A stretch of DNA of 55,120 nt from Bacteroidota bacterium (lineage in GTDB: Bacteria; Bacteroidota; Ignavibacteria; SZUA-365), in assembly GCA_014860565.1 (NCBI GenBank), contig JACZJN010000007.1, forward strand, positions 1 through 55,120, in the 5' to 3' direction. Below the pieces are notes generated by a model. That model saw nothing but the letters and a program-made list of their open reading frames with translations. It did no database searches and had not been told where the DNA came from. Of this stretch, positions 1 through 55,120 are shown in pieces. The first letter of the stretch is position 1. Each line of letters opens with the position of its first letter. The translations under genes were made by a program, and so were the position numbers.

Positions 1-345
1 GAGTGGACCGATTACGGCGGCGCCATCCGCGAACCCGCGGCGTTCCAGGCCTACCTGGATCTGCTCGAATACGCGCAGGAGGCGCTGCCCGTGCTGCCGT
101 ACGGTGTAACCTACGACGAGGCAGCGGCGGGGTGGCGTGCGGAGTCCTACGAACTCGGCGGGGAGTATTTCCTCGGCGACGCGGAGGAAGCGGTCGCGGT
201 GCTCGTGACCGTGGAGGATCGCGGTACGGGCAGCTATCTCGTGACCGACGCCCGCGTCGTCGCACGCGGCGTGTACTTCGAGCATCTCTCGGAACTCGAA
301 CGCTGGAGGGAAGCGCGGCAGCGGCGCGTGGATGTGTTCGAATGA
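1..345 (+). CDS. C-terminal part of unknown protein (start outside window)
   Basis: Frame 1 is open from the first base to a TGA at 343-345 and gives the last 114 residues of a protein whose start lies upstream. The fragment is acidic and mixed alpha/beta, with no motif that I recognise and no membrane segment. The open frame reaching the window edge and coding-like composition support a real gene. The next gene starts about 180 bases later behind its own ribosome-binding site, so an operon link is not evident. Function unknown. Confidence 0.6.
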   Translation, partial: EWTDYGGAIREPAAFQAYLDLLEYAQEALPVLPYGVTYDEAAAGWRAESYELGGEYFLGDAEEAVAVLVTVEDRGTGSYLVTDARVVARGVYFEHLSELERWREARQRRVDVFE

Positions 346-523
346 GATCGTGAAACTATTGACAATTAATCGAAGAATTCGGAGATTGGGGTATTCATAA
401 CACGTTCTATCCGCCTTCCGTATCAGGCCAGGCGCCGATGCGCCGATTTTTCGATGGGAGGGCCGCGTGCATGGCGGGAAAGATGTGTGCAGGGTCAATG
501 TCAGCACATTCAGAGAGGTCGTC

Positions 524-2599
524 ATGGGTACTTTGCGATTGGGGATTCTTGCTGCCGTATTCTCAGTATTCTTCCTGATGTCTTCTGCCGCGGAGGCGCA
601 GTGGACACAATCCGCGGGACCCGAAGGCGGCGTGAAATATGCGCTCGCTTCCGTGGGGTCGACGATATATGCCGGGGGCTGCGATGGGGTGTACCGTTCC
701 GTCGACGATGGAGAGCATTGGATCGCCGCGCACGACGGTCTCACGAATCGGGTGATTTATTCTCTCGCGGCGGCAGATGGGCAGCTCTTTGCCGGATCGG
801 AAGCCGGTGTCGTGCAATTTTCCTCTGACGAAGGAGCAACCTGGAGCCGGGTGCTCGCCGTGACCGAGTACGGCAATATCGAAGCGCTGGCGTTGCAGGG
901 CGGTGTCGTATTTGCCGGAACGAACAAGAAGGGAGTCGTCCGTTCGAGCGACAATGGGGTCAGCTGGACGGAAGTGAACACCGGGCTTGGCAGCCTGACG
1001 GTGCACGCACTGACATCCTCAGGAGGGACGCTGTATGCAGGGACACTCGGCGGCATGTTTTCCTCCACCGACGAGGGGTCGTCGTGGCAGGCCCTCGGCA
1101 GCCTCCCGGAGGTCTGGTCGCTGATGGTTTCAGGTTCGTCTCTGTGGGCGGGCTGCTACCAGGCTGCGCATGTAAGCACGGATAACGGCGTGACCTGGAA
1201 TGGAAAAGGAGGCGGAATCTTTAATCACCGCGTCCTGAGTCTCGTGCATACGCCAGGGTATGTCTACGCCGGCGTTTTAACCGGAGGCGCCTACCGCTCG
1301 GCGGACGATGGAGCGACATGGACGTCACTGCATGCCGGCATGCCGGAGGTACGTATCCAGGCCATGCTTGCGAAGAGTGCGACGGTATTCGCCGCGACGA
1401 ATGGCGACGGCGTGTTTCGCACGAGCGATCAGCTCGATTCCTGGACCCCGGTGCACCGTGGGATGCACGCCTCGGCCGTGCAGCGAATACTCTTCTCGGG
1501 CTCCAGCATTATCACCGGCTGCTACGGATCGGGTGTTGTCTTCTCCGACGACGATGGGGCGACCTGGAGTGCCCGCAATACGGGCATCGCGAATCAGCTG
1601 ATCTATGCACTCGCCGAATCCGGTCCGGCACTCTTCGCCGGCAGCTACGGGGGGGGGCTGTTCCGTTCCTCCGACCGCGGGGCGACATGGCAGCGGCTCG
1701 AAAACGGGTTGACAAACAACAATATTTTTTCCCTTCTCCCGCTTGGCGACAAACTCTATGCCGGGACGAACGGCGGCGGCCTCCATGTCTCGGCGGATAA
1801 CGGCGAGAGCTGGACGGAAGTAAGTGGGGGCTGGACGAATCAAGCTTTCTACGACCTGGCCGCGCTCGGATCGAAGCTGTTCGCCTGTGTAAGCAGAACG
1901 GGTATCTACATGAGTGATGATAACGGTGCGACGTGGACGCTCTCAACCGAAGGACTGACCAGTCTGAGCGTGCGCTGCTTATCCGCGCACGGATCGATGC
2001 TGTTCGTCGGCACTTCCAATAGCGGCAGTTTCCGGTCCACCGACGAAGGCATCTCCTGGACACTGATGAACACCGGGATGGACGCCGCCGACATCCGCTC
2101 GTTTTGTTCCGTCGAAGGAGGACTCTTCGCGGGCACCAATGACGGACGCGTGTTTCTCACGACGGACGATGGGGAAAACTGGAGCGACGTGTCGGCAAAC
2201 ATTGTCACCACTGCTGTATACAGTATGCTGGAGAAGGACGGCATTCTCTTCGCCGGCACATGGGGCAATGGAGTCTGGCATCGTCCCGTTTCGCAAATGC
2301 TCGTCTCCGTCGACGCACCCGCCGGTGCGCTCGCGGACTTCCAACTTCTGCCGCCGACACCGAATCCCATGACCACCAGCACGCTGCTGCGCTTCTCACT
2401 TCCCACCGAGTCGCAGGTGCTTCTTACGATTCACGACCTGCTCGGCCGCCGCGTCGCCACAGCCGCCGAGGGCCGCTACGTTCCCGGTACGCACTCCGTC
2501 GCGTTTAACGGCCATGATCTCCCCGCTGGAAGCTACCTGCTGCGGCTCACGGCAAACGGCGGTGCGCAGTGCTCACAGAGGATGGTGGTGCTGCGGTAG
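524..2599 (+). CDS. Secreted multi-repeat beta-propeller protein with T9SS sorting domain
   Basis: A 691-residue exported protein. The ATG at 524 is chosen over an upstream GTG at 467 because it follows an AGAGAGG site and begins a clean signal peptide ending in AEAQ. Residues about 27-600 are tandem repeats of about 40 residues with BNR/sortilin-like signatures such as SxDxGxTW (for example DDGATW, DEGSSW) alternating with LYAGT/LFAGS strands, which predicts one or more beta-propellers. The last 80 residues form a T9SS type-A sorting domain with the features PNP, LLGRRV and LPAGSYLLRL. Such proteins are exported by the Por system and anchored or released at the surface. The ligand is unknown; no catalytic motif is seen. 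Confidence 0.85.
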   Translation: MGTLRLGILAAVFSVFFLMSSAAEAQWTQSAGPEGGVKYALASVGSTIYAGGCDGVYRSVDDGEHWIAAHDGLTNRVIYSLAAADGQLFAGSEAGVVQFSSDEGATWSRVLAVTEYGNIEALALQGGVVFAGTNKKGVVRSSDNGVSWTEVNTGLGSLTVHALTSSGGTLYAGTLGGMFSSTDEGSSWQALGSLPEVWSLMVSGSSLWAGCYQAAHVSTDNGVTWNGKGGGIFNHRVLSLVHTPGYVYAGVLTGGAYRSADDGATWTSLHAGMPEVRIQAMLAKSATVFAATNGDGVFRTSDQLDSWTPVHRGMHASAVQRILFSGSSIITGCYGSGVVFSDDDGATWSARNTGIANQLIYALAESGPALFAGSYGGGLFRSSDRGATWQRLENGLTNNNIFSLLPLGDKLYAGTNGGGLHVSADNGESWTEVSGGWTNQAFYDLAALGSKLFACVSRTGIYMSDDNGATWTLSTEGLTSLSVRCLSAHGSMLFVGTSNSGSFRSTDEGISWTLMNTGMDAADIRSFCSVEGGLFAGTNDGRVFLTTDDGENWSDVSANIVTTAVYSMLEKDGILFAGTWGNGVWHRPVSQMLVSVDAPAGALADFQLLPPTPNPMTTSTLLRFSLPTESQVLLTIHDLLGRRVATAAEGRYVPGTHSVAFNGHDLPAGSYLLRLTANGGAQCSQRMVVLR

Positions 2600-2716
2600 C
2601 AGCGAAGCTGCCTTCGGACACACCGCCGACAAAAACTCTTGATTGCGAGAATGGACGGCAGTAAAATGCATACGTAACGCCGTCTGTTCTCGCACAATGA
2701 TCAGGAGGTTTTTTAC

Positions 2717-3121
2717 ATGACTCCGTTCGGAAAATCCATCGTATCGATTCTGGCCGCGGGAGCCTGGATCACGCTTTCGGAATTCGTCAGAAACGAACTG
2801 CTGCTGAAGTCGAAATGGATCGAGCATTACCAGGCGCTCGGGATGACATTCCCTTCCGAACCTGTCAATGGTATCGTCTGGATGGTGTGGAGCTTTCTGT
2901 TCGCCGGTGCGGTGTATGCGATCTCCCGGAAATATTCCCTGCTGCGGACCTTCCTGCTCAGCTGGTTCATGGGGTTTGTGCTGATGTGGCTCGTCATCGG
3001 GAATATGAACGTTCTGCCGCTCGGAATCCTTCCTTTCGCGATTCCGCTGAGCCTGCTGGAGGCCTTCGTCGCCGCCTATCTCATCGAAAAAATCGCACCC
3101 GCCGGCAGCCGTCCGGTGTAA
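2717..3121 (+). CDS. Small integral membrane protein
   Basis: A 134-residue protein behind a strong AGGAGGT site at about 2703-2709. It has about four hydrophobic segments (roughly residues 5-22, 50-68, 76-95 and 99-122) separated by short polar turns, so it is predicted to lie in the inner membrane. There is no cysteine pair, nucleotide-binding motif or recognised family signature. It stands between two secreted-protein genes and ends 68 bases before the next gene. Function unknown. Confidence 0.7.
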   Translation: MTPFGKSIVSILAAGAWITLSEFVRNELLLKSKWIEHYQALGMTFPSEPVNGIVWMVWSFLFAGAVYAISRKYSLLRTFLLSWFMGFVLMWLVIGNMNVLPLGILPFAIPLSLLEAFVAAYLIEKIAPAGSRPV

Positions 3122-3189
3122 CCGTGGAACCGGCAGTTTCAGATTTGATCTCGTAATCGCATTTCTTTCAACAAGGAGAAGAGGTCCGC

Positions 3190-3648
3190 ATGTCGCGCCA
3201 TGATACAGAGCCCTATGACGACGAAGACGAAGAGGACATCGCCGACGACGTTCTCGAAGAAATAGTCACGAAATTCAGCGACGCCGGAAAGAATGCGGCG
3301 CTGCAGCATGAGGCGGTGGCCGTCGTCTCCAGCTATTTCGAATCCGAAGGCTGGACCGTGGTTGCCGCCGGATCGGATCGCCCGACGTACGATCTGCTCT
3401 GCACGCGGGAGGAAAAGGAACTGCATGTGAAAGTGAGAGGCACGTCTGACGAACAGATTCGCTTTATCATGTCGGATCAGGAATTGGAGTCCGCCTCGGA
3501 TGACGACGATTACCTCGTCTGCGTCGTCACCGGCGCCGGCACGGATGATGCGGCACTGTCGGTGTTCGATCCCGACGAACTCATGGACGACTTTCTCTAT
3601 CGGCCGACCCACTGGGCCTTTCAGCACAAAGACGAAGTGGACGAATGA
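3190..3648 (+). CDS. Acidic protein with DUF3883 (NO VEIN C-terminal)-like domain
   Basis: A 152-residue cytoplasmic protein with an AAGGAGAAG ribosome-binding site. The first 20 residues are almost all Asp/Glu. Residues about 35-145 follow the DUF3883 pattern: an AVxxVxxYFExEGWTV helix-strand, YDLLC, ELHVKVRG, then a strand reading DYLVCVV. DUF3883 is a restriction-endonuclease-like fold often appended to nucleases and defence proteins, but I do not see a convincing D-ExK active site, so nuclease activity is not claimed. The same domain, including the C-terminal PxxWAFxxxDE ending, recurs as the C-terminal part of the gene at 12324-13274, so the two are paralogues. Confidence 0.6.
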   Translation: MSRHDTEPYDDEDEEDIADDVLEEIVTKFSDAGKNAALQHEAVAVVSSYFESEGWTVVAAGSDRPTYDLLCTREEKELHVKVRGTSDEQIRFIMSDQELESASDDDDYLVCVVTGAGTDDAALSVFDPDELMDDFLYRPTHWAFQHKDEVDE

Positions 3649-3717
3649 CGTCCACGGCATCGCTTCTCGGTCGCGACGACACCGGATGCCGACTGAAGCC
3701 ATGAGCGGCTCCGTCGC

Positions 3718-6474
3718 ATGAAGCATTGCCCCGTCATCATCGGCATGGTCGCGCTGCTGTTCTGCACGGCAACGACCCGGGCTCAGACGTACTACGTCTC
3801 CTCCACCGCCGGCAATGACGCCAATGACGGACGGACGCCGGCATCCGCCCTGCGCAGCGTCGCGAAAGCGAACACGCTCGCGCTGCAGCCCGGCGACAGC
3901 GTGCTGTTCATGCGGGGAGATTCCTTCGCGGGCGAACTGACGGCGAAGCCGGGGAGTGTCGGGAGGCCCGTTGTGTATGGCGCATACGGGAGTGGGAATC
4001 GTCCCCTCATCGACGGTTCCGTGCGCATTCCCTCGAGCGGATGGGCGGTGCACCGCGGCGCCATCGTGGTAAAAAGCGACGTGACCATGCCGGCGCTGAC
4101 GGAGGCCGAACCCGCCATGCTGTTTTTCAACGGCAGGACCATGCTTCCCGCGCGCTATCCGAACCGCGGATTTCTGCAGGCGCAGAACGTGCGAGGCGGC
4201 AATCCCGGGAGTCATTGCTGTGAATTTTCCTTCGCCTTCACCGATACGGCGCTGGGCGGCGTGTTCCCCTCACAGACCGATCTGACAGGCGCACTCGTGA
4301 CGGCCTACGATCCGTACGGGGTGTCGACGCGGCAGATACGCGCGTACGATCCCGGCAGCGGTGACGTCAGCATCGACACGCTGCGCGGCGCGGCGTTTAT
4401 CGGACATCGACTGTATTTCCTTTCCGCGGCGCTGCCATTGCTTGATCAGGAAGGCGAGTGGTGCTACGACGCGGCGGCGAGGAAGCTCTATGCCTGGTTT
4501 CCCGGGGGCGTGACGCCCGGGATATCGGACACCATCGCCTGCAGCGGCGCGACGCACGGCATCAACGCCTGGCAGGTGGATGATATCGTGGTGCGGGACC
4601 TGGAAATCCGCCGCCAGAAAATATCAGGCCTTTTCCTCGTGCGCAGCGACCGGGTGACGGTCGAAAACTGCCGCTTCGGTCAGATGAAGAACGGCATCAT
4701 TCTGTGGGGAACGACGGGTCCGCCCGAAATACGCAACCGCGAGGTGCGCATTGTATACAATGAATTCACGGACATTTTCCGCACCGCGATCAATGCGCGC
4801 AATCTCGAGGAGTGCACGATCAGCGGCAATGATTTCCGCGATATCGCGGTCGTGAATGCGCTCGGACAATCCGGCCGCGCGGACCAATGGGGAGGCTACG
4901 GCTACTACGAGTACGGCGTGGGCATCCAGGCGTCGGGGATCAATTCGTTGGTTCTCTACAATCGCTTTTTCAATACCGGCCGGCAGGCGCTGGCCGTGGG
5001 CGGGCAGGGCGTCGCGGTTCGATACAACGTGGTGGATTCGTCCTGCCTGAATTACAACGACTGCGGCGGCATCATGCCGCTGGGGTGGAGCAGGGTGGAG
5101 CACAATATCGTCCGCAACAGTACAGGACCCATCGAACAGTACCGCTCGACCGGTGCGCGGGGGATTTATCCCGACTTCCGCGTCGAGGATACGATTCGAC
5201 ACAACACCATCGTCAATACCCGGGTCGGCATCGGCCTGACGAACTCGAAAAATGAAATCGTGGAAGGGAACACGATCTACGGTTCGCTCGAATCACAATT
5301 CCGCATGAACAAAAAAAACGCCGGGGTGCTCGACAACCGCATCGTCGGCAATGTCTTCTTCGGACTCGACGCCGCGCAGCATTCGGTGAACTGGGACAAT
5401 CAGATCATGGAGCCGGATGCGGGCATCCTCGACAGCAATCGCTACTGGAATCCGTACGTCGGTTTTCCCACCGTCAAGTTTAAAAAGGATTCGCTCAGTG
5501 GCGAAGCGTGGTACGACCTTGCCGCATGGAAAACCACCGGTCATGACATGCATTCGACACAGGAATTTCTCTCATACGCGTCGCCCTATGTCGTGCGTGA
5601 TACGGTAGGGAACAATCTCGTTTCCAACGGCAGCTTCGAAAGCGGGGCGGCGGGGTGGAGTTATCCCGACAGCATGACCGTCGTCTCCGGCGTGCTCGAC
5701 GGCAACTGCCTGCGATTGAAGAAGAATTCCGGCGGCAGCAAGACGCTTGTCACCATCCTGACGAAACAGTTGGATTCCACTCGCACCTACCTCGTGCGAT
5801 TCACGATTGCTGATCCGTCGAATATCGGACGGGTGAATCTGCGGTTGCGCGAGAACGGTGGCACGTACGCCGCGTCCGTCGACCGCTGGTATTTGACGAA
5901 ATCCTCCCGGCGGGAGTATTACACGGTATTCAAGCCCGTAGTATCGGCAGCGACGCGGCTGGAATTCGTCAGTTCGAATTCGACATGGTGGATAGATAAC
6001 ATCGCGCTGTTCGAAGTTGACGCGCAGTACGTCGATCCCAGTGACGCCTTCCCGATTTTCGTGAATGACAGTGACCAGCCGCGCAGTTTCGCGCTGGGTG
6101 AGCGATGCTACCTCGACCTCGACAGCAGCTTCGTCACGCAGTCCGTTACCGTCCCGCCCTGGTCTTCCAAAATTCTCATCGCGCTGGATTCCTGCAGTGC
6201 CACGAATACAGCGGACCCTCCCACGTCTGCGGAATTGCAATTCGACATCTACCCGAATCCATGCAGCGGCACGCTCACCGTGATCTCTGACGCGACAACT
6301 CCTGTGGATCTTTGGATTACGGATGTGCTCGGGAGAATCGTCGATCGGCGCGGCGTCTGGGAGCAGGGGGCCGTAACCATCAACCTTTCTGGATTGGCGC
6401 CGGGGATGTACCTCGTACGGTTGTGCACCGCGGATGGGATTTCCCGAATCCGGAGACTGCTCGTCCGGCGCTGA
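3718..6474 (+). CDS. Secreted right-handed beta-helix protein with carbohydrate-binding-like and T9SS domains
   Basis: A 918-residue protein. A signal peptide (residues 1-23, ending TRAQ) precedes YYVSSTAGNDANDG, the usual opening of bacterial parallel beta-helix (pectate-lyase-like) proteins. Residues about 25-560 contain irregular beta-helix coils rich in N, I and V (for example VENCRFGQMKNGIILW). Residues about 635-780 start with NLVSNGSFESGAAGW and resemble a CBM4/9-type jelly roll, and the last 80 residues are a T9SS type-A sorting domain (YPNPCSGTL, VLGRIV, LAPGMYLVRL). A role in polysaccharide binding or lysis is inferred from architecture; no catalytic residues can be assigned. The ATG has only a weak upstream purine run. 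Confidence 0.82.
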   Translation: MKHCPVIIGMVALLFCTATTRAQTYYVSSTAGNDANDGRTPASALRSVAKANTLALQPGDSVLFMRGDSFAGELTAKPGSVGRPVVYGAYGSGNRPLIDGSVRIPSSGWAVHRGAIVVKSDVTMPALTEAEPAMLFFNGRTMLPARYPNRGFLQAQNVRGGNPGSHCCEFSFAFTDTALGGVFPSQTDLTGALVTAYDPYGVSTRQIRAYDPGSGDVSIDTLRGAAFIGHRLYFLSAALPLLDQEGEWCYDAAARKLYAWFPGGVTPGISDTIACSGATHGINAWQVDDIVVRDLEIRRQKISGLFLVRSDRVTVENCRFGQMKNGIILWGTTGPPEIRNREVRIVYNEFTDIFRTAINARNLEECTISGNDFRDIAVVNALGQSGRADQWGGYGYYEYGVGIQASGINSLVLYNRFFNTGRQALAVGGQGVAVRYNVVDSSCLNYNDCGGIMPLGWSRVEHNIVRNSTGPIEQYRSTGARGIYPDFRVEDTIRHNTIVNTRVGIGLTNSKNEIVEGNTIYGSLESQFRMNKKNAGVLDNRIVGNVFFGLDAAQHSVNWDNQIMEPDAGILDSNRYWNPYVGFPTVKFKKDSLSGEAWYDLAAWKTTGHDMHSTQEFLSYASPYVVRDTVGNNLVSNGSFESGAAGWSYPDSMTVVSGVLDGNCLRLKKNSGGSKTLVTILTKQLDSTRTYLVRFTIADPSNIGRVNLRLRENGGTYAASVDRWYLTKSSRREYYTVFKPVVSAATRLEFVSSNSTWWIDNIALFEVDAQYVDPSDAFPIFVNDSDQPRSFALGERCYLDLDSSFVTQSVTVPPWSSKILIALDSCSATNTADPPTSAELQFDIYPNPCSGTLTVISDATTPVDLWITDVLGRIVDRRGVWEQGAVTINLSGLAPGMYLVRLCTADGISRIRRLLVRR

Positions 6475-6526
6475 GCGAGGGGGACATTTCTCCCTGACAC
6501 ACAGTGCAGATACGATTCCATTGCAC

Positions 6527-6554
6527 TTGATCGTGCCGTGAAGGATATTATATT
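6527..6554 (+). promoter_or_regulatory. Possible sigma70-like promoter
   Basis: TTGATC and TATATT are separated by 16 bases and lie 28 bases before the ATG of the secreted propeller gene at 6582. Pattern match only. Confidence 0.3.
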
Positions 6555-6581
6555 CTTGCACTAAAATTCCGGAGTCTGTTC

Positions 6582-7991
6582 ATGCGTTTGTCCGCTGTAT
6601 TTGTTGCAGCCGTGCTGCTGACATTTTTCCCGGCACAGGCGCAGCTGCGCTCTGTGGGATTGCAGAATGACGAGATTGTCTCGATCACCGCGGAACAGGG
6701 CGACCCCGGGGAGCAGTGGTTTCCCTACACCGCCAACGCGCTGTTTGCCGCCACGAAGACCGGCATGGTGTACCAGGGACTCACATGGGACGACGGGAAG
6801 TCCTGGACGCCGATCGGCCCCTTCGTCGATCCGCCCTATGATATTGTGACAATGACCGTGCAGCACTGGGGCGCGGGTCCGAGAGACGGTCTGCACCTGA
6901 TGACATCGATTCGTCCCGGCACCGTCGCTGGTTCACCAGTGCTTCTGCGGCACGAAGTCTCCATGTTCGGCGATGTCGACAGTGTCTGGACGCGCGCCGA
7001 CAGCGGGCTTGTGCGAGGTGATACCATGCCTATGCTGTCCGCGCTCGCGGCCACGTACTACACCGGGCATACCATTCCGCAGCCCGTGCTGGCGTGGACG
7101 GAAGACGGTCCCTGGTGCGGCTGGCCCGCGGGAAATTTCTGGGAGGAGGTGTCGGGCGTCGGGGGTAAGGTCGTATCGATGGATGTCACACCGAAGTGGT
7201 TCGGAACGGATGTATGGGCTGCAGGGGTGACGCAGGATGGCGTCGGTGATGCCGCGGTATATCGTTCGAAGGACGCCGGTCTCAGTTGGGAGGCATTTGT
7301 TTTTCCCCGCGCATTGGCGTCCATGGCATATGCGGTCGCCGTTGCGCCCGGTCATCCCGACACGGCGTATGCGAGCATCGACGGCTCGGTGCGGCGCACG
7401 CTCGATGGAGGCGCGAGCTGGGAACAGGTGTACTCCCCACCGATCGGTAAGGTGATAGCGCTTGCCTGTGATCCGTCGAATCCGACGCATATTTATGCCG
7501 GGTCCGACGACTCCGAATTCTCCCTGCAGCGCAGCACGGATCTGGGCGAATCCTGGCAGCGCATCATGCCGGCCGAGGACCAGCATCCCGCCGCCATTAC
7601 GTGCATGACCGTCGCACTTCTTGATACCGTGCCCGTGGGACCTCCCGCCCGACGTGGTCTTTTTATCGGCACCGCGGGAACGGGCGTGTGGCTGTACGAG
7701 ATGGACAGCAAACCGTCGAGCCTGGAAAGCATGCCCGTGCCGGAGGGAACGCGGATCCGGGTGTACCCGAATCCCACCTATGCGCAGGCCACCGTCGAAG
7801 TAACGGTTGGGGCTCCGCGTACATTACTTCTCGAGATGCGTGATCTGCTGGGCAGGCGCGTCTGGTCGATGGATGCGGGTATGGTTTCCGCGGGTTCGCA
7901 TCAGTTTTCCCTCCCCGTCGCCGACCTTCCGGCCGGCGCGTACCTCATTCTCGGCGCGGAAGTATCAGTTCAGTTCCGTCTCATACGGTAG
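6582..7991 (+). CDS. Secreted sortilin/BNR-like propeller protein with T9SS sorting domain
   Basis: A 469-residue exported protein. A signal peptide of about 21 residues ending PAQAQ is followed by a single propeller-like region (about 25-370) with repeated strand/turn units such as TWDDGKSW, SKDAGLSWEAF, TLDGGASWEQV and STDLGESWQRI, the BNR Asp-box pattern. The C-terminal 80 residues are a T9SS type-A domain (VYPNPTYAQATVEV, LLGRRVWSM, LPAGAYLI). A GGAGT site lies 7 bases before the ATG. It resembles the protein at 524-2599 in design but has fewer, less regular repeats. Function beyond surface display or secretion is unknown. Confidence 0.82.
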   Translation: MRLSAVFVAAVLLTFFPAQAQLRSVGLQNDEIVSITAEQGDPGEQWFPYTANALFAATKTGMVYQGLTWDDGKSWTPIGPFVDPPYDIVTMTVQHWGAGPRDGLHLMTSIRPGTVAGSPVLLRHEVSMFGDVDSVWTRADSGLVRGDTMPMLSALAATYYTGHTIPQPVLAWTEDGPWCGWPAGNFWEEVSGVGGKVVSMDVTPKWFGTDVWAAGVTQDGVGDAAVYRSKDAGLSWEAFVFPRALASMAYAVAVAPGHPDTAYASIDGSVRRTLDGGASWEQVYSPPIGKVIALACDPSNPTHIYAGSDDSEFSLQRSTDLGESWQRIMPAEDQHPAAITCMTVALLDTVPVGPPARRGLFIGTAGTGVWLYEMDSKPSSLESMPVPEGTRIRVYPNPTYAQATVEVTVGAPRTLLLEMRDLLGRRVWSMDAGMVSAGSHQFSLPVADLPAGAYLILGAEVSVQFRLIR

Positions 7992-8114
7992 ATGGGGGCC
8001 GGGTCGCCGCGCGGCAGCACATGGGAGCATGCGAGACCGTGGAAACGGGATTTTTGAATCTCATCCTCTTTTCGCACATTGCAACGCACAGCCTCCCACC
8101 AGCTACAACAGTGT

Positions 8115-8825
8115 ATGAGCAGCCGTTCGATCGTTCCACTTCGGCCCTACGCGGTGCTTATCACCGCAGGGATGTCTCTGCTCGTCCTGACCAAATTCAT
8201 CGTTGTCGCAACCGATGTATGGGCGCTCCGCGTATTCGGGAAAATCGATGCAAGCCCCTTCTACTCTCCAATGTCGACATCACTCGACCGTGAAGTTTCG
8301 CGCCTCGATCGCTGGCTCCGCTTCGCCGATGCCGCGGATCTGCTGTTTTTCATCTATACAGCAGTGGTGTTTATCGTCTTCATGCACAATGCGTATCGCA
8401 ACATCATGCAGCCGGTGATCGCCAATCGGCGCTTTTCGCCCGGGTGGACGATAGGCGCATTCCTGATTCCCGTCGTGAATATTGTGCTGCCATATTCCGT
8501 GATGCGTGAAATCTGGCAATGCAGCCGCGCACTGATCCGCTCACACGTGGATGGACATTGGCGTGAGGAGGAACGTCCCCTGGTGCTGCGACTGTGGTGG
8601 CCGACGACGCTCGCGGCGTTTTTCATCATGGATTTCAGTGAACCGCTTGCTCCCCTTTTTCCACGTGTCGGCGTGGTTGTCATTTCGACGTGGATGCATA
8701 TTGTCGGTGTGGCATTGTACCTCATCGCGGTCGGGGTCACACTGGCGATGGTCTGGAAGCTCTCCGCCATGCAGTGGCGCATGCTCGTCAACATGCGCAG
8801 GGAAGAGACGCTCAGAGGGAGATAA
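8115..8825 (+). CDS. DUF4328 domain membrane protein
   Basis: A 236-residue polytopic inner-membrane protein. The sequence FSPGWTIGAFLIPVVN followed by LPYSVMREIWQ is the diagnostic centre of DUF4328 proteins. About five to six hydrophobic segments are visible (residues about 12-32, 75-95, 115-135, 165-182 and 190-215). The frame could be extended to a TTG at 8079, but the ATG at 8115 gives a normal N-terminus; neither has a clear ribosome-binding site. A hairpin with a nine-T tract follows at once, so the gene is probably monocistronic. The cellular role of the family is not established. Confidence 0.75.
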   Translation: MSSRSIVPLRPYAVLITAGMSLLVLTKFIVVATDVWALRVFGKIDASPFYSPMSTSLDREVSRLDRWLRFADAADLLFFIYTAVVFIVFMHNAYRNIMQPVIANRRFSPGWTIGAFLIPVVNIVLPYSVMREIWQCSRALIRSHVDGHWREEERPLVLRLWWPTTLAAFFIMDFSEPLAPLFPRVGVVVISTWMHIVGVALYLIAVGVTLAMVWKLSAMQWRMLVNMRREETLRGR

Positions 8826-8855
8826 CGTCAGCCCGATGCGGGCACGTTTTTTTTT
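8825..8855 (+). terminator. Rho-independent terminator after DUF4328 gene
   Basis: GCCCG (8831-8835) pairs with CGGGC (8839-8843) and is extended by ACGT on both sides, then nine T residues (8847-8855). It begins at the stop codon of the preceding gene. Confidence 0.8.
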
Positions 8856-9080
8856 ACCGGTACGACGAAACGCTTGCGTTTTACGATGATGAAATGCAAA
8901 TTGCGCCATACAGATATTCAGAGTCAGATGTCTTGATATGCCGGTGCATATTTTCAGCCTGATTGCCTGGGAAAGGGGGGGTGCGAAAGCTATCATCCAA
9001 TGAACGCTTGAATCGGAGCGGTCCGTTCAGCATGGACCGCGTCTTGTCATTTTCGAAGCACATTATTGAGGAGTCCTGAC

Positions 9081-11072
9081 ATGGTGAATCGACACAGGGT
9101 TTTCGGAGGACGCGTGGGGCAAGCCTGCTTCTTTGCAGCAATGGTGACGTTTGCCATAGCGGTGAACGCGCAGAATTTTCGCGAAGTCGACGATTACGGT
9201 TGGTCGCGTGGGATTAATAATGCCGCCCCGGCGATCATCGACATCGATGGCAACGGGTTACTGGATCTGATCGTGGGAAGCGAGAATCACGGACTGGGCC
9301 GCTGGGAGCAGACGTCGGTCAATTCCAATGATTTCCGGAGAATCGCGCGCGAGTTTATACCGCGCACGCACGACTCCCAATGGGCGCCTCTGTTCGTCGA
9401 TCTCAACGGCAACGGACGGCGTGACCTGCTCCTGGGTGTCAACGGCGGGTATGTGCCCTGGTATGAGGAAACGGATGTGGCCAGCGGAGAATTTGAGAAG
9501 GTCATGAACCAGCTCCCGGAGATTACCTTTGGCGCGGTCGGCCGTCTTTGGTTCGGCGATCTGGATGGCGACGGGAAACAGGATCTGCTTATCGGAACCG
9601 CCCAGCGCATGACGCATCATTTTATTCAGAGATCCGCGAATTCAGAAAACTTTGACAGGGCAAGCGACCTCCGCTACTCCGATCCACCGCAGTATTATCA
9701 TCAACCTTTGATCGCGGACCTCGATGGCGATGGGCAATGGGAGATGCTGACCGGTGGGCAGGATCGAAAGATACGGCTGTACCGGCAGGATGCGGCAGTC
9801 AAGGACTCGTTCATCCTGATTAATGCGGAGTGGAGCGGGATCACCGACGCCGAAAACACCGTATCTGCAATCATCGACATTGACGCCGACGGCCTTCTGG
9901 ACATGTTTGTGGGGACCAAGGCCGGGCTTGTGCGCCAATACGAGCAACCCTCCGCCGGTGCGCTCGACGGTTGGCAGCTGCGCAACGAGAACGTTCTGAA
10001 TACCTGGGATTTTGGCTTTCGCAACACCGCAACCATCATTGACCTGGATGGTGACGGTCGGCTCGATATACTGCGGACGGAGGTTCCCATTGAGGTAGAG
10101 GGCAACAGACTGCCAATTCAGCTTTTCCGACAGCGCAAGCAGGGTACCTTTGACGTCGCGTACGTGGGCACGTTCAGCGGCGTTTTCGCGGGAATCTACG
10201 AGTACCTTGCATTCACTGACCTCGAAGGGGACGGACTGCTTGATTTCTTCGTCACGCGCCTGAATGGCGGTATGGAGCATTACCGTCAAAAGTCGGGCGA
10301 ACCGTTCACGTTCGAACTCGTGACCGATCACTTCCTGCCGTCCGTCGAATTCGTTTTCCCGCCCTTCCCGGCATTCGTGGATCTTGACGGGAACGGAAGG
10401 CTGGACCTCATCCTCGCACAGGAGAATAATGTCATCGATCGTTATGAAGCGGATGCGCCGGGATCGCTCAATTTTTCCCTCGTCATGCAAAACTGGCGAC
10501 GAGCGAGGTACTATCAGCCCGCAATCTGCTTCTTTGACTATGACAATAACGGCAAGCTGGACATGCTCGAAGGCGGGGCCCCGGGAACATTGACGCATTA
10601 CGAACAGGATGATCCTGGCTCGACACAGTTCAGCTCCGTGCAATCTCCCCTGAGCAACATCACCACCGGATACCAATCACAGCCGATGGTGCACGACGTG
10701 AACCACGACGGCCGTCTCGACGTCGTTGTCGCCGATGGCGCAGGCGGAATATCGCTGTTCATCGACGAAGGTCCCGCCGCCGTCGAGGCGCCGGGCGCCG
10801 CTGCGACGGTTCCGCTGCTCCTTGCGCCCTATCCGCAGCCGGCCTCGTCGCAATTGTTCGTTCCCTTCCTCGTGTATTCGGATGCACCGGTTCGGATATC
10901 CGTTCACGATCTGTGGGGCAGGGAATGGCTGCGGCCGGTCGATGGCGGCATTCTCACCCACGGCAGGCAGCTTGTTCAAGTTTCCACGGCCACGCTCGCC
11001 GGCGGAGTCTATTTCATCCGGATGCTGCAGGGTATGCATATGCAGCAGCGTGCGATCATTATCCGCAGGTAA
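9081..11072 (+). CDS. Secreted FG-GAP/VCBS repeat protein with T9SS sorting domain
   Basis: A 663-residue exported protein. The ATG at 9081 follows GAGGAG (9068-9073) and opens a signal peptide ending VNAQ; a TTG at 9066 is a less likely start. The body has at least eight calcium-loop motifs of the FG-GAP/VCBS type, for example IDGNGLLDLIVG, LNGNGRRDLLLG, LDGDGKQDLLIG, IDADGLLDMFVG and LEGDGLLDFFV, which predicts an integrin-like seven-bladed propeller with Ca2+ sites. The last 80 residues are a T9SS type-A domain (PYPQPASSQLFV, DLWGREW, LAGGVYFIRM). Likely a surface or secreted Ca2+-binding protein; ligand unknown. Confidence 0.85.
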   Translation: MVNRHRVFGGRVGQACFFAAMVTFAIAVNAQNFREVDDYGWSRGINNAAPAIIDIDGNGLLDLIVGSENHGLGRWEQTSVNSNDFRRIAREFIPRTHDSQWAPLFVDLNGNGRRDLLLGVNGGYVPWYEETDVASGEFEKVMNQLPEITFGAVGRLWFGDLDGDGKQDLLIGTAQRMTHHFIQRSANSENFDRASDLRYSDPPQYYHQPLIADLDGDGQWEMLTGGQDRKIRLYRQDAAVKDSFILINAEWSGITDAENTVSAIIDIDADGLLDMFVGTKAGLVRQYEQPSAGALDGWQLRNENVLNTWDFGFRNTATIIDLDGDGRLDILRTEVPIEVEGNRLPIQLFRQRKQGTFDVAYVGTFSGVFAGIYEYLAFTDLEGDGLLDFFVTRLNGGMEHYRQKSGEPFTFELVTDHFLPSVEFVFPPFPAFVDLDGNGRLDLILAQENNVIDRYEADAPGSLNFSLVMQNWRRARYYQPAICFFDYDNNGKLDMLEGGAPGTLTHYEQDDPGSTQFSSVQSPLSNITTGYQSQPMVHDVNHDGRLDVVVADGAGGISLFIDEGPAAVEAPGAAATVPLLLAPYPQPASSQLFVPFLVYSDAPVRISVHDLWGREWLRPVDGGILTHGRQLVQVSTATLAGGVYFIRMLQGMHMQQRAIIIRR

Positions 11073-11102
11073 TCCCCGTAAACGATCCATCGCAGAAAGG
11101 AG

Positions 11103-11140
11103 TATGGGCGCGAAAACCGCATCAGGTCTTCGCGCCCATA
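11103..11140. terminator. Stem-loop between convergent genes
   Basis: A perfect 12-bp inverted repeat (11103-11114 with 11129-11140, arm TATGGGCGCGAA) encloses a 14-base loop. It lies between the stop codons of the FG-GAP gene (+) and the YbaK gene (-), so it could end transcription from both sides. There is no strong T tract. Confidence 0.6.
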
Positions 11141-11155
11141 CGCGTTATCCCGCTG

Positions 11156-11623
11156 CTACTCGTGCACCGAGAAAGTGAGCACCGTGGGCTGGACGAGGCG
11201 CGAATATTCCGCGTACGAAAGACGGATCAGTTCGCGGTGTGTTCCCGCGTTGAAGGCGATGGTTTCGTCTTCCGTCAGCCGCTTCGCGACGTACACCGGC
11301 ATGCCGTAGAGGTTGCCGAAGGGGGGCATGGCACCCAGTTCGCACTGGGGGAACATGTCGGAAAACTCGCGTTCATGCGCCAGCGTCACGTGATCCGCGC
11401 CGATCGCTTCGCGCAGCAAGCCGAAATCCACCTGATACGAAGCTGGCAGAACGGCCATCGCCACTTTCCCGTCGATCTTTATCATGACGCATTTCGCCAT
11501 CTCATCGCCGGAAATATGTGCGGTCTGCGCCACTTCCTGGGCGGTGTACGCTGCTGAATGCAGGATCGACACGTACTTGACGCCCTCTCTGTCGAGAAAT
11601 TCCTTGAGACGTTGAACGGGCAT
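11156..11623 (-). CDS. YbaK/EbsC-type aminoacyl-tRNA deacylase
   Basis: A 155-residue cytoplasmic protein of the YbaK/ProX editing family, which hydrolyses mischarged aminoacyl-tRNAs such as Cys- or Ala-tRNAPro. Visible landmarks are HSAAYTAQEVA near the N-terminus, the MAKCVMIKIDG strand with the conserved Lys, and LGAMPPFGNLYG, the conserved loop before the substrate pocket. The start at 11623 follows GGAGGAT at good spacing; the longer open frame to 11866 is low-complexity and runs through an intergenic repeat. The exact tRNA substrate cannot be told from sequence. Single gene, convergent with the FG-GAP gene. Confidence 0.85.
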   Translation of the reverse strand: MPVQRLKEFLDREGVKYVSILHSAAYTAQEVAQTAHISGDEMAKCVMIKIDGKVAMAVLPASYQVDFGLLREAIGADHVTLAHEREFSDMFPQCELGAMPPFGNLYGMPVYVAKRLTEDETIAFNAGTHRELIRLSYAEYSRLVQPTVLTFSVHE

Positions 11624-11773
11624 GGGATCCTCCGTTTGAATACCCGCCACCGTCCCGCACGCACGAATGCGCCCGGAGAAGGGAGGGTAGTGGCAAATAA
11701 GAGTGTATGGTGCGATACTAGCGAGAATTTTCCGCAAAGTCAAGGGGGAAGGAACGGGAGGAGCGGAACTGGA

Positions 11774-11795
11774 GGATGAGCCTTTAGGCTCGTCC
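11774..11795. repeat. Small hairpin repeat, copy 1
   Basis: GGATGAGCC-TTTA-GGCTCGTCC forms a 9-bp hairpin with a tetraloop. A near copy, differing at two positions, is at 54353-54374. Both are intergenic, which suggests a dispersed repeat family. The surrounding 11740-11870 is purine-rich and repetitive, and I see no gene in it. Confidence 0.5.
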
Positions 11796-11916
11796 ACGGG
11801 AGGAGCGCAAGGAGCGGGCCCGCCGCGCCGAAGTCGAGCGCAGCAAGACGAAGGCGGGTTGCTCACAAGCGGGCTTCACGCGTATCTTGTGCTATCTACC
11901 ACAGTGGAGTCTCCTG

Positions 11917-12273
11917 ATGTCTATCGCGTTCCGTTTCCCGGTCATCCTGTTCATCCTGGCCGTGTTCGCACTCGCCACCGTCTCTTCATGCAGTGAGGAC
12001 GATGGACCACTGCAGCCGACAAGCTACGGACTCCGCATCACGAACAAGACGCCGAGGGATTACAATGTCTACCAGAGGCCGTCTCGCGAGGGCGACGTAT
12101 TTGCGAAAGTCGGTGTGTCGGTTTCAGGCGTCATGTACCGGGTCAATCCGCTCAACGCTGGTACGGACTATACGTTTCGCCTCATACGGGACGGCAACAG
12201 TGTCGATGAATTCGATTTTGAAAAGCAGATATCCTCCCGCGGCGGTATTGACGTCGACTGGGAAGTGAAGTAA
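11917..12273 (+). CDS. Small lipoprotein
   Basis: A 118-residue protein with an N-terminal membrane segment followed by a lipobox-like VSSC at residues about 23-26, so processing by signal peptidase II and anchoring in the envelope are predicted. A GTGGAGT site precedes the ATG. The rest is a single small beta-rich domain (LRITNKTPRDYNVY, GTDYTFRLIRDG) that may be immunoglobulin- or fibronectin-like. No catalytic motif. The next gene starts 50 bases later. Function unknown. Confidence 0.7.
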   Translation: MSIAFRFPVILFILAVFALATVSSCSEDDGPLQPTSYGLRITNKTPRDYNVYQRPSREGDVFAKVGVSVSGVMYRVNPLNAGTDYTFRLIRDGNSVDEFDFEKQISSRGGIDVDWEVK

Positions 12274-12323
12274 GGACTCTTCGTATATTTCCTTTTTTTT
12301 GCATTACTCGAGGCGAAAACACT

Positions 12324-13274
12324 ATGTCACGTTTCTTCATGCATTTCTGGTCCGATGAACTCTGTGATGTGCATTACCGTGCGGGCTTCAGCGGATCGCC
12401 GATCGAGTTCACGGCGGGTGACGGTTTCGTGCGCGCGGGCATACAGCCAGGGGATGTCGTGTACATTATCAGCGTGTACGACGGGCAGGTGATGCTGATA
12501 GGAAGGATGACCGTGGGGAAGGTTCTTACTTCATACAGCGAAGCGGTCGCGATGATCGCACCGGAGGTTGAAGAGGCACCGGAGTACCTGCTCGCGGCAG
12601 AGGGGATCGCAACCGAGCAGTATTTCACACGCCAGCTGATGATGGAGGAAGCGGGGGATCTGCGTCTCCTCACCGCCGACGGTAGCACGAAGCCGTTGAA
12701 GTTCGCCGACGACGAAGAGGTGGACGAACACGCGCTCACCGGCGTGCACGAAATCGCTCCCGCATCGGCCATCATCCTCGACCAGGTGCTCTCTCAGCCG
12801 TTCCATGACCAGCATCCGGATACCGAGGACGGTGACGACGAGGATGAAATCGATGACGCCGATCTGGCGGCGATTTCACGAAGCTTCGGGGACGAGGATA
12901 CCAACAGGCGCGTGCAGTCCGCGGCGATGGATTTTGTGGTCGGCGCCTTCGAGGAGAAAGGGTGGACGGTCATGCCCGTCGACGACCCCGAGGAGGGCTA
13001 CGATCTCCAGTGCACCGTGGGGGACGATCATCTGCATGTGGTGGTGAAGGGGAACGCGAACGATGCGCTCGAATTCATGCTGACGGAGCTCGAGTATGCG
13101 CGCGCGGAACGCGACGGTCATTTCGCCCTGTGCCTTGTTTCCGGAGCACTTTCCGGAAGTCCCTCGCTCACGACATTCAGCGGCGACGATCTCTACGATC
13201 TTTTTGACGCGCGTCCGGTGAAATGGGCCTTTCGCTATCGTGACGAAGAAGCGTCCGATACCGAGGATTTCTGA
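12324..13274 (+). CDS. Two-domain protein: PUA/EVE-like N-terminus and DUF3883-like C-terminus
   Basis: A 316-residue cytoplasmic protein. Residues 1-150 start with SRFFMHFWSDELCDV and include AGIQPGDVVYIISVYDGQVMLIGRM, compatible with an EVE/PUA-like barrel (inference). An acidic linker (about 165-185) leads to a DUF3883-like domain at about 195-305 (AAMDFVVGAFEEKGWTVM, YDLQC, LHVVVKG, HFALCLV, VKWAFRYRDEE). That second domain is paralogous to the whole protein at 3190-3648. EVE/PUA folds bind modified bases, and DUF3883 occurs in nuclease contexts, so a nucleic-acid role is possible but not shown; no nuclease active site is evident. Confidence 0.6.
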   Translation: MSRFFMHFWSDELCDVHYRAGFSGSPIEFTAGDGFVRAGIQPGDVVYIISVYDGQVMLIGRMTVGKVLTSYSEAVAMIAPEVEEAPEYLLAAEGIATEQYFTRQLMMEEAGDLRLLTADGSTKPLKFADDEEVDEHALTGVHEIAPASAIILDQVLSQPFHDQHPDTEDGDDEDEIDDADLAAISRSFGDEDTNRRVQSAAMDFVVGAFEEKGWTVMPVDDPEEGYDLQCTVGDDHLHVVVKGNANDALEFMLTELEYARAERDGHFALCLVSGALSGSPSLTTFSGDDLYDLFDARPVKWAFRYRDEEASDTEDF

Positions 13275-13403
13275 TGCACGGCATTGTCCACAAGGAATGA
13301 ACCCAATGGGATGAACATGCAGCGGGGAGCCATGCGGGACCGGGGATGGTCCGATTCGTGAAAAAAAGAATAATACGCCGAAACTTTTATTCTTCGAGGA
13401 CGT

Positions 13404-13430
13404 ACATGGGTTGTCTGTCACAACCCATGT
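13404..13430. promoter_or_regulatory. Perfect palindrome upstream of hemerythrin gene (operator candidate)
   Basis: ACATGGGTTGT and its exact complement flank CTGTC: an 11-bp perfect inverted repeat with a 5-base spacer that ends 25 bases before the hemerythrin ATG. An AATAATAC run at about 13368-13375 could be a -10 region, which would place the palindrome just downstream. It could instead be a leader hairpin. Confidence 0.45.
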
Positions 13431-13455
13431 TTATTTTCACAGGAGAATCATTCCC

Positions 13456-14136
13456 ATGTCTTCGGTCGATCTTTTTACCGGAATCCACAAGGGCGTGCGC
13501 GGCATGCTGTTCGAGACAGCGCTGACGGTACAAAACCTGGACGTCGAAAACCCGGCTGCAATAGCGTCCCTTATCGACGACATCCATACGGTTTTCAGTT
13601 TTCTGCAGGAGCACGGGGAGCATGAAGATGACCGCATTTTCCCAACCGTCGCCGGAGAAGAACCACAGCTTGCGGCGGCTCTCGACGCAGAACACAAATC
13701 GCACATGGCGCTCGCCGCACGGCTTGAGGACGAACTGCAGTTCCTGGCGGAGGCCGCCACGCCCGTGCAGCGGGCGGATGCGCTGGCTGTCGTGCGCCGC
13801 AGTTATCATGATTTCGTGGCCGGACAACTTCTGCACATGAATCACGAAGAACGCGAAATGCTTCCGGCGACACAGCGTCTGATCAGTAACGGCAACCTCG
13901 CGGAGATTCGCCGCGGCATCGTCGGCAGCATTCCGCCCGACAGATACATTCAATGGCTGGGATGGATGCTTCCCGCGCTTACCCCGCAGGAACTCACCGA
14001 GATGTTCGACGGCCTTGCCACCGCACCACCGCAGTTCGGACAGATGGTGGAAGCTGTCGCAGCCGACGTGCTGCCTGCCGAACGCTGGAACGAACTGCAC
14101 GCGATGACCGAATCCATAGTTATGGAGGCGGCATAA
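13456..14136 (+). CDS. Hemerythrin-like (HHE) domain protein
   Basis: A 226-residue cytoplasmic protein with an AGGAGA site before the ATG. Residues 5-145 form a four-helix HHE domain with candidate di-iron ligands H11, H53/H56-E57 (QEHGEHEDD), H80/H83, H118 and H127/H130-E131. This is the pattern of hemerythrin-like proteins that bind O2 or NO or take part in iron-centre repair. The C-terminal 80 residues are an unassigned helical extension (WLGWMLPALTPQELTEMF). A perfect palindrome in the upstream region suggests control by a DNA-binding repressor. A strong terminator follows, so the unit appears monocistronic. Confidence 0.82.
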   Translation: MSSVDLFTGIHKGVRGMLFETALTVQNLDVENPAAIASLIDDIHTVFSFLQEHGEHEDDRIFPTVAGEEPQLAAALDAEHKSHMALAARLEDELQFLAEAATPVQRADALAVVRRSYHDFVAGQLLHMNHEEREMLPATQRLISNGNLAEIRRGIVGSIPPDRYIQWLGWMLPALTPQELTEMFDGLATAPPQFGQMVEAVAADVLPAERWNELHAMTESIVMEAA

Positions 14137-14162
14137 GGAAGAGAATGAAGCTGTGAGAGGCG

Positions 14163-14194
14163 CAGAAAACCCCGTCCCATGACGGGGTTTTCTG
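14163..14194. terminator. Strong rho-independent terminator after hemerythrin gene
   Basis: A 14-bp perfect stem (14163-14176 with 14181-14194), GC-rich in the centre with A/T-rich outer arms (AAAAC...GTTTT) and loop CCAT. It sits 26 bases after the hemerythrin stop codon and could work on either strand. Confidence 0.85.
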
Positions 14195-14264
14195 TAAACG
14201 CGAATCCAGTCGCGTCGACCGTTCATAATGGATATCCACGAGGCGAGAGCGTATATTCTTCCCC

Positions 14265-15464
14265 ATGAATACTTCGCTTCCTGAACTCATACTCAAGCAC
14301 GGGCGGGAAGACTCGGTCATCCGTCGGCATCCGTGGATTTTCTCCGGCGCGATCCATCGCGTGGAGGGGACGCTCGCAGCCGGTGACACCGTGCGCGTGC
14401 GAGATGCGCAGGGACGTCCGCTCGGACTCGCCGCCTGGTCGCCTGCATCCCAGATCCGCGCTCGCATGTGGACGTTTGACGTCGATGCAGTGATCGATGA
14501 CGATTTTTTCCGGCGGCGCATCGTCGTTGCGGCCGCGCTCCGCGCCACGCTTTTCGACGAAACCGAAACCAACGCCTACCGCCTCCTCGCTTCCGAAGCC
14601 GATCTGCTGCCGGGCGTGATCGTCGATCGCTATGCCGACGTCATCGTGTGCCAATTTCTTTCCGCGGGAGCGGAACGCTGGCGCGAGACGATTCTGCAGG
14701 CACTGCATGAACGCTTCCCTTCGAGCATTTTTTATGAACGTTCCGACGGTGAGGCGAGAGAGAAGGAGGGACTGCCCGTGCGCGTGGGAGTCATCGGAGA
14801 TCAGGAGCCTGATTTCCCCTGTACCGTGCGAGAAAACCGTCTGTTGTTCGCGGTGGATCCCGAGACCGGGCACAAGACGGGATTCTACCTCGACCAGCGT
14901 GAAAATCGTGCGCTGCTCGGACGCTCCGTTCGCGACGCCGAAGTGCTGAACTGCTTCTCGTATACCGGCGGATTCGCTGTTCACGCGCTGGCCGGCGGCG
15001 CCGCGCATGTCACCGACGTGGATGTCTCGGCCGAGGCGCTTCGCCTCGCGCGGCGGAATATCGAGCTCAATGCCCTCGATCACGCGCGCTATACGCAGCA
15101 AGCAGCCGATGTATTTCACTATCTCCGCCGCTGCCGGGATGAAGGGAAGCAGTTCGATGCAATCGTTCTCGACCCGCCGAAATTCGCCGCTTCGAAATCG
15201 CAGGTTGACAAGGCTGCGCGCGGCTACAAGGACATCAACCTGCTTGCCATGAAGCTGCTGCGGCCGGGAGGATTGCTGTTCACTTTTTCCTGCAGCGGGC
15301 ACATGCCCCTGCCGCTGTTTCAGAAGATCGTTGCCGATGCGGCGCTCGATGCGCGGCGCGACGCACGCGTGCTGCACGTGATGACCCAGGCCGGCGATCA
15401 TCCCATCGCGCTCCCCATACCCGAATCCTGGTACCTGAAAGGACTTGTCTGCCGCGTGGAGTAA
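14265..15464 (+). CDS. rlmI: 23S rRNA (cytosine-C5)-methyltransferase, RlmI family
   Basis: A 399-residue SAM-dependent methyltransferase of the RlmI/YccW (COG1092) family, which in E. coli makes m5C1962 in 23S rRNA. Residues 1-85 are the PUA RNA-binding domain (HPWIFSGAIHRVEG, GDTVRVRDAQGRPLG). The catalytic half shows GFYLDQRENR, the SAM motif NCFSYTGGFAVHA, the acidic VTDVDVSAEAL, motif IV VLDPPKFA and the cysteine motif FTFSCSG. Length is normal for the family. Stem-loops on both sides suggest a single-gene unit. The precise target base is inferred from family membership. Confidence 0.9.
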   Translation: MNTSLPELILKHGREDSVIRRHPWIFSGAIHRVEGTLAAGDTVRVRDAQGRPLGLAAWSPASQIRARMWTFDVDAVIDDDFFRRRIVVAAALRATLFDETETNAYRLLASEADLLPGVIVDRYADVIVCQFLSAGAERWRETILQALHERFPSSIFYERSDGEAREKEGLPVRVGVIGDQEPDFPCTVRENRLLFAVDPETGHKTGFYLDQRENRALLGRSVRDAEVLNCFSYTGGFAVHALAGGAAHVTDVDVSAEALRLARRNIELNALDHARYTQQAADVFHYLRRCRDEGKQFDAIVLDPPKFAASKSQVDKAARGYKDINLLAMKLLRPGGLLFTFSCSGHMPLPLFQKIVADAALDARRDARVLHVMTQAGDHPIALPIPESWYLKGLVCRVE

Positions 15465-15529
15465 CCGGGATCGAAGACGGATCTGATTCTGTCCGCAGCC
15501 GTCGCCCCGGCGGACCGGAGCAAACAAAA

Positions 15530-15557
15530 AACGAGGAGAGCTTTCGCTCTCCTCGTT
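15530..15557. terminator. Rho-independent terminator after rlmI
   Basis: An 11-bp stem (15530-15540 with 15547-15557, arm AACGAGGAGAG) with loop CTTTCG. A run of A residues precedes it on the plus strand, so it would also serve minus-strand transcripts coming from the relic at 15605-15800. Confidence 0.75.
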
Positions 15558-15604
15558 CCACATACACACACAACAAGAGAGGAGGTACTTCGATTATTTT
15601 CCGT

Positions 15605-15800
15605 CTATGACAATTCTTTCTTCGTGTAGACGATAACAGCAGGGGTTCCGTCATCGGTCATTCCCGTGCTGGTACCGATCACATCGTGATTTTCGAGGAA
15701 ACGTTCCGTATTGCGATTCTGTACTTCCATCTGGACGAGGGTTTGATCTTTTCCGGGTCAAACTCTGCAGGACAAGTTATCGGCCGTACCTTTCAGCCGT
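15605..15800 (-). pseudogene. Relic related to the N-terminus of the trypsin-like T9SS protease
   Basis: Minus-strand reading from 15730 to a TAG at 15605-15607 gives 41 residues including MEVQ, VIGTSTGMT and PAVIVYT. These line up with MEIQ, VVGLGTGMT and PALVIFT at residues 62-97 of the protease at 28940-30634. Upstream, the reading continues in another frame (PAEFDPEK, matching AAEFTLSP) if one A is added in the AAAA run near 15748, so the copy appears frameshifted. It ends before the catalytic domain. It could also be a genuine short protein, or the frameshift a sequence error. The remaining gap to 15973 holds nothing else that I can assign. Confidence 0.45.
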
Positions 15801-15973
15801 CTGAATTCCCGATTACAGAATTGTCATGTTCATTCCCGACCCATGGAGGCGCGGGGTGCCTTCCGGTCGAGGCTCGACACGCAGTCGGCAGTCGGGTTGC
15901 TCCACGACGCATCGCGATCGCACAGCGGCTGTGGTGTTTGTCGGGAGAGGCGGCTTCCCTATTTTATAGAGAC

Positions 15974-19296
<3,323 letters not shown>

Positions 19297-19306
19297 GTAG
19301 CAGACC

Positions 19307-19714
19307 ATGGCCAATCTTTTCGAGCTGGAAATCGTCACGCCGCGGAAAAAGGCATTCAGCGGCAATGTGGAATCGGTTAGCTGTCCCGGCGAACAGGGAC
19401 GCTTTCAGGTGCTGCACAATCACGCGCCTTTCCTTTCCACGCTGGCTGTGGGTCTGGTAAAGATCATCGACGAGCAGGGCGCGGAATGGCGTTACGCCGT
19501 CAGCGGCGGGGTGGCGCAGGTGTTTCACAACCGGATGAACCTGCTGGCCGACACCGCCGAGCGGGCCGACCAGATCGACGTTACACGCGCCGAGCGCGCG
19601 CAACAGCGCGCCGAGGAGCGTCTCCAGCAGCGCAGCGAGGAAATTGACGAGGACCGTGCCCACGCGGCCCTTCTCCGCGCCGTCAATCGATTGAAGATCG
19701 CGAAGCACATATAG
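19307..19714 (+). CDS. atpC: ATP synthase F1 subunit epsilon
   Basis: A 135-residue epsilon subunit. The N-terminal beta-sandwich (LFELEIVTPRKKAFSG, VSCPGEQGRFQVLHNHAP) is followed by a two-helix C-terminal domain rich in Ala, Arg and Glu (about residues 88-133), the segment that in other bacteria regulates ATP hydrolysis. It follows atpD by 10 bases and is followed by a strong terminator, which closes the operon. Confidence 0.95.
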   Translation: MANLFELEIVTPRKKAFSGNVESVSCPGEQGRFQVLHNHAPFLSTLAVGLVKIIDEQGAEWRYAVSGGVAQVFHNRMNLLADTAERADQIDVTRAERAQQRAEERLQQRSEEIDEDRAHAALLRAVNRLKIAKHI

Positions 19715-19734
19715 CACTGCTTCAGGAGTATTCC

Positions 19735-19768
19735 CCCGCTTCCGCGGAAACTCTCGGAAGCGGGTTTT
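19735..19768 (+). terminator. Rho-independent terminator of atpDC
   Basis: CCCGCTTCCG (19735-19744) pairs with CGGAAGCGGG (19755-19764), a 10-bp stem with a 10-base loop, followed by TTTTCTTTG. Confidence 0.9.
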
Positions 19769-19816
19769 CTTTGACCAGCCGTATTTCACGGCGATGAACG
19801 GATGAAAACCTGACAT

Positions 19817-20902
19817 ATGGACGTTTACGCATTGATTATCGCGGGTGGTGTCGGCGCACGGTTCTGGCCGCGAAGCCGCGAACATTCACCGAAGCAATTG
19901 CTGGAAATTATCGGTGGCGGGACCATGATCCAGAACACGGTATACCGTCTCGATCCGATTGTCCCCCGGGAAAACATTCTCATCGTTACCGGCGCCCTGC
20001 AGGCGGACGAGGTGCGCAGGCAGCTGCCGCAGATTCCGGCAGAGAACATTCTCGTCGAACCCACCGGACGTAATACCGCGCCGGCGATCGGTCTTGGCGC
20101 ACAGATTCTTCGCAAGAGGGTCGGCGACGCGATGATGGTGGTGCTCCCTGCCGATCATCTCGTGCACGATATCACCGCGTTCCAGGAAACACTGCACAAC
20201 GCGATCGCAGTCGCAGAGGAATCGCGCGGCTTCGTCACCATCGGCGTCACGCCTTCGCGTCCCGAGACGGGATACGGCTACATTCAGTTTCACAAGGATG
20301 AGCAGGATCGTCCTTACGCTGCGCATGAAGGATATTCCGTCGTGACCTTCGCTGAAAAACCCAATCTCGAAACCGCCCAGCGTTTTATCGAGAGCGGTGA
20401 TTTTGTCTGGAACAGCGGCATGTTCATCTGGCGCGTATCGACGATCTACAACGGTATCGTCGACCATCTGCCCGAGCTCGCGGACGAACTCGAAAAGCTC
20501 GAAGAAGCCATTGATACCCCCGCATTTCCGAAGGCGCTCGAACGCGCCTACAGTGAGATGCGTCCAATTTCGATTGACTACGGAATCATGGAAAAGGCGC
20601 AGAACCGCTACGTGATTCCCGCCGATTTCGGATGGAACGACCTCGGCAGCTGGGACGAAGTGGCCCGGCTCTATCCGAAGGATGAAAAGGACAACGCCGC
20701 ATCGGAAAATACGTTTCTTCGCGATGTCAGCAATTGCCATGTTTCCACGACCGGGAAACGCCTCGCCGCCGTCATCGGGGTCGAGGATCTGATCATCATC
20801 GATACCGACGATGCCGTGCTTGTCTGCCGCAAGGGCAGGTCGCAGGAAGTAAAGGAAATCGTGGACATGTTGCGGAAAAAAGGACTGAACGAGTACCTGT
20901 AA
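19817..20902 (+). CDS. manC: Mannose-1-phosphate guanylyltransferase
   Basis: A 361-residue nucleotidyltransferase that forms GDP-mannose from mannose-1-phosphate and GTP. The N-terminal pyrophosphorylase signature (LIIAGGVGARFWPRSR with SPKQLL) is followed by PTGRNTAPAIGL, VLPADHLV, TGYGYIQ, FAEKPN, WNSGMF and the metal-binding VIPADFGWNDLGSWDE. The length corresponds to the single-domain form without the phosphomannose isomerase domain. The product feeds surface polysaccharide or glycoprotein synthesis. The stop is followed by a short tandem repeat; there is no obvious sugar operon around it. Confidence 0.92.
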   Translation: MDVYALIIAGGVGARFWPRSREHSPKQLLEIIGGGTMIQNTVYRLDPIVPRENILIVTGALQADEVRRQLPQIPAENILVEPTGRNTAPAIGLGAQILRKRVGDAMMVVLPADHLVHDITAFQETLHNAIAVAEESRGFVTIGVTPSRPETGYGYIQFHKDEQDRPYAAHEGYSVVTFAEKPNLETAQRFIESGDFVWNSGMFIWRVSTIYNGIVDHLPELADELEKLEEAIDTPAFPKALERAYSEMRPISIDYGIMEKAQNRYVIPADFGWNDLGSWDEVARLYPKDEKDNAASENTFLRDVSNCHVSTTGKRLAAVIGVEDLIIIDTDDAVLVCRKGRSQEVKEIVDMLRKKGLNEYL

Positions 20903-20908
20903 TGGACA

Positions 20909-20962
20909 TTGGCCGTTGGCTATTGGCCGTTGGCTATTGGCCGTTGGCTATTGGCCGTTGGC
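20909..20962. repeat. 14-bp tandem repeat (about 3.9 copies)
   Basis: The unit TTGGCCGTTGGCTA repeats head to tail at 20909, 20923, 20937 and 20951 (last copy incomplete), directly after the manC stop codon. A purine-rich run of AAAGCCAAAA-type repeats follows at about 20990-21010. It is intergenic; no function is evident. Confidence 0.85.
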
Positions 20963-21040
20963 AGGAACCCGGAACGTCGGGTGACGGTCGAAAGCCAAAA
21001 GCCAAAAACCAAAGTATGTATCACAGTGAGCGTGCCATGA

Positions 21041-21472
21041 ATGGAATTATTCAAGAGAAAAAGACTTGCCGGGCTCTTGATACTGGTGGTCGTCCTCTCT
21101 GCGTGTTCCTCGACACGCGAGACGACGGACTGGCATGACATCAGGAATTACCCCCCACGTGAAATTCTGGAGACAGAAGAGGGGGTGGCGTCGTACTACC
21201 ACAACAAGTTTCACGGACGGCTGACAGCCAATGGTGAGCGCTACGACCGCCACGAACTGACTGCCGCGCACCGCGACTATCCCTTCGGGACCTGGCTGCG
21301 CGTCATTTCCGTCGACAACGGCAACTCGGTCATTGTCCGTGTCAACGACCGCGGTCCGCATGTGCGATCGCGCATCATCGATCTGAGCCGCGCCGCTGCC
21401 GAACAGCTCGACATGCTGCACGACGGATTGATGGAGGTGCGTGTCGAAGTGCTGGCCTGGGGCGATTCCTGA
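21041..21472 (+). CDS. rlpA: RlpA-like double-psi beta-barrel lipoprotein
   Basis: A 143-residue envelope protein. A hydrophobic N-terminus with lipobox LSAC (about residues 19-22) predicts a lipoprotein. Residues 47-140 form the RlpA domain: EGVASYYHNKFHGRLTANGE, LTAAHRDYPFGTWLRV, VIVRVNDRGPHV and RIIDLSRAAAEQL. In Pseudomonas, RlpA is a lytic transglycosylase acting on peptidoglycan lacking peptide stems; other homologues only bind. There is no C-terminal SPOR domain. The gene stands alone between manC and the deacetylase-like gene. Confidence 0.88.
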   Translation: MELFKRKRLAGLLILVVVLSACSSTRETTDWHDIRNYPPREILETEEGVASYYHNKFHGRLTANGERYDRHELTAAHRDYPFGTWLRVISVDNGNSVIVRVNDRGPHVRSRIIDLSRAAAEQLDMLHDGLMEVRVEVLAWGDS

Positions 21473-21544
21473 CAGCGTGCCGCTTTTCCTGACGGCGAAG
21501 CGCGATTTCTGAAAACCCACATTCATTCCACACTGGAGTACACC

Positions 21545-22993
21545 GTGCTGCCGGAGCTGCGCATATCGATAGACTGTGATGCGGCCTTCCGGCAGCCGAC
21601 GCAATATACGCTTGCCACGCTTGCACTGATCGCCGGAAGGCGGGTCCGATTCGTGAGCCGAGGAGCCGACCTGCACTATGGCCCGTCGTCCATTCCCGGC
21701 GCCGCCTGGCTCCCTGCGTCTTCCGCTGCTCCAACCCTGCTACGCAGGGAGTCCGCGCCGACAGAGGTGCAGGATCTTGAGGCGTTCGGACGTCGCTTCC
21801 TGAGCCTGTTTCCGGTATCGACGGATACCGCGCCAGCCTCTGACATCGTCGCCGCTACGTTTTTTTTCCTCTCGCTGCATGAAGAATGGACCACCGCGCG
21901 GAGGGACCAGTTCGGCCGTTTCCAGTCTGCCGACAGCCTGCTCGGAAAGAGGGGAGAGGTCGATCGTCCGGTGGTCGCGGAGTACGCGCGCGTACTTGCC
22001 GCGCTGCTCGAACAGCAGCAGGGAGCCGTTTCCATCGAACCGCGCTTTGCCGGACGCAGCGCCGCCGCGGTGATGACGCATGATATCGACTATCTCTCCA
22101 AGTTCACACCAGGACTGCTCTTCCGTGAACTTGTGAAGAACTTTCTCTTCAATCGCAGACATGTCTCCACGGCTGATCGCGCACGGAGGTTGCGCGAGTA
22201 TCTCGCGTATGCCCGGCGTCGGCAGGATCCGTACATCGTCTCCATCACCCGCATGCTCGAGATCGAACAGCGTCATGGAATCATCGGTAGTTGGCTGTTC
22301 AAGGCCGGAGGCAGCGACAAGCGCGATGTGACCTACAGCCTCGAATCACAGCGCGCCCGTGATGCCTTGGCGCTGCTGCGCGAGGCCGGGCAGGATATCG
22401 GATTGCATCCAAGCTTTCATGCGCATACGGACGCCGCCATGCTCGCCCGTGAAGCGGCGCGTCTGCGAAAGGCTGCTGGAACGGAGTTGCGCAGCATCCG
22501 GCAGCATTATCTTCGTTTTGTGTATCCTCTCACGTGGAGGCAGCAGTCCGCGGAAGGTTTTTTCGCGGATTCCACGCTGGGTTTTGCCGAGCAGGAGGGT
22601 TTTCGCAACGGCGTCTGCCATCCGTTTTTACCCTGGGACCTCGAGGCCGGCGAGGCGCTATCCATTTGGGAGCTTCCATTGACCGTGATGGACGGCACGC
22701 TCGCGCATTATCGCGGACTCGATCCTGCGACTTCGAGCGCCCGGATCTCCCGTCTTCTGGAGGTCGTCGCCGGGCAGGAAGGCGTCGCGGTATTGCTGTT
22801 TCACAACACAAGCTACGATGTACATGACTTTCCGGGGTGGGGCGGGGTGTTCGAGCGCGCAGCGGAGGAGATGTCCGATGGACGTTTCATGACCGATTCA
22901 CTGCATTCCGTCACTCTTGAGTGGCTTCGGTCAGGGGGTTACGCCTCCACCGGAGAATTCCTGCAGGTCATAAATTCGGTACCCACGGAATAA
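21545..22993 (+). CDS. Polysaccharide-deacetylase-like protein (CE4-type fold)
   Basis: A 482-residue protein without a signal peptide. The first 170 residues are an unassigned domain with SLHEEWTTARRDQFGRF. The second half resembles polysaccharide deacetylases: THDIDY at 178-183 supplies the metal-binding Asp, GLHPSFHAH near 286 supplies an HxxxH pair, and RQHYLRF corresponds to the following strand. Known relatives occur near surface-polysaccharide genes; the substrate here is unknown. The GTG start at 21545 follows a GGAG at 7-10 bases. The preceding manC and rlpA make an envelope-carbohydrate role plausible. Confidence 0.7.
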   Translation: MLPELRISIDCDAAFRQPTQYTLATLALIAGRRVRFVSRGADLHYGPSSIPGAAWLPASSAAPTLLRRESAPTEVQDLEAFGRRFLSLFPVSTDTAPASDIVAATFFFLSLHEEWTTARRDQFGRFQSADSLLGKRGEVDRPVVAEYARVLAALLEQQQGAVSIEPRFAGRSAAAVMTHDIDYLSKFTPGLLFRELVKNFLFNRRHVSTADRARRLREYLAYARRRQDPYIVSITRMLEIEQRHGIIGSWLFKAGGSDKRDVTYSLESQRARDALALLREAGQDIGLHPSFHAHTDAAMLAREAARLRKAAGTELRSIRQHYLRFVYPLTWRQQSAEGFFADSTLGFAEQEGFRNGVCHPFLPWDLEAGEALSIWELPLTVMDGTLAHYRGLDPATSSARISRLLEVVAGQEGVAVLLFHNTSYDVHDFPGWGGVFERAAEEMSDGRFMTDSLHSVTLEWLRSGGYASTGEFLQVINSVPTE

Positions 22994-22996
22994 TAC

Positions 22997-23025
22997 TTGC
23001 TTTTCGGGTACGATTGCCCTATTAT
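22997..23025 (+). promoter_or_regulatory. Candidate sigma70-type promoter with long leader
   Basis: TTGCTT (22997-23002) and TATTAT (23020-23025) are separated by 17 bases. The next gene begins at 23284, so a transcript from here would have a leader of about 250 bases. I find no gene in 22994-23283. Confidence 0.45.
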
Positions 23026-23283
23026 TGAACGAAATTCCACAAAACACCGCTCTATCGACCCCTCTTTACAAATTTATCGCGAGCCTGAAACCAAACGCCC
23101 CACCTCTGCGTTTAGATGTATGCTTGGGTAAATATTCGTACGGTCACGATTTTGTAACTTTTTTGATGTGCTCGTGTCTAATTCACAGAACGAAGCATCC
23201 AAAGGCAAGGAGACTTACGTATCGACAGCTGTTGTTAGTGCTTCACGTATCTCATCCGTTCAACAACACTCTTAGGAGGCACT

Positions 23284-23529
23284 ATGCAGAACGACGTTTT
23301 GAAGAGCGACAATCCTCTTCGCGACATCATTGACGATGAGACCTATTTCGAGCTGGAGAAGCACAATCTCTTCAGCGAAAAGGCCATCCGCGATTACAAG
23401 ATCCGCCGCCTCTTCCGCAACATGCGCAAGGACATGAGCGCGGGCGATGCAATCGACAAAATCCGCGAGATGTATCCGTATCTGCAGTTCGACACGGTCC
23501 GCAAAATCGTCTACCAGATCAATAAGTGA
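23284..23529 (+). CDS. Small helical protein of unknown function
   Basis: An 81-residue protein behind an AGGAGG site 5 bases from the ATG and followed directly by a strong terminator, which together mark a genuine independent gene. It is charged and predicted helical (FELEKHNLFSEKAIRDYKIR, then FDTVRKIVYQI), with no cysteines, signal peptide or membrane segment. The basic patches in DYKIRRLFRNMRKD could contact nucleic acid, but this is speculation. I do not recognise the family. Confidence 0.8.
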   Translation: MQNDVLKSDNPLRDIIDDETYFELEKHNLFSEKAIRDYKIRRLFRNMRKDMSAGDAIDKIREMYPYLQFDTVRKIVYQINK

Positions 23530-23550
23530 TAACCCGTCGCTTCCCGATAG

Positions 23551-23579
23551 AAAGTCCCGCCCCGCGCGGGACTTTTTTT
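23551..23579 (+). terminator. Rho-independent terminator
   Basis: AAAGTCCCGC (23551-23560) pairs with GCGGGACTTT (23566-23575) around loop CCCGC, with seven T residues at 23573-23579. Confidence 0.93.
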
Positions 23580-23653
23580 CGCTCCTTCCGTCCCTTCCGT
23601 CCCAGTCACATCTTGCGTTTTCAAGCGAACACTCGTATTTTATCAATTCTCCC

Positions 23654-23735
23654 GGAGGGTTGGCAGAATGGTAATGCAGCGGTCTTGAAAACCGCCGGGA
23701 GTAATCCCTTGTGGGTTCGAGCCCTACACCCTCCG
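23654..23735 (+). tRNA. tRNA-Ser(UGA)
   Basis: An 82-base cloverleaf. The acceptor arms GGAGGGT (23654-23660) and ACCCTCC (23728-23734) leave discriminator G at 23735. The anticodon arm is GCGGT-CTTGAAA-ACCGC with anticodon TGA at 23686-23688. A long variable arm (GGGAGTAATCCC) and the T arm GTGGGTTCGAGCCCTAC are as expected for a class II serine tRNA. CCA is not encoded. Confidence 0.95.
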
Positions 23736-23781
23736 CAATACGCAAAGAGCCGGATCAGATGATCCGGCTCTTTGCGTATTG
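23736..23781. terminator. Long perfect hairpin after tRNA-Ser
   Basis: A 22-bp perfect inverted repeat (23736-23757 with 23760-23781) with only 2 bases between the arms. It begins directly after the tRNA and ends 21 bases before the stop codon of the minus-strand T9SS gene, so it probably terminates both. Confidence 0.8.
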
Positions 23782-23802
23782 GTGATCACTGTTTCCGGGT
23801 GA

Positions 23803-24927
23803 TCATTGTCTGAGTCGTAGCAGTTTTTGTACCTGCGATTCCCCGTTCGATCGTGAAAGAACCAGGAAATAGCTGCCGTCGCGGAGATTCGCGGTGGGGA
23901 GTGTCATGGTCGCGGCGCCCTCGACCTGTCCCTCAAAGAGCATGGCTACTTTCTGCATCGCGCTGTTGTACAGGCTGAGTGAAATGTGTTCGCCACCTCC
24001 CTGGGCGCTCAGAGCGACGGAGAGGTTATCATTGAACGGCTGGGGATACGCGGAAAGCGAAACAGTGGATGGTGTGTTCAGCGCCACGCGAAGTATGGGC
24101 GAGTACTCGGTTCTGCCGTCGAGATCGATCTGTTTGAGGCGATAATAGAGCAAGGGGTTTGAGCGATCGAAACGGGAATCGCTATAACTGTAATCACGTG
24201 GAGTCCACCGCGTCCCCGACCCGCTAATGAATCCAATCGCTGACCATTCGCTTCCATCTCCGCTCCGCTGCACTTCGAAACCATAATTGTTCAGTTCCGT
24301 GGCGGTTGTCCACTGCAGTTCCACCGATGCGTCCTTCAAATAGGAGCGGAATGAGGTCAGCTCTACCGGGAGCGGACTGCCGGTTCCTGATATCACATCA
24401 ATGAAGAACCGGCGGAAGTTTGTGACGGAGGACTTGATCTTTACGTATCCGTTCGCCGGGACCAGTTGGCTCAGATTGCAGAACTGCATGCCGTTCGCCG
24501 GGCTCGCGTTGCTGACGGAAAAGGACTCTGTGCTGCCCAGCTGTACGCCAAGGCTGTTATACACCTGCGCTTCACAATCCGCCGAGGCGTAGTTGTTCGC
24601 GCTTCCTGTCGATTCGGTAAGCATCATGAAGAAGAACGAGCCTTCGGCCAGCGGACCGAACTCCATCCATGATCCACTTGCATCGAACGATACCACGTGA
24701 TTGAAATCGATGCCATTCCGGGTGACGCCGCTGACGATCTGGAAATCATCGTTCCATTCGGAGATCACCGTGTAGGCGCTCTTCAACTCTATCCCTGCCT
24801 GTTCGGGACTGGCGAAGGTGCCAAGATTACCGGGGAGGAGGCCCGTGAGTTCAAAATCGATGGGTTGGGCAGATGTAATCGACACCCCAATCAACATCAA
24901 GATGCAAACACAAAACAATCTACTCAT
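23803..24927 (-). CDS. Secreted T9SS cassette protein A
   Basis: A 374-residue exported protein. The ATG at 24927 (a GTG lies 9 bases upstream) opens a signal peptide ending TSAQ. Residues about 20-185 are unique beta-rich cargo (WMEFGPLAEGSFFFMML, NGYVKIKSSVTNFRRFFIDVI), probably a jelly-roll carbohydrate-binding-like fold. From LPVELTSFRS onward (about 190 residues) it shares the cassette of the neighbouring genes: a fibronectin-like domain (VELQWTTATELNNYGFEVQR, YYRLKQIDLDGRTEYS) plus T9SS type-A sorting domain (YPQPFNDNLSV, LRDGSYFLVL). It is the most diverged of A-C in the cassette. Function of the cargo unknown. Confidence 0.82.
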   Translation of the reverse strand: MSRLFCVCILMLIGVSITSAQPIDFELTGLLPGNLGTFASPEQAGIELKSAYTVISEWNDDFQIVSGVTRNGIDFNHVVSFDASGSWMEFGPLAEGSFFFMMLTESTGSANNYASADCEAQVYNSLGVQLGSTESFSVSNASPANGMQFCNLSQLVPANGYVKIKSSVTNFRRFFIDVISGTGSPLPVELTSFRSYLKDASVELQWTTATELNNYGFEVQRSGDGSEWSAIGFISGSGTRWTPRDYSYSDSRFDRSNPLLYYRLKQIDLDGRTEYSPILRVALNTPSTVSLSAYPQPFNDNLSVALSAQGGGEHISLSLYNSAMQKVAMLFEGQVEGAATMTLPTANLRDGSYFLVLSRSNGESQVQKLLRLRQ

Positions 24928-25074
24928 ATATATCACTTGGCTGGAAGAGAGATGGACAATATGTTTGATATTGCATCAAGAATCATGCCAATATGAGTCC
25001 TAGATGAATGTAAAAAGAACAATGGCTTGGATTTCACTCAATTACACGTTTTCAGAAGAATGCCGCCGCTCGCA

Positions 25075-25139
25075 TTTACCTTCTTGCCGTTCGGAATCCG
25101 TGCACTTGCCGCGCGGATTCCGGACGGCAGGAAGGTAAA
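25075..25139. repeat. Large imperfect inverted repeat downstream of protein B gene
   Basis: 25075-25100 pairs with 25114-25139 over 26 positions with two T/C differences, around a 13-base loop. It begins 11 bases after the stop codon of gene B on the minus strand. There is no T tract. It may be a transcript-end structure or a mobile palindrome. Confidence 0.6.
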
Positions 25140-25149
25140 CCATGATTAC

Positions 25150-26340
25150 CTATCGGCTCTGCAGGTGGAGCAGTTTCTGCACCTGTGTTTCGCCGTTTGC
25201 ATGGTTGACGATCAGGAAGTAGCTGCCGTCGCGCAGGTCGGTGGTCGGCACGGTCATGGACATATTGCCATCAACGGGGCCCGTATAGATCGATTGGACT
25301 TTCTGCATCGCGCTGTTATACAGCGTCACACGGACCTCTTCGCTGCTCGTTGCGGAAAGGTCAATATTCAGATTACCGGCGAAGGGCTGTGGATAGGCGT
25401 TCAGCTTCACCGATGTCGGAGCGGCAAGCGCCACGCGAAGGACATTGGAATACTCCGTCGTGCCGTCGCGATCTACCTGCTTGAGGCGATAGTACAGTTC
25501 AAGGGAGGAACGGTCGAGCGTCTCATCGCGGAAGGAGTATTGCCGCGGAACGAAACTCGTACCATGGCCTTCGACAAACCCGAGCATGGACCAGTCGTCG
25601 CCATTCGTGCTTCGTTCGATCTCGAAACCAAAGTTGTTGAGCTCCGTCGCGGTGGTCCACTGCAGTTCGACCTGCTTATCCTTGACGAAGGAGCGGAATG
25701 AGGTGAGCTCGACCGGGAGCGGGCCGCCGCCTACCCCAAAGTTGATATTGTCAATGTACACGCCGGGATTCGAAGTATTCCCTACATTTGTCACATAGAT
25801 ACGAAAGTAACCGTTGACAGGTATTGGTCTGGTAAAATACTCGGTGTAAGTGGTCCACGAACTCGACCCGATCGCAAATCCTCCGGTATACACCACTCCT
25901 CCATTGTCATTCGCGGGAGGAGGGCTGGTGTAATACTTAATGGTAACATAGGGGCTGCCCATCGTCCCGATCCGCCTGGCGGAAAAGGAGAGCTGCCCAG
26001 CCATGCATGGACCGAATTCAATATAGTCAAATGAGTTTGGCCACTTTGCCGTATATGCCCAGCGGAGTCCCAGAGCCTTCGTCCCGCCCACATTAAAAAT
26101 CTGCGGCTGATAGTTGGCATTTACCCCCTTCCAACCAGATACGACTGATGTTCCAGGCAGGATGCCTGGATAGGCGAGCTTGAGATCGCTTCCTGCCCCG
26201 TTTGGTGAAGAATAATTCTGTCCGAGGGTTCCTGTTTGTATTGTGTGATTCGAATTATCTTCAAAGTCAATGATGTATTGTGCGGTCGCATTGTACGCAC
26301 ACGACAACAAGAAAAAAATAACAACGTAGAAGCGACTCAT
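25150..26340 (-). CDS. Secreted T9SS cassette protein B
   Basis: A 396-residue exported protein. The ATG at 26340 follows GGAGAAAAG and opens a signal peptide ending ATAQ; the open frame further upstream runs through a relic of another gene and is not used. Unique cargo, about residues 22-205, is beta-rich (FDYIEFGPCMAGQLSFSARR, NGYFRIYVTN, GVYIDNINFG). The shared cassette starts at PLPVELTSFRSF, and its central part (GFEIERSTNGDDWSMLGFV and on to YYRLKQVDRDG) is identical to that in protein C, as is the last stretch ending LLHLQSR, whereas the segment between them differs. This mosaic pattern indicates recent gene conversion. Confidence 0.83.
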   Translation of the reverse strand: MSRFYVVIFFLLSCAYNATAQYIIDFEDNSNHTIQTGTLGQNYSSPNGAGSDLKLAYPGILPGTSVVSGWKGVNANYQPQIFNVGGTKALGLRWAYTAKWPNSFDYIEFGPCMAGQLSFSARRIGTMGSPYVTIKYYTSPPPANDNGGVVYTGGFAIGSSSWTTYTEYFTRPIPVNGYFRIYVTNVGNTSNPGVYIDNINFGVGGGPLPVELTSFRSFVKDKQVELQWTTATELNNFGFEIERSTNGDDWSMLGFVEGHGTSFVPRQYSFRDETLDRSSLELYYRLKQVDRDGTTEYSNVLRVALAAPTSVKLNAYPQPFAGNLNIDLSATSSEEVRVTLYNSAMQKVQSIYTGPVDGNMSMTVPTTDLRDGSYFLIVNHANGETQVQKLLHLQSR

Positions 26341-26379
26341 CTTTTCTCCATGGGGTTTTGGATTTGTATGTTGGAAAGG

Positions 26380-26487
26380 GAACGGCGTTTTTCTCAAGGA
26401 GGGGAGATTTTTTCTGTATTGCACCCCGACTTTGCAAGTGAAGCAGTTTCTGAACCTGGGTCTGACCATTTGCGTGGTTGACGATCT
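26380..26487 (-). pseudogene. Relic of a T9SS cassette 3' end
   Basis: Minus-strand reading contains IVNHANGQTQVQKLLHLQSR, almost identical to the last 20 residues of proteins B and C, but nothing of the preceding cassette is attached. The flank with GGGAACGGCG and TCTCAA also matches the terminator region after gene C. The stop codon has been lost. The rest of the gap between genes B and C (26488-27161) shows no gene that I can support. Confidence 0.7.
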
Positions 26488-27156
26488 TGATATATCGATC
26501 GTCATGGTTGATGTACAAATTTCCCCTGAGATTTCAGAAATATGGCAATGCATCAAGAGAAGCAACAATCGGGCCAAACTGATTTGCACCTCGTAAGTTG
26601 CTGTCATTGAAGCATTTCTGCTGATTTGATTGACAGCAAAAGCCCCTAAAACAGAGTAAATTTGTCGTATTGTCAGTGGAATGCGAAGTAGGAGGCGAGT
26701 GCGTGCCGATGCGGCTCCTGGAGATGGCGGGCGGAAAGCCGAGTTCATGCTTAGCTGATGTATGCATCCGATTGCATATTCAGGTATTTGGTACCTATGA
26801 TACTGATGGTATCCGGCTCGTAATCTTTTCAGGGAGTTGATGAAGAGTCCGCAGTCACAAGGCGGGAGGAGGAAGAGTCGGATAGCGGTGTGTTGAGAAT
26901 TAAGGTGATGCGGGCAACAGTTGATGGGAAGTATTAATGCGGATGTCAGCGATCGGAAGTGCGCTCCAGAAAGTCTTCAATCCATTACCTATTCAGTCTG
27001 CTGTATAATGGGGTATGCAGCTGATTGAATAATCGGTTGGGAAGAGGGAAAATCAGGACGGCAAGCCTGATATTGAAAGAAGGTTTAAGTGAATACTGGC
27101 AAAAGCTGGAGGATTCCGACCATCGTCAGGCAGCCGAAAAATGTGGACGAACCTAT

Positions 27157-27191
27157 AAAAAAAGCGCCGATCCTGGGAGGGAACGGCGCTT
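27157..27191 (-). terminator. Rho-independent terminator after gene C
   Basis: AAGCGCCG (27162-27169) pairs with CGGCGCTT (27184-27191). On the minus strand the stem is followed by seven T residues (27157-27163). It lies 31 bases after the stop codon of gene C. Confidence 0.8.
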
Positions 27192-27222
27192 CATCTCAAA
27201 GCATAAGGGAATCAGCTGATAT

Positions 27223-28323
27223 CTATCGGCTCTGCAGGTGGAGCAGTTTCTGCACCTGTGTTTCGCCGTTTGCATGGTTGACGATCAGGAAGTAGCTGCC
27301 GTCGCGCAGATCCATTGTGGGAATGGTCATGGTCATGCTGCCGTCGGCAACGCCCTCGTAGAGCGTCGCGACCTTCTGCATGGCGCTGTTGTAGAGCGTA
27401 ATGGTGATCTGTTCGCTCGTGCCTGATGTGATATCGAGGTTCAGGTTGCCTGCGAAAGGCTGCGGATAGGCCGTCAGATTCACCGACGACGGGGCCGTGA
27501 GCGCCACGCGAAGGACATTGGAATACTCCGTCGTGCCGTCGCGATCTACCTGCTTGAGGCGATAGTACAGTTCAAGGGAGGAGCGGTCGAGCGTCTCATC
27601 GCGGAACGAGTATTGCCGCGGAACGAAACTCGTGCCATGGCCTTCGACAAACCCGAGCATGGACCAGTCGTCGCCATTCGTGCTTCGTTCGATCTCGAAA
27701 CCAAAATTGTTCAGCTCCGTGGCCGTCGTCCACTGCAGTTCCACCTGATCATCCTTGAGATATGAGCGGAAGGATGTAAGCTCGACTGGAACCGGGCCGC
27801 CTCCCGCGACAATATCATCGACATAGAAATTGTAAAAATTATTGCAATATATCCGGATATACCCTCCCGTTGGTACCGCGGTAGGGACGACATATGTTGC
27901 CCAGGAGCTTCCGAGATTCTGCGTGTAGTCGCTCCCTTGTTGATTGTGGGAGCTGTTGTAGATTCTCACCGTGAATTGTGGAGGATAACCCCACCAGTTC
28001 GCCTCTCGGGCTTTGAAAAGACAAGAACCAGAATTGAGCGGGCCAAATTCGATGTAGGTACCACTAACCTTCATCTCAAGCACGTTACCCTGGCCCGTGA
28101 AGGGAGATATTGCGTTGCCGAAATTAAGAAGAGTAGGATAATGTGGCATCCAATCCGAGATTGTATTCGGGTAAGCGCTCATCAATTGTTGTCCCGTTTG
28201 GAATGGGAAAGTGTACCACCCAAGATCCCCGGGAGTCGCCACTGCCTCGAAGTCTATTGTTTGACCCACGGAGGTCGTCGTAAGAACGAGAGACAGAATC
28301 AGTAATCGAAACATCGTATTCAT
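27223..28323 (-). CDS. Secreted T9SS cassette protein C
   Basis: A 366-residue exported protein with an AGGAGAAGCT site and a signal peptide of about 20 residues ending SVGQ. Unique cargo (about 21-175) has TYIEFGPLNSGSCLFKAR, FTVRIYNSS and GGYIRIYCNNFYNFYVDDIV, the same general layout as A, B and E but diverged in sequence, probably a jelly roll. The cassette from PVPVELTSFRSY is a mosaic of segments identical to protein B and segments that differ. The C-terminus is a T9SS type-A domain. Its own terminator follows. Cargo function unknown. Confidence 0.83.
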   Translation of the reverse strand: MNTMFRLLILSLVLTTTSVGQTIDFEAVATPGDLGWYTFPFQTGQQLMSAYPNTISDWMPHYPTLLNFGNAISPFTGQGNVLEMKVSGTYIEFGPLNSGSCLFKAREANWWGYPPQFTVRIYNSSHNQQGSDYTQNLGSSWATYVVPTAVPTGGYIRIYCNNFYNFYVDDIVAGGGPVPVELTSFRSYLKDDQVELQWTTATELNNFGFEIERSTNGDDWSMLGFVEGHGTSFVPRQYSFRDETLDRSSLELYYRLKQVDRDGTTEYSNVLRVALTAPSSVNLTAYPQPFAGNLNLDITSGTSEQITITLYNSAMQKVATLYEGVADGSMTMTIPTMDLRDGSYFLIVNHANGETQVQKLLHLQSR

Positions 28324-28879
28324 AGCTTCTCCTGAGAGTGATTTTAACGCACTCTCGTATTAAGATGCAATAATCGTGCCAAAAAGTCTCGATTTGCGAA
28401 TCTGAATCGCAACAGATACTCATTTCAATACGTTCGCGGTCACTTCCCCGAATCCGTACTGAAATGAATGATTTCCTCAATGGGATTCGAGGATCAACTC
28501 GATTTGATAAAACTCATTTCATTGCGGAATCCGAGCAGGTGTGTGCTCTGATATGCAAAACTCTGATGTATTTTATGTCGGGCTGCACGTCCCGTCTCTG
28601 TTAAAACAGAGTGCGTGCGAATATCGGACACATTAAAACTCAGATAAACACATCGCGGCCTGAATTGAACCTCCAACTAGGTAACGCGTTACAGCCCTCG
28701 TTTGAAGTACGGGTTTAAACGAAGGTAAGAATGAATCCAGGTAATGGAAGCAAGGCTATTCAATGAATTCCCTATGCAGTGAAATGATCAGCTGTGTGCA
28801 ATTGGTTGAATACTTTTTCCGGAGGGCGCGGAATTGCTCGGAAATGGTCGAAATCGCACAATATGGGGGTGCGACATGC
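28324..28879. other. Gap without a supported gene, upstream of gene C
   Basis: About 560 A/T-rich bases between gene C and the hairpin after gene D. They contain the 12-base palindrome GTAACGCGTTAC at 28681-28692 and no coding-like open frame. The promoter of gene C should lie near 28330-28400 but is not obvious. Confidence 0.5.
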
Positions 28880-28912
28880 CGAGCGGCCAGTCGATTCCCG
28901 GCTGGCCGCTCG
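28880..28912. repeat. Hairpin downstream of protease gene D
   Basis: CGAGCGGCCAG (28880-28890) pairs perfectly with CTGGCCGCTCG (28902-28912) around an 11-base loop, 27 bases after the stop codon of gene D. There is no T tract on the minus strand, so intrinsic termination is uncertain. Confidence 0.6.
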
Positions 28913-28939
28913 TATATGCAGAGAATGGAAGGGGTTGAA

Positions 28940-30634
28940 TCAGCGGATAACCATTATATGTTTTCGTATGACTTCTCCCTGATTCCTGTATTCGAGGAAG
29001 TAATTTCCTGGCGCGGCTGAGCTGAAAGAGAGCGGCAGCAGCTGCATGCCACTGCTCGCTGCGACGGATCGCGTGAATTGATCCAGCCGTTGTCCGGAAG
29101 CATCATACACGTGAAGCACGCCATCGCTGGCGTCCTGCAGTTGAAGCTGCACGGTCGCTTCGCCACGAACGGGCTGCGGGTACACCTGCATTTCCGTCGC
29201 CACCGGCCTCGAGGTGACCTCAACGATTGCGGAATAATCTGTTGTTCCGTCGGCATCGACCTGCATGAGCCGGTAATAGATCGTGTTTGCTCCGAACAGG
29301 TCGACTGCTCTGCGATCGGAATAGCTGTAGCTCCGCGGGGAGAAAACCGTGCCACCGCCAGCCACGAAATCGAGTTCTTCCCAGTTCTTCTTGTCGCCGG
29401 AGCGCTGGACGTAGAAGCCGAAATTCTGCAATTCCGTCGCGGTCTGCCATTTGAGCTGTACGTCTTTCTCCTGCAGTCGTGCCGAGAATGAAGTGAGTTC
29501 GACAGGGAGCGGATTGTTGACGTCGTCATCGACCTGCACGTTGAAGCGGGAGAGAATCGGACCGATGGGATTGATGAACGTATATCCGCCGGACTTTCCG
29601 AATACCAGACCGACCGGACGGTTCTGGGAGGTGTTGGTGACTACCAGGGAGCCGGAATCGCCGACATCCACGAAGGTCGAACTGCTGAAGGTGACAATCT
29701 GGTTGATGAAACGGGTAACCACACCGTAATTCATATTGATGGTTGCGTTGATGGCGACGACAGAAGTGGTGGTCAACCCGGTTGTCTTCCCGTACTTCTT
29801 CAGGCTCATGCTGACGGAAGCGACCGCAATGGTCGCGGAAGGAATGCCATATCCATCGGTCGGCGTTCTGTTTGAAACGATCCAGGGATCGACGCGCACC
29901 ATCGCGGCATCCATGAGATTGTTCGCGCTGGTCGAATGAATGATGGTTTCATAATCCGCCAGAAATCCGATAGTGTCGGCCGGGTATAGGTTGCATGACA
30001 CGTCGCCGCGTCCGGGCTGAACCACTTTTTCATTCAGCGCTGCGTAGTTGGTCCTCGCAAAGACATGGTTGCAGGACAGTATATAGTAGTTATTGCCGTT
30101 CCTGACACGCACGCCGATCGTCCCGCCGCTGCAATCGTTCCAGTTGCCGGTGGAGACGCCGATGGGCACGGGACGCTCAAGACGGCTCGTGCGGTCGACC
30201 GTTTCCTTTCGGAGTGCGAAGGATTTTGCGTAATCCGTCGTTGGCGCGGATGCAGCCAAAGGTTCGGGCGTGCCACAGACGTAAGTTACGACGGGTATCC
30301 CCGCGAGTTCGTGTGGAAGCGCCTTCGCCGCTTCTTCGGTCTCGGTGAAAATCACGAGCGCCGGAACTTTCTCTAATGTCATGCCTGTACCGAGGCCAAC
30401 CACCCCGTCGATTCCGAGCACCACGTCGGTGATGACATCCTGGATTTCCATGACATGACGAACCGCGGGATCATCGGGCGATAACGTGAATTCCGCTGCT
30501 TCATTGCCGTCCGACTGCTGAGAGAATGTCGGCAGGGGGCCTGTCAGAAAACACAAGGACAGTAACGCCGCGAAAAACAGTACTCGGCAGGAGGGTCTAT
30601 CCGTAACACTCCACGTCGTCCATTTCCTTTTCAT
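28940..30634 (-). CDS. Secreted trypsin-fold serine protease (NAL1-like) with T9SS cassette (protein D)
   Basis: A 564-residue exported protein; GGAGGAAGT precedes the ATG and a signal peptide ends near residue 39. Residues about 45-125 are an N-terminal domain with GVVGLGTGMT and PALVIFTE, typical of the region before NAL1-like trypsin folds. The protease domain (about 155-365) has a complete candidate triad: H190 in SCNHVFA, D242 in LMDAAMV and S327 in GDSGSLVV. The T9SS cassette begins at PLPVELTSF (about 375), with a fibronectin-like domain and sorting signal (YPQPVRGEATVQL). This is the only member of the array with recognisable enzymatic cargo. Substrate unknown. Confidence 0.82.
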   Translation of the reverse strand: MKRKWTTWSVTDRPSCRVLFFAALLSLCFLTGPLPTFSQQSDGNEAAEFTLSPDDPAVRHVMEIQDVITDVVLGIDGVVGLGTGMTLEKVPALVIFTETEEAAKALPHELAGIPVVTYVCGTPEPLAASAPTTDYAKSFALRKETVDRTSRLERPVPIGVSTGNWNDCSGGTIGVRVRNGNNYYILSCNHVFARTNYAALNEKVVQPGRGDVSCNLYPADTIGFLADYETIIHSTSANNLMDAAMVRVDPWIVSNRTPTDGYGIPSATIAVASVSMSLKKYGKTTGLTTTSVVAINATINMNYGVVTRFINQIVTFSSSTFVDVGDSGSLVVTNTSQNRPVGLVFGKSGGYTFINPIGPILSRFNVQVDDDVNNPLPVELTSFSARLQEKDVQLKWQTATELQNFGFYVQRSGDKKNWEELDFVAGGGTVFSPRSYSYSDRRAVDLFGANTIYYRLMQVDADGTTDYSAIVEVTSRPVATEMQVYPQPVRGEATVQLQLQDASDGVLHVYDASGQRLDQFTRSVAASSGMQLLPLSFSSAAPGNYFLEYRNQGEVIRKHIMVIR

Positions 30635-30842
30635 ACTTCCTCCAGAGATACTTCCTGTTCTTGAGAGCTGTCAATGAGCCGCGTGTCGCGAATCATTGTG
30701 TACAGCGCTCAATCTAGCGGCGGTACCTTTCGAGGGACTGAATTCTGGATTACAGCATGCTTACGAATCGCTTACAAGCTGTTCAGAAAGAATAATGGGG
30801 CGTAATCAGGCTGTTTTGTTGGGTTTTTCCGAGGACAGAGAT

Positions 30843-30872
30843 AAAAAAAACCACCCGCGTGCGGGTGGTTTT
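30843..30872 (-). terminator. Rho-independent terminator after gene E
   Basis: AAAACCACCCGC (30847-30858) pairs with GCGGGTGGTTTT (30861-30872). On the minus strand the stem runs into eight T residues. It ends 24 bases from the stop codon of gene E. Confidence 0.88.
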
Positions 30873-30895
30873 GATCGTCCGAGGCAGAAATATTA

Positions 30896-32146
30896 TCAGC
30901 GGTTGGTCATCTTTATGATCTTTTTCACCACGGGAGCCTCTGCACCTGCACGAACCACGAGGAAATAATTTCCATCCATCAGGTCGGCAGTGGGATAGGA
31001 AAGAGTCATGATACCCTGAACAGGGCCGTCATGCAGTGTTGCGACATCCTGCAGCAAATTGTTGTACAGTTTGACGCTCATGTACTCCTCTTCCTTTGCG
31101 CCGATTTGAACCTGCAAGGAATTATCGAAGGGCTGAGGGAAGGTATTCAGCAGGAGCGAGGCCGGGGTTGCCGATGCTCGGTCTGCCCTTACAATGGCTG
31201 AATAATCGCTCGTTCCGTCACGATCGATCTGATGCAGACGATAGAAAACCGCCCCGGAAGACCAGTCTGGTGTCCCATCCAGATACTCGTATTTTTTCGG
31301 CGAGAAGGTAGTCCCGAATCCCGCAACGAAGCCGATTTCCTTCCAGCTGTCACGATCCGTGCTGCGTTCGATCTTGAAGCCGTAGTTATTGAGTTCCGTG
31401 GACGTAGTCCAGTTCAGGCGCACGACGTCGTCGAGCACCGAACAGCGGAATGAAGTGAGCTCGACGGGGAGTGCATTCGGCTCGAAGGAAATGTTGTCGA
31501 TCTCGAAGTTGCCACTGGGGCGATTACAATTACTTGTTCCGCCGTACAGTGAACTGCGCGTGAGGCGGACGTATCCACCGTTCGGGACCGTGGAGTTATA
31601 GAACGCGGTAGTAGAGCCGGTACTGCCCACATCAAAAAATTGACCGCTGGAGTCAGGATAAAAGAATGGCGCACCAAGGATCGTTCCAGGGTACGGGTTT
31701 TTGTTGGCATCGAGCGTCGTGACACGCATGGTGCCATGAGCGCCGCCTCCAATACCGTACATCGTAAAGATGAAGGACCCATTCAATCCATAGGGAAAGG
31801 GTCCGAACTCGATGAAGTCTCTCGGGTTTTCAAAGAATAAACGGCGATCCGGACGCCTGTTAGAGCCAGCGTTTGAGATGCTTAATTCACCATTCGCCGG
31901 GAACGTCCCACTATAACAAAATTGAGTATGCGACTCCCCACCAAATCTGGAAATGATGGGATGCGCAGCGATGAGACGCCGCCCATTTGTCAGATTTGGT
32001 TGCGTCATAGCTGGGGGATACCATGCTCCGAGAGACCCAGTAGTCAGGTTGATCCCATCAAAAGTAATCATCGTCGTCTGCGCGGACAGAGGACTGGCCA
32101 TTGCCGTGAGCAGAACGAGAGCTATTATCAATACAGAAATGCGCAT
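30896..32146 (-). CDS. Secreted T9SS cassette protein E
   Basis: A 416-residue exported protein, the upstream-most member of the minus-strand array. GAGGAGAC precedes the ATG; the signal peptide ends LSAQ. Unique cargo (about 24-220) includes RDFIEFGPFPYGLNGSFIF, GTMRVTTLDANKN, GGYVRLTRSS and NFEIDNISFE, the same IEFGP...IDNI layout as A-C. The cassette from LPVELTSFRC is clearly related but more diverged, with a T9SS end (FPQPFDNSLQV, LMDGNYFLVV). It has its own terminator. Cargo function unknown; a surface adhesin or binding module is possible. Confidence 0.82.
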   Translation of the reverse strand: MRISVLIIALVLLTAMASPLSAQTTMITFDGINLTTGSLGAWYPPAMTQPNLTNGRRLIAAHPIISRFGGESHTQFCYSGTFPANGELSISNAGSNRRPDRRLFFENPRDFIEFGPFPYGLNGSFIFTMYGIGGGAHGTMRVTTLDANKNPYPGTILGAPFFYPDSSGQFFDVGSTGSTTAFYNSTVPNGGYVRLTRSSLYGGTSNCNRPSGNFEIDNISFEPNALPVELTSFRCSVLDDVVRLNWTTSTELNNYGFKIERSTDRDSWKEIGFVAGFGTTFSPKKYEYLDGTPDWSSGAVFYRLHQIDRDGTSDYSAIVRADRASATPASLLLNTFPQPFDNSLQVQIGAKEEEYMSVKLYNNLLQDVATLHDGPVQGIMTLSYPTADLMDGNYFLVVRAGAEAPVVKKIIKMTNR

Positions 32147-32852
32147 TACTGTCTCCTCTCAAATGCTTTTTTATGTGGAAAAATCGAATTATCCGTACTG
32201 ATGCGAATTCCATGCCAACTTGTGGATTTGCCGGGGTTGTTTCTCTAAGCAAGCACTAAGTGCTTTATTATCAAGGATATGTCCGGAGTCTTGGGATGCC
32301 GTTGCATCGATGTTTGCGTGATTTTATCGCGCACCTCGAGCTGAAGCTCCCGCGTTTTATGCAGTAGATTGCATACTGCCTCCCTGAAGCCGGGTAACCA
32401 TGGAGATTTTTCGTGATGCTGAGACCTAATATCGTACAACAAATCCGATTTCATCCTCATTTCAGCAGCCGACATCCCACGCCAACTTCATACAGAGTAG
32501 CGGTTTGCCAGCATCTTTTCACGAGGAACGTGAAAATGGCACTTCCGTGGACTATGCAATCTGTTCCCTATTCATTTGGTTGAATAGCATGTAGTCGGTT
32601 CAGTGAATAGCTACAAAATCTGAATAAGGAAGGAAAAACAACCGGAATGAGATGGAATCCAGGCTGACGACTGAATTCTGTTCCAAGCGAATCTGCATTT
32701 GATCTGAAATGGAATGTGCGTATACTCCAACTCATCAGAACTCACCCTGGAACTGTATCCGAAGAGCCGCGCACCGGCCGGTGCGAATCTTTCCATATTT
32801 CTGTCGCATTGCCCGATCCATGGTCGGTATCGCGTCGGATTGATGATAGTGA
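32147..32852. other. Long A/T-rich gap between divergent genes
   Basis: About 700 bases between the divergent gene E and the large sensor kinase. A 76-codon minus-strand frame (32245-32475) starts with ATG but shows no recognisable family and no ribosome-binding site. I see no RNA gene. Promoters for both flanking genes should lie here. Confidence 0.5.
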
Positions 32853-35800
32853 ATGACCCGAACGCCTGTTTTTTCCAGAGCATGGACAATATTTCTCCTC
32901 ACCTCCCGACTGCTGGTCCCGGCAGCCGTGGGGGCGCTTTCGTTTTCCGCACAGGCGCAGAATCTCCTCGAACCCCACGGCAAGGTTGTCTTCGAGAGGC
33001 TTTCGGTGGAGGAGGGACTCTCGCAGGGGACCGTGCGATGCATGCTTCAAGACAATGACGGATTTCTGTGGGTGGGGACGGAAGACGGTCTGAACAAATA
33101 CGACGGCTACACCTTCTCTCACTATCATCATCACCTCAACGATCCCCGCAGTATCAGCGACAACACGATCAACGCGCTGCTGCTGACCGCCGATGGAGCG
33201 TTGTGGATCGGAACGAATGACGGATTGAATCGATTCGATCCGGTCACCGAACACTTCGGGCATTTTCGCCACGATCCAGCGAACGATGGCAGCCTGAGTG
33301 ATAACCGTGTGTATTCGCTTCTCGAGGGGGTGGATGGCGCGCTCTGGGTGGGCACCTTCAACGGACTCAACCGGCTTGATCGTGCCACGGGTCGATTCCG
33401 TCGCTATCAGCACGGACTCGGAGAGAGGGGTATGCCCGAATATGAAAGCGTGACCGCGCTCGGTCTCGAACCGTCGCAGCACGGAAATACGCTGCTCGTG
33501 GGGACCTGGGGTTCCGGCCTTCTGCGATTCGACCCGCGTGGGGGCCGTTTCGAGCGCATATTCAGCGACCTGGCGCCGCGCTCGGAGCAGGAGCGCTCCT
33601 GGGTCAATCAGATCTATACCACCAGAGAGGGCGAGGTACTGGTGGCCGACGGGAATCTGTCCACCTATGATCCCGTGAACAGGCAACTGCGCCACCATTG
33701 GCCGCGGCGCGATGCGGACGATGATCGCGGCGTGCAGAGCATTCTGAAAACCAGCGACGGTTCGCTCTACGCAGGTCTGCAGCATGACCTGGGCCTCGTG
33801 AAGTTGGATGCGTCGTTCCGCTTCGTCCGCGGCTTCAGTAACGACGTCCACGACGCTACCAGCCTGAGCCAGGGATGGGTGTTCTGCCTCTTCGAAGATC
33901 GCGGCGGCGTGATTTGGATCGGAACAGGCGATGGACTCAGCAAACTGATTCCCTCGCAGCAGCGATTTCTGAATTACGCGCCCGATCCGGCGATCGCCAA
34001 CAGCCTCAGCGGTGGACAGGTTACGGCCGTGCTCGTCACCAAAACCGGGGCGGTCTGGATCGGCACGCGACGCGATGGCATCACCGTCGTGGACAAGGCC
34101 CACGGCAAGGTCACATATTACCGCGGACAGCCGGGACGCAAGGGAGCGCTCAACACCGATGAAATCATTTCGCTCGCCGAAGACAGCCGCGGGCACATAT
34201 GGGTAGGAACATGGGGCGGAGGTTTGAATCTGTTCGACCCGAAGGCGGGCGCGTTTCGGGCCTATAGGATGAATCCGACCAAGCCTGCGAGTGTGCCGGA
34301 CGATTTCATTGGAGCGATATGCGAAAGCCGGCGTGGCGAACTCTGGATCGGGACACCCAATGGCGTCGGCGTGTTGAACCTCGATTCCATCGAGGCTGGA
34401 CAGTTCCGCGTGTTCCGCCATCGTCCGGGCGACAGCACGTCTCTCGGCGACCGACGGGCCGATGCCATATTCGAAGACAGCCGCGGCGCGATCTGGATCG
34501 GGACCTGGTCGGGAGGACTCAGCCGATTTGACCGGGAGTCGGGGCGATTCACACAATTCAGACATGAACCCTATGATTCGACCACCCTCAGCAGCAACAA
34601 GGTGCTCTGTTTTGCCGAGGACCGGAAGGGGAATCTCTGGATCGGGACCTGGGGTGGCGGACTCGATCGGTATGATCGCAGCCACAACCGCTTTATTCAC
34701 TTCACCGAGGATTCCGGCTTGCCGAACGCTCAGGTCGTATCCATCGTCGAGGATTGGAAAGACCGGCTCTGGGTAGCGACCAACAACGGACTCTCTCGCT
34801 TCGACGCGGATCGGCGTGGCTTTCGGAACTTCGACCTGAGGGACGGTCTTCCCGGCTACCGCTATGGACATGAGGCAATGGCCGCTGATGCGCGCTCTGG
34901 CGAAATATGGGTCGGAGGCCGCATCGGCGTCACCATGTTTCATCCAGACAGTATTGAAGGTCCTGCAAAACCGCCGCCCGTTACCCTGACCGCGATTCAC
35001 ATCACCCGGTTGAGTGAGGGTCAGAGCAGGACGATTGCGTTGACAGGAAGTTCGGCAATAGACTCACTGATCCTGACTGCCTCAGATAATATCGTATCCA
35101 TCGAATTCGCCGCGCTCGATTTTCGCAATCCGAAAAAAAATGAATACGCGTGGAAGCTTGAGGGCTTTCAGGAGAGCTGGGTGCCGATCGGGACGCGGCG
35201 CGAATTGACGTTCACCGACCTGAGCCCGGGCACGTATATGCTGTACCTGCGAGGTGCCAACAGCGACGGCGTGTGGAGTACGTTGGGGCGAGTCCTGACC
35301 ATCACCGTGCTGCCACCCTGGTGGAGAACGACCATTGCATACCTGTTATACATCTGCGTGTTTCTCTCTCTGATCCTCCTGTTCATAGGCGGTATGCGTC
35401 GGCGCATCATGCGGAAGGAACGTGCACAGCTCGACCTTCTCGAATCCGAATTGCGCTTTCAGACAATCGCGGCGCAATCGCGGGCGCTGCAGTCGGAGAA
35501 TGAGCGCAAGGAACTGGAACTGCAGAAAGCGGAGGAATTACGCAGCGCGTATCAGGCGCTCGAGGACGCCCATGAATTTCTGAAGTCCGCGCAGACAAGG
35601 CTTTCGGGCATCCTTGCACTCGCATCCGACGCGTTTATTTCCGTTGATGGAAATCAGCTGATCACGCTCTTTAACAGCACCGCCGAACAGGTGTTCGGCT
35701 ACAGCGAGGCCGAACTCCTCGGAAAGCCCCTGCAGCAGCTCCTCCCCGATGCATTCGTGTCCGAACAGGTGAAGCTTGCCGCCGCGGAACATGCCGATGA

Positions 35801-37679
35801 AGCCAGCCGGCGAATCGCGGAGAATCTGCGTCTCTGGGGGCGGCGGAAGAATGGCGAGACCTTCCATGCGGAGGCGTCGATTTCCCGACTCGAGCTTGCC
35901 GGTGAGGTGATCTTTACCGTGATGCTGCGCGACATAACACGAAGGCTGCGGACGCAGGAGCAGCTTGAACAACTCTCGCGAGCGGTGGAGCAGAGCCCTG
36001 GTATCGTCATCATCACGAATACCGCAGGGGATATCGAATACGTGAATCCGAAATTCACTGAGGTGAGCGGCTACACTTTCGAAGAAATCGCAGGACGGAA
36101 TCCGCGACTGCTCAAATCGGAATTCACACAGAAAACAGTTTACGTCGACATGTGGCAGACGCTCCGCTCAGGGAAGGAGTGGAGGGGAGAATTGCGGAAC
36201 CAAAGGAAGGACGGTTCGGCGTACTGGGTCTCCAGTTCCGTTTCCTCTATCAAGAACAGTGACGGGGAAGTGACGCATTACATCGGTATCCAGGAGGATA
36301 TCACTTCCAGGAAGGAAACGGAAGAGAAGTTGCTGCAGCACACGGAAGATCTCGAGATGATCAACCGTATCGTCAAGACCGTGAATCGGGAATTCGATTT
36401 AATGCGCCTGATCCGCATGCTGCTCGAGCAGGGAATGGCCCTGCTGCCGTGGGCCGATTCAGGCGCAGTGCTGATTCGTGAAGAACCAGAAAAACCATTC
36501 CGACTCGTCGACGTCATAGGAATGGACCGCGACGCGTCCTGGGAAGAAATCTCCGAGGAGGACATCGCCGAGGGGCTGCTCTCGGGTGCCTCCGCGATCA
36601 AGGAAGGGCTGTACATCGTCGAGGGGCAGTCGACTCCGCAGGAGGATGAGAAATGCGGTCTGGGAGGCCTGTATACGCTGCTTGCCCTGGAAGTGCACTG
36701 GACCGGCGTAGAGCAGGAACTGCAGCACGCCAGTTATATCGTTTTCGGAAGCCACGCGGAGAATACCAGAATTACGGGAAAGGATGTGGTTCGCATCAGC
36801 CATTTCCGGGAGCACGCCGTTTCAGCGCTCGCGAAAGCGTCGGCCATGCGTGTGCTGCAGGACAAGAACAACGAACTGCTTCGCACGCAGGAGCAATTGA
36901 TCATGCAGCAGAAAATGGCGTCGCTCGGGCAGCTGACGGCAGGTATTGCGCATGAAATCCGTAATCCTCTCAACTTTGTCAACAACTTCGCCATCAGCGC
37001 CATCGAGTTGATCGCGGAGATTCAGGAGGCAACGGCGAAAGGGGAAGAAACCCACGAGATGTTCGAAGACCTGCGCCTCGCCTCCGAACGCATTCTCGAC
37101 CACGGGAAACGCGCCAACAGCATCGTCGATTCCATGCTGCTTCACGCCCGGAGAAACACCGGCATTCGTCAGAGCATGAATATCAACGCCATGCTTGAGG
37201 AGGCGGCGAACCTCGCGTATCACGGCATGCGCGCCCGGGTTTCCGATTTCACCGTCAACATCGTCCGCCAATTCGACGACAACGTCCCGGAGCTGCACGG
37301 CGTGCAGCAGGATATCAGCAGGGTGTTCCTGAATCTGCTCAACAACGCTCTGTTCGCCGTGCGGGAGAAAAAGGAAGTCCAGCCCAGCGGGTCGCCGTTC
37401 GTGCCGGAAGTCGTCGTCAGGAGCACGGCGGACGATCGGTACGTCGAAGTGCGGATAAGCGATAACGGGATGGGAATATCCCCAGAAGCGGTCGACCAGA
37501 TCTTCCAGCCCTTTTACACCACTAAAACTTCCGGAGAGGGCACGGGCCTCGGCCTCTCACTCAGCTACGACATCATCGTCAACGGTTATGGAGGGGAACT
37601 GTTCGTCGACCAGGACTATAAGGACGGCGCCGCGTTCGTCATTCGTTTGCCGATCCGGGGGAGTGCACACCCGTCGTGA
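32853..37679 (+). CDS. Giant sensor histidine kinase with two-component propellers, PAS and GAF-like domains
   Basis: A 1608-residue transmembrane kinase. After a signal peptide (residues about 1-36) come at least eleven Reg_prop blades such as GALWIGTNDGLNRFD, forming one or two large periplasmic propellers (about 50-700), then a Y_Y_Y domain (about 745-820), one transmembrane segment (about 827-849), a coiled coil, two PAS domains (about 918-1035 and 1036-1155), a GAF-like region (about 1170-1340), HisKA with H1367 in GIAHEIRNP, and HATPase_c (N box NLLNNALFAV, GTGLGLSLS). No receiver or DNA-binding domain is fused, unlike many Bacteroidota hybrid regulators, and no response regulator lies next to it. 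Related sensors respond to glycans. Confidence 0.9.
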   Translation: MTRTPVFSRAWTIFLLTSRLLVPAAVGALSFSAQAQNLLEPHGKVVFERLSVEEGLSQGTVRCMLQDNDGFLWVGTEDGLNKYDGYTFSHYHHHLNDPRSISDNTINALLLTADGALWIGTNDGLNRFDPVTEHFGHFRHDPANDGSLSDNRVYSLLEGVDGALWVGTFNGLNRLDRATGRFRRYQHGLGERGMPEYESVTALGLEPSQHGNTLLVGTWGSGLLRFDPRGGRFERIFSDLAPRSEQERSWVNQIYTTREGEVLVADGNLSTYDPVNRQLRHHWPRRDADDDRGVQSILKTSDGSLYAGLQHDLGLVKLDASFRFVRGFSNDVHDATSLSQGWVFCLFEDRGGVIWIGTGDGLSKLIPSQQRFLNYAPDPAIANSLSGGQVTAVLVTKTGAVWIGTRRDGITVVDKAHGKVTYYRGQPGRKGALNTDEIISLAEDSRGHIWVGTWGGGLNLFDPKAGAFRAYRMNPTKPASVPDDFIGAICESRRGELWIGTPNGVGVLNLDSIEAGQFRVFRHRPGDSTSLGDRRADAIFEDSRGAIWIGTWSGGLSRFDRESGRFTQFRHEPYDSTTLSSNKVLCFAEDRKGNLWIGTWGGGLDRYDRSHNRFIHFTEDSGLPNAQVVSIVEDWKDRLWVATNNGLSRFDADRRGFRNFDLRDGLPGYRYGHEAMAADARSGEIWVGGRIGVTMFHPDSIEGPAKPPPVTLTAIHITRLSEGQSRTIALTGSSAIDSLILTASDNIVSIEFAALDFRNPKKNEYAWKLEGFQESWVPIGTRRELTFTDLSPGTYMLYLRGANSDGVWSTLGRVLTITVLPPWWRTTIAYLLYICVFLSLILLFIGGMRRRIMRKERAQLDLLESELRFQTIAAQSRALQSENERKELELQKAEELRSAYQALEDAHEFLKSAQTRLSGILALASDAFISVDGNQLITLFNSTAEQVFGYSEAELLGKPLQQLLPDAFVSEQVKLAAAEHADEASRRIAENLRLWGRRKNGETFHAEASISRLELAGEVIFTVMLRDITRRLRTQEQLEQLSRAVEQSPGIVIITNTAGDIEYVNPKFTEVSGYTFEEIAGRNPRLLKSEFTQKTVYVDMWQTLRSGKEWRGELRNQRKDGSAYWVSSSVSSIKNSDGEVTHYIGIQEDITSRKETEEKLLQHTEDLEMINRIVKTVNREFDLMRLIRMLLEQGMALLPWADSGAVLIREEPEKPFRLVDVIGMDRDASWEEISEEDIAEGLLSGASAIKEGLYIVEGQSTPQEDEKCGLGGLYTLLALEVHWTGVEQELQHASYIVFGSHAENTRITGKDVVRISHFREHAVSALAKASAMRVLQDKNNELLRTQEQLIMQQKMASLGQLTAGIAHEIRNPLNFVNNFAISAIELIAEIQEATAKGEETHEMFEDLRLASERILDHGKRANSIVDSMLLHARRNTGIRQSMNINAMLEEAANLAYHGMRARVSDFTVNIVRQFDDNVPELHGVQQDISRVFLNLLNNALFAVREKKEVQPSGSPFVPEVVVRSTADDRYVEVRISDNGMGISPEAVDQIFQPFYTTKTSGEGTGLGLSLSYDIIVNGYGGELFVDQDYKDGAAFVIRLPIRGSAHPS

Positions 37680-37731
37680 CGGCGTGCTGCGGGAAGCGGC
37701 GGAAGTGCTGCGATGACACGCTCTTCCTATG

Positions 37732-37761
37732 AAAAAAAAACCACCCCGGTTTGGGTGGTTT
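37732..37761. terminator. Bidirectional terminator between convergent genes
   Basis: AAACCACCC (37738-37746) pairs with GGGTGGTTT (37753-37761) around a 6-base loop. The nine A residues before it become a T tract on the minus strand, serving the rubrerythrin gene; the plus side serves the sensor kinase less well. Confidence 0.82.
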
Positions 37762-37797
37762 CTTCTTCAATCGATGCGCGGGCGCGGAAGAGGCCGA

Positions 37798-38412
37798 TTA
37801 CTTGACCGTAATATAGCGGTCTTTCCCGGTCATGCAGATTCCGCAGCGGGCGGGAGCATTCCCTTCGTACGTATTTCCACAGGTGGGGCAAACGAGATAC
37901 TGTCCCGACAGCGAGGATTCCTTTTTGGAACCCAGCGCCTGGAGCGCCTTCTCATACAGTGCCTTGTGCCGCTGCTCGGTGCGGTACGCGTAATTCATCG
38001 ACACCGAGGCAAGGGTGGCTTTTTCAGCAGAGGCGGTTTTCAGGAATTCAGGATACATGGTCGTGACTTCGTAGGATTCGCCCTTGATGGCATCTTGCAG
38101 ATTTTCCTTTGTGGATTTGACGGTGAATTCAGGTTTGACAACCGCCATCGATTCACCCATATCCTCTAGCACGGCCCGATGGTTCGCGGCATGGATCCCT
38201 TCCGATTTCGAAGCTGCTTCGAAGAGGACCGCGATTTTCGAGAAGCCTTCCTCGCGCGCTTTTTTTGCATACGCGGAGTATTTCGCGCTCGCAGTCGTTT
38301 CCCCCTTGATGGCATCTTTCAGATTGACAGTGGTCTTGGTCGGCTTCGCCGACGCAAAGGATGCAGCGAAGGCAAACAGGAGAAGTGTTGAGAGGAAAAA
38401 ACGGAATTTCAT
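37798..38412 (-). CDS. Exported rubrerythrin
   Basis: A 204-residue rubrerythrin with an N-terminal signal peptide of about 22 residues (ending FASA), so an envelope location is predicted; classical rubrerythrins are cytoplasmic. The di-iron helices carry IKGETTASAKY, FEAASKSEGIHAANH, IKGESYE and TEQRHKALYE, which supply the Glu and His ligands. A C-terminal rubredoxin-like [Fe(SCys)4] site has CPTC and CGIC. The family reduces hydrogen peroxide. It is the last gene of the DUF2231/regulator/kinase cluster, 79 bases after the kinase, and has its own phased repeat array in that gap. Confidence 0.88.
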   Translation of the reverse strand: MKFRFFLSTLLLFAFAASFASAKPTKTTVNLKDAIKGETTASAKYSAYAKKAREEGFSKIAVLFEAASKSEGIHAANHRAVLEDMGESMAVVKPEFTVKSTKENLQDAIKGESYEVTTMYPEFLKTASAEKATLASVSMNYAYRTEQRHKALYEKALQALGSKKESSLSGQYLVCPTCGNTYEGNAPARCGICMTGKDRYITVK

Positions 38413-38479
38413 TATCAGGACTCCAGAAGTGAAGTGAAAAATATTGCATGCAACTTACGACACTCAACCTCTGAGCGAG

Positions 38480-38508
38480 ATTAAGGGAAACTTAAAAGTT
38501 GCTTAGAA
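38480..38508 (-). promoter_or_regulatory. Three 11-bp-phased CTTA repeats upstream of rubrerythrin gene
   Basis: On the plus strand ATTAAG (38480), CTTAAA (38491) and CTTAGA (38502) recur at exactly 11-base steps, overlapping the kinase stop codon. The OmpR/PhoB family typically binds direct repeats with this spacing. The minus-strand element TAAGTTGCAT at about 38448-38457, which may be a -10 region, also appears as TAACTTGCAT upstream of the DUF2231 gene. Confidence 0.55.
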
Positions 38509-39886
38509 CCGGGAAGCGGATGATCATCGTCGTTCCCTGTCCCGGAGTACTCTCGGCGGATACCTGAAGCCCCTGAAGGTCCGCCAGGCGCCGCACGATA
38601 GTGAGACCGAGGCCGGTTCCCTGAATGGACGACGCACGTGATTCGTCGCTGCGGAAAAATCTATCAAAAATAAATGGAAGGTTCTCCGACGGGATGCCGG
38701 CACCCTCATCGCGAATGCGCAATCGTGTTTCATCGTTATCTCGCGTGCATTCGATGAAAAGCCGCCCGTTCATTGGCGAGAACTTGATCGCGTTGGCCAC
38801 AATGTTTCCGATCATTGCGTCGAGCATCACTGGATCAGCGACGACCATGATTGCGTCCGTTCCTTCATATACAACGTCGATGCTTCGGGTTTGTAGGAGA
38901 GGCTCCAACCGACGCAGTACATCGGTGATCACCCCTGCAAGAGGAACGGGTCTGCGTGAACTGCGGGCCACGTCATCCTCGAGCCTGGCGAGCAGGAGCA
39001 GCTGATCCACCATACGAGACAGGCGATCCACTTCGCCGATCAGCCCCCGGATTTTTTCTTCATAGAGCTCTGGAGTACGCGGTTTCCGGATGAGGACCTC
39101 CATTGTGCCTTTCAGTACCGCGAGTGGCGTACGCAATTCGTGCGACGCATCGGCGGTGAACTGCCTTTCACGATGTACTGCCTCGCGCAGCCTGTCAAGA
39201 AGCTGGTTGATGGTAATCGTGAGGCGATAGAGTTCGTCCTTGCTTCCTGGAAGCTCCATCCGTCCGTCGAGGTTCTCCGACGTAATCCGCTCGGCGGTCT
39301 CGATCAGGCGTTCAACGGGCGCCATGCTGCGAACGGCGATGAAGCGTCCGACGAGAAACAGGAGGAGTACGGCGACAGGGTAGGTGATCCAGAGTACCAT
39401 GCGCAGGTTTCCGAGAACCTCTTCCGCTTCCGCGCGAGGCATGGCCACGAGCAGCCAGCCGTATGTCCCGCCTTGATCATCGTGTATCATTGCCTGCCGC
39501 TGCCGGATGGGTGCACCGGAAAGCGACGTGTTATAGTGGTAATCGTCCGATTTAGCCGGATCGGGATACAGCCTCTCCCCGCGCATGTTGGGCGACTGTT
39601 TCAGGATCTCGCCCCGAAGGTTGGAGACCTGCAGGAATCGCGGATTTACCTCGACCTGGCCGTGTTCGGGTTCGGTCCACTCAGGCAGATTGACGAATAC
39701 GAGAGTTCCGTCGAAAACCGAGAACCCATTGGAGACTTCCTCGGCTTCCAGGTCGAGGTCCCGGTCGAGTTCGTTGAAAACGGACCGCTGAACGACCAGG
39801 TAGGCCAGCAGCAGGAGCACGCCAAAAAGCAGCGCGGCAGATACTGCATAGAACTGCGCGATTCTGCGCCGAAGACTGCGTTTCAT
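38492..39886 (-). CDS. Sensor histidine kinase (CusS/QseC-like)
   Basis: A 464-residue inner-membrane kinase. Two transmembrane segments (about 10-32 and 163-185) flank a periplasmic sensor of about 130 residues. A HAMP segment follows (about 187-240), then HisKA with the phosphoacceptor H249 in ADASHELRTP, and HATPase_c with N box NIVANAIKFS, G1 DEGAGIP and G2 GTGLGLTI. Its ATG overlaps the stop of the upstream regulator gene by four bases (39883-39886), so the two are translationally coupled partners. The signal is unknown; linkage to rubrerythrin suggests redox or metal stress (inference). Confidence 0.92.
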   Translation of the reverse strand: MKRSLRRRIAQFYAVSAALLFGVLLLLAYLVVQRSVFNELDRDLDLEAEEVSNGFSVFDGTLVFVNLPEWTEPEHGQVEVNPRFLQVSNLRGEILKQSPNMRGERLYPDPAKSDDYHYNTSLSGAPIRQRQAMIHDDQGGTYGWLLVAMPRAEAEEVLGNLRMVLWITYPVAVLLLFLVGRFIAVRSMAPVERLIETAERITSENLDGRMELPGSKDELYRLTITINQLLDRLREAVHRERQFTADASHELRTPLAVLKGTMEVLIRKPRTPELYEEKIRGLIGEVDRLSRMVDQLLLLARLEDDVARSSRRPVPLAGVITDVLRRLEPLLQTRSIDVVYEGTDAIMVVADPVMLDAMIGNIVANAIKFSPMNGRLFIECTRDNDETRLRIRDEGAGIPSENLPFIFDRFFRSDESRASSIQGTGLGLTIVRRLADLQGLQVSAESTPGQGTTMIIRFPVLSNF

Positions 39887-40554
39887 TCTTCGTCCTTGAT
39901 CAGGTACCCGACGCCGCGAATGGTGTGTATGAGCACCTTCCCATCGTCTCGATCCAGTTTCTTCCGCAGATAATTGATATAGACGTCAATGACAGAGGTG
40001 TCCGAATCGAAATGCATATCCCACACATGCTCAATGATGCGCGTGCGCGTGCACACCTTCCCTTTGTTCCGGAGCAGAAAGGAGAGCAGCGAAAACTCTT
40101 TCGGGGTAAGCGGGATTTCCACCGCTCCCCGATGGACAGAATGCGTATCGAGCATCAATTTGATATCGCCCAGACGCAGCGTTGTTTCTTCATCGAACTG
40201 TGGGCGCAGCTGGACCCGAATTCGGGCCAGCAGTTCTTCGAAGTGGAAGGGTTTTGTGATATAGTCGTTGGCTCCGACCTCCAGTCCGAACACCGTATCC
40301 TGCACTGCGTCCTTCGCCGTCAGGAATATGATGGGGAACCGCCTGCCGTGGGCCCGAATCTGCGTACATACTTCGATGCCGCTTTTCCCGGGGAGCAACC
40401 AGTCCAGCAGTACAAGATCGTAGTCGTTGCTGAGCGCCAGCTCGAGACCGGTACTCCCGTTCAACGCGACATCGACCGCGTAACCCTCTTCCGCCAGTCC
40501 ATCATGAACGAAATTCGCGATTCCCGGTTCATCCTCTACGATCAGAATTCTCAT
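39883..40554 (-). CDS. OmpR/PhoB-family response regulator
   Basis: A 223-residue cytoplasmic regulator. The receiver domain (1-118) has the acidic pair E7-D8, the phosphoacceptor D51 in LVLLDWLLPGKSG, the conserved Thr in FLTAKD and the Lys in YITKPF. The C-terminal winged helix (about 128-222) shows LTPKEFSLLSFLL, ending in INYLRKKLD and IRGVGYLI. It is encoded four bases into the kinase gene. The predicted targets are the 11-bp-phased repeats at 38480-38508 and 41166-41204. Its 5' leader carries a 44-bp tandem duplication. Confidence 0.94.
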   Translation of the reverse strand: MRILIVEDEPGIANFVHDGLAEEGYAVDVALNGSTGLELALSNDYDLVLLDWLLPGKSGIEVCTQIRAHGRRFPIIFLTAKDAVQDTVFGLEVGANDYITKPFHFEELLARIRVQLRPQFDEETTLRLGDIKLMLDTHSVHRGAVEIPLTPKEFSLLSFLLRNKGKVCTRTRIIEHVWDMHFDSDTSVIDVYINYLRKKLDRDDGKVLIHTIRGVGYLIKDEE

Positions 40555-40641
40555 ACGCTGTCCTGTTGCCTGTGTGACATCGGCAATATATCAATCATAC
40601 GCTGTCCTGTTGCCTGTGTGACATCGGCAATATATCAATCA
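40551..40641. repeat. 44-bp tandem duplication in the regulator leader
   Basis: 40551-40597 and 40595-40641 are identical (period 44, 47 matching bases). The unit covers the regulator start codon and its upstream leader, and the second copy reaches the last codons of the DUF2231 gene. It creates a second, out-of-frame ATG at 40598 on the minus strand. Confidence 0.9.
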
Positions 40642-41120
40642 GCATCCGAAGGCACGGTCACCGTTCCGGAACCGAAACCCAGATCGAGCTGCACGCCGGC
40701 GGCGTGCTTATAGACCAGGTCTCCGCCATAGTAGCCCGTGCGCACGACTGCGGCCGTAGCAACAAGGTAGAGCGCGAGGGGAAGCATGCGGACCCAACCT
40801 GAGTAGCGTTTGAAAATGACGAGGCCCGTCCGCACGACCGTGGTCGCAACCAAGAGCCAGAGCGCGAGAATGGCTGCGGCCTCATGCGTCTCGAGTGCGG
40901 CGCCGAGCGCTCCGGCTTCGGTCACGCCGTCGCCTGCGAGATCTCCCGAAAAATACGCGGCCACCGCGCCGGCCGTCCCGAGGAGTAAGAGCAGCAGTCC
41001 GCCTTTCGAGTACGCGTCCTTTCCGGTTGCGATACCGATAACTTCGAAAAGAAGTCCGACCATTACGAGCGCGATAGGGAAATGTACGATCATGGGATGC
41101 AGATGGCTGGTGTCAAACAT
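40635..41120 (-). CDS. DUF2231 membrane protein
   Basis: A 161-residue inner-membrane protein with AAGGAGC before the ATG. The start HLHPMIVHFPIALVMVGLLFE is diagnostic of DUF2231; about four transmembrane segments follow (about 10-30, 40-60, 80-100 and 112-130). Conserved His residues H7, H8 and H13 could bind heme or metal, as suggested for the family. It heads the minus-strand operon with the response regulator 80 bases downstream. Four phased CTTA-type repeats lie 46-84 bases upstream of its start. Role unknown; context points to redox or metal homeostasis. Confidence 0.85.
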   Translation of the reverse strand: MFDTSHLHPMIVHFPIALVMVGLLFEVIGIATGKDAYSKGGLLLLLLGTAGAVAAYFSGDLAGDGVTEAGALGAALETHEAAAILALWLLVATTVVRTGLVIFKRYSGWVRMLPLALYLVATAAVVRTGYYGGDLVYKHAAGVQLDLGFGSGTVTVPSDAD

Positions 41121-41165
41121 GAAAAGCTCCTTGCTGTGTTTTCTGATGCAAGTTACGCAGCAATC

Positions 41166-41204
41166 CTTAAGCCAGTCTTAGGTGAAGCTAAGAAATTCCT
41201 AAGA
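41166..41204 (-). promoter_or_regulatory. Four 11-bp-phased CTTA/CTAA repeats (operator candidate)
   Basis: CTTAAG (41166), CTTAGG (41177), CTAAGA (41188) and CTAAGA (41199) recur at exactly 11-base steps on the plus strand. Ten bases further toward the gene lies TAACTTGCAT (minus strand, 41146-41155), shared with the rubrerythrin promoter region. Confidence 0.6.
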
Positions 41205-41266
41205 ACGCACTTATGCCTGGATGCACAACGTACGTCGCGGCATATATGATCGGATGTCGTGGAGTA

Positions 41267-41575
41267 TCAGCGGCTCTGCATGTGGAGAAGCTTCCACACC
41301 TTGTTTCCTTTCACGAATGAACGAAATGAAGTGCGTTCGACCGGCAGGGGTACCCCCGAGCCGAAATCTGATCAATAGAATAGTCATCGCTGTCGACGGA
41401 ATAGATCCGGCAGCAACCGCCTGACGGCAGGGTCTAAGCCACCGAACAATACATAAAACCGTTATTCGACCAGGAAACGGAGAAATCTTCGTCGGAACCG
41501 ACCTGACTCGAAGACGTCGGAGGGCCGCTGTATACGCGTACATGCGATTTCGAGTTTTTGTGTGCGCGAGATTGA
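41267..41575 (-). pseudogene. Decayed T9SS cassette gene with internal deletion
   Basis: Minus-strand reading gives HVRVYSGPPTSSSQVGSDED, then GGCCRIYSVDSDDYSIDQI, then FGSGVPLPVERTSFRSFVKG fused directly to KVWKLLHMQSR and a TGA at 41267-41269. These match the cargo end, the PLPVELTSFRSFVK linker and the last residues of proteins B and C. The copy has an in-frame TAG at about 41434-41436, a frameshift before the linker, and has lost about 150 residues of the cassette. The 5' end cannot be traced beyond about 41575. Confidence 0.8.
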
Positions 41576-41677
41576 ATGTATTTCAGGAAGGCAAGACCGC
41601 AAATCGTTGTGATTGGGAATAAGCAGGGAAAAATGCTTTTGTGTATATTTACATACTCACCACGAACTGCGAACCCA

Positions 41678-43972
41678 ATGCCCCAGCACAGCGTCCCTCA
41701 AAAAGTGGAAACGAGATCTGCGTCTTTCCTGCGCTTCCGGTCACTGATGATAGTCGCTTCACTCAGTGTAATGGTCTGCCAGTGTGTTGCCCAGGAGCGG
41801 CTTTCACTCGATTTGGAAGAGGGAAAATCCGGTGCAGTCTGGAATCTCGTCCTGGGCGTGGACGGCAAAACGCTTTTCTCATGCGGGCGCGATTCCACAG
41901 CCAAATCATGGGATCTGGCGACGGGCGAAGCCATCCGGATGTTCAAGGCGGCGCAGCCGACGCTGATCACCTCCCTCGCGCTCGATCACACGGGCAACTG
42001 GCTGGCGCTGGGCGATATGAACGGCCGGTTGACCTTGTGGAACGCCCATAGCGGCGTGCAGTATTATGACCTTCCTGCGCACCAGCAATACATGACCTCC
42101 CTCGCCATAACACCGGATGCTGCGACGGTGATCACTGCCGGACGGGACGGCAGCATCAGCTCCTGGAAACTCGACGACGGGAGTGCCCGCTGGAGCATTG
42201 ACGCGGCAGCGCTTTGGATCAACGCCGTCGCTGTCTCCCCTGACGGTGCGTTCCTCGCCTCGGCAGGACAAGACGGTAGCGTGAGCCTCTGGCGCATCAG
42301 CGACGGCAAAAAGGAAGCCGATCTGGGGCGCCACAGCCGCTTTGCCCGTACGGTGCTGTTTTCTCAAGACGGCAAGTATCTGTTTTCCGCGGGGGCGGAC
42401 GGACGCATCCTGGTCTGGGACATGCAGACGCGGGCGCCGTTTCGCGACATCGAGCTCGACGGTGGATATGCGCATGGACTCGCCCTCGATCGCGGCGGCG
42501 ACGTGCTGCTGGTCAGCAAGATGAACGGGCTGCTGGAGCTGTGGGACTGGAAGCGCCGCATGATCAAGAAGAAACTTTCCGGAGATTCATACGGTACAAT
42601 GTCCGCTGTTTTTTCTGCCAACGACGAGCGCCTCTACAGCGCGCATACCAGCGGAGCGATCAAAGTGTGGACGACCGAAGACGGTTCTCTTCTTCTCGAC
42701 ATGGTCGGGTTCAGCGACGGACAATGGCTTTCGTTTACTCCTGACGGCTATTATGACTGCTCTTCGTATGGAGACCGTTATGTGCGTTGGCGGCGGGGCG
42801 AGGAGCTGTTTCCCCTCGAGCGCTACAGCGAACTCTATCACCGTCCCTCAATCATCGAGGACGTGCTGCGCGGCGGGTACAAGCCCGCGGGCAGCCTTGA
42901 GACCGTCGTCGATCCTCCCGTCGCTGAGATGCTCTCGCCCCGCGATGGCCAGCTGTTTGCCTTCGGGAGCGAGGCGTTGGAAGTGGTCGTGGAAGTGGTC
43001 GCCACGGATATCAGCAGCATCGAAAACATCGCGCTGCTGCTCAACGACCGTCAGTTGACGCGCGAGCAGCTCATCGATTGGACGGTTGTCGAAAAAAGCG
43101 CGACGCAGCTTCACGTGCGCTGCCGCATGCACGTGCTCCCCGGGAAAAACAGCATCGAGGCCGTGGCGTTCAACGCATCGCGGGGGCGCAGCGCGAAGGT
43201 CCGTGCCGACATCACGGTGGAGACCAGCACGCGCATCAATCCGAGCCTGTACGTGCTCGCGGTGGGTTCCGACAGTTACGCGCCGGCATACCCCGATCTG
43301 CAGTTCGCCAGTGTCGACGCCGAGGCGCTTGCCGACGAGCTTGCGCGTCAGGAGGGCGGCATGTACGCCCGCGTCTATACGCGCGCAATTACGGGCAAGA
43401 ATGTTACAAAGGAGGGGATATTCAGCGCGCTGAAGGAATTCGGAGAAATGAAGCCGGAAGACGTGCTCGTTCTTTTTTTCAGCGGCCATGGCGTGCGTGA
43501 GCGTGACAAGAAGGGCCGCACGAAGTATTATTACCTCCCGGCCGGGACGACGAAAAAAACCGTGACGAGCCGGGGGCTTGCGTGGGAAGATTTCTCCGCG
43601 GAAATCGCGCACCTCAACGCCGGGCGCATCATCCTGCTGCTCGACGCCTGCCACTCGGGCGATGTGAGCAGCGGCGCCTCGAATGAGAAAGTCGCCTCGT
43701 CGCTTGCCGGACAAGTGGGGGTGGTCTTCACCAGCAGTTCGGGCAACGAATATTCCTATGAAGACCGGAGCTGGGGACATGGCGCATTTACAAAGGCGCT
43801 GCTTGACGGCATTCGTGGCGCCGCGGATTTCACTGCGGATAAAACCATCGACTGGGGTGAACTCCAACTCTATGTCGGAACAGCAGTGCGAACGATGACC
43901 AAGGGCGGTCAGAATCCGATGGTACCCCGCCTCGAACAATTTGCAAACTTCGATTTTGTGAGAGTACGATGA
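41678..43972 (+). CDS. Exported WD40-caspase (peptidase C14) protein
   Basis: A 764-residue protein. The ATG at 41678 is chosen because the open frame upstream to 41576 overlaps a relic gene; a membrane segment at about 18-38 ending CVAQ predicts export. Residues about 45-370 contain seven or so WD40 repeats (GRDSTAKSWDLATGE, GQDGSVSLWRISDGK), a beta-propeller for protein recognition. An Ig-like linker (about 410-520) leads to a caspase-like domain (about 525-764) with H604 in FFSGHGVRE and C658 in LLLDACHSG, the complete dyad of metacaspase-type proteases. Its stop overlaps the next gene by four bases. The target is unknown. Confidence 0.88.
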   Translation: MPQHSVPQKVETRSASFLRFRSLMIVASLSVMVCQCVAQERLSLDLEEGKSGAVWNLVLGVDGKTLFSCGRDSTAKSWDLATGEAIRMFKAAQPTLITSLALDHTGNWLALGDMNGRLTLWNAHSGVQYYDLPAHQQYMTSLAITPDAATVITAGRDGSISSWKLDDGSARWSIDAAALWINAVAVSPDGAFLASAGQDGSVSLWRISDGKKEADLGRHSRFARTVLFSQDGKYLFSAGADGRILVWDMQTRAPFRDIELDGGYAHGLALDRGGDVLLVSKMNGLLELWDWKRRMIKKKLSGDSYGTMSAVFSANDERLYSAHTSGAIKVWTTEDGSLLLDMVGFSDGQWLSFTPDGYYDCSSYGDRYVRWRRGEELFPLERYSELYHRPSIIEDVLRGGYKPAGSLETVVDPPVAEMLSPRDGQLFAFGSEALEVVVEVVATDISSIENIALLLNDRQLTREQLIDWTVVEKSATQLHVRCRMHVLPGKNSIEAVAFNASRGRSAKVRADITVETSTRINPSLYVLAVGSDSYAPAYPDLQFASVDAEALADELARQEGGMYARVYTRAITGKNVTKEGIFSALKEFGEMKPEDVLVLFFSGHGVRERDKKGRTKYYYLPAGTTKKTVTSRGLAWEDFSAEIAHLNAGRIILLLDACHSGDVSSGASNEKVASSLAGQVGVVFTSSSGNEYSYEDRSWGHGAFTKALLDGIRGAADFTADKTIDWGELQLYVGTAVRTMTKGGQNPMVPRLEQFANFDFVRVR

Positions 43973-44997
43973 TGCGATCCATACGCTTTCTCCTCCTTGT
44001 GACGATTTCCCTCTCGGCAATTTCCTCGCTCCATGCCGACGAACCCCGGAAAGAAGTCGCCCTCGTGACGGCTGTCAGCGGCAGTGTGACCGTACGAAGC
44101 GACGAAACCGAGAAACCACTCGCCCTCGGCATGCGCCTCCTTCTTGGAGATGAAGTCATTGTGACGAACGGCAAGGTGTCGCTGGTGTTTTTCGCCGGCG
44201 ATTTCCTTTCGCTCAAGGATGGCGAGCGTCTTGCGCTTGGTGCGACGCCGAAGGAAAGCATGCTCACGACGGGAGGTGCGACACGTGGACTCGGTCCCGA
44301 CGACGCCATGACGGTCACGGACAAGGGACTCAACACCAACGGTGACAGCCGTGTCTGGCAGGCGCAGCTTGCATCGGTTTCCGGTATTCGCGGCGACGGC
44401 ATGCCGATCGCCGTCGCGCCGCGCCTCGCTATCGCGGGTGAAAACCCCACATTCTACTGGTTCGACACAGACACCAGCGGCGCGGGGGGCGAACGCAATT
44501 ATACACTGGTGCTGAAGAATGAGGAGAATGCCGTGCTCGCGCGGCAGCGGGTCCGCGGTGTTGCCGGAAGGCTCAACAGCTTCCGTTTCGACCAGGTGCC
44601 TGCCGGATTTTCCGCCACTCCCCGCATGCATTTCAATTGGACCGTGCTGCCCGATGGCGCGGTGGTGCCCGACGGGCAGCTCGATGCTGCCTTTGTCTTC
44701 ATCGACAAAGCGGGAATGGATGCGACGAAGTCGCAGGTGCTGCGGCTGCGGGAGATGGAGGAAAAAGGACAGATCGATCAGATTTCCTCGCACACACTGC
44801 TCTGCGCGCTTTTCCTTGATGAGCGGGAGCGGCTCTTCTCCGATGGCCTTCCGCATCTGCTTGCCCTCGCGGCCTTGCCGGAAGGCGAGGCGTACGCGGG
44901 TGAGCAGATCGCAAGGATGTTTCTGCGCTTCGGCAATCAGGTTGCCACGCTCGCGCCGCTCTTCCTCAGCGCACCCGGAGCGTATATCCTCAAATGA
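43969..44997 (+). CDS. Secreted FecR-like domain protein
   Basis: A 342-residue protein with a signal peptide (about 1-23, ending LHAD). Residues about 30-100 form a FecR-type beta domain (LVTAVSGSVTVRSDETEKPL, LLLGDEVIVTNGKVSLVF, DFLSLKDGERLALG); here it is a soluble exported form, not an anti-sigma factor with a transmembrane anchor. The remainder contains an Ig-like region (NPTFYWFDTD, NYTLVLKNEE) and a helical tail. It overlaps both neighbours by four bases (43969-43972 and 44994-44997), which strongly suggests coupled translation and a shared task with the two caspase-fold proteins. Possibly an adaptor or sensor (inference). Confidence 0.8.
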   Translation: MMRSIRFLLLVTISLSAISSLHADEPRKEVALVTAVSGSVTVRSDETEKPLALGMRLLLGDEVIVTNGKVSLVFFAGDFLSLKDGERLALGATPKESMLTTGGATRGLGPDDAMTVTDKGLNTNGDSRVWQAQLASVSGIRGDGMPIAVAPRLAIAGENPTFYWFDTDTSGAGGERNYTLVLKNEENAVLARQRVRGVAGRLNSFRFDQVPAGFSATPRMHFNWTVLPDGAVVPDGQLDAAFVFIDKAGMDATKSQVLRLREMEEKGQIDQISSHTLLCALFLDERERLFSDGLPHLLALAALPEGEAYAGEQIARMFLRFGNQVATLAPLFLSAPGAYILK

Positions 44998-47408
44998 CAC
45001 GCCGTATTCCCGTATCCATTCTTTCCGCGATTCTTTTTCTTGCAGCATGCAGCGGCGGGGGGGATGTGCTGCGCGAAGACCCGCGCATCACCGAAGGCCG
45101 CTCGCTATATGATCGCGCCGATTTTGATCGGGCGGAAAGGCATTTTACCGGGCTGCGGGACGAAGCAGCGGGTACGGAAGATTTGCTATTGGAGGCGCAG
45201 GCGGAAAAGTGGCTGGGGAGCATTCAACTCGCGTATGAGCAGTCGGAGACCGCGCTGCTGCATTACCGCCGCAGCCTGGCGCTGCTCGAAGGCGGCATCA
45301 GCCGGGGCGACAGTCTGCATACACCCGTCGATCGTCGGTGGTTTGACGAGCGGCAGAATGTGCTCAGCAACGTCGGTGTGGTTTTCAAGGGTGCGCATCG
45401 GTATCAGGAAGCCGAAGAACTATTTCGCGGCGTGCTTGCCTACGACAGTGCACGCGGTGATGATTACCGCACCGCGATATCCCTGTATAATCTCGGAGAC
45501 GTGTATCACCAGCATGCGGTCGTACAGCTCTCGGCCAACGACAGCAGCGCCGCGGTGCGACTGCATCAGCAGGCACGCAGCTGCTTCCTCCGTTCTCTCG
45601 CGCAGTATCCCACCGCCGATGCCTGGCTGAATCTCGGTAACAACTACACCCTCGATAACTCCCTCGACAGTGCGATTATTTGCTATCACCGGGCGGAAGA
45701 GATGTACGCGCGCAGCGGATTCCGTGTGCATCGCGCCCTGGCACTGGGCAACATCGGCGTGCTGGCGCAGCGGATGGGTCGACGCGACGAGGCGCAGCGC
45801 GTTCTCGAGCAGAGCATTGACATCATCGAGGAGCTTCGAGGCAACCTCTCCTCCGTCGATGTCCGTACCAGCTTCGTTTCGAACAAGTTCTACATTTATG
45901 AAAACCTGATCGAGATCCTCATCGCAAACGGGGAAGTCACACGTGCGTTCGAGTACGTGGAGCGTGCCAAGGCGCGGTCCTTCCTCGATCTGATCGGCAA
46001 CAAGGCCGTGGGACAGGGGAAGGAGCGTCCACCGGACGTAGAACGGCTCGTCCAGCGTGAGCAGGAACTGCAGCAGCGGATCTCCCGATTGATCAGCGAC
46101 ACCGACAGCAGCGACGGACTCGGCGCCGCCATCACCGAGCATCAGCGCGTGCTGGCCGAACTGCGCGAAAAAGATCCGGATTATGCCTCGGTCAAGAGCA
46201 TTGATCCCGTGCCGGTGCAGCAGCTGCAGTCGATGCTCGACGACAGCACCGCGGTGCTGGAATACTTCGTCGGACAGTCCTCCTCCTTTGTCTTTCTCGT
46301 ACGCCGCGACACCATTCTCGTGCAGCCGATTTCCATCGACCCGGAGTTCAAGCTGGAGAAGGTGATCGAACAGCTGCGGCGCAAGCTGTATTATGATTTC
46401 CCGACGAAGAAGATCGGGTTTATCCGTGAACAGCGCCTTGGAAAGAACGCAAGCAGTGAAGAGGCGCTGCGCGCCTGGTACGCGGAGCCTTCGGATGACA
46501 GCTGGCAATACGATCTCGTAACAATGTATTCGCTGCTTGTCGCCCCTGTGGCGCCGGCACTGCACGGCATCACCCAGCTGTACGTCGTGCCGCATGGACC
46601 GCTGCATCATCTGCCGTTTCAGGCACTGGTCAATCCCATGCATATCGATATGGGGACGGGCCGGCACATGGCGCGTCCCCGCTACCTGATCGAGGATTTC
46701 GCCATCGCGTATCTTCCTTCCGCGAGCGTACTCAGCTTCGCATTGAAGAAGAACATTCATCGCGCGACGACGGCGCTGATCATCGGTGATCCTCTCTACG
46801 CCGATCCGAAATACCGTCGGCGTCCGCTCGACGGAGCGTTGATCGAAGCCGACACCGTTGCGCACTACGCCACCGACGCGCTCGTGCTCAAGCGCGAAGC
46901 CGCCGAGGAAAGCGTGGTGAAGAGCATCATGGGAACACGCGACATCCTGCATTTTGCAACACACGGCGAGTTGAACAAGGAGGATCCGATGCAGTCGCGC
47001 ATTCTGCTCGCCGCCGCGCATCCCGACAGTGTCAACAACGGCAACCTGACCGTGGCGAAAATTTTCAACCTCGATCTTGATGCCGTGCTTGTGACGCTCA
47101 GCGCCTGCCAGACCGCGCAGCTTTCCGGCGCGGAGGGAGGGTTCACCGCGGGAGACGATCTCGTGGGACTGACACGTTCCTTCATGTACGCAGGCACGCC
47201 GTCGGTGGTCGCCTCGCTCTGGGTCGTCGACGACGAAGCGACGCTCACATGGATGCGCAATTTCTACCGCGCCTGGCTGCGCGGAGGCCAGAGCAAGATG
47301 CAGGCCGCCCGCCGCGCCGCACTGGACATGCTCGCGCAGACCGACGATGCGGATTGGACCTTCCCTTACTACTGGGCCGCTTTCGTCTACCTCGGCGACG
47401 CACGATAG
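44994..47408 (+). CDS. TPR-CHAT protease lipoprotein
   Basis: An 804-residue protein. A lipobox LAAC at about residues 16-19 predicts attachment to the envelope. Residues about 30-330 are tetratricopeptide repeats (AISLYNLGDVYHQH, ALALGNIGVLAQRMGRRDEA), then a helical linker, then a CHAT domain (about 480-804) with YVVPHGPLHHLPFQAL, H657 in ILHFATHGE and C705 in VTLSACQTAQ, the separase/caspase-like dyad. The C-terminal signature includes GLTRSFMYAGTPSVVASLW. The CHAT fold is shared with the Craspase subunit, but that is cytosolic and there is no Cas7-11-like gene here. Last gene of the coupled trio. Confidence 0.88.
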   Translation: MTRRIPVSILSAILFLAACSGGGDVLREDPRITEGRSLYDRADFDRAERHFTGLRDEAAGTEDLLLEAQAEKWLGSIQLAYEQSETALLHYRRSLALLEGGISRGDSLHTPVDRRWFDERQNVLSNVGVVFKGAHRYQEAEELFRGVLAYDSARGDDYRTAISLYNLGDVYHQHAVVQLSANDSSAAVRLHQQARSCFLRSLAQYPTADAWLNLGNNYTLDNSLDSAIICYHRAEEMYARSGFRVHRALALGNIGVLAQRMGRRDEAQRVLEQSIDIIEELRGNLSSVDVRTSFVSNKFYIYENLIEILIANGEVTRAFEYVERAKARSFLDLIGNKAVGQGKERPPDVERLVQREQELQQRISRLISDTDSSDGLGAAITEHQRVLAELREKDPDYASVKSIDPVPVQQLQSMLDDSTAVLEYFVGQSSSFVFLVRRDTILVQPISIDPEFKLEKVIEQLRRKLYYDFPTKKIGFIREQRLGKNASSEEALRAWYAEPSDDSWQYDLVTMYSLLVAPVAPALHGITQLYVVPHGPLHHLPFQALVNPMHIDMGTGRHMARPRYLIEDFAIAYLPSASVLSFALKKNIHRATTALIIGDPLYADPKYRRRPLDGALIEADTVAHYATDALVLKREAAEESVVKSIMGTRDILHFATHGELNKEDPMQSRILLAAAHPDSVNNGNLTVAKIFNLDLDAVLVTLSACQTAQLSGAEGGFTAGDDLVGLTRSFMYAGTPSVVASLWVVDDEATLTWMRNFYRAWLRGGQSKMQAARRAALDMLAQTDDADWTFPYYWAAFVYLGDAR

Positions 47409-47450
47409 GTCACGCCGCGCGTGTCGACGCAGGACATAGGAATCCGATGT

Positions 47451-47534
47451 CCCCCTCTCCTTCCAGGAGAGGCGGAGCAGGGGGTGAGGTTCGCCTCTCC
47501 TGGAAGGAGAGGGGGAGCAGGGGGTGAGGTTCGG
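47451..47534. repeat. Palindromic repeat with two 19-bp direct copies
   Basis: A perfect 24-bp inverted repeat (47451-47474 with 47492-47515) encloses 17 bases. The segment GAGCAGGGGGTGAGGTTCG occurs at 47475-47493 and again at 47516-47534. It lies between the CHAT gene and the next gene. Palindromes of this CTCTCC/GGAGAG...GGGGTGAGG type are familiar as dispersed intergenic repeats in many bacteria. Confidence 0.85.
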
Positions 47535-47613
47535 CGGAACCCACCAATTGCTCATATCGTAGAACAAGGATACTTTGCATTTTCAATTCGCGATCCGTAT
47601 TCGGAGGCAAGTC

Positions 47614-48282
47614 ATGAAGCATTTCATTCTGTTATTCCTCTTTCTCGGTGTGGGACTGAATGTCGGCAGTGCGGTTGCGCAGGAAAAATCATCCACCCTC
47701 GGCAAGCCCATTTTTCCCAAGCTCGAGTACGTGAATCTGAACGCCGAACTCGGTTTCGAGGCGGAGATCCTTCGCGGTTTCGGTGCGAGAGTCGACGACG
47801 CCCGGCGCGATGCCGACGGCGCCGCGGTCGCCGCGCAGGCGGTGCTCTTGAGCTTCGCGGAAAAACTGGCAGGAAAGAAAGCGCAGACCGTGACGGCGAC
47901 ACAGCTGCTCGCCGAGGCCGCTCGCATCGCGGAGGAACAGCAGAATCGCGGCGCCGTGACCGCGGTCGAAAGCGCGGGCACGTATATCCCCGGCAGCGAG
48001 GTCGTGGTGCAGCGGCTGATCGAAGCGACTGCGTTATTTGCCGAAAATCGAGGCGATGGGGAGTTTCTCGGTTTCGTCCGCATCGTCAATGATTGCGACA
48101 GACTGCTTGACATTTATATTGATGGGAAATACGTCGGCTTCCAGTACGGAGGCGATGACATAGTGTATTCCACCGGCAACGGCACGACGCATGCACGTGT
48201 GACCGACGCCTTCGGCAACACCGTCAGCGAAGTGCTGTTTGTGAAGCCGGACGAAACCATGACATGGACGATCAAACCCTGA
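47614..48282 (+). CDS. Secreted protein of unknown function
   Basis: A 222-residue exported protein. The ATG at 47614 follows GGAGG at 8 bases and opens a signal peptide of about 23 residues ending AVAQ; an upstream frame start at 47575 is less likely. Residues about 45-150 are helical and Ala-rich (AEILRGFGARVDDARRDADG, LLAEAARIAEEQQNRG); residues 155-222 form a small beta domain (FVRIVNDCDRLLDIYIDGKY, VTDAFGNTVSEVLFV). No family recognised. It follows the caspase/CHAT trio by 205 bases, and its end overlaps folC by 19 bases. Confidence 0.75.
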   Translation: MKHFILLFLFLGVGLNVGSAVAQEKSSTLGKPIFPKLEYVNLNAELGFEAEILRGFGARVDDARRDADGAAVAAQAVLLSFAEKLAGKKAQTVTATQLLAEAARIAEEQQNRGAVTAVESAGTYIPGSEVVVQRLIEATALFAENRGDGEFLGFVRIVNDCDRLLDIYIDGKYVGFQYGGDDIVYSTGNGTTHARVTDAFGNTVSEVLFVKPDETMTWTIKP

Positions 48283-49568
48283 CCTACCGCGACACCATCC
48301 GCTGGCTGTTCGATCTGCAATTCGTCGGCATCAAACTGGGACTGGACAATATCCGGTCCCTCGCCGCGTTTTGGGACAATCCGCATCTCCGATATCCCGT
48401 GATCCATATCGCCGGATCGAACGGCAAGGGATCGACCGCGAGCTTCATCGCATCGACGCTGCAGGCCGCGGGGTATCGCACGGGGTTGTACACTTCGCCA
48501 CATCTGGTCGATTTCTCCGAACGCATCCGGGTCGACGGTGTTTGTATTTCCGAGGAGCGGGTGCTTGCATACGCGCGTGCGCTGCGGCCGGAAATCGATC
48601 GGCTCAAGGCCACGTTTTTCGAAGCAACGACGCTCATGGCCTTTCAGTATTTCGCGGAGGAGAACGTCGATGTCGCCGTGATCGAAACCGGCCTCGGCGG
48701 ACGGCTCGATGCCACGAATCTTGTTTCTCCCGTCATGACCGTCATAACCAGTCTCTCGATCGAGCACCGCGAGTTTCTTGGCGACACCATCGAAGCCATC
48801 GCCGCGGAGAAGGCCGGCATCATGAAACCGGGCATTCCCTGCGTGACACCGAATCGGGATGAAGGTGTTCTCGAGGTGCTGCGCCGTCATGCGGTCGCGT
48901 GTGAAGCGCCGCTGCATCCTGTTGCCGTGCCGGAAGCCGCACCTGTGCTGCTCGATCTCGACCGGATGGAATGCCTGCTGCCGGGTTTTGATCATTCCGT
49001 CGACATCGGACTCGTCGGCACCCATCAGGTTGAAAATGCCTGCACTGCCGTGACGGCGCTGCGGCAGCTTGCTGCGGGCGGTTTCTCACGCGTGACCAAT
49101 GCGAGCATTGCACAGGGACTGCTCGAGGTACGAACGCGCAGCGGGATTCGTGGCAGGCTCGAACAGCTGCAGCGGCATCCTGAACTCGTGGCGGACGTCG
49201 GCCACAACCCTGACGGAATCCGTGCCATGCTGCAATGCTGGCAGCAGGTGCGGGATATTAAAAAGACAGATCTCGTGTTCGGGGTCTTGAAAAGCAAAGA
49301 TTTGCTCGGTATCTTCCACACACTCACCCGGTATTCTCCCCGATCGATCACTCTCGTTCAGGCGGTTTCACACGAAGCCCGGTCGCTTGAGGAAATGCTC
49401 CACGAGGCCACACGTGTCGGCATCACGGCGGAAGGAGCCGGAAGCGCACGGGAGGCTGTGCTGCGAAAGCTGGAGCATGCGGGTGACGGAGCGGTTCTGC
49501 TTTTCGGTTCGCACTACGTTGTGGGCGCGTTCCTCCAGGAATGGGAAAAAAAGCATAAGCTCCGCTGA
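48264..49568 (+). CDS. folC: Folylpolyglutamate synthase / dihydrofolate synthase
   Basis: A 434-residue cytoplasmic ligase of the Mur-ligase superfamily that adds glutamate to dihydropteroate or folates using ATP. It has the P-loop GSNGKGST at residues 51-58, TSPHLVDFSERIRVDG, the family motif ETGLGGRLDATN, ITSLSIEHREFLGDT, EKAGIMK and DVGHNPDG in the C-terminal domain. Length is typical. Its ATG lies within the end of the preceding secreted-protein gene (19-base overlap, different frame), so the two are probably co-transcribed. About 230 bases without a gene follow before rho. Confidence 0.95.
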   Translation: MDDQTLTYRDTIRWLFDLQFVGIKLGLDNIRSLAAFWDNPHLRYPVIHIAGSNGKGSTASFIASTLQAAGYRTGLYTSPHLVDFSERIRVDGVCISEERVLAYARALRPEIDRLKATFFEATTLMAFQYFAEENVDVAVIETGLGGRLDATNLVSPVMTVITSLSIEHREFLGDTIEAIAAEKAGIMKPGIPCVTPNRDEGVLEVLRRHAVACEAPLHPVAVPEAAPVLLDLDRMECLLPGFDHSVDIGLVGTHQVENACTAVTALRQLAAGGFSRVTNASIAQGLLEVRTRSGIRGRLEQLQRHPELVADVGHNPDGIRAMLQCWQQVRDIKKTDLVFGVLKSKDLLGIFHTLTRYSPRSITLVQAVSHEARSLEEMLHEATRVGITAEGAGSAREAVLRKLEHAGDGAVLLFGSHYVVGAFLQEWEKKHKLR

Positions 49569-49801
49569 AGTCGCTTGATTCTTTGGACCCTGTAACGGAT
49601 ATTTGTGTCTGGAGACTCATCCCTGCCAAGTTCACAAACGTCCCGCACTTCCAGTAAAGCAATTCCTCGGTTTATAGCAGTGACTCTCGTCGGCCACGGC
49701 CGCGATATGGCTTTCCCCCGCATTCCCTGGTCGCGGATGCGACCACCGCAAGATAGAATTCAAAATATGTATTACCGTTTCAATACCACAGGGTACGCAT
49801 C

Positions 49802-51055
49802 ATGACGATGGACATCGCCGAACTGAAGTCCAAGCGCATTGCCGAGCTGTCGCAGATCGCACGGGAGCTTGAGATTTCCGGCTACAGTGACATGCGAAAG
49901 CAGGAGCTTATTTTCAAGATCCTCGAAGCGCAGTCGCAGAAGGACGGTATGAGTTTCAGCAAGGGAGTGCTCGAAGTCCTGCCTGACGGCTATGGCTTTC
50001 TGCGCGCCGCTGACTACAATTACCTGCCGTCCCCCGACGACATCTACGTTTCCCCCAGCCAGATCAAGAAATTTGCGCTGCGCACGGGTGACACCATCAG
50101 CGGGCAGGTACGTCCGCCGAAGGAGGGCGAACGTTTTTTCGCCCTGCTGAAGGTCGAGGCCGTCAACTATGACGGTCCGGAAAAGATCCGCGAGCGCACG
50201 CTCTTCGACAACCTCACGCCACTGTATCCCAACGAGCGTCTCCTGCTCGAGGTCGCCCCGAACGATCTTTCGACACGCATCATGGATCTGCTCACGCCGA
50301 TCGGCAAGGGGAACCGCGGACTGATCGTTTCGCCACCCAAGAGCGGCAAGACAATCCTGCTGCAGAAGATCGCCAACAGCATCAGCACCAATCATCCGGA
50401 AGTCGTGCTCATCGTGCTTCTGATCGACGAACGTCCGGAGGAAGTCACGGACATGGAGCGCTCGGTGAAAGCCGAGGTGATAAGCTCCACCTTCGACGAA
50501 CCACCTGAGCGTCACGTGCAGGTGTCGGACATGGTGCTGGAGAAAGCCAAGCGCCTCGTCGAGTCGCAGAAGGACGTGGTCATTCTGCTCGACTCGATCA
50601 CACGTCTGGCGCGCGCGCACAACACCGTCGTGCCGCACTCGGGCAAGATTCTCTCCGGCGGTGTCGACGCCAACGCCCTCCATCGTCCGAAGCGCTTTTT
50701 CGGCGCCGCGCGTAACGTGGAGGAAGGCGGGAGCCTCACGATCATCGCCACGGCCCTGGTGGAAACCGGCAGCCGCATGGATGAAGTGATTTTCGAAGAG
50801 TTCAAAGGCACGGGCAACATGGAAATCGTGCTCGACCGCAAGCTCTCCGATCGCCGCATTTTCCCGGCCATGGACGTCAACCGCTCCGGCACGCGCAAGG
50901 AAGACCTTCTGCTCACGCCCGAGGAACTCAGCCGCGTGTGGGTGCTTCGCAAAGTGCTCAGCGATTACAACACGGTCGAGGCGATGGAATTCCTCATCGA
51001 GAAAATGCGCGGCACGAAGAGCAACAAGGAATTTCTCAAATACATGAACAGCTGA
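49802..51055 (+). CDS. rho: Transcription termination factor Rho
   Basis: A 417-residue hexameric RNA helicase, close to the usual length. The N-terminal helical domain (1-45) is followed by the cold-shock-like RNA-binding domain (about 50-125, [11 protein letters not shown]), Walker A SPPKSGKT at 177-184, [13 protein letters not shown], Walker [15 protein letters not shown], the Q-loop/R-loop region and [22 protein letters not shown]. It lacks the long acidic insertion seen in some phyla. Two ATGs (49802 and 49808) are possible starts. The gene is 25 bases from the thiolase gene. Confidence 0.98.
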
Positions 51056-51080
51056 TTATTCACCAACTCACGGAAACGCT

Positions 51081-52256
51081 ATGAATGCAGTCGTCATCGT
51101 CAGCGCGGCCCGTACGCCGATCGGTGCCTTCAACGGCACGCTGAAATCTTTAACTGCGCCACAGCTCGGCGCTATCGTCATCAAGGAAGCGCTCAAGCGG
51201 GCGAACGTGAAACCGGAGGATGTCTCCGAAGTGATCATGGGCAACGTGCTCACCGCAGGGGTGGGACAGGCACCTGCGCGCCAGGCCGCCCTCTTCGCGG
51301 GTCTCCCGCAGTCCGTTCCCTGCATGACCATCAACAAAGTCTGCGGATCGGGACTCAAGGCCGTCATGCTCGGCGCCCAGGCCATCATGGTTGGCGACGC
51401 CGACATCGTCGTGGCCGGCGGACAGGAAAGCATGTCCAATTCTCCGTACTATCTTGACCGCGCACGTACGGGTTATAACTTCGGCCATGCGCAGCTGATC
51501 GACGGCATGATCAAGGACGGATTGTGGGATGTCTACAACGACTACCACATGGGCATCGCGGCCGAACTCTGCGCCACCGAGTGCAACATCGACCGCGCAC
51601 GTCAGGACGCCTACGCGATCGAAAGCTACACCCGCGCGATCGATGCGCTTGACAAGGGCATCTTCACCGAGGAAATCGTCCCGGTCGAAATCCCGCAGCG
51701 CAAGGGCGATCCGATCATTGTCACCGACGACGAGGACATCCGGAAAGTCAAGTTTGAGAAAGTGCCCGAACTCAAGCCCGCCTTCAAGAAAGACGGTACC
51801 GTGACCGCCGCGAACGCCTCCTCTCTCAACGACGGCGCGGCCGCCGTGGTGCTGATGTCGGAAGCGAAGGCGAAGGAACTCGGTCTCGAGCCGCTGGCGC
51901 GCATCGTCGCGCAGGCTTCCGCCGCCAAGGCACCCGAATGGTTCACCACCGCTCCCGCCGATGCGGTGAACAAAGTTCTGGGCAAGGCCGGTCTCGGGGT
52001 CGACGACATCGATCTCTACGAAATCAACGAAGCCTTCTCGGTCGTCTCACTGGTCAACAACGACCTGCTGAAACTCGATCCGGCGAAGGTCAACGTGCAC
52101 GGCGGTGCCGTGGCGATGGGCCACCCGATCGGCGCTTCGGGCACCCGCGTGCTCGTGACGCTGCTGTATGCCATGCGCCGCTTCGACAAAAAGCGCGGTC
52201 TCGCCTCGCTGTGCATCGGTGGCGGCGAAGCCAGTGCGCTTATCATCGAGCGTTGA
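51081..52256 (+). CDS. Acetyl-CoA acetyltransferase (thiolase)
   Basis: A 391-residue thiolase. The catalytic residues are in the standard places: C88 in [12 protein letters not shown]348 in [14 protein letters not shown] and C378 in CIGGGEAS, with [13 protein letters not shown] and NEAFS between. It condenses two acetyl-CoA or, in the other direction, cleaves acetoacetyl-CoA. It heads a same-strand run with hydroxyacyl-CoA dehydrogenase (51 bases on) and acyl-CoA dehydrogenase (35 bases further), so a short-chain acyl-CoA pathway is likely. Direction of flux is not determined. Confidence 0.95.
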
Positions 52257-52307
52257 ATTCGTCACGAAGTTCATCATTCATCTTTACCATATGTCAAGGA
52301 AGATGCC

Positions 52308-53162
52308 ATGCAGCACATTACCGTTGTAGGCGCCGGCACCATGGGGAACGGCATCGCGCACGTATTCGCGATGACAGGATTCCAGGTGCAGTTGGTCGAC
52401 ATCAAGCAGGATTATCTCGACCGCGCCCTCGCCACCATTACGAAGAACCTCGACCGCCAGGTCAAGAAGGAAGCGATCACCGAAGAGCAGAAAAACGAAA
52501 CCCTCGCTCGCATCCATGCGCATACGGATCTCGACGCCGCCCTGGCGAATGCGGATCTCGTGATCGAAGCCGCCTCCGAAAATGAAGAAGTAAAGAAGAA
52601 TCTTTTCCGCACGTTCGACGAAAAAACACAACCCGCGTGCATTCTCGCCAGCAACACCTCCTCGATTTCCATCACGAAGATCGGTGCCGTGACCAAGCGT
52701 CCCACGCAGGTGATCGGCATGCACTTCTTCAATCCCGTGCCCGTGATGAAGCTCGTGGAAGTCATCCGCGGCCACGAGACCTCGGCCGACGTGTACAAGA
52801 CCATTCATGAACTCAGCGAGAAGCTCGGCAAGGTGCCCGTCGAAGTGCAGGATTACCCAGGCTTCGTCTCCAACCGCGTGCTCATGCCGATGATCAATGA
52901 AGCCGTGTACGCGCTGATGGAAGGCGTCGCCACGGTCGAGTCGATCGATACCGTGATGAAGCTGGGCATGGCGCATCCGATGGGACCCCTCACGCTCGCC
53001 GATTTCATCGGCCTCGACGTGTGTCTCGACATCATGAACGTGCTTCTTGAAGGACTGGGCGATCCGAAATACCGTCCCTGTCCGCTGCTCAAGAAAATGG
53101 TCGCCGCCGGGCATCTCGGACGCAAGTCCGGCAAGGGTTTCTACGATTATTCGGCATCCTGA
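52308..53162 (+). CDS. hbd: 3-hydroxybutyryl-CoA dehydrogenase
   Basis: A 284-residue NAD(P)-dependent dehydrogenase. It has the Rossmann motif GAGTMGNG at 8-15, DI at the end of the second strand, [25 protein letters not shown], the catalytic H139 in [16 protein letters not shown], and the C-terminal domain [17 protein letters not shown]. The length is that of the monofunctional (Hbd/PaaH) type, not the crotonase fusion. An AAGGAAG site precedes the ATG. Enoyl-CoA hydratase, the missing step of the cycle, is not encoded in the window. Confidence 0.95.
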
Positions 53163-53197
53163 CGTTTCCGATCACTTCAGTACAAGGCAGGTAGGAT

Positions 53198-54340
53198 ATG
53201 CATTTCGAGTTGACAGAAGATCAAAAAATGATTCAGCAGACCGCCCGGGAATTTGCCCAGGAGGAAATCGCTCCGACCGCGGTGGAACGCGATAAAAACG
53301 CAGTGTTTCCGACGGAGATCATCCAGAAGCTCGGGGAACTGGGCTTTCTCGGCATGATGGTGGATCCGCAGTACGAAGGTGCGGGCATGGACACCATGAG
53401 CTACGTGCTCGCCATGGAAGAAATATCCAAGGTCGATGCATCCGTGGGCGTGGTGATGTCGGTCAACAATTCCCTCGTGACCTACGGCTTGCAGAAATAC
53501 GCTTCCGACTTCATGAAGGAAAAGTATCTCAAGCCCCTTTCCAACGGCCAGAAACTCGGGGCATTCGCACTGAGCGAGCCGGAAGCAGGCAGCGACGCCA
53601 CGTCGCAGAAAACCGAGGGTATCAAGGTCGACGGCGGTTGGGAAATAACCGGCATCAAGAACTGGATCACCAACGGGCAGACCGCGGATTATTTCCTTGT
53701 CATGGCGCAAACCGACCGTGAGAAGGGCTACCGCGGCATCACGTGCTTCCTGATAGAAAAGGGCTCGCCGGGATTCGAACACGGCGTCAAGGAGGACAAG
53801 CTCGGCATTCGCAGTTCCGATACCTGTTCGCTGCTGTTCAACAAGTGCTTCGTGCCGGACGAGAACGTCGTATGGGAAGTCGGCAAGGGTTTCAATTTCG
53901 CAATGGACACGCTCAACGGCGGACGCATCGGCATCGCGGCGCAGGCGCTTGGAATCGCCGCCGCCAGTTACGAGGCAGCCCTCAAGTACAGCAAGGAGCG
54001 TAAGGCATTCGGTCAGGTCATTTCCGAATTCCAGGCCATTCAGTTCAAGCTTTCGAAAATGGCGATGGAACTGGATGCCGCGCGCCTGCTCGTGTACCGC
54101 GCCGCCTGGCTGAAAGACAACCACCAGAAGTTTGTAAAAGAATCCGCAATGGCTAAATTGTACGCGTCACGTGTTGCGGTTGAAAACGCTCTCGAAGCAA
54201 TTCAGATTCATGGCGGCTACGGCTATGTGCGAGAGTACCTCGTCGAGCGCTACCTTCGGGATGCGAAAATCACCGAGATCTATGAAGGCACGTCGGAAGT
54301 GCAGAATATCGTCATCGCACGAGAACTGCTGAAAGCGTAA
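53198..54340 (+). CDS. Short-chain acyl-CoA dehydrogenase
   Basis: A 380-residue flavoprotein. The signatures are ALSEPEAGSDA (FAD/substrate), GIKNWITNGQTADYFLV, RKAFGQVISEFQAIQFKL, QIHGGYGYVREYLVERYLRD and ITEIYEGTSEVQ, where E363 is the predicted catalytic base. The sequence is typical of butyryl- or short-chain acyl-CoA dehydrogenases. It is last in the thiolase/Hbd run. No electron-transfer flavoprotein genes lie beside it, so it is not the compact butyryl-CoA dehydrogenase/Etf unit of fermenters. Confidence 0.93.
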   Translation: MHFELTEDQKMIQQTAREFAQEEIAPTAVERDKNAVFPTEIIQKLGELGFLGMMVDPQYEGAGMDTMSYVLAMEEISKVDASVGVVMSVNNSLVTYGLQKYASDFMKEKYLKPLSNGQKLGAFALSEPEAGSDATSQKTEGIKVDGGWEITGIKNWITNGQTADYFLVMAQTDREKGYRGITCFLIEKGSPGFEHGVKEDKLGIRSSDTCSLLFNKCFVPDENVVWEVGKGFNFAMDTLNGGRIGIAAQALGIAAASYEAALKYSKERKAFGQVISEFQAIQFKLSKMAMELDAARLLVYRAAWLKDNHQKFVKESAMAKLYASRVAVENALEAIQIHGGYGYVREYLVERYLRDAKITEIYEGTSEVQNIVIARELLKA

Positions 54341-54352
54341 GATACACTCGTC

Positions 54353-54374
54353 GGATGGGCCTTCAGGCTCGTCC
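54353..54374. repeat. Small hairpin repeat, copy 2
   Basis: GGATGGGCC-TTCA-GGCTCGTCC, a near copy of 11774-11795. It is followed by TGTTGAAAGCGTAA, almost repeating the last codons of the acyl-CoA dehydrogenase gene, as if the insertion duplicated its target. Confidence 0.5.
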
Positions 54375-54415
54375 TGTTGAAAGCGTAACACTATCCACTC
54401 ATAGAGGAGGCCTTT

Positions 54416-54937
54416 ATGAAATCTGTTCTTCATGTCGCACTGCTTGCAGCCGTCGCATTCGTGCTGTGCAGTTCCACCAGCCAGGCCCAGTTCCGCGAGC
54501 GCGGCAACTGGCTTGGACCGGTCCTCACCCTCGCAACCGATCCCATCGGTTTCGGCGTCCAGTACGAATATGGCGTCAGCAAGAACGTCGGTATCGGCGG
54601 CATCGTGCGCTACTGGGGAAAATCCTCCAGCACCGCCGGATACGACTGGTCGTGGTCGATCGTCATGCCCCAGTTCCAGGGCGCCTACCACTTCATGCCG
54701 GGCGATCAGCTCGATCCGTATGCTGGTGGCCGGCTTGGCTGGGCAATCTACAGCTACGAGAGCGACTTCGTGAGCGCCAGCGACAGCGGCGGTCTGTTCC
54801 TGACGGCCTACGGCGGTCTGCGCTACTTCTTCAGTCCGAAGATCGCCGGAAACGGACAGTTGGAATTCCGCGTCGCAGGCGACGATTATTTCGGCAGTTC
54901 GATTCAGTTGTCCATCGGTGTCGATTTCACTCTCTGA
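54416..54937 (+). CDS. Outer-membrane beta-barrel protein
   Basis: A 173-residue exported protein with a GAGGAGG site and a signal peptide of about 25 residues ending SQAQ. The mature part consists of amphipathic strands with alternating aromatic residues (IGFGVQYEYGV, QGAYHFM, LDPYAGGRLGWAIYSYE, LTAYGGLRYFF) and ends in an aromatic-containing strand (SIGVDFTL), typical of small eight-stranded outer-membrane barrels. It is separated from the acyl-CoA dehydrogenase by a small repeat and followed by a terminator. Function unknown. Confidence 0.82.
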   Translation: MKSVLHVALLAAVAFVLCSSTSQAQFRERGNWLGPVLTLATDPIGFGVQYEYGVSKNVGIGGIVRYWGKSSSTAGYDWSWSIVMPQFQGAYHFMPGDQLDPYAGGRLGWAIYSYESDFVSASDSGGLFLTAYGGLRYFFSPKIAGNGQLEFRVAGDDYFGSSIQLSIGVDFTL

Positions 54938-55032
54938 CATCGAATGGATAGAGCATTCAAGAACGTCCCCGCTCGCGCGCAGCGATTTCGGAACGCTCCT
55001 GACCTGATTCCCTGATAGGTCTTTATTTCCAA

Positions 55033-55076
55033 GCCACTGAGTGCGACATTTCATCGAACTCAGTGGCATTCTATTT
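55033..55076 (+). terminator. Terminator-like hairpin
   Basis: GCCACTGAGT (55033-55042) pairs with ACTCAGTGGC (55058-55067) with a 15-base loop, followed by ATTCTATTTT. It lies about 95 bases after the barrel gene stop codon. Confidence 0.65.
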
Positions 55077-55120
55077 TCGCACGTTGCGAAAGTGCTTGCA
55101 TTTACACTAATATTGTAGTA

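Follow-up and report, generated by a model that had tools for sequence, protein, structure and literature searches.

What might two different caspase-fold proteases do when a bacterium encodes both in one operon, together with a FecR-like protein, and all three appear to be exported? Such an operon lies in a 55,120-nucleotide stretch of DNA (hereafter the window) from a Bacteroidota bacterium of the class Ignavibacteria (contig JACZJN010000007.1, assembly GCA_014860565.1). To our knowledge, nearly all that is known of caspase-fold and CHAT proteases in bacteria concerns effectors of the cytosol, and the only precedents that we know for a CHAT protein acting on a caspase are likewise cytosolic. 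A literature search found no description of the caspase-FecR-CHAT layout. We therefore asked how tightly the three genes belong together, what the middle protein is, and which biological role best accounts for the combination.

The three genes, here called CASP, FECR and CHAT, follow one another on the + strand and encode proteins of 798, 342 and 804 aa, respectively (Table 1). Both junctions are 4-base ATGA overlaps, GTACGATGATGC at 43969-43972 between CASP and FECR and AATGAC at 44994-44997 between FECR and CHAT, in agreement with the coupling of the three genes described in the initial annotation. That annotation began CASP at 41678, which is an in-frame ATG but an internal one, 34 codons into the 798-aa open reading frame that starts at 41576; the catalytic residues then numbered H604 and C658 are therefore H638 and C692 in the full-length frame. 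Judged from its sequence, CASP-FECR-CHAT is one tightly coupled unit.

Table 1. Coordinates of the features discussed (window positions, unless a separate locus is named).
Feature	Position	Strand	Basis or remark
CASP, exported (predicted) WD40 beta-propeller and Peptidase_C14 caspase-fold protease	41576..43972	+	alternative starts 41678 or 41747
WD40 repeat region of CASP, residues 83-366 of the 798-aa ORF	41822..42673	+	Pfam
Caspase domain of CASP	43253..43924	+	Pfam C14
CASP catalytic His codon, H638 (initially H604)	43487..43489	+	invariant
CASP catalytic Cys codon, C692 (initially C658), motif DACHSG	43649..43651	+	invariant
FECR, putative MtxA-like adaptor with signal peptide (FecR/retention-type beta domain, Ig-like domain, short TPR)	43969..44997	+	predicted structure
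FecR/retention-type beta domain of FECR, residues 27-120	44047..44328	+	structure match and profile match
MtxA-C-like Ig and TPR part of FECR, residues 145-336	44401..44976	+	4z29, Z 9.8, 160 residues, rmsd 3.8
CHAT, TPR-CHAT protease with lipoprotein signal	44994..47408	+	Pfam and alignment
CHAT lipobox Cys19 codon (LAAC|S)	45048..45050	+	invariant
CHAT domain	46521..47399	+	Pfam
CHAT catalytic His657 codon	46962..46964	+	alignment
CHAT catalytic Cys705 codon	47106..47108	+	alignment
Perfect GC-rich hairpin downstream of CHAT, before ORF4; the unit probably ends here	47440..47545	+	-78 kcal/mol, z -8.1
ORF4, signal-peptide protein, usual downstream neighbour	47617..48282	+	outside the minimal unit
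WD40-caspase - DUF4384 - CHASE2-cyclase operon, L134	5938-11056
WD40-caspase - DUF4384 - CHASE2-cyclase operon, L142	5027-10099
WD40-caspase - DUF4384 - CHASE2-cyclase operon, L143	5995-11206

Both proteases appear to be catalytically competent members of their families. CASP combines WD40 repeats with a Peptidase_C14 domain well above the Pfam cut-off (residues 560-783, E 2.7e-15, 57.2 bits against 21.4), and it is the sole Pfam C14 match in the source genome. Its H638 (in SGHG) and C692 (in DACHSG) are invariant among all homologues covering these positions; with both the domain and the dyad in place, CASP belongs to peptidase family C14. CHAT, one of two CHAT proteins in the source genome, carries TPR repeats followed by a CHAT domain (residues 510-802, E 4e-63, 214 bits, cut-off 24), and its H657 (in ATHGEL) and C705 (in LSACQT) are kept in 14 of 14 homologues, which identifies it as a CHAT protease. 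The two dyads reported in the initial annotation thus remain intact in every homologue whose sequence extends over them, even where identity drops to 43-47%.

The N-termini point to a location outside the cytosol. Every CASP homologue with a complete N-terminus begins with a hydrophobic segment that has an AQ/QQ-like site at its end, and the corresponding FECR homologues start with a hydrophobic segment of the signal-peptide type. In CHAT, the hydrophobic segment is followed by a lipobox cysteine, Cys19, that is invariant in all 14 homologues, as predicted for a bacterial lipoprotein; four CHAT homologues contain two cysteines in total, that of the lipobox and that of the active site. The export signals initially proposed for all three proteins are therefore also predicted in their homologues, and neither CASP nor CHAT is predicted to be cytosolic. 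Export of the trio is strongly indicated by these signals.

The identity of the middle protein was less apparent. FECR gave no notable Pfam match, and the Pfam FecR profile (PF04773) had zero matches at E<=1 among 14 members of the FECR family. However, the N-terminal ~97 columns of the family matched a true FecR protein by profile comparison (E 1.3e-6), and NCBIfam returned a LapA retention match that falls below its cut-off; the two results agree on the first domain. An AlphaFold2 model was then built from an alignment of the window sequence and fetched homologues (mean pLDDT 77.8, pTM 0.75). In this model, residues 27-120 resemble the retention domain 5ix9 (Z 9.7, 74/76 residues, 24% identity). 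The segment 145-336 superimposes on 4z29, the C-terminal half of MtxA, with 160 of 169 residues aligned by VIA-align (Table 1); the remaining structure comparisons gave Z <=5.5. The same structure, 4z29, was the top Foldseek full-domain match of the model. The "FecR-type" label initially given to this protein thus suits its FecR/retention-type beta domain, but the protein lies outside the Pfam FecR cut-off. As a whole, the fold match of its Ig-like and TPR C-terminal part to the MtxA crystal structure goes beyond a FecR-like protein and suggests that FECR is an MtxA-like three-domain protein.

MtxA comprises a signal peptide, an N domain, an Ig-like domain (142-226) and TPR repeats (227-313), and in magnetotactic and related alphaproteobacteria a gene for a CHASE2-adenylate cyclase comes after mtxA (PMC4439547). 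The predicted build of FECR is similar, with a signal peptide, an N-terminal domain, an Ig-like domain, a short TPR and a modelled C-terminal fold that matches 4z29, and MtxA, too, is encoded in an operon with signalling genes. The partners differ, being a caspase and a CHAT protease for FECR and a CHASE2 cyclase for MtxA.

Two further ideas about FECR were considered and set aside. DUF928 as the C-terminal half had no match in the FECR family, and the E of 0.057 that it reached in 4/13 members of the CHASE2-partner family described below is a hint only. FECR residues TRG105-107, Q133 and R141 are invariant and lie inside or beside a low-confidence stretch of the model. A conserved protease cut site in this linker was rejected: the invariant R141 belongs to the general FecR "VRG" signature, and its invariance is therefore no evidence for such a site.

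A relative of FECR is found next to the only CHASE2 gene of the source genome, which overlaps by 4 bases a gene for a 307-aa protein (P307) of the same general build. Comparison of the two families by hhalign (probability 99.1, E 1.3e-18, 267 columns) indicates that they are homologous. When PDB chains were searched by hmmsearch with the profiles of both families, 4z29 (MtxA) was not returned. The CHASE2-P307 pair recurs in other genomes of the order that were read; in one of these loci (L154), the partner was not seen within the mapped stretch. In the source genome (contig C197, L140 4206-7168), the cytoplasmic C-terminal part of the CHASE2 protein has no Pfam match, and the partner has the FecR-like/Ig/TPR arrangement; the pair lacks a recognised output domain. 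The suggestion in the initial annotation of a sensing or adaptor partner is strengthened by these comparisons, as FECR appears both MtxA-like and homologous to the CHASE2 partner of its own genome. A comparable operon in Burkholderia encodes an exported FecR/LysM protein and a CHASE2 histidine kinase, BiofilmReg (PMC5192318). It likewise joins an exported FecR-domain protein to a CHASE2 receptor, and a related pair is present elsewhere in the source genome; however, it contains no proteases, whereas the trio operon contains no CHASE2 gene.

Relatives of the two proteases occur in similar surroundings. Related families of the class carry an operon of a WD40-caspase, a DUF4384 protein and a CHASE2-cyclase (Table 1), and among the matches listed, the caspase and CHASE2 genes are spaced 0.8-1.0 kb apart by coordinates in at least nine genomes. 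We know of no description of this operon. It shares with the trio the WD40-caspase architecture and the presence of envelope signalling genes, but it includes a CHASE2 cyclase and lacks both CHAT and the MtxA-like protein. In two f21 genomes, CHAT genes face a FecR - P807 - CHASE2-cyclase set, in which P807 is probably an outer-membrane type protein; full-length adaptor relatives in the f21 genomes are not located beside CHAT or caspase genes. The divergent arrangement of CHAT and P362 - FecR - P807 - CHASE2-adenylate cyclase was observed at L066 (3642-13764) and at L130/L145, and L066 also includes ORF4. Relatives of CASP, FECR and CHAT alike are thus found beside genes of the CHASE2/FecR envelope signalling families. 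That FECR is a sibling of a CHASE2-sensor partner suggests a protease signalling unit of the envelope rather than one inside the cell.

To establish how far the arrangement extends, we searched related genomes with the middle protein. FECR was present in 15/16 genomes of one order and gave no match in the 45 other relatives sampled from the class. In the 16th genome, CASP runs to a contig end and CHAT opens another contig, with ORF4, FolC and Rho behind it; contig ends fall at the expected place of FECR, so the assembly accounts for its absence. Within the limits of the contigs, the three genes keep the same order and strand in every sampled genome of the order, indicating that the layout is more than chance. 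In nearly all genomes, neighbouring genes of the trio overlap or are a few bases apart, with 207 bases between FECR and CHAT in one. On the 3' side, a thiolase gene usually comes after ORF4, FolC and Rho. G007, a complete genome, keeps the three genes together despite ORF4 lying ~214 kb away; the trio is therefore the unit.

Outside this order, no trio was found in a sample of 395 genomes of the phylum. The conserved gene order that would be expected of a functional unit is thus borne out within one order of uncultured genomes, whose public titles are Bacteroidetes, Ignavibacteria or Chlorobiota MAGs, and it stops at that order. Plasmid searches returned relatives of CHAT and of the caspase at 22-30% identity (cyanobacteria, azospirilla and others) and no FECR match, and four annotated loci from these searches that were read had neither FecR nor a caspase-CHAT pair. 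CHAT matches outside the order mostly cover the domain alone, and relatives of the caspase, CHAT and FecR occur there in differing combinations. On these sequence comparisons, the trio is inherited strictly vertically; it is built of already known parts, and the combination is new. One public record, PABJ01000068.1 (L045), is titled Ectothiorhodospiraceae and carries the trio in the FolC-Rho context; it is probably mislabelled.

Together, these observations lead us to a reading to which we assign about an even chance: the trio would be a vertically inherited envelope unit in which an MtxA-like adaptor holds together and controls two cysteine proteases of clan CD type, both active. FECR and the lipid-anchored CHAT would sit on a membrane, facing the periplasm or the surface, and would sense an envelope condition, while the Ig/TPR part of FECR may dock either protease or both. 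A signal would then release one protease or activate it, perhaps through the other, to cut envelope substrates, so that a protease output would take the place of the CHASE2-cyclase output of related loci. A more speculative proposal, which we regard as unlikely, is a periplasmic caspase pathway: proteolysis would pass in two steps between CHAT and the WD40-caspase, across or along the envelope, under the gating of an MtxA/FecR-like adaptor of the kind that serves CHASE2 receptors elsewhere. In such a pathway, a basic-specific orthocaspase might cut FECR at its domain junction, where the invariant Arg141 lies in a loop of predicted disorder; this arginine is, however, also part of the FecR signature.

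Two independent envelope processing enzymes would be a simpler explanation than a signalling unit. CASP and CHAT might be co-expressed yet act separately in envelope housekeeping or surface-protein processing, for example in maturing type IX-secreted proteins, with the adaptor binding one or neither. Clan CD proteases with envelope or T9SS roles exist (PorU, gingipains), the source genome has at least 150 matches to T9SS C-terminal sorting domains, and each genome of the order carries the trio as it would a core gene. However, Pfam found no Por_Secre_tail in CASP, FECR or CHAT, so none of the three has the mark of a T9SS cargo, and among the loci read, it is CHASE2 signalling genes, not those of the T9SS, that repeatedly neighbour relatives of the three proteins. 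We consider independent action possible, if doubtful.

A defence or abortive-infection role is far harder to reconcile with the data. Here CHAT would activate the caspase, and the cell would be killed or arrested, as in the SAVED-CHAT/PCaspase cascade, a CRISPR pathway of the cytosol that a second messenger drives. The published CHAT-to-caspase relation speaks for such a role (Steens et al. 2024, Science, cited in PMC11417357), as do NCBIfam matches to Csx29 (36.6 bits, cut-off 300) and to an EACC1-associated caspase, both weak and below cut-off. In the Steens et al. system, a CHAT protease and a caspase-family protease, SAVED-CHAT and PCaspase of type III-B CRISPR, reportedly act in one pathway. 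The trio, in contrast, is predicted to be exported and has no CRISPR gene; Pfam found no SAVED, CARF or NTPase sensor in it, CHAT consisting of TPR and CHAT domains only. Likewise, the Craspase protein Csx29 shares with CHAT the TPR-CHAT architecture and the His/Cys dyad, but Csx29 is cytosolic and RNA-guided, whereas CHAT is a predicted lipoprotein. PADLOC assigned generic caspase/TPR families only and matched no described defence system, and the trio is found throughout the order in a constant neighbourhood with FolC and Rho rather than scattered among defence islands. Its vertical inheritance, its N-terminal export signals and the absence of any sensor of the defence type together argue against a cytosolic anti-phage cascade, which we judge highly improbable.

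We are equally sceptical that the proteins are surface-exposed or secreted enzymes that act on neighbouring cells, in fratricide or as an aid to predation. The export signals would fit, and a 2012 survey raises a role of this kind for exported metacaspases (PMC3501461), but both a toxin/immunity pair and a surface-sorting signal are absent, and inheritance is strictly vertical. That the two protease folds are inactive scaffolds has nothing specific in its favour and, with both dyads invariant down to the lowest identities given above, deserves next to no credence.

The trio is of interest because it links exported caspase and CHAT proteases with the MtxA, FecR and CHASE2 families. If the adaptor-controlled envelope unit is correct, a core exported protease pair tied to these families would assign them both a place in the envelope and a tangible output. 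The pair would also open a way towards the function of the MtxA-like, FecR-CHASE2 and DUF4384-CHASE2 operons, which are widely recurrent in the class.

Several features of the flanks were also noted. Shorter copies of an arm of the hairpin downstream of CHAT are present on three other contigs, and the element might represent either a terminator or a repeat of the REP-like kind. ORF4 has a helical part and a C-terminal beta-sandwich and belongs to no Pfam family; a structure search gave common beta-sandwich matches only (AlgF, VHL; Z about 8). It was considered as a member of the unit and rejected on its 19-base overlap with FolC in most genomes of the order, its distant position in G007 and the strong hairpin that precedes it. 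Elsewhere in the window, a run of related secreted proteins with Por_Secre_tail sorting tails is encoded at 23803-32146 (- strand) and also at 467-2599. A very large propeller-Y_Y_Y-PAS-histidine kinase is encoded at 32853-37679, and also at L021 (3776-8704); in genome G001, its homologue immediately precedes the caspase gene and has the same orientation.
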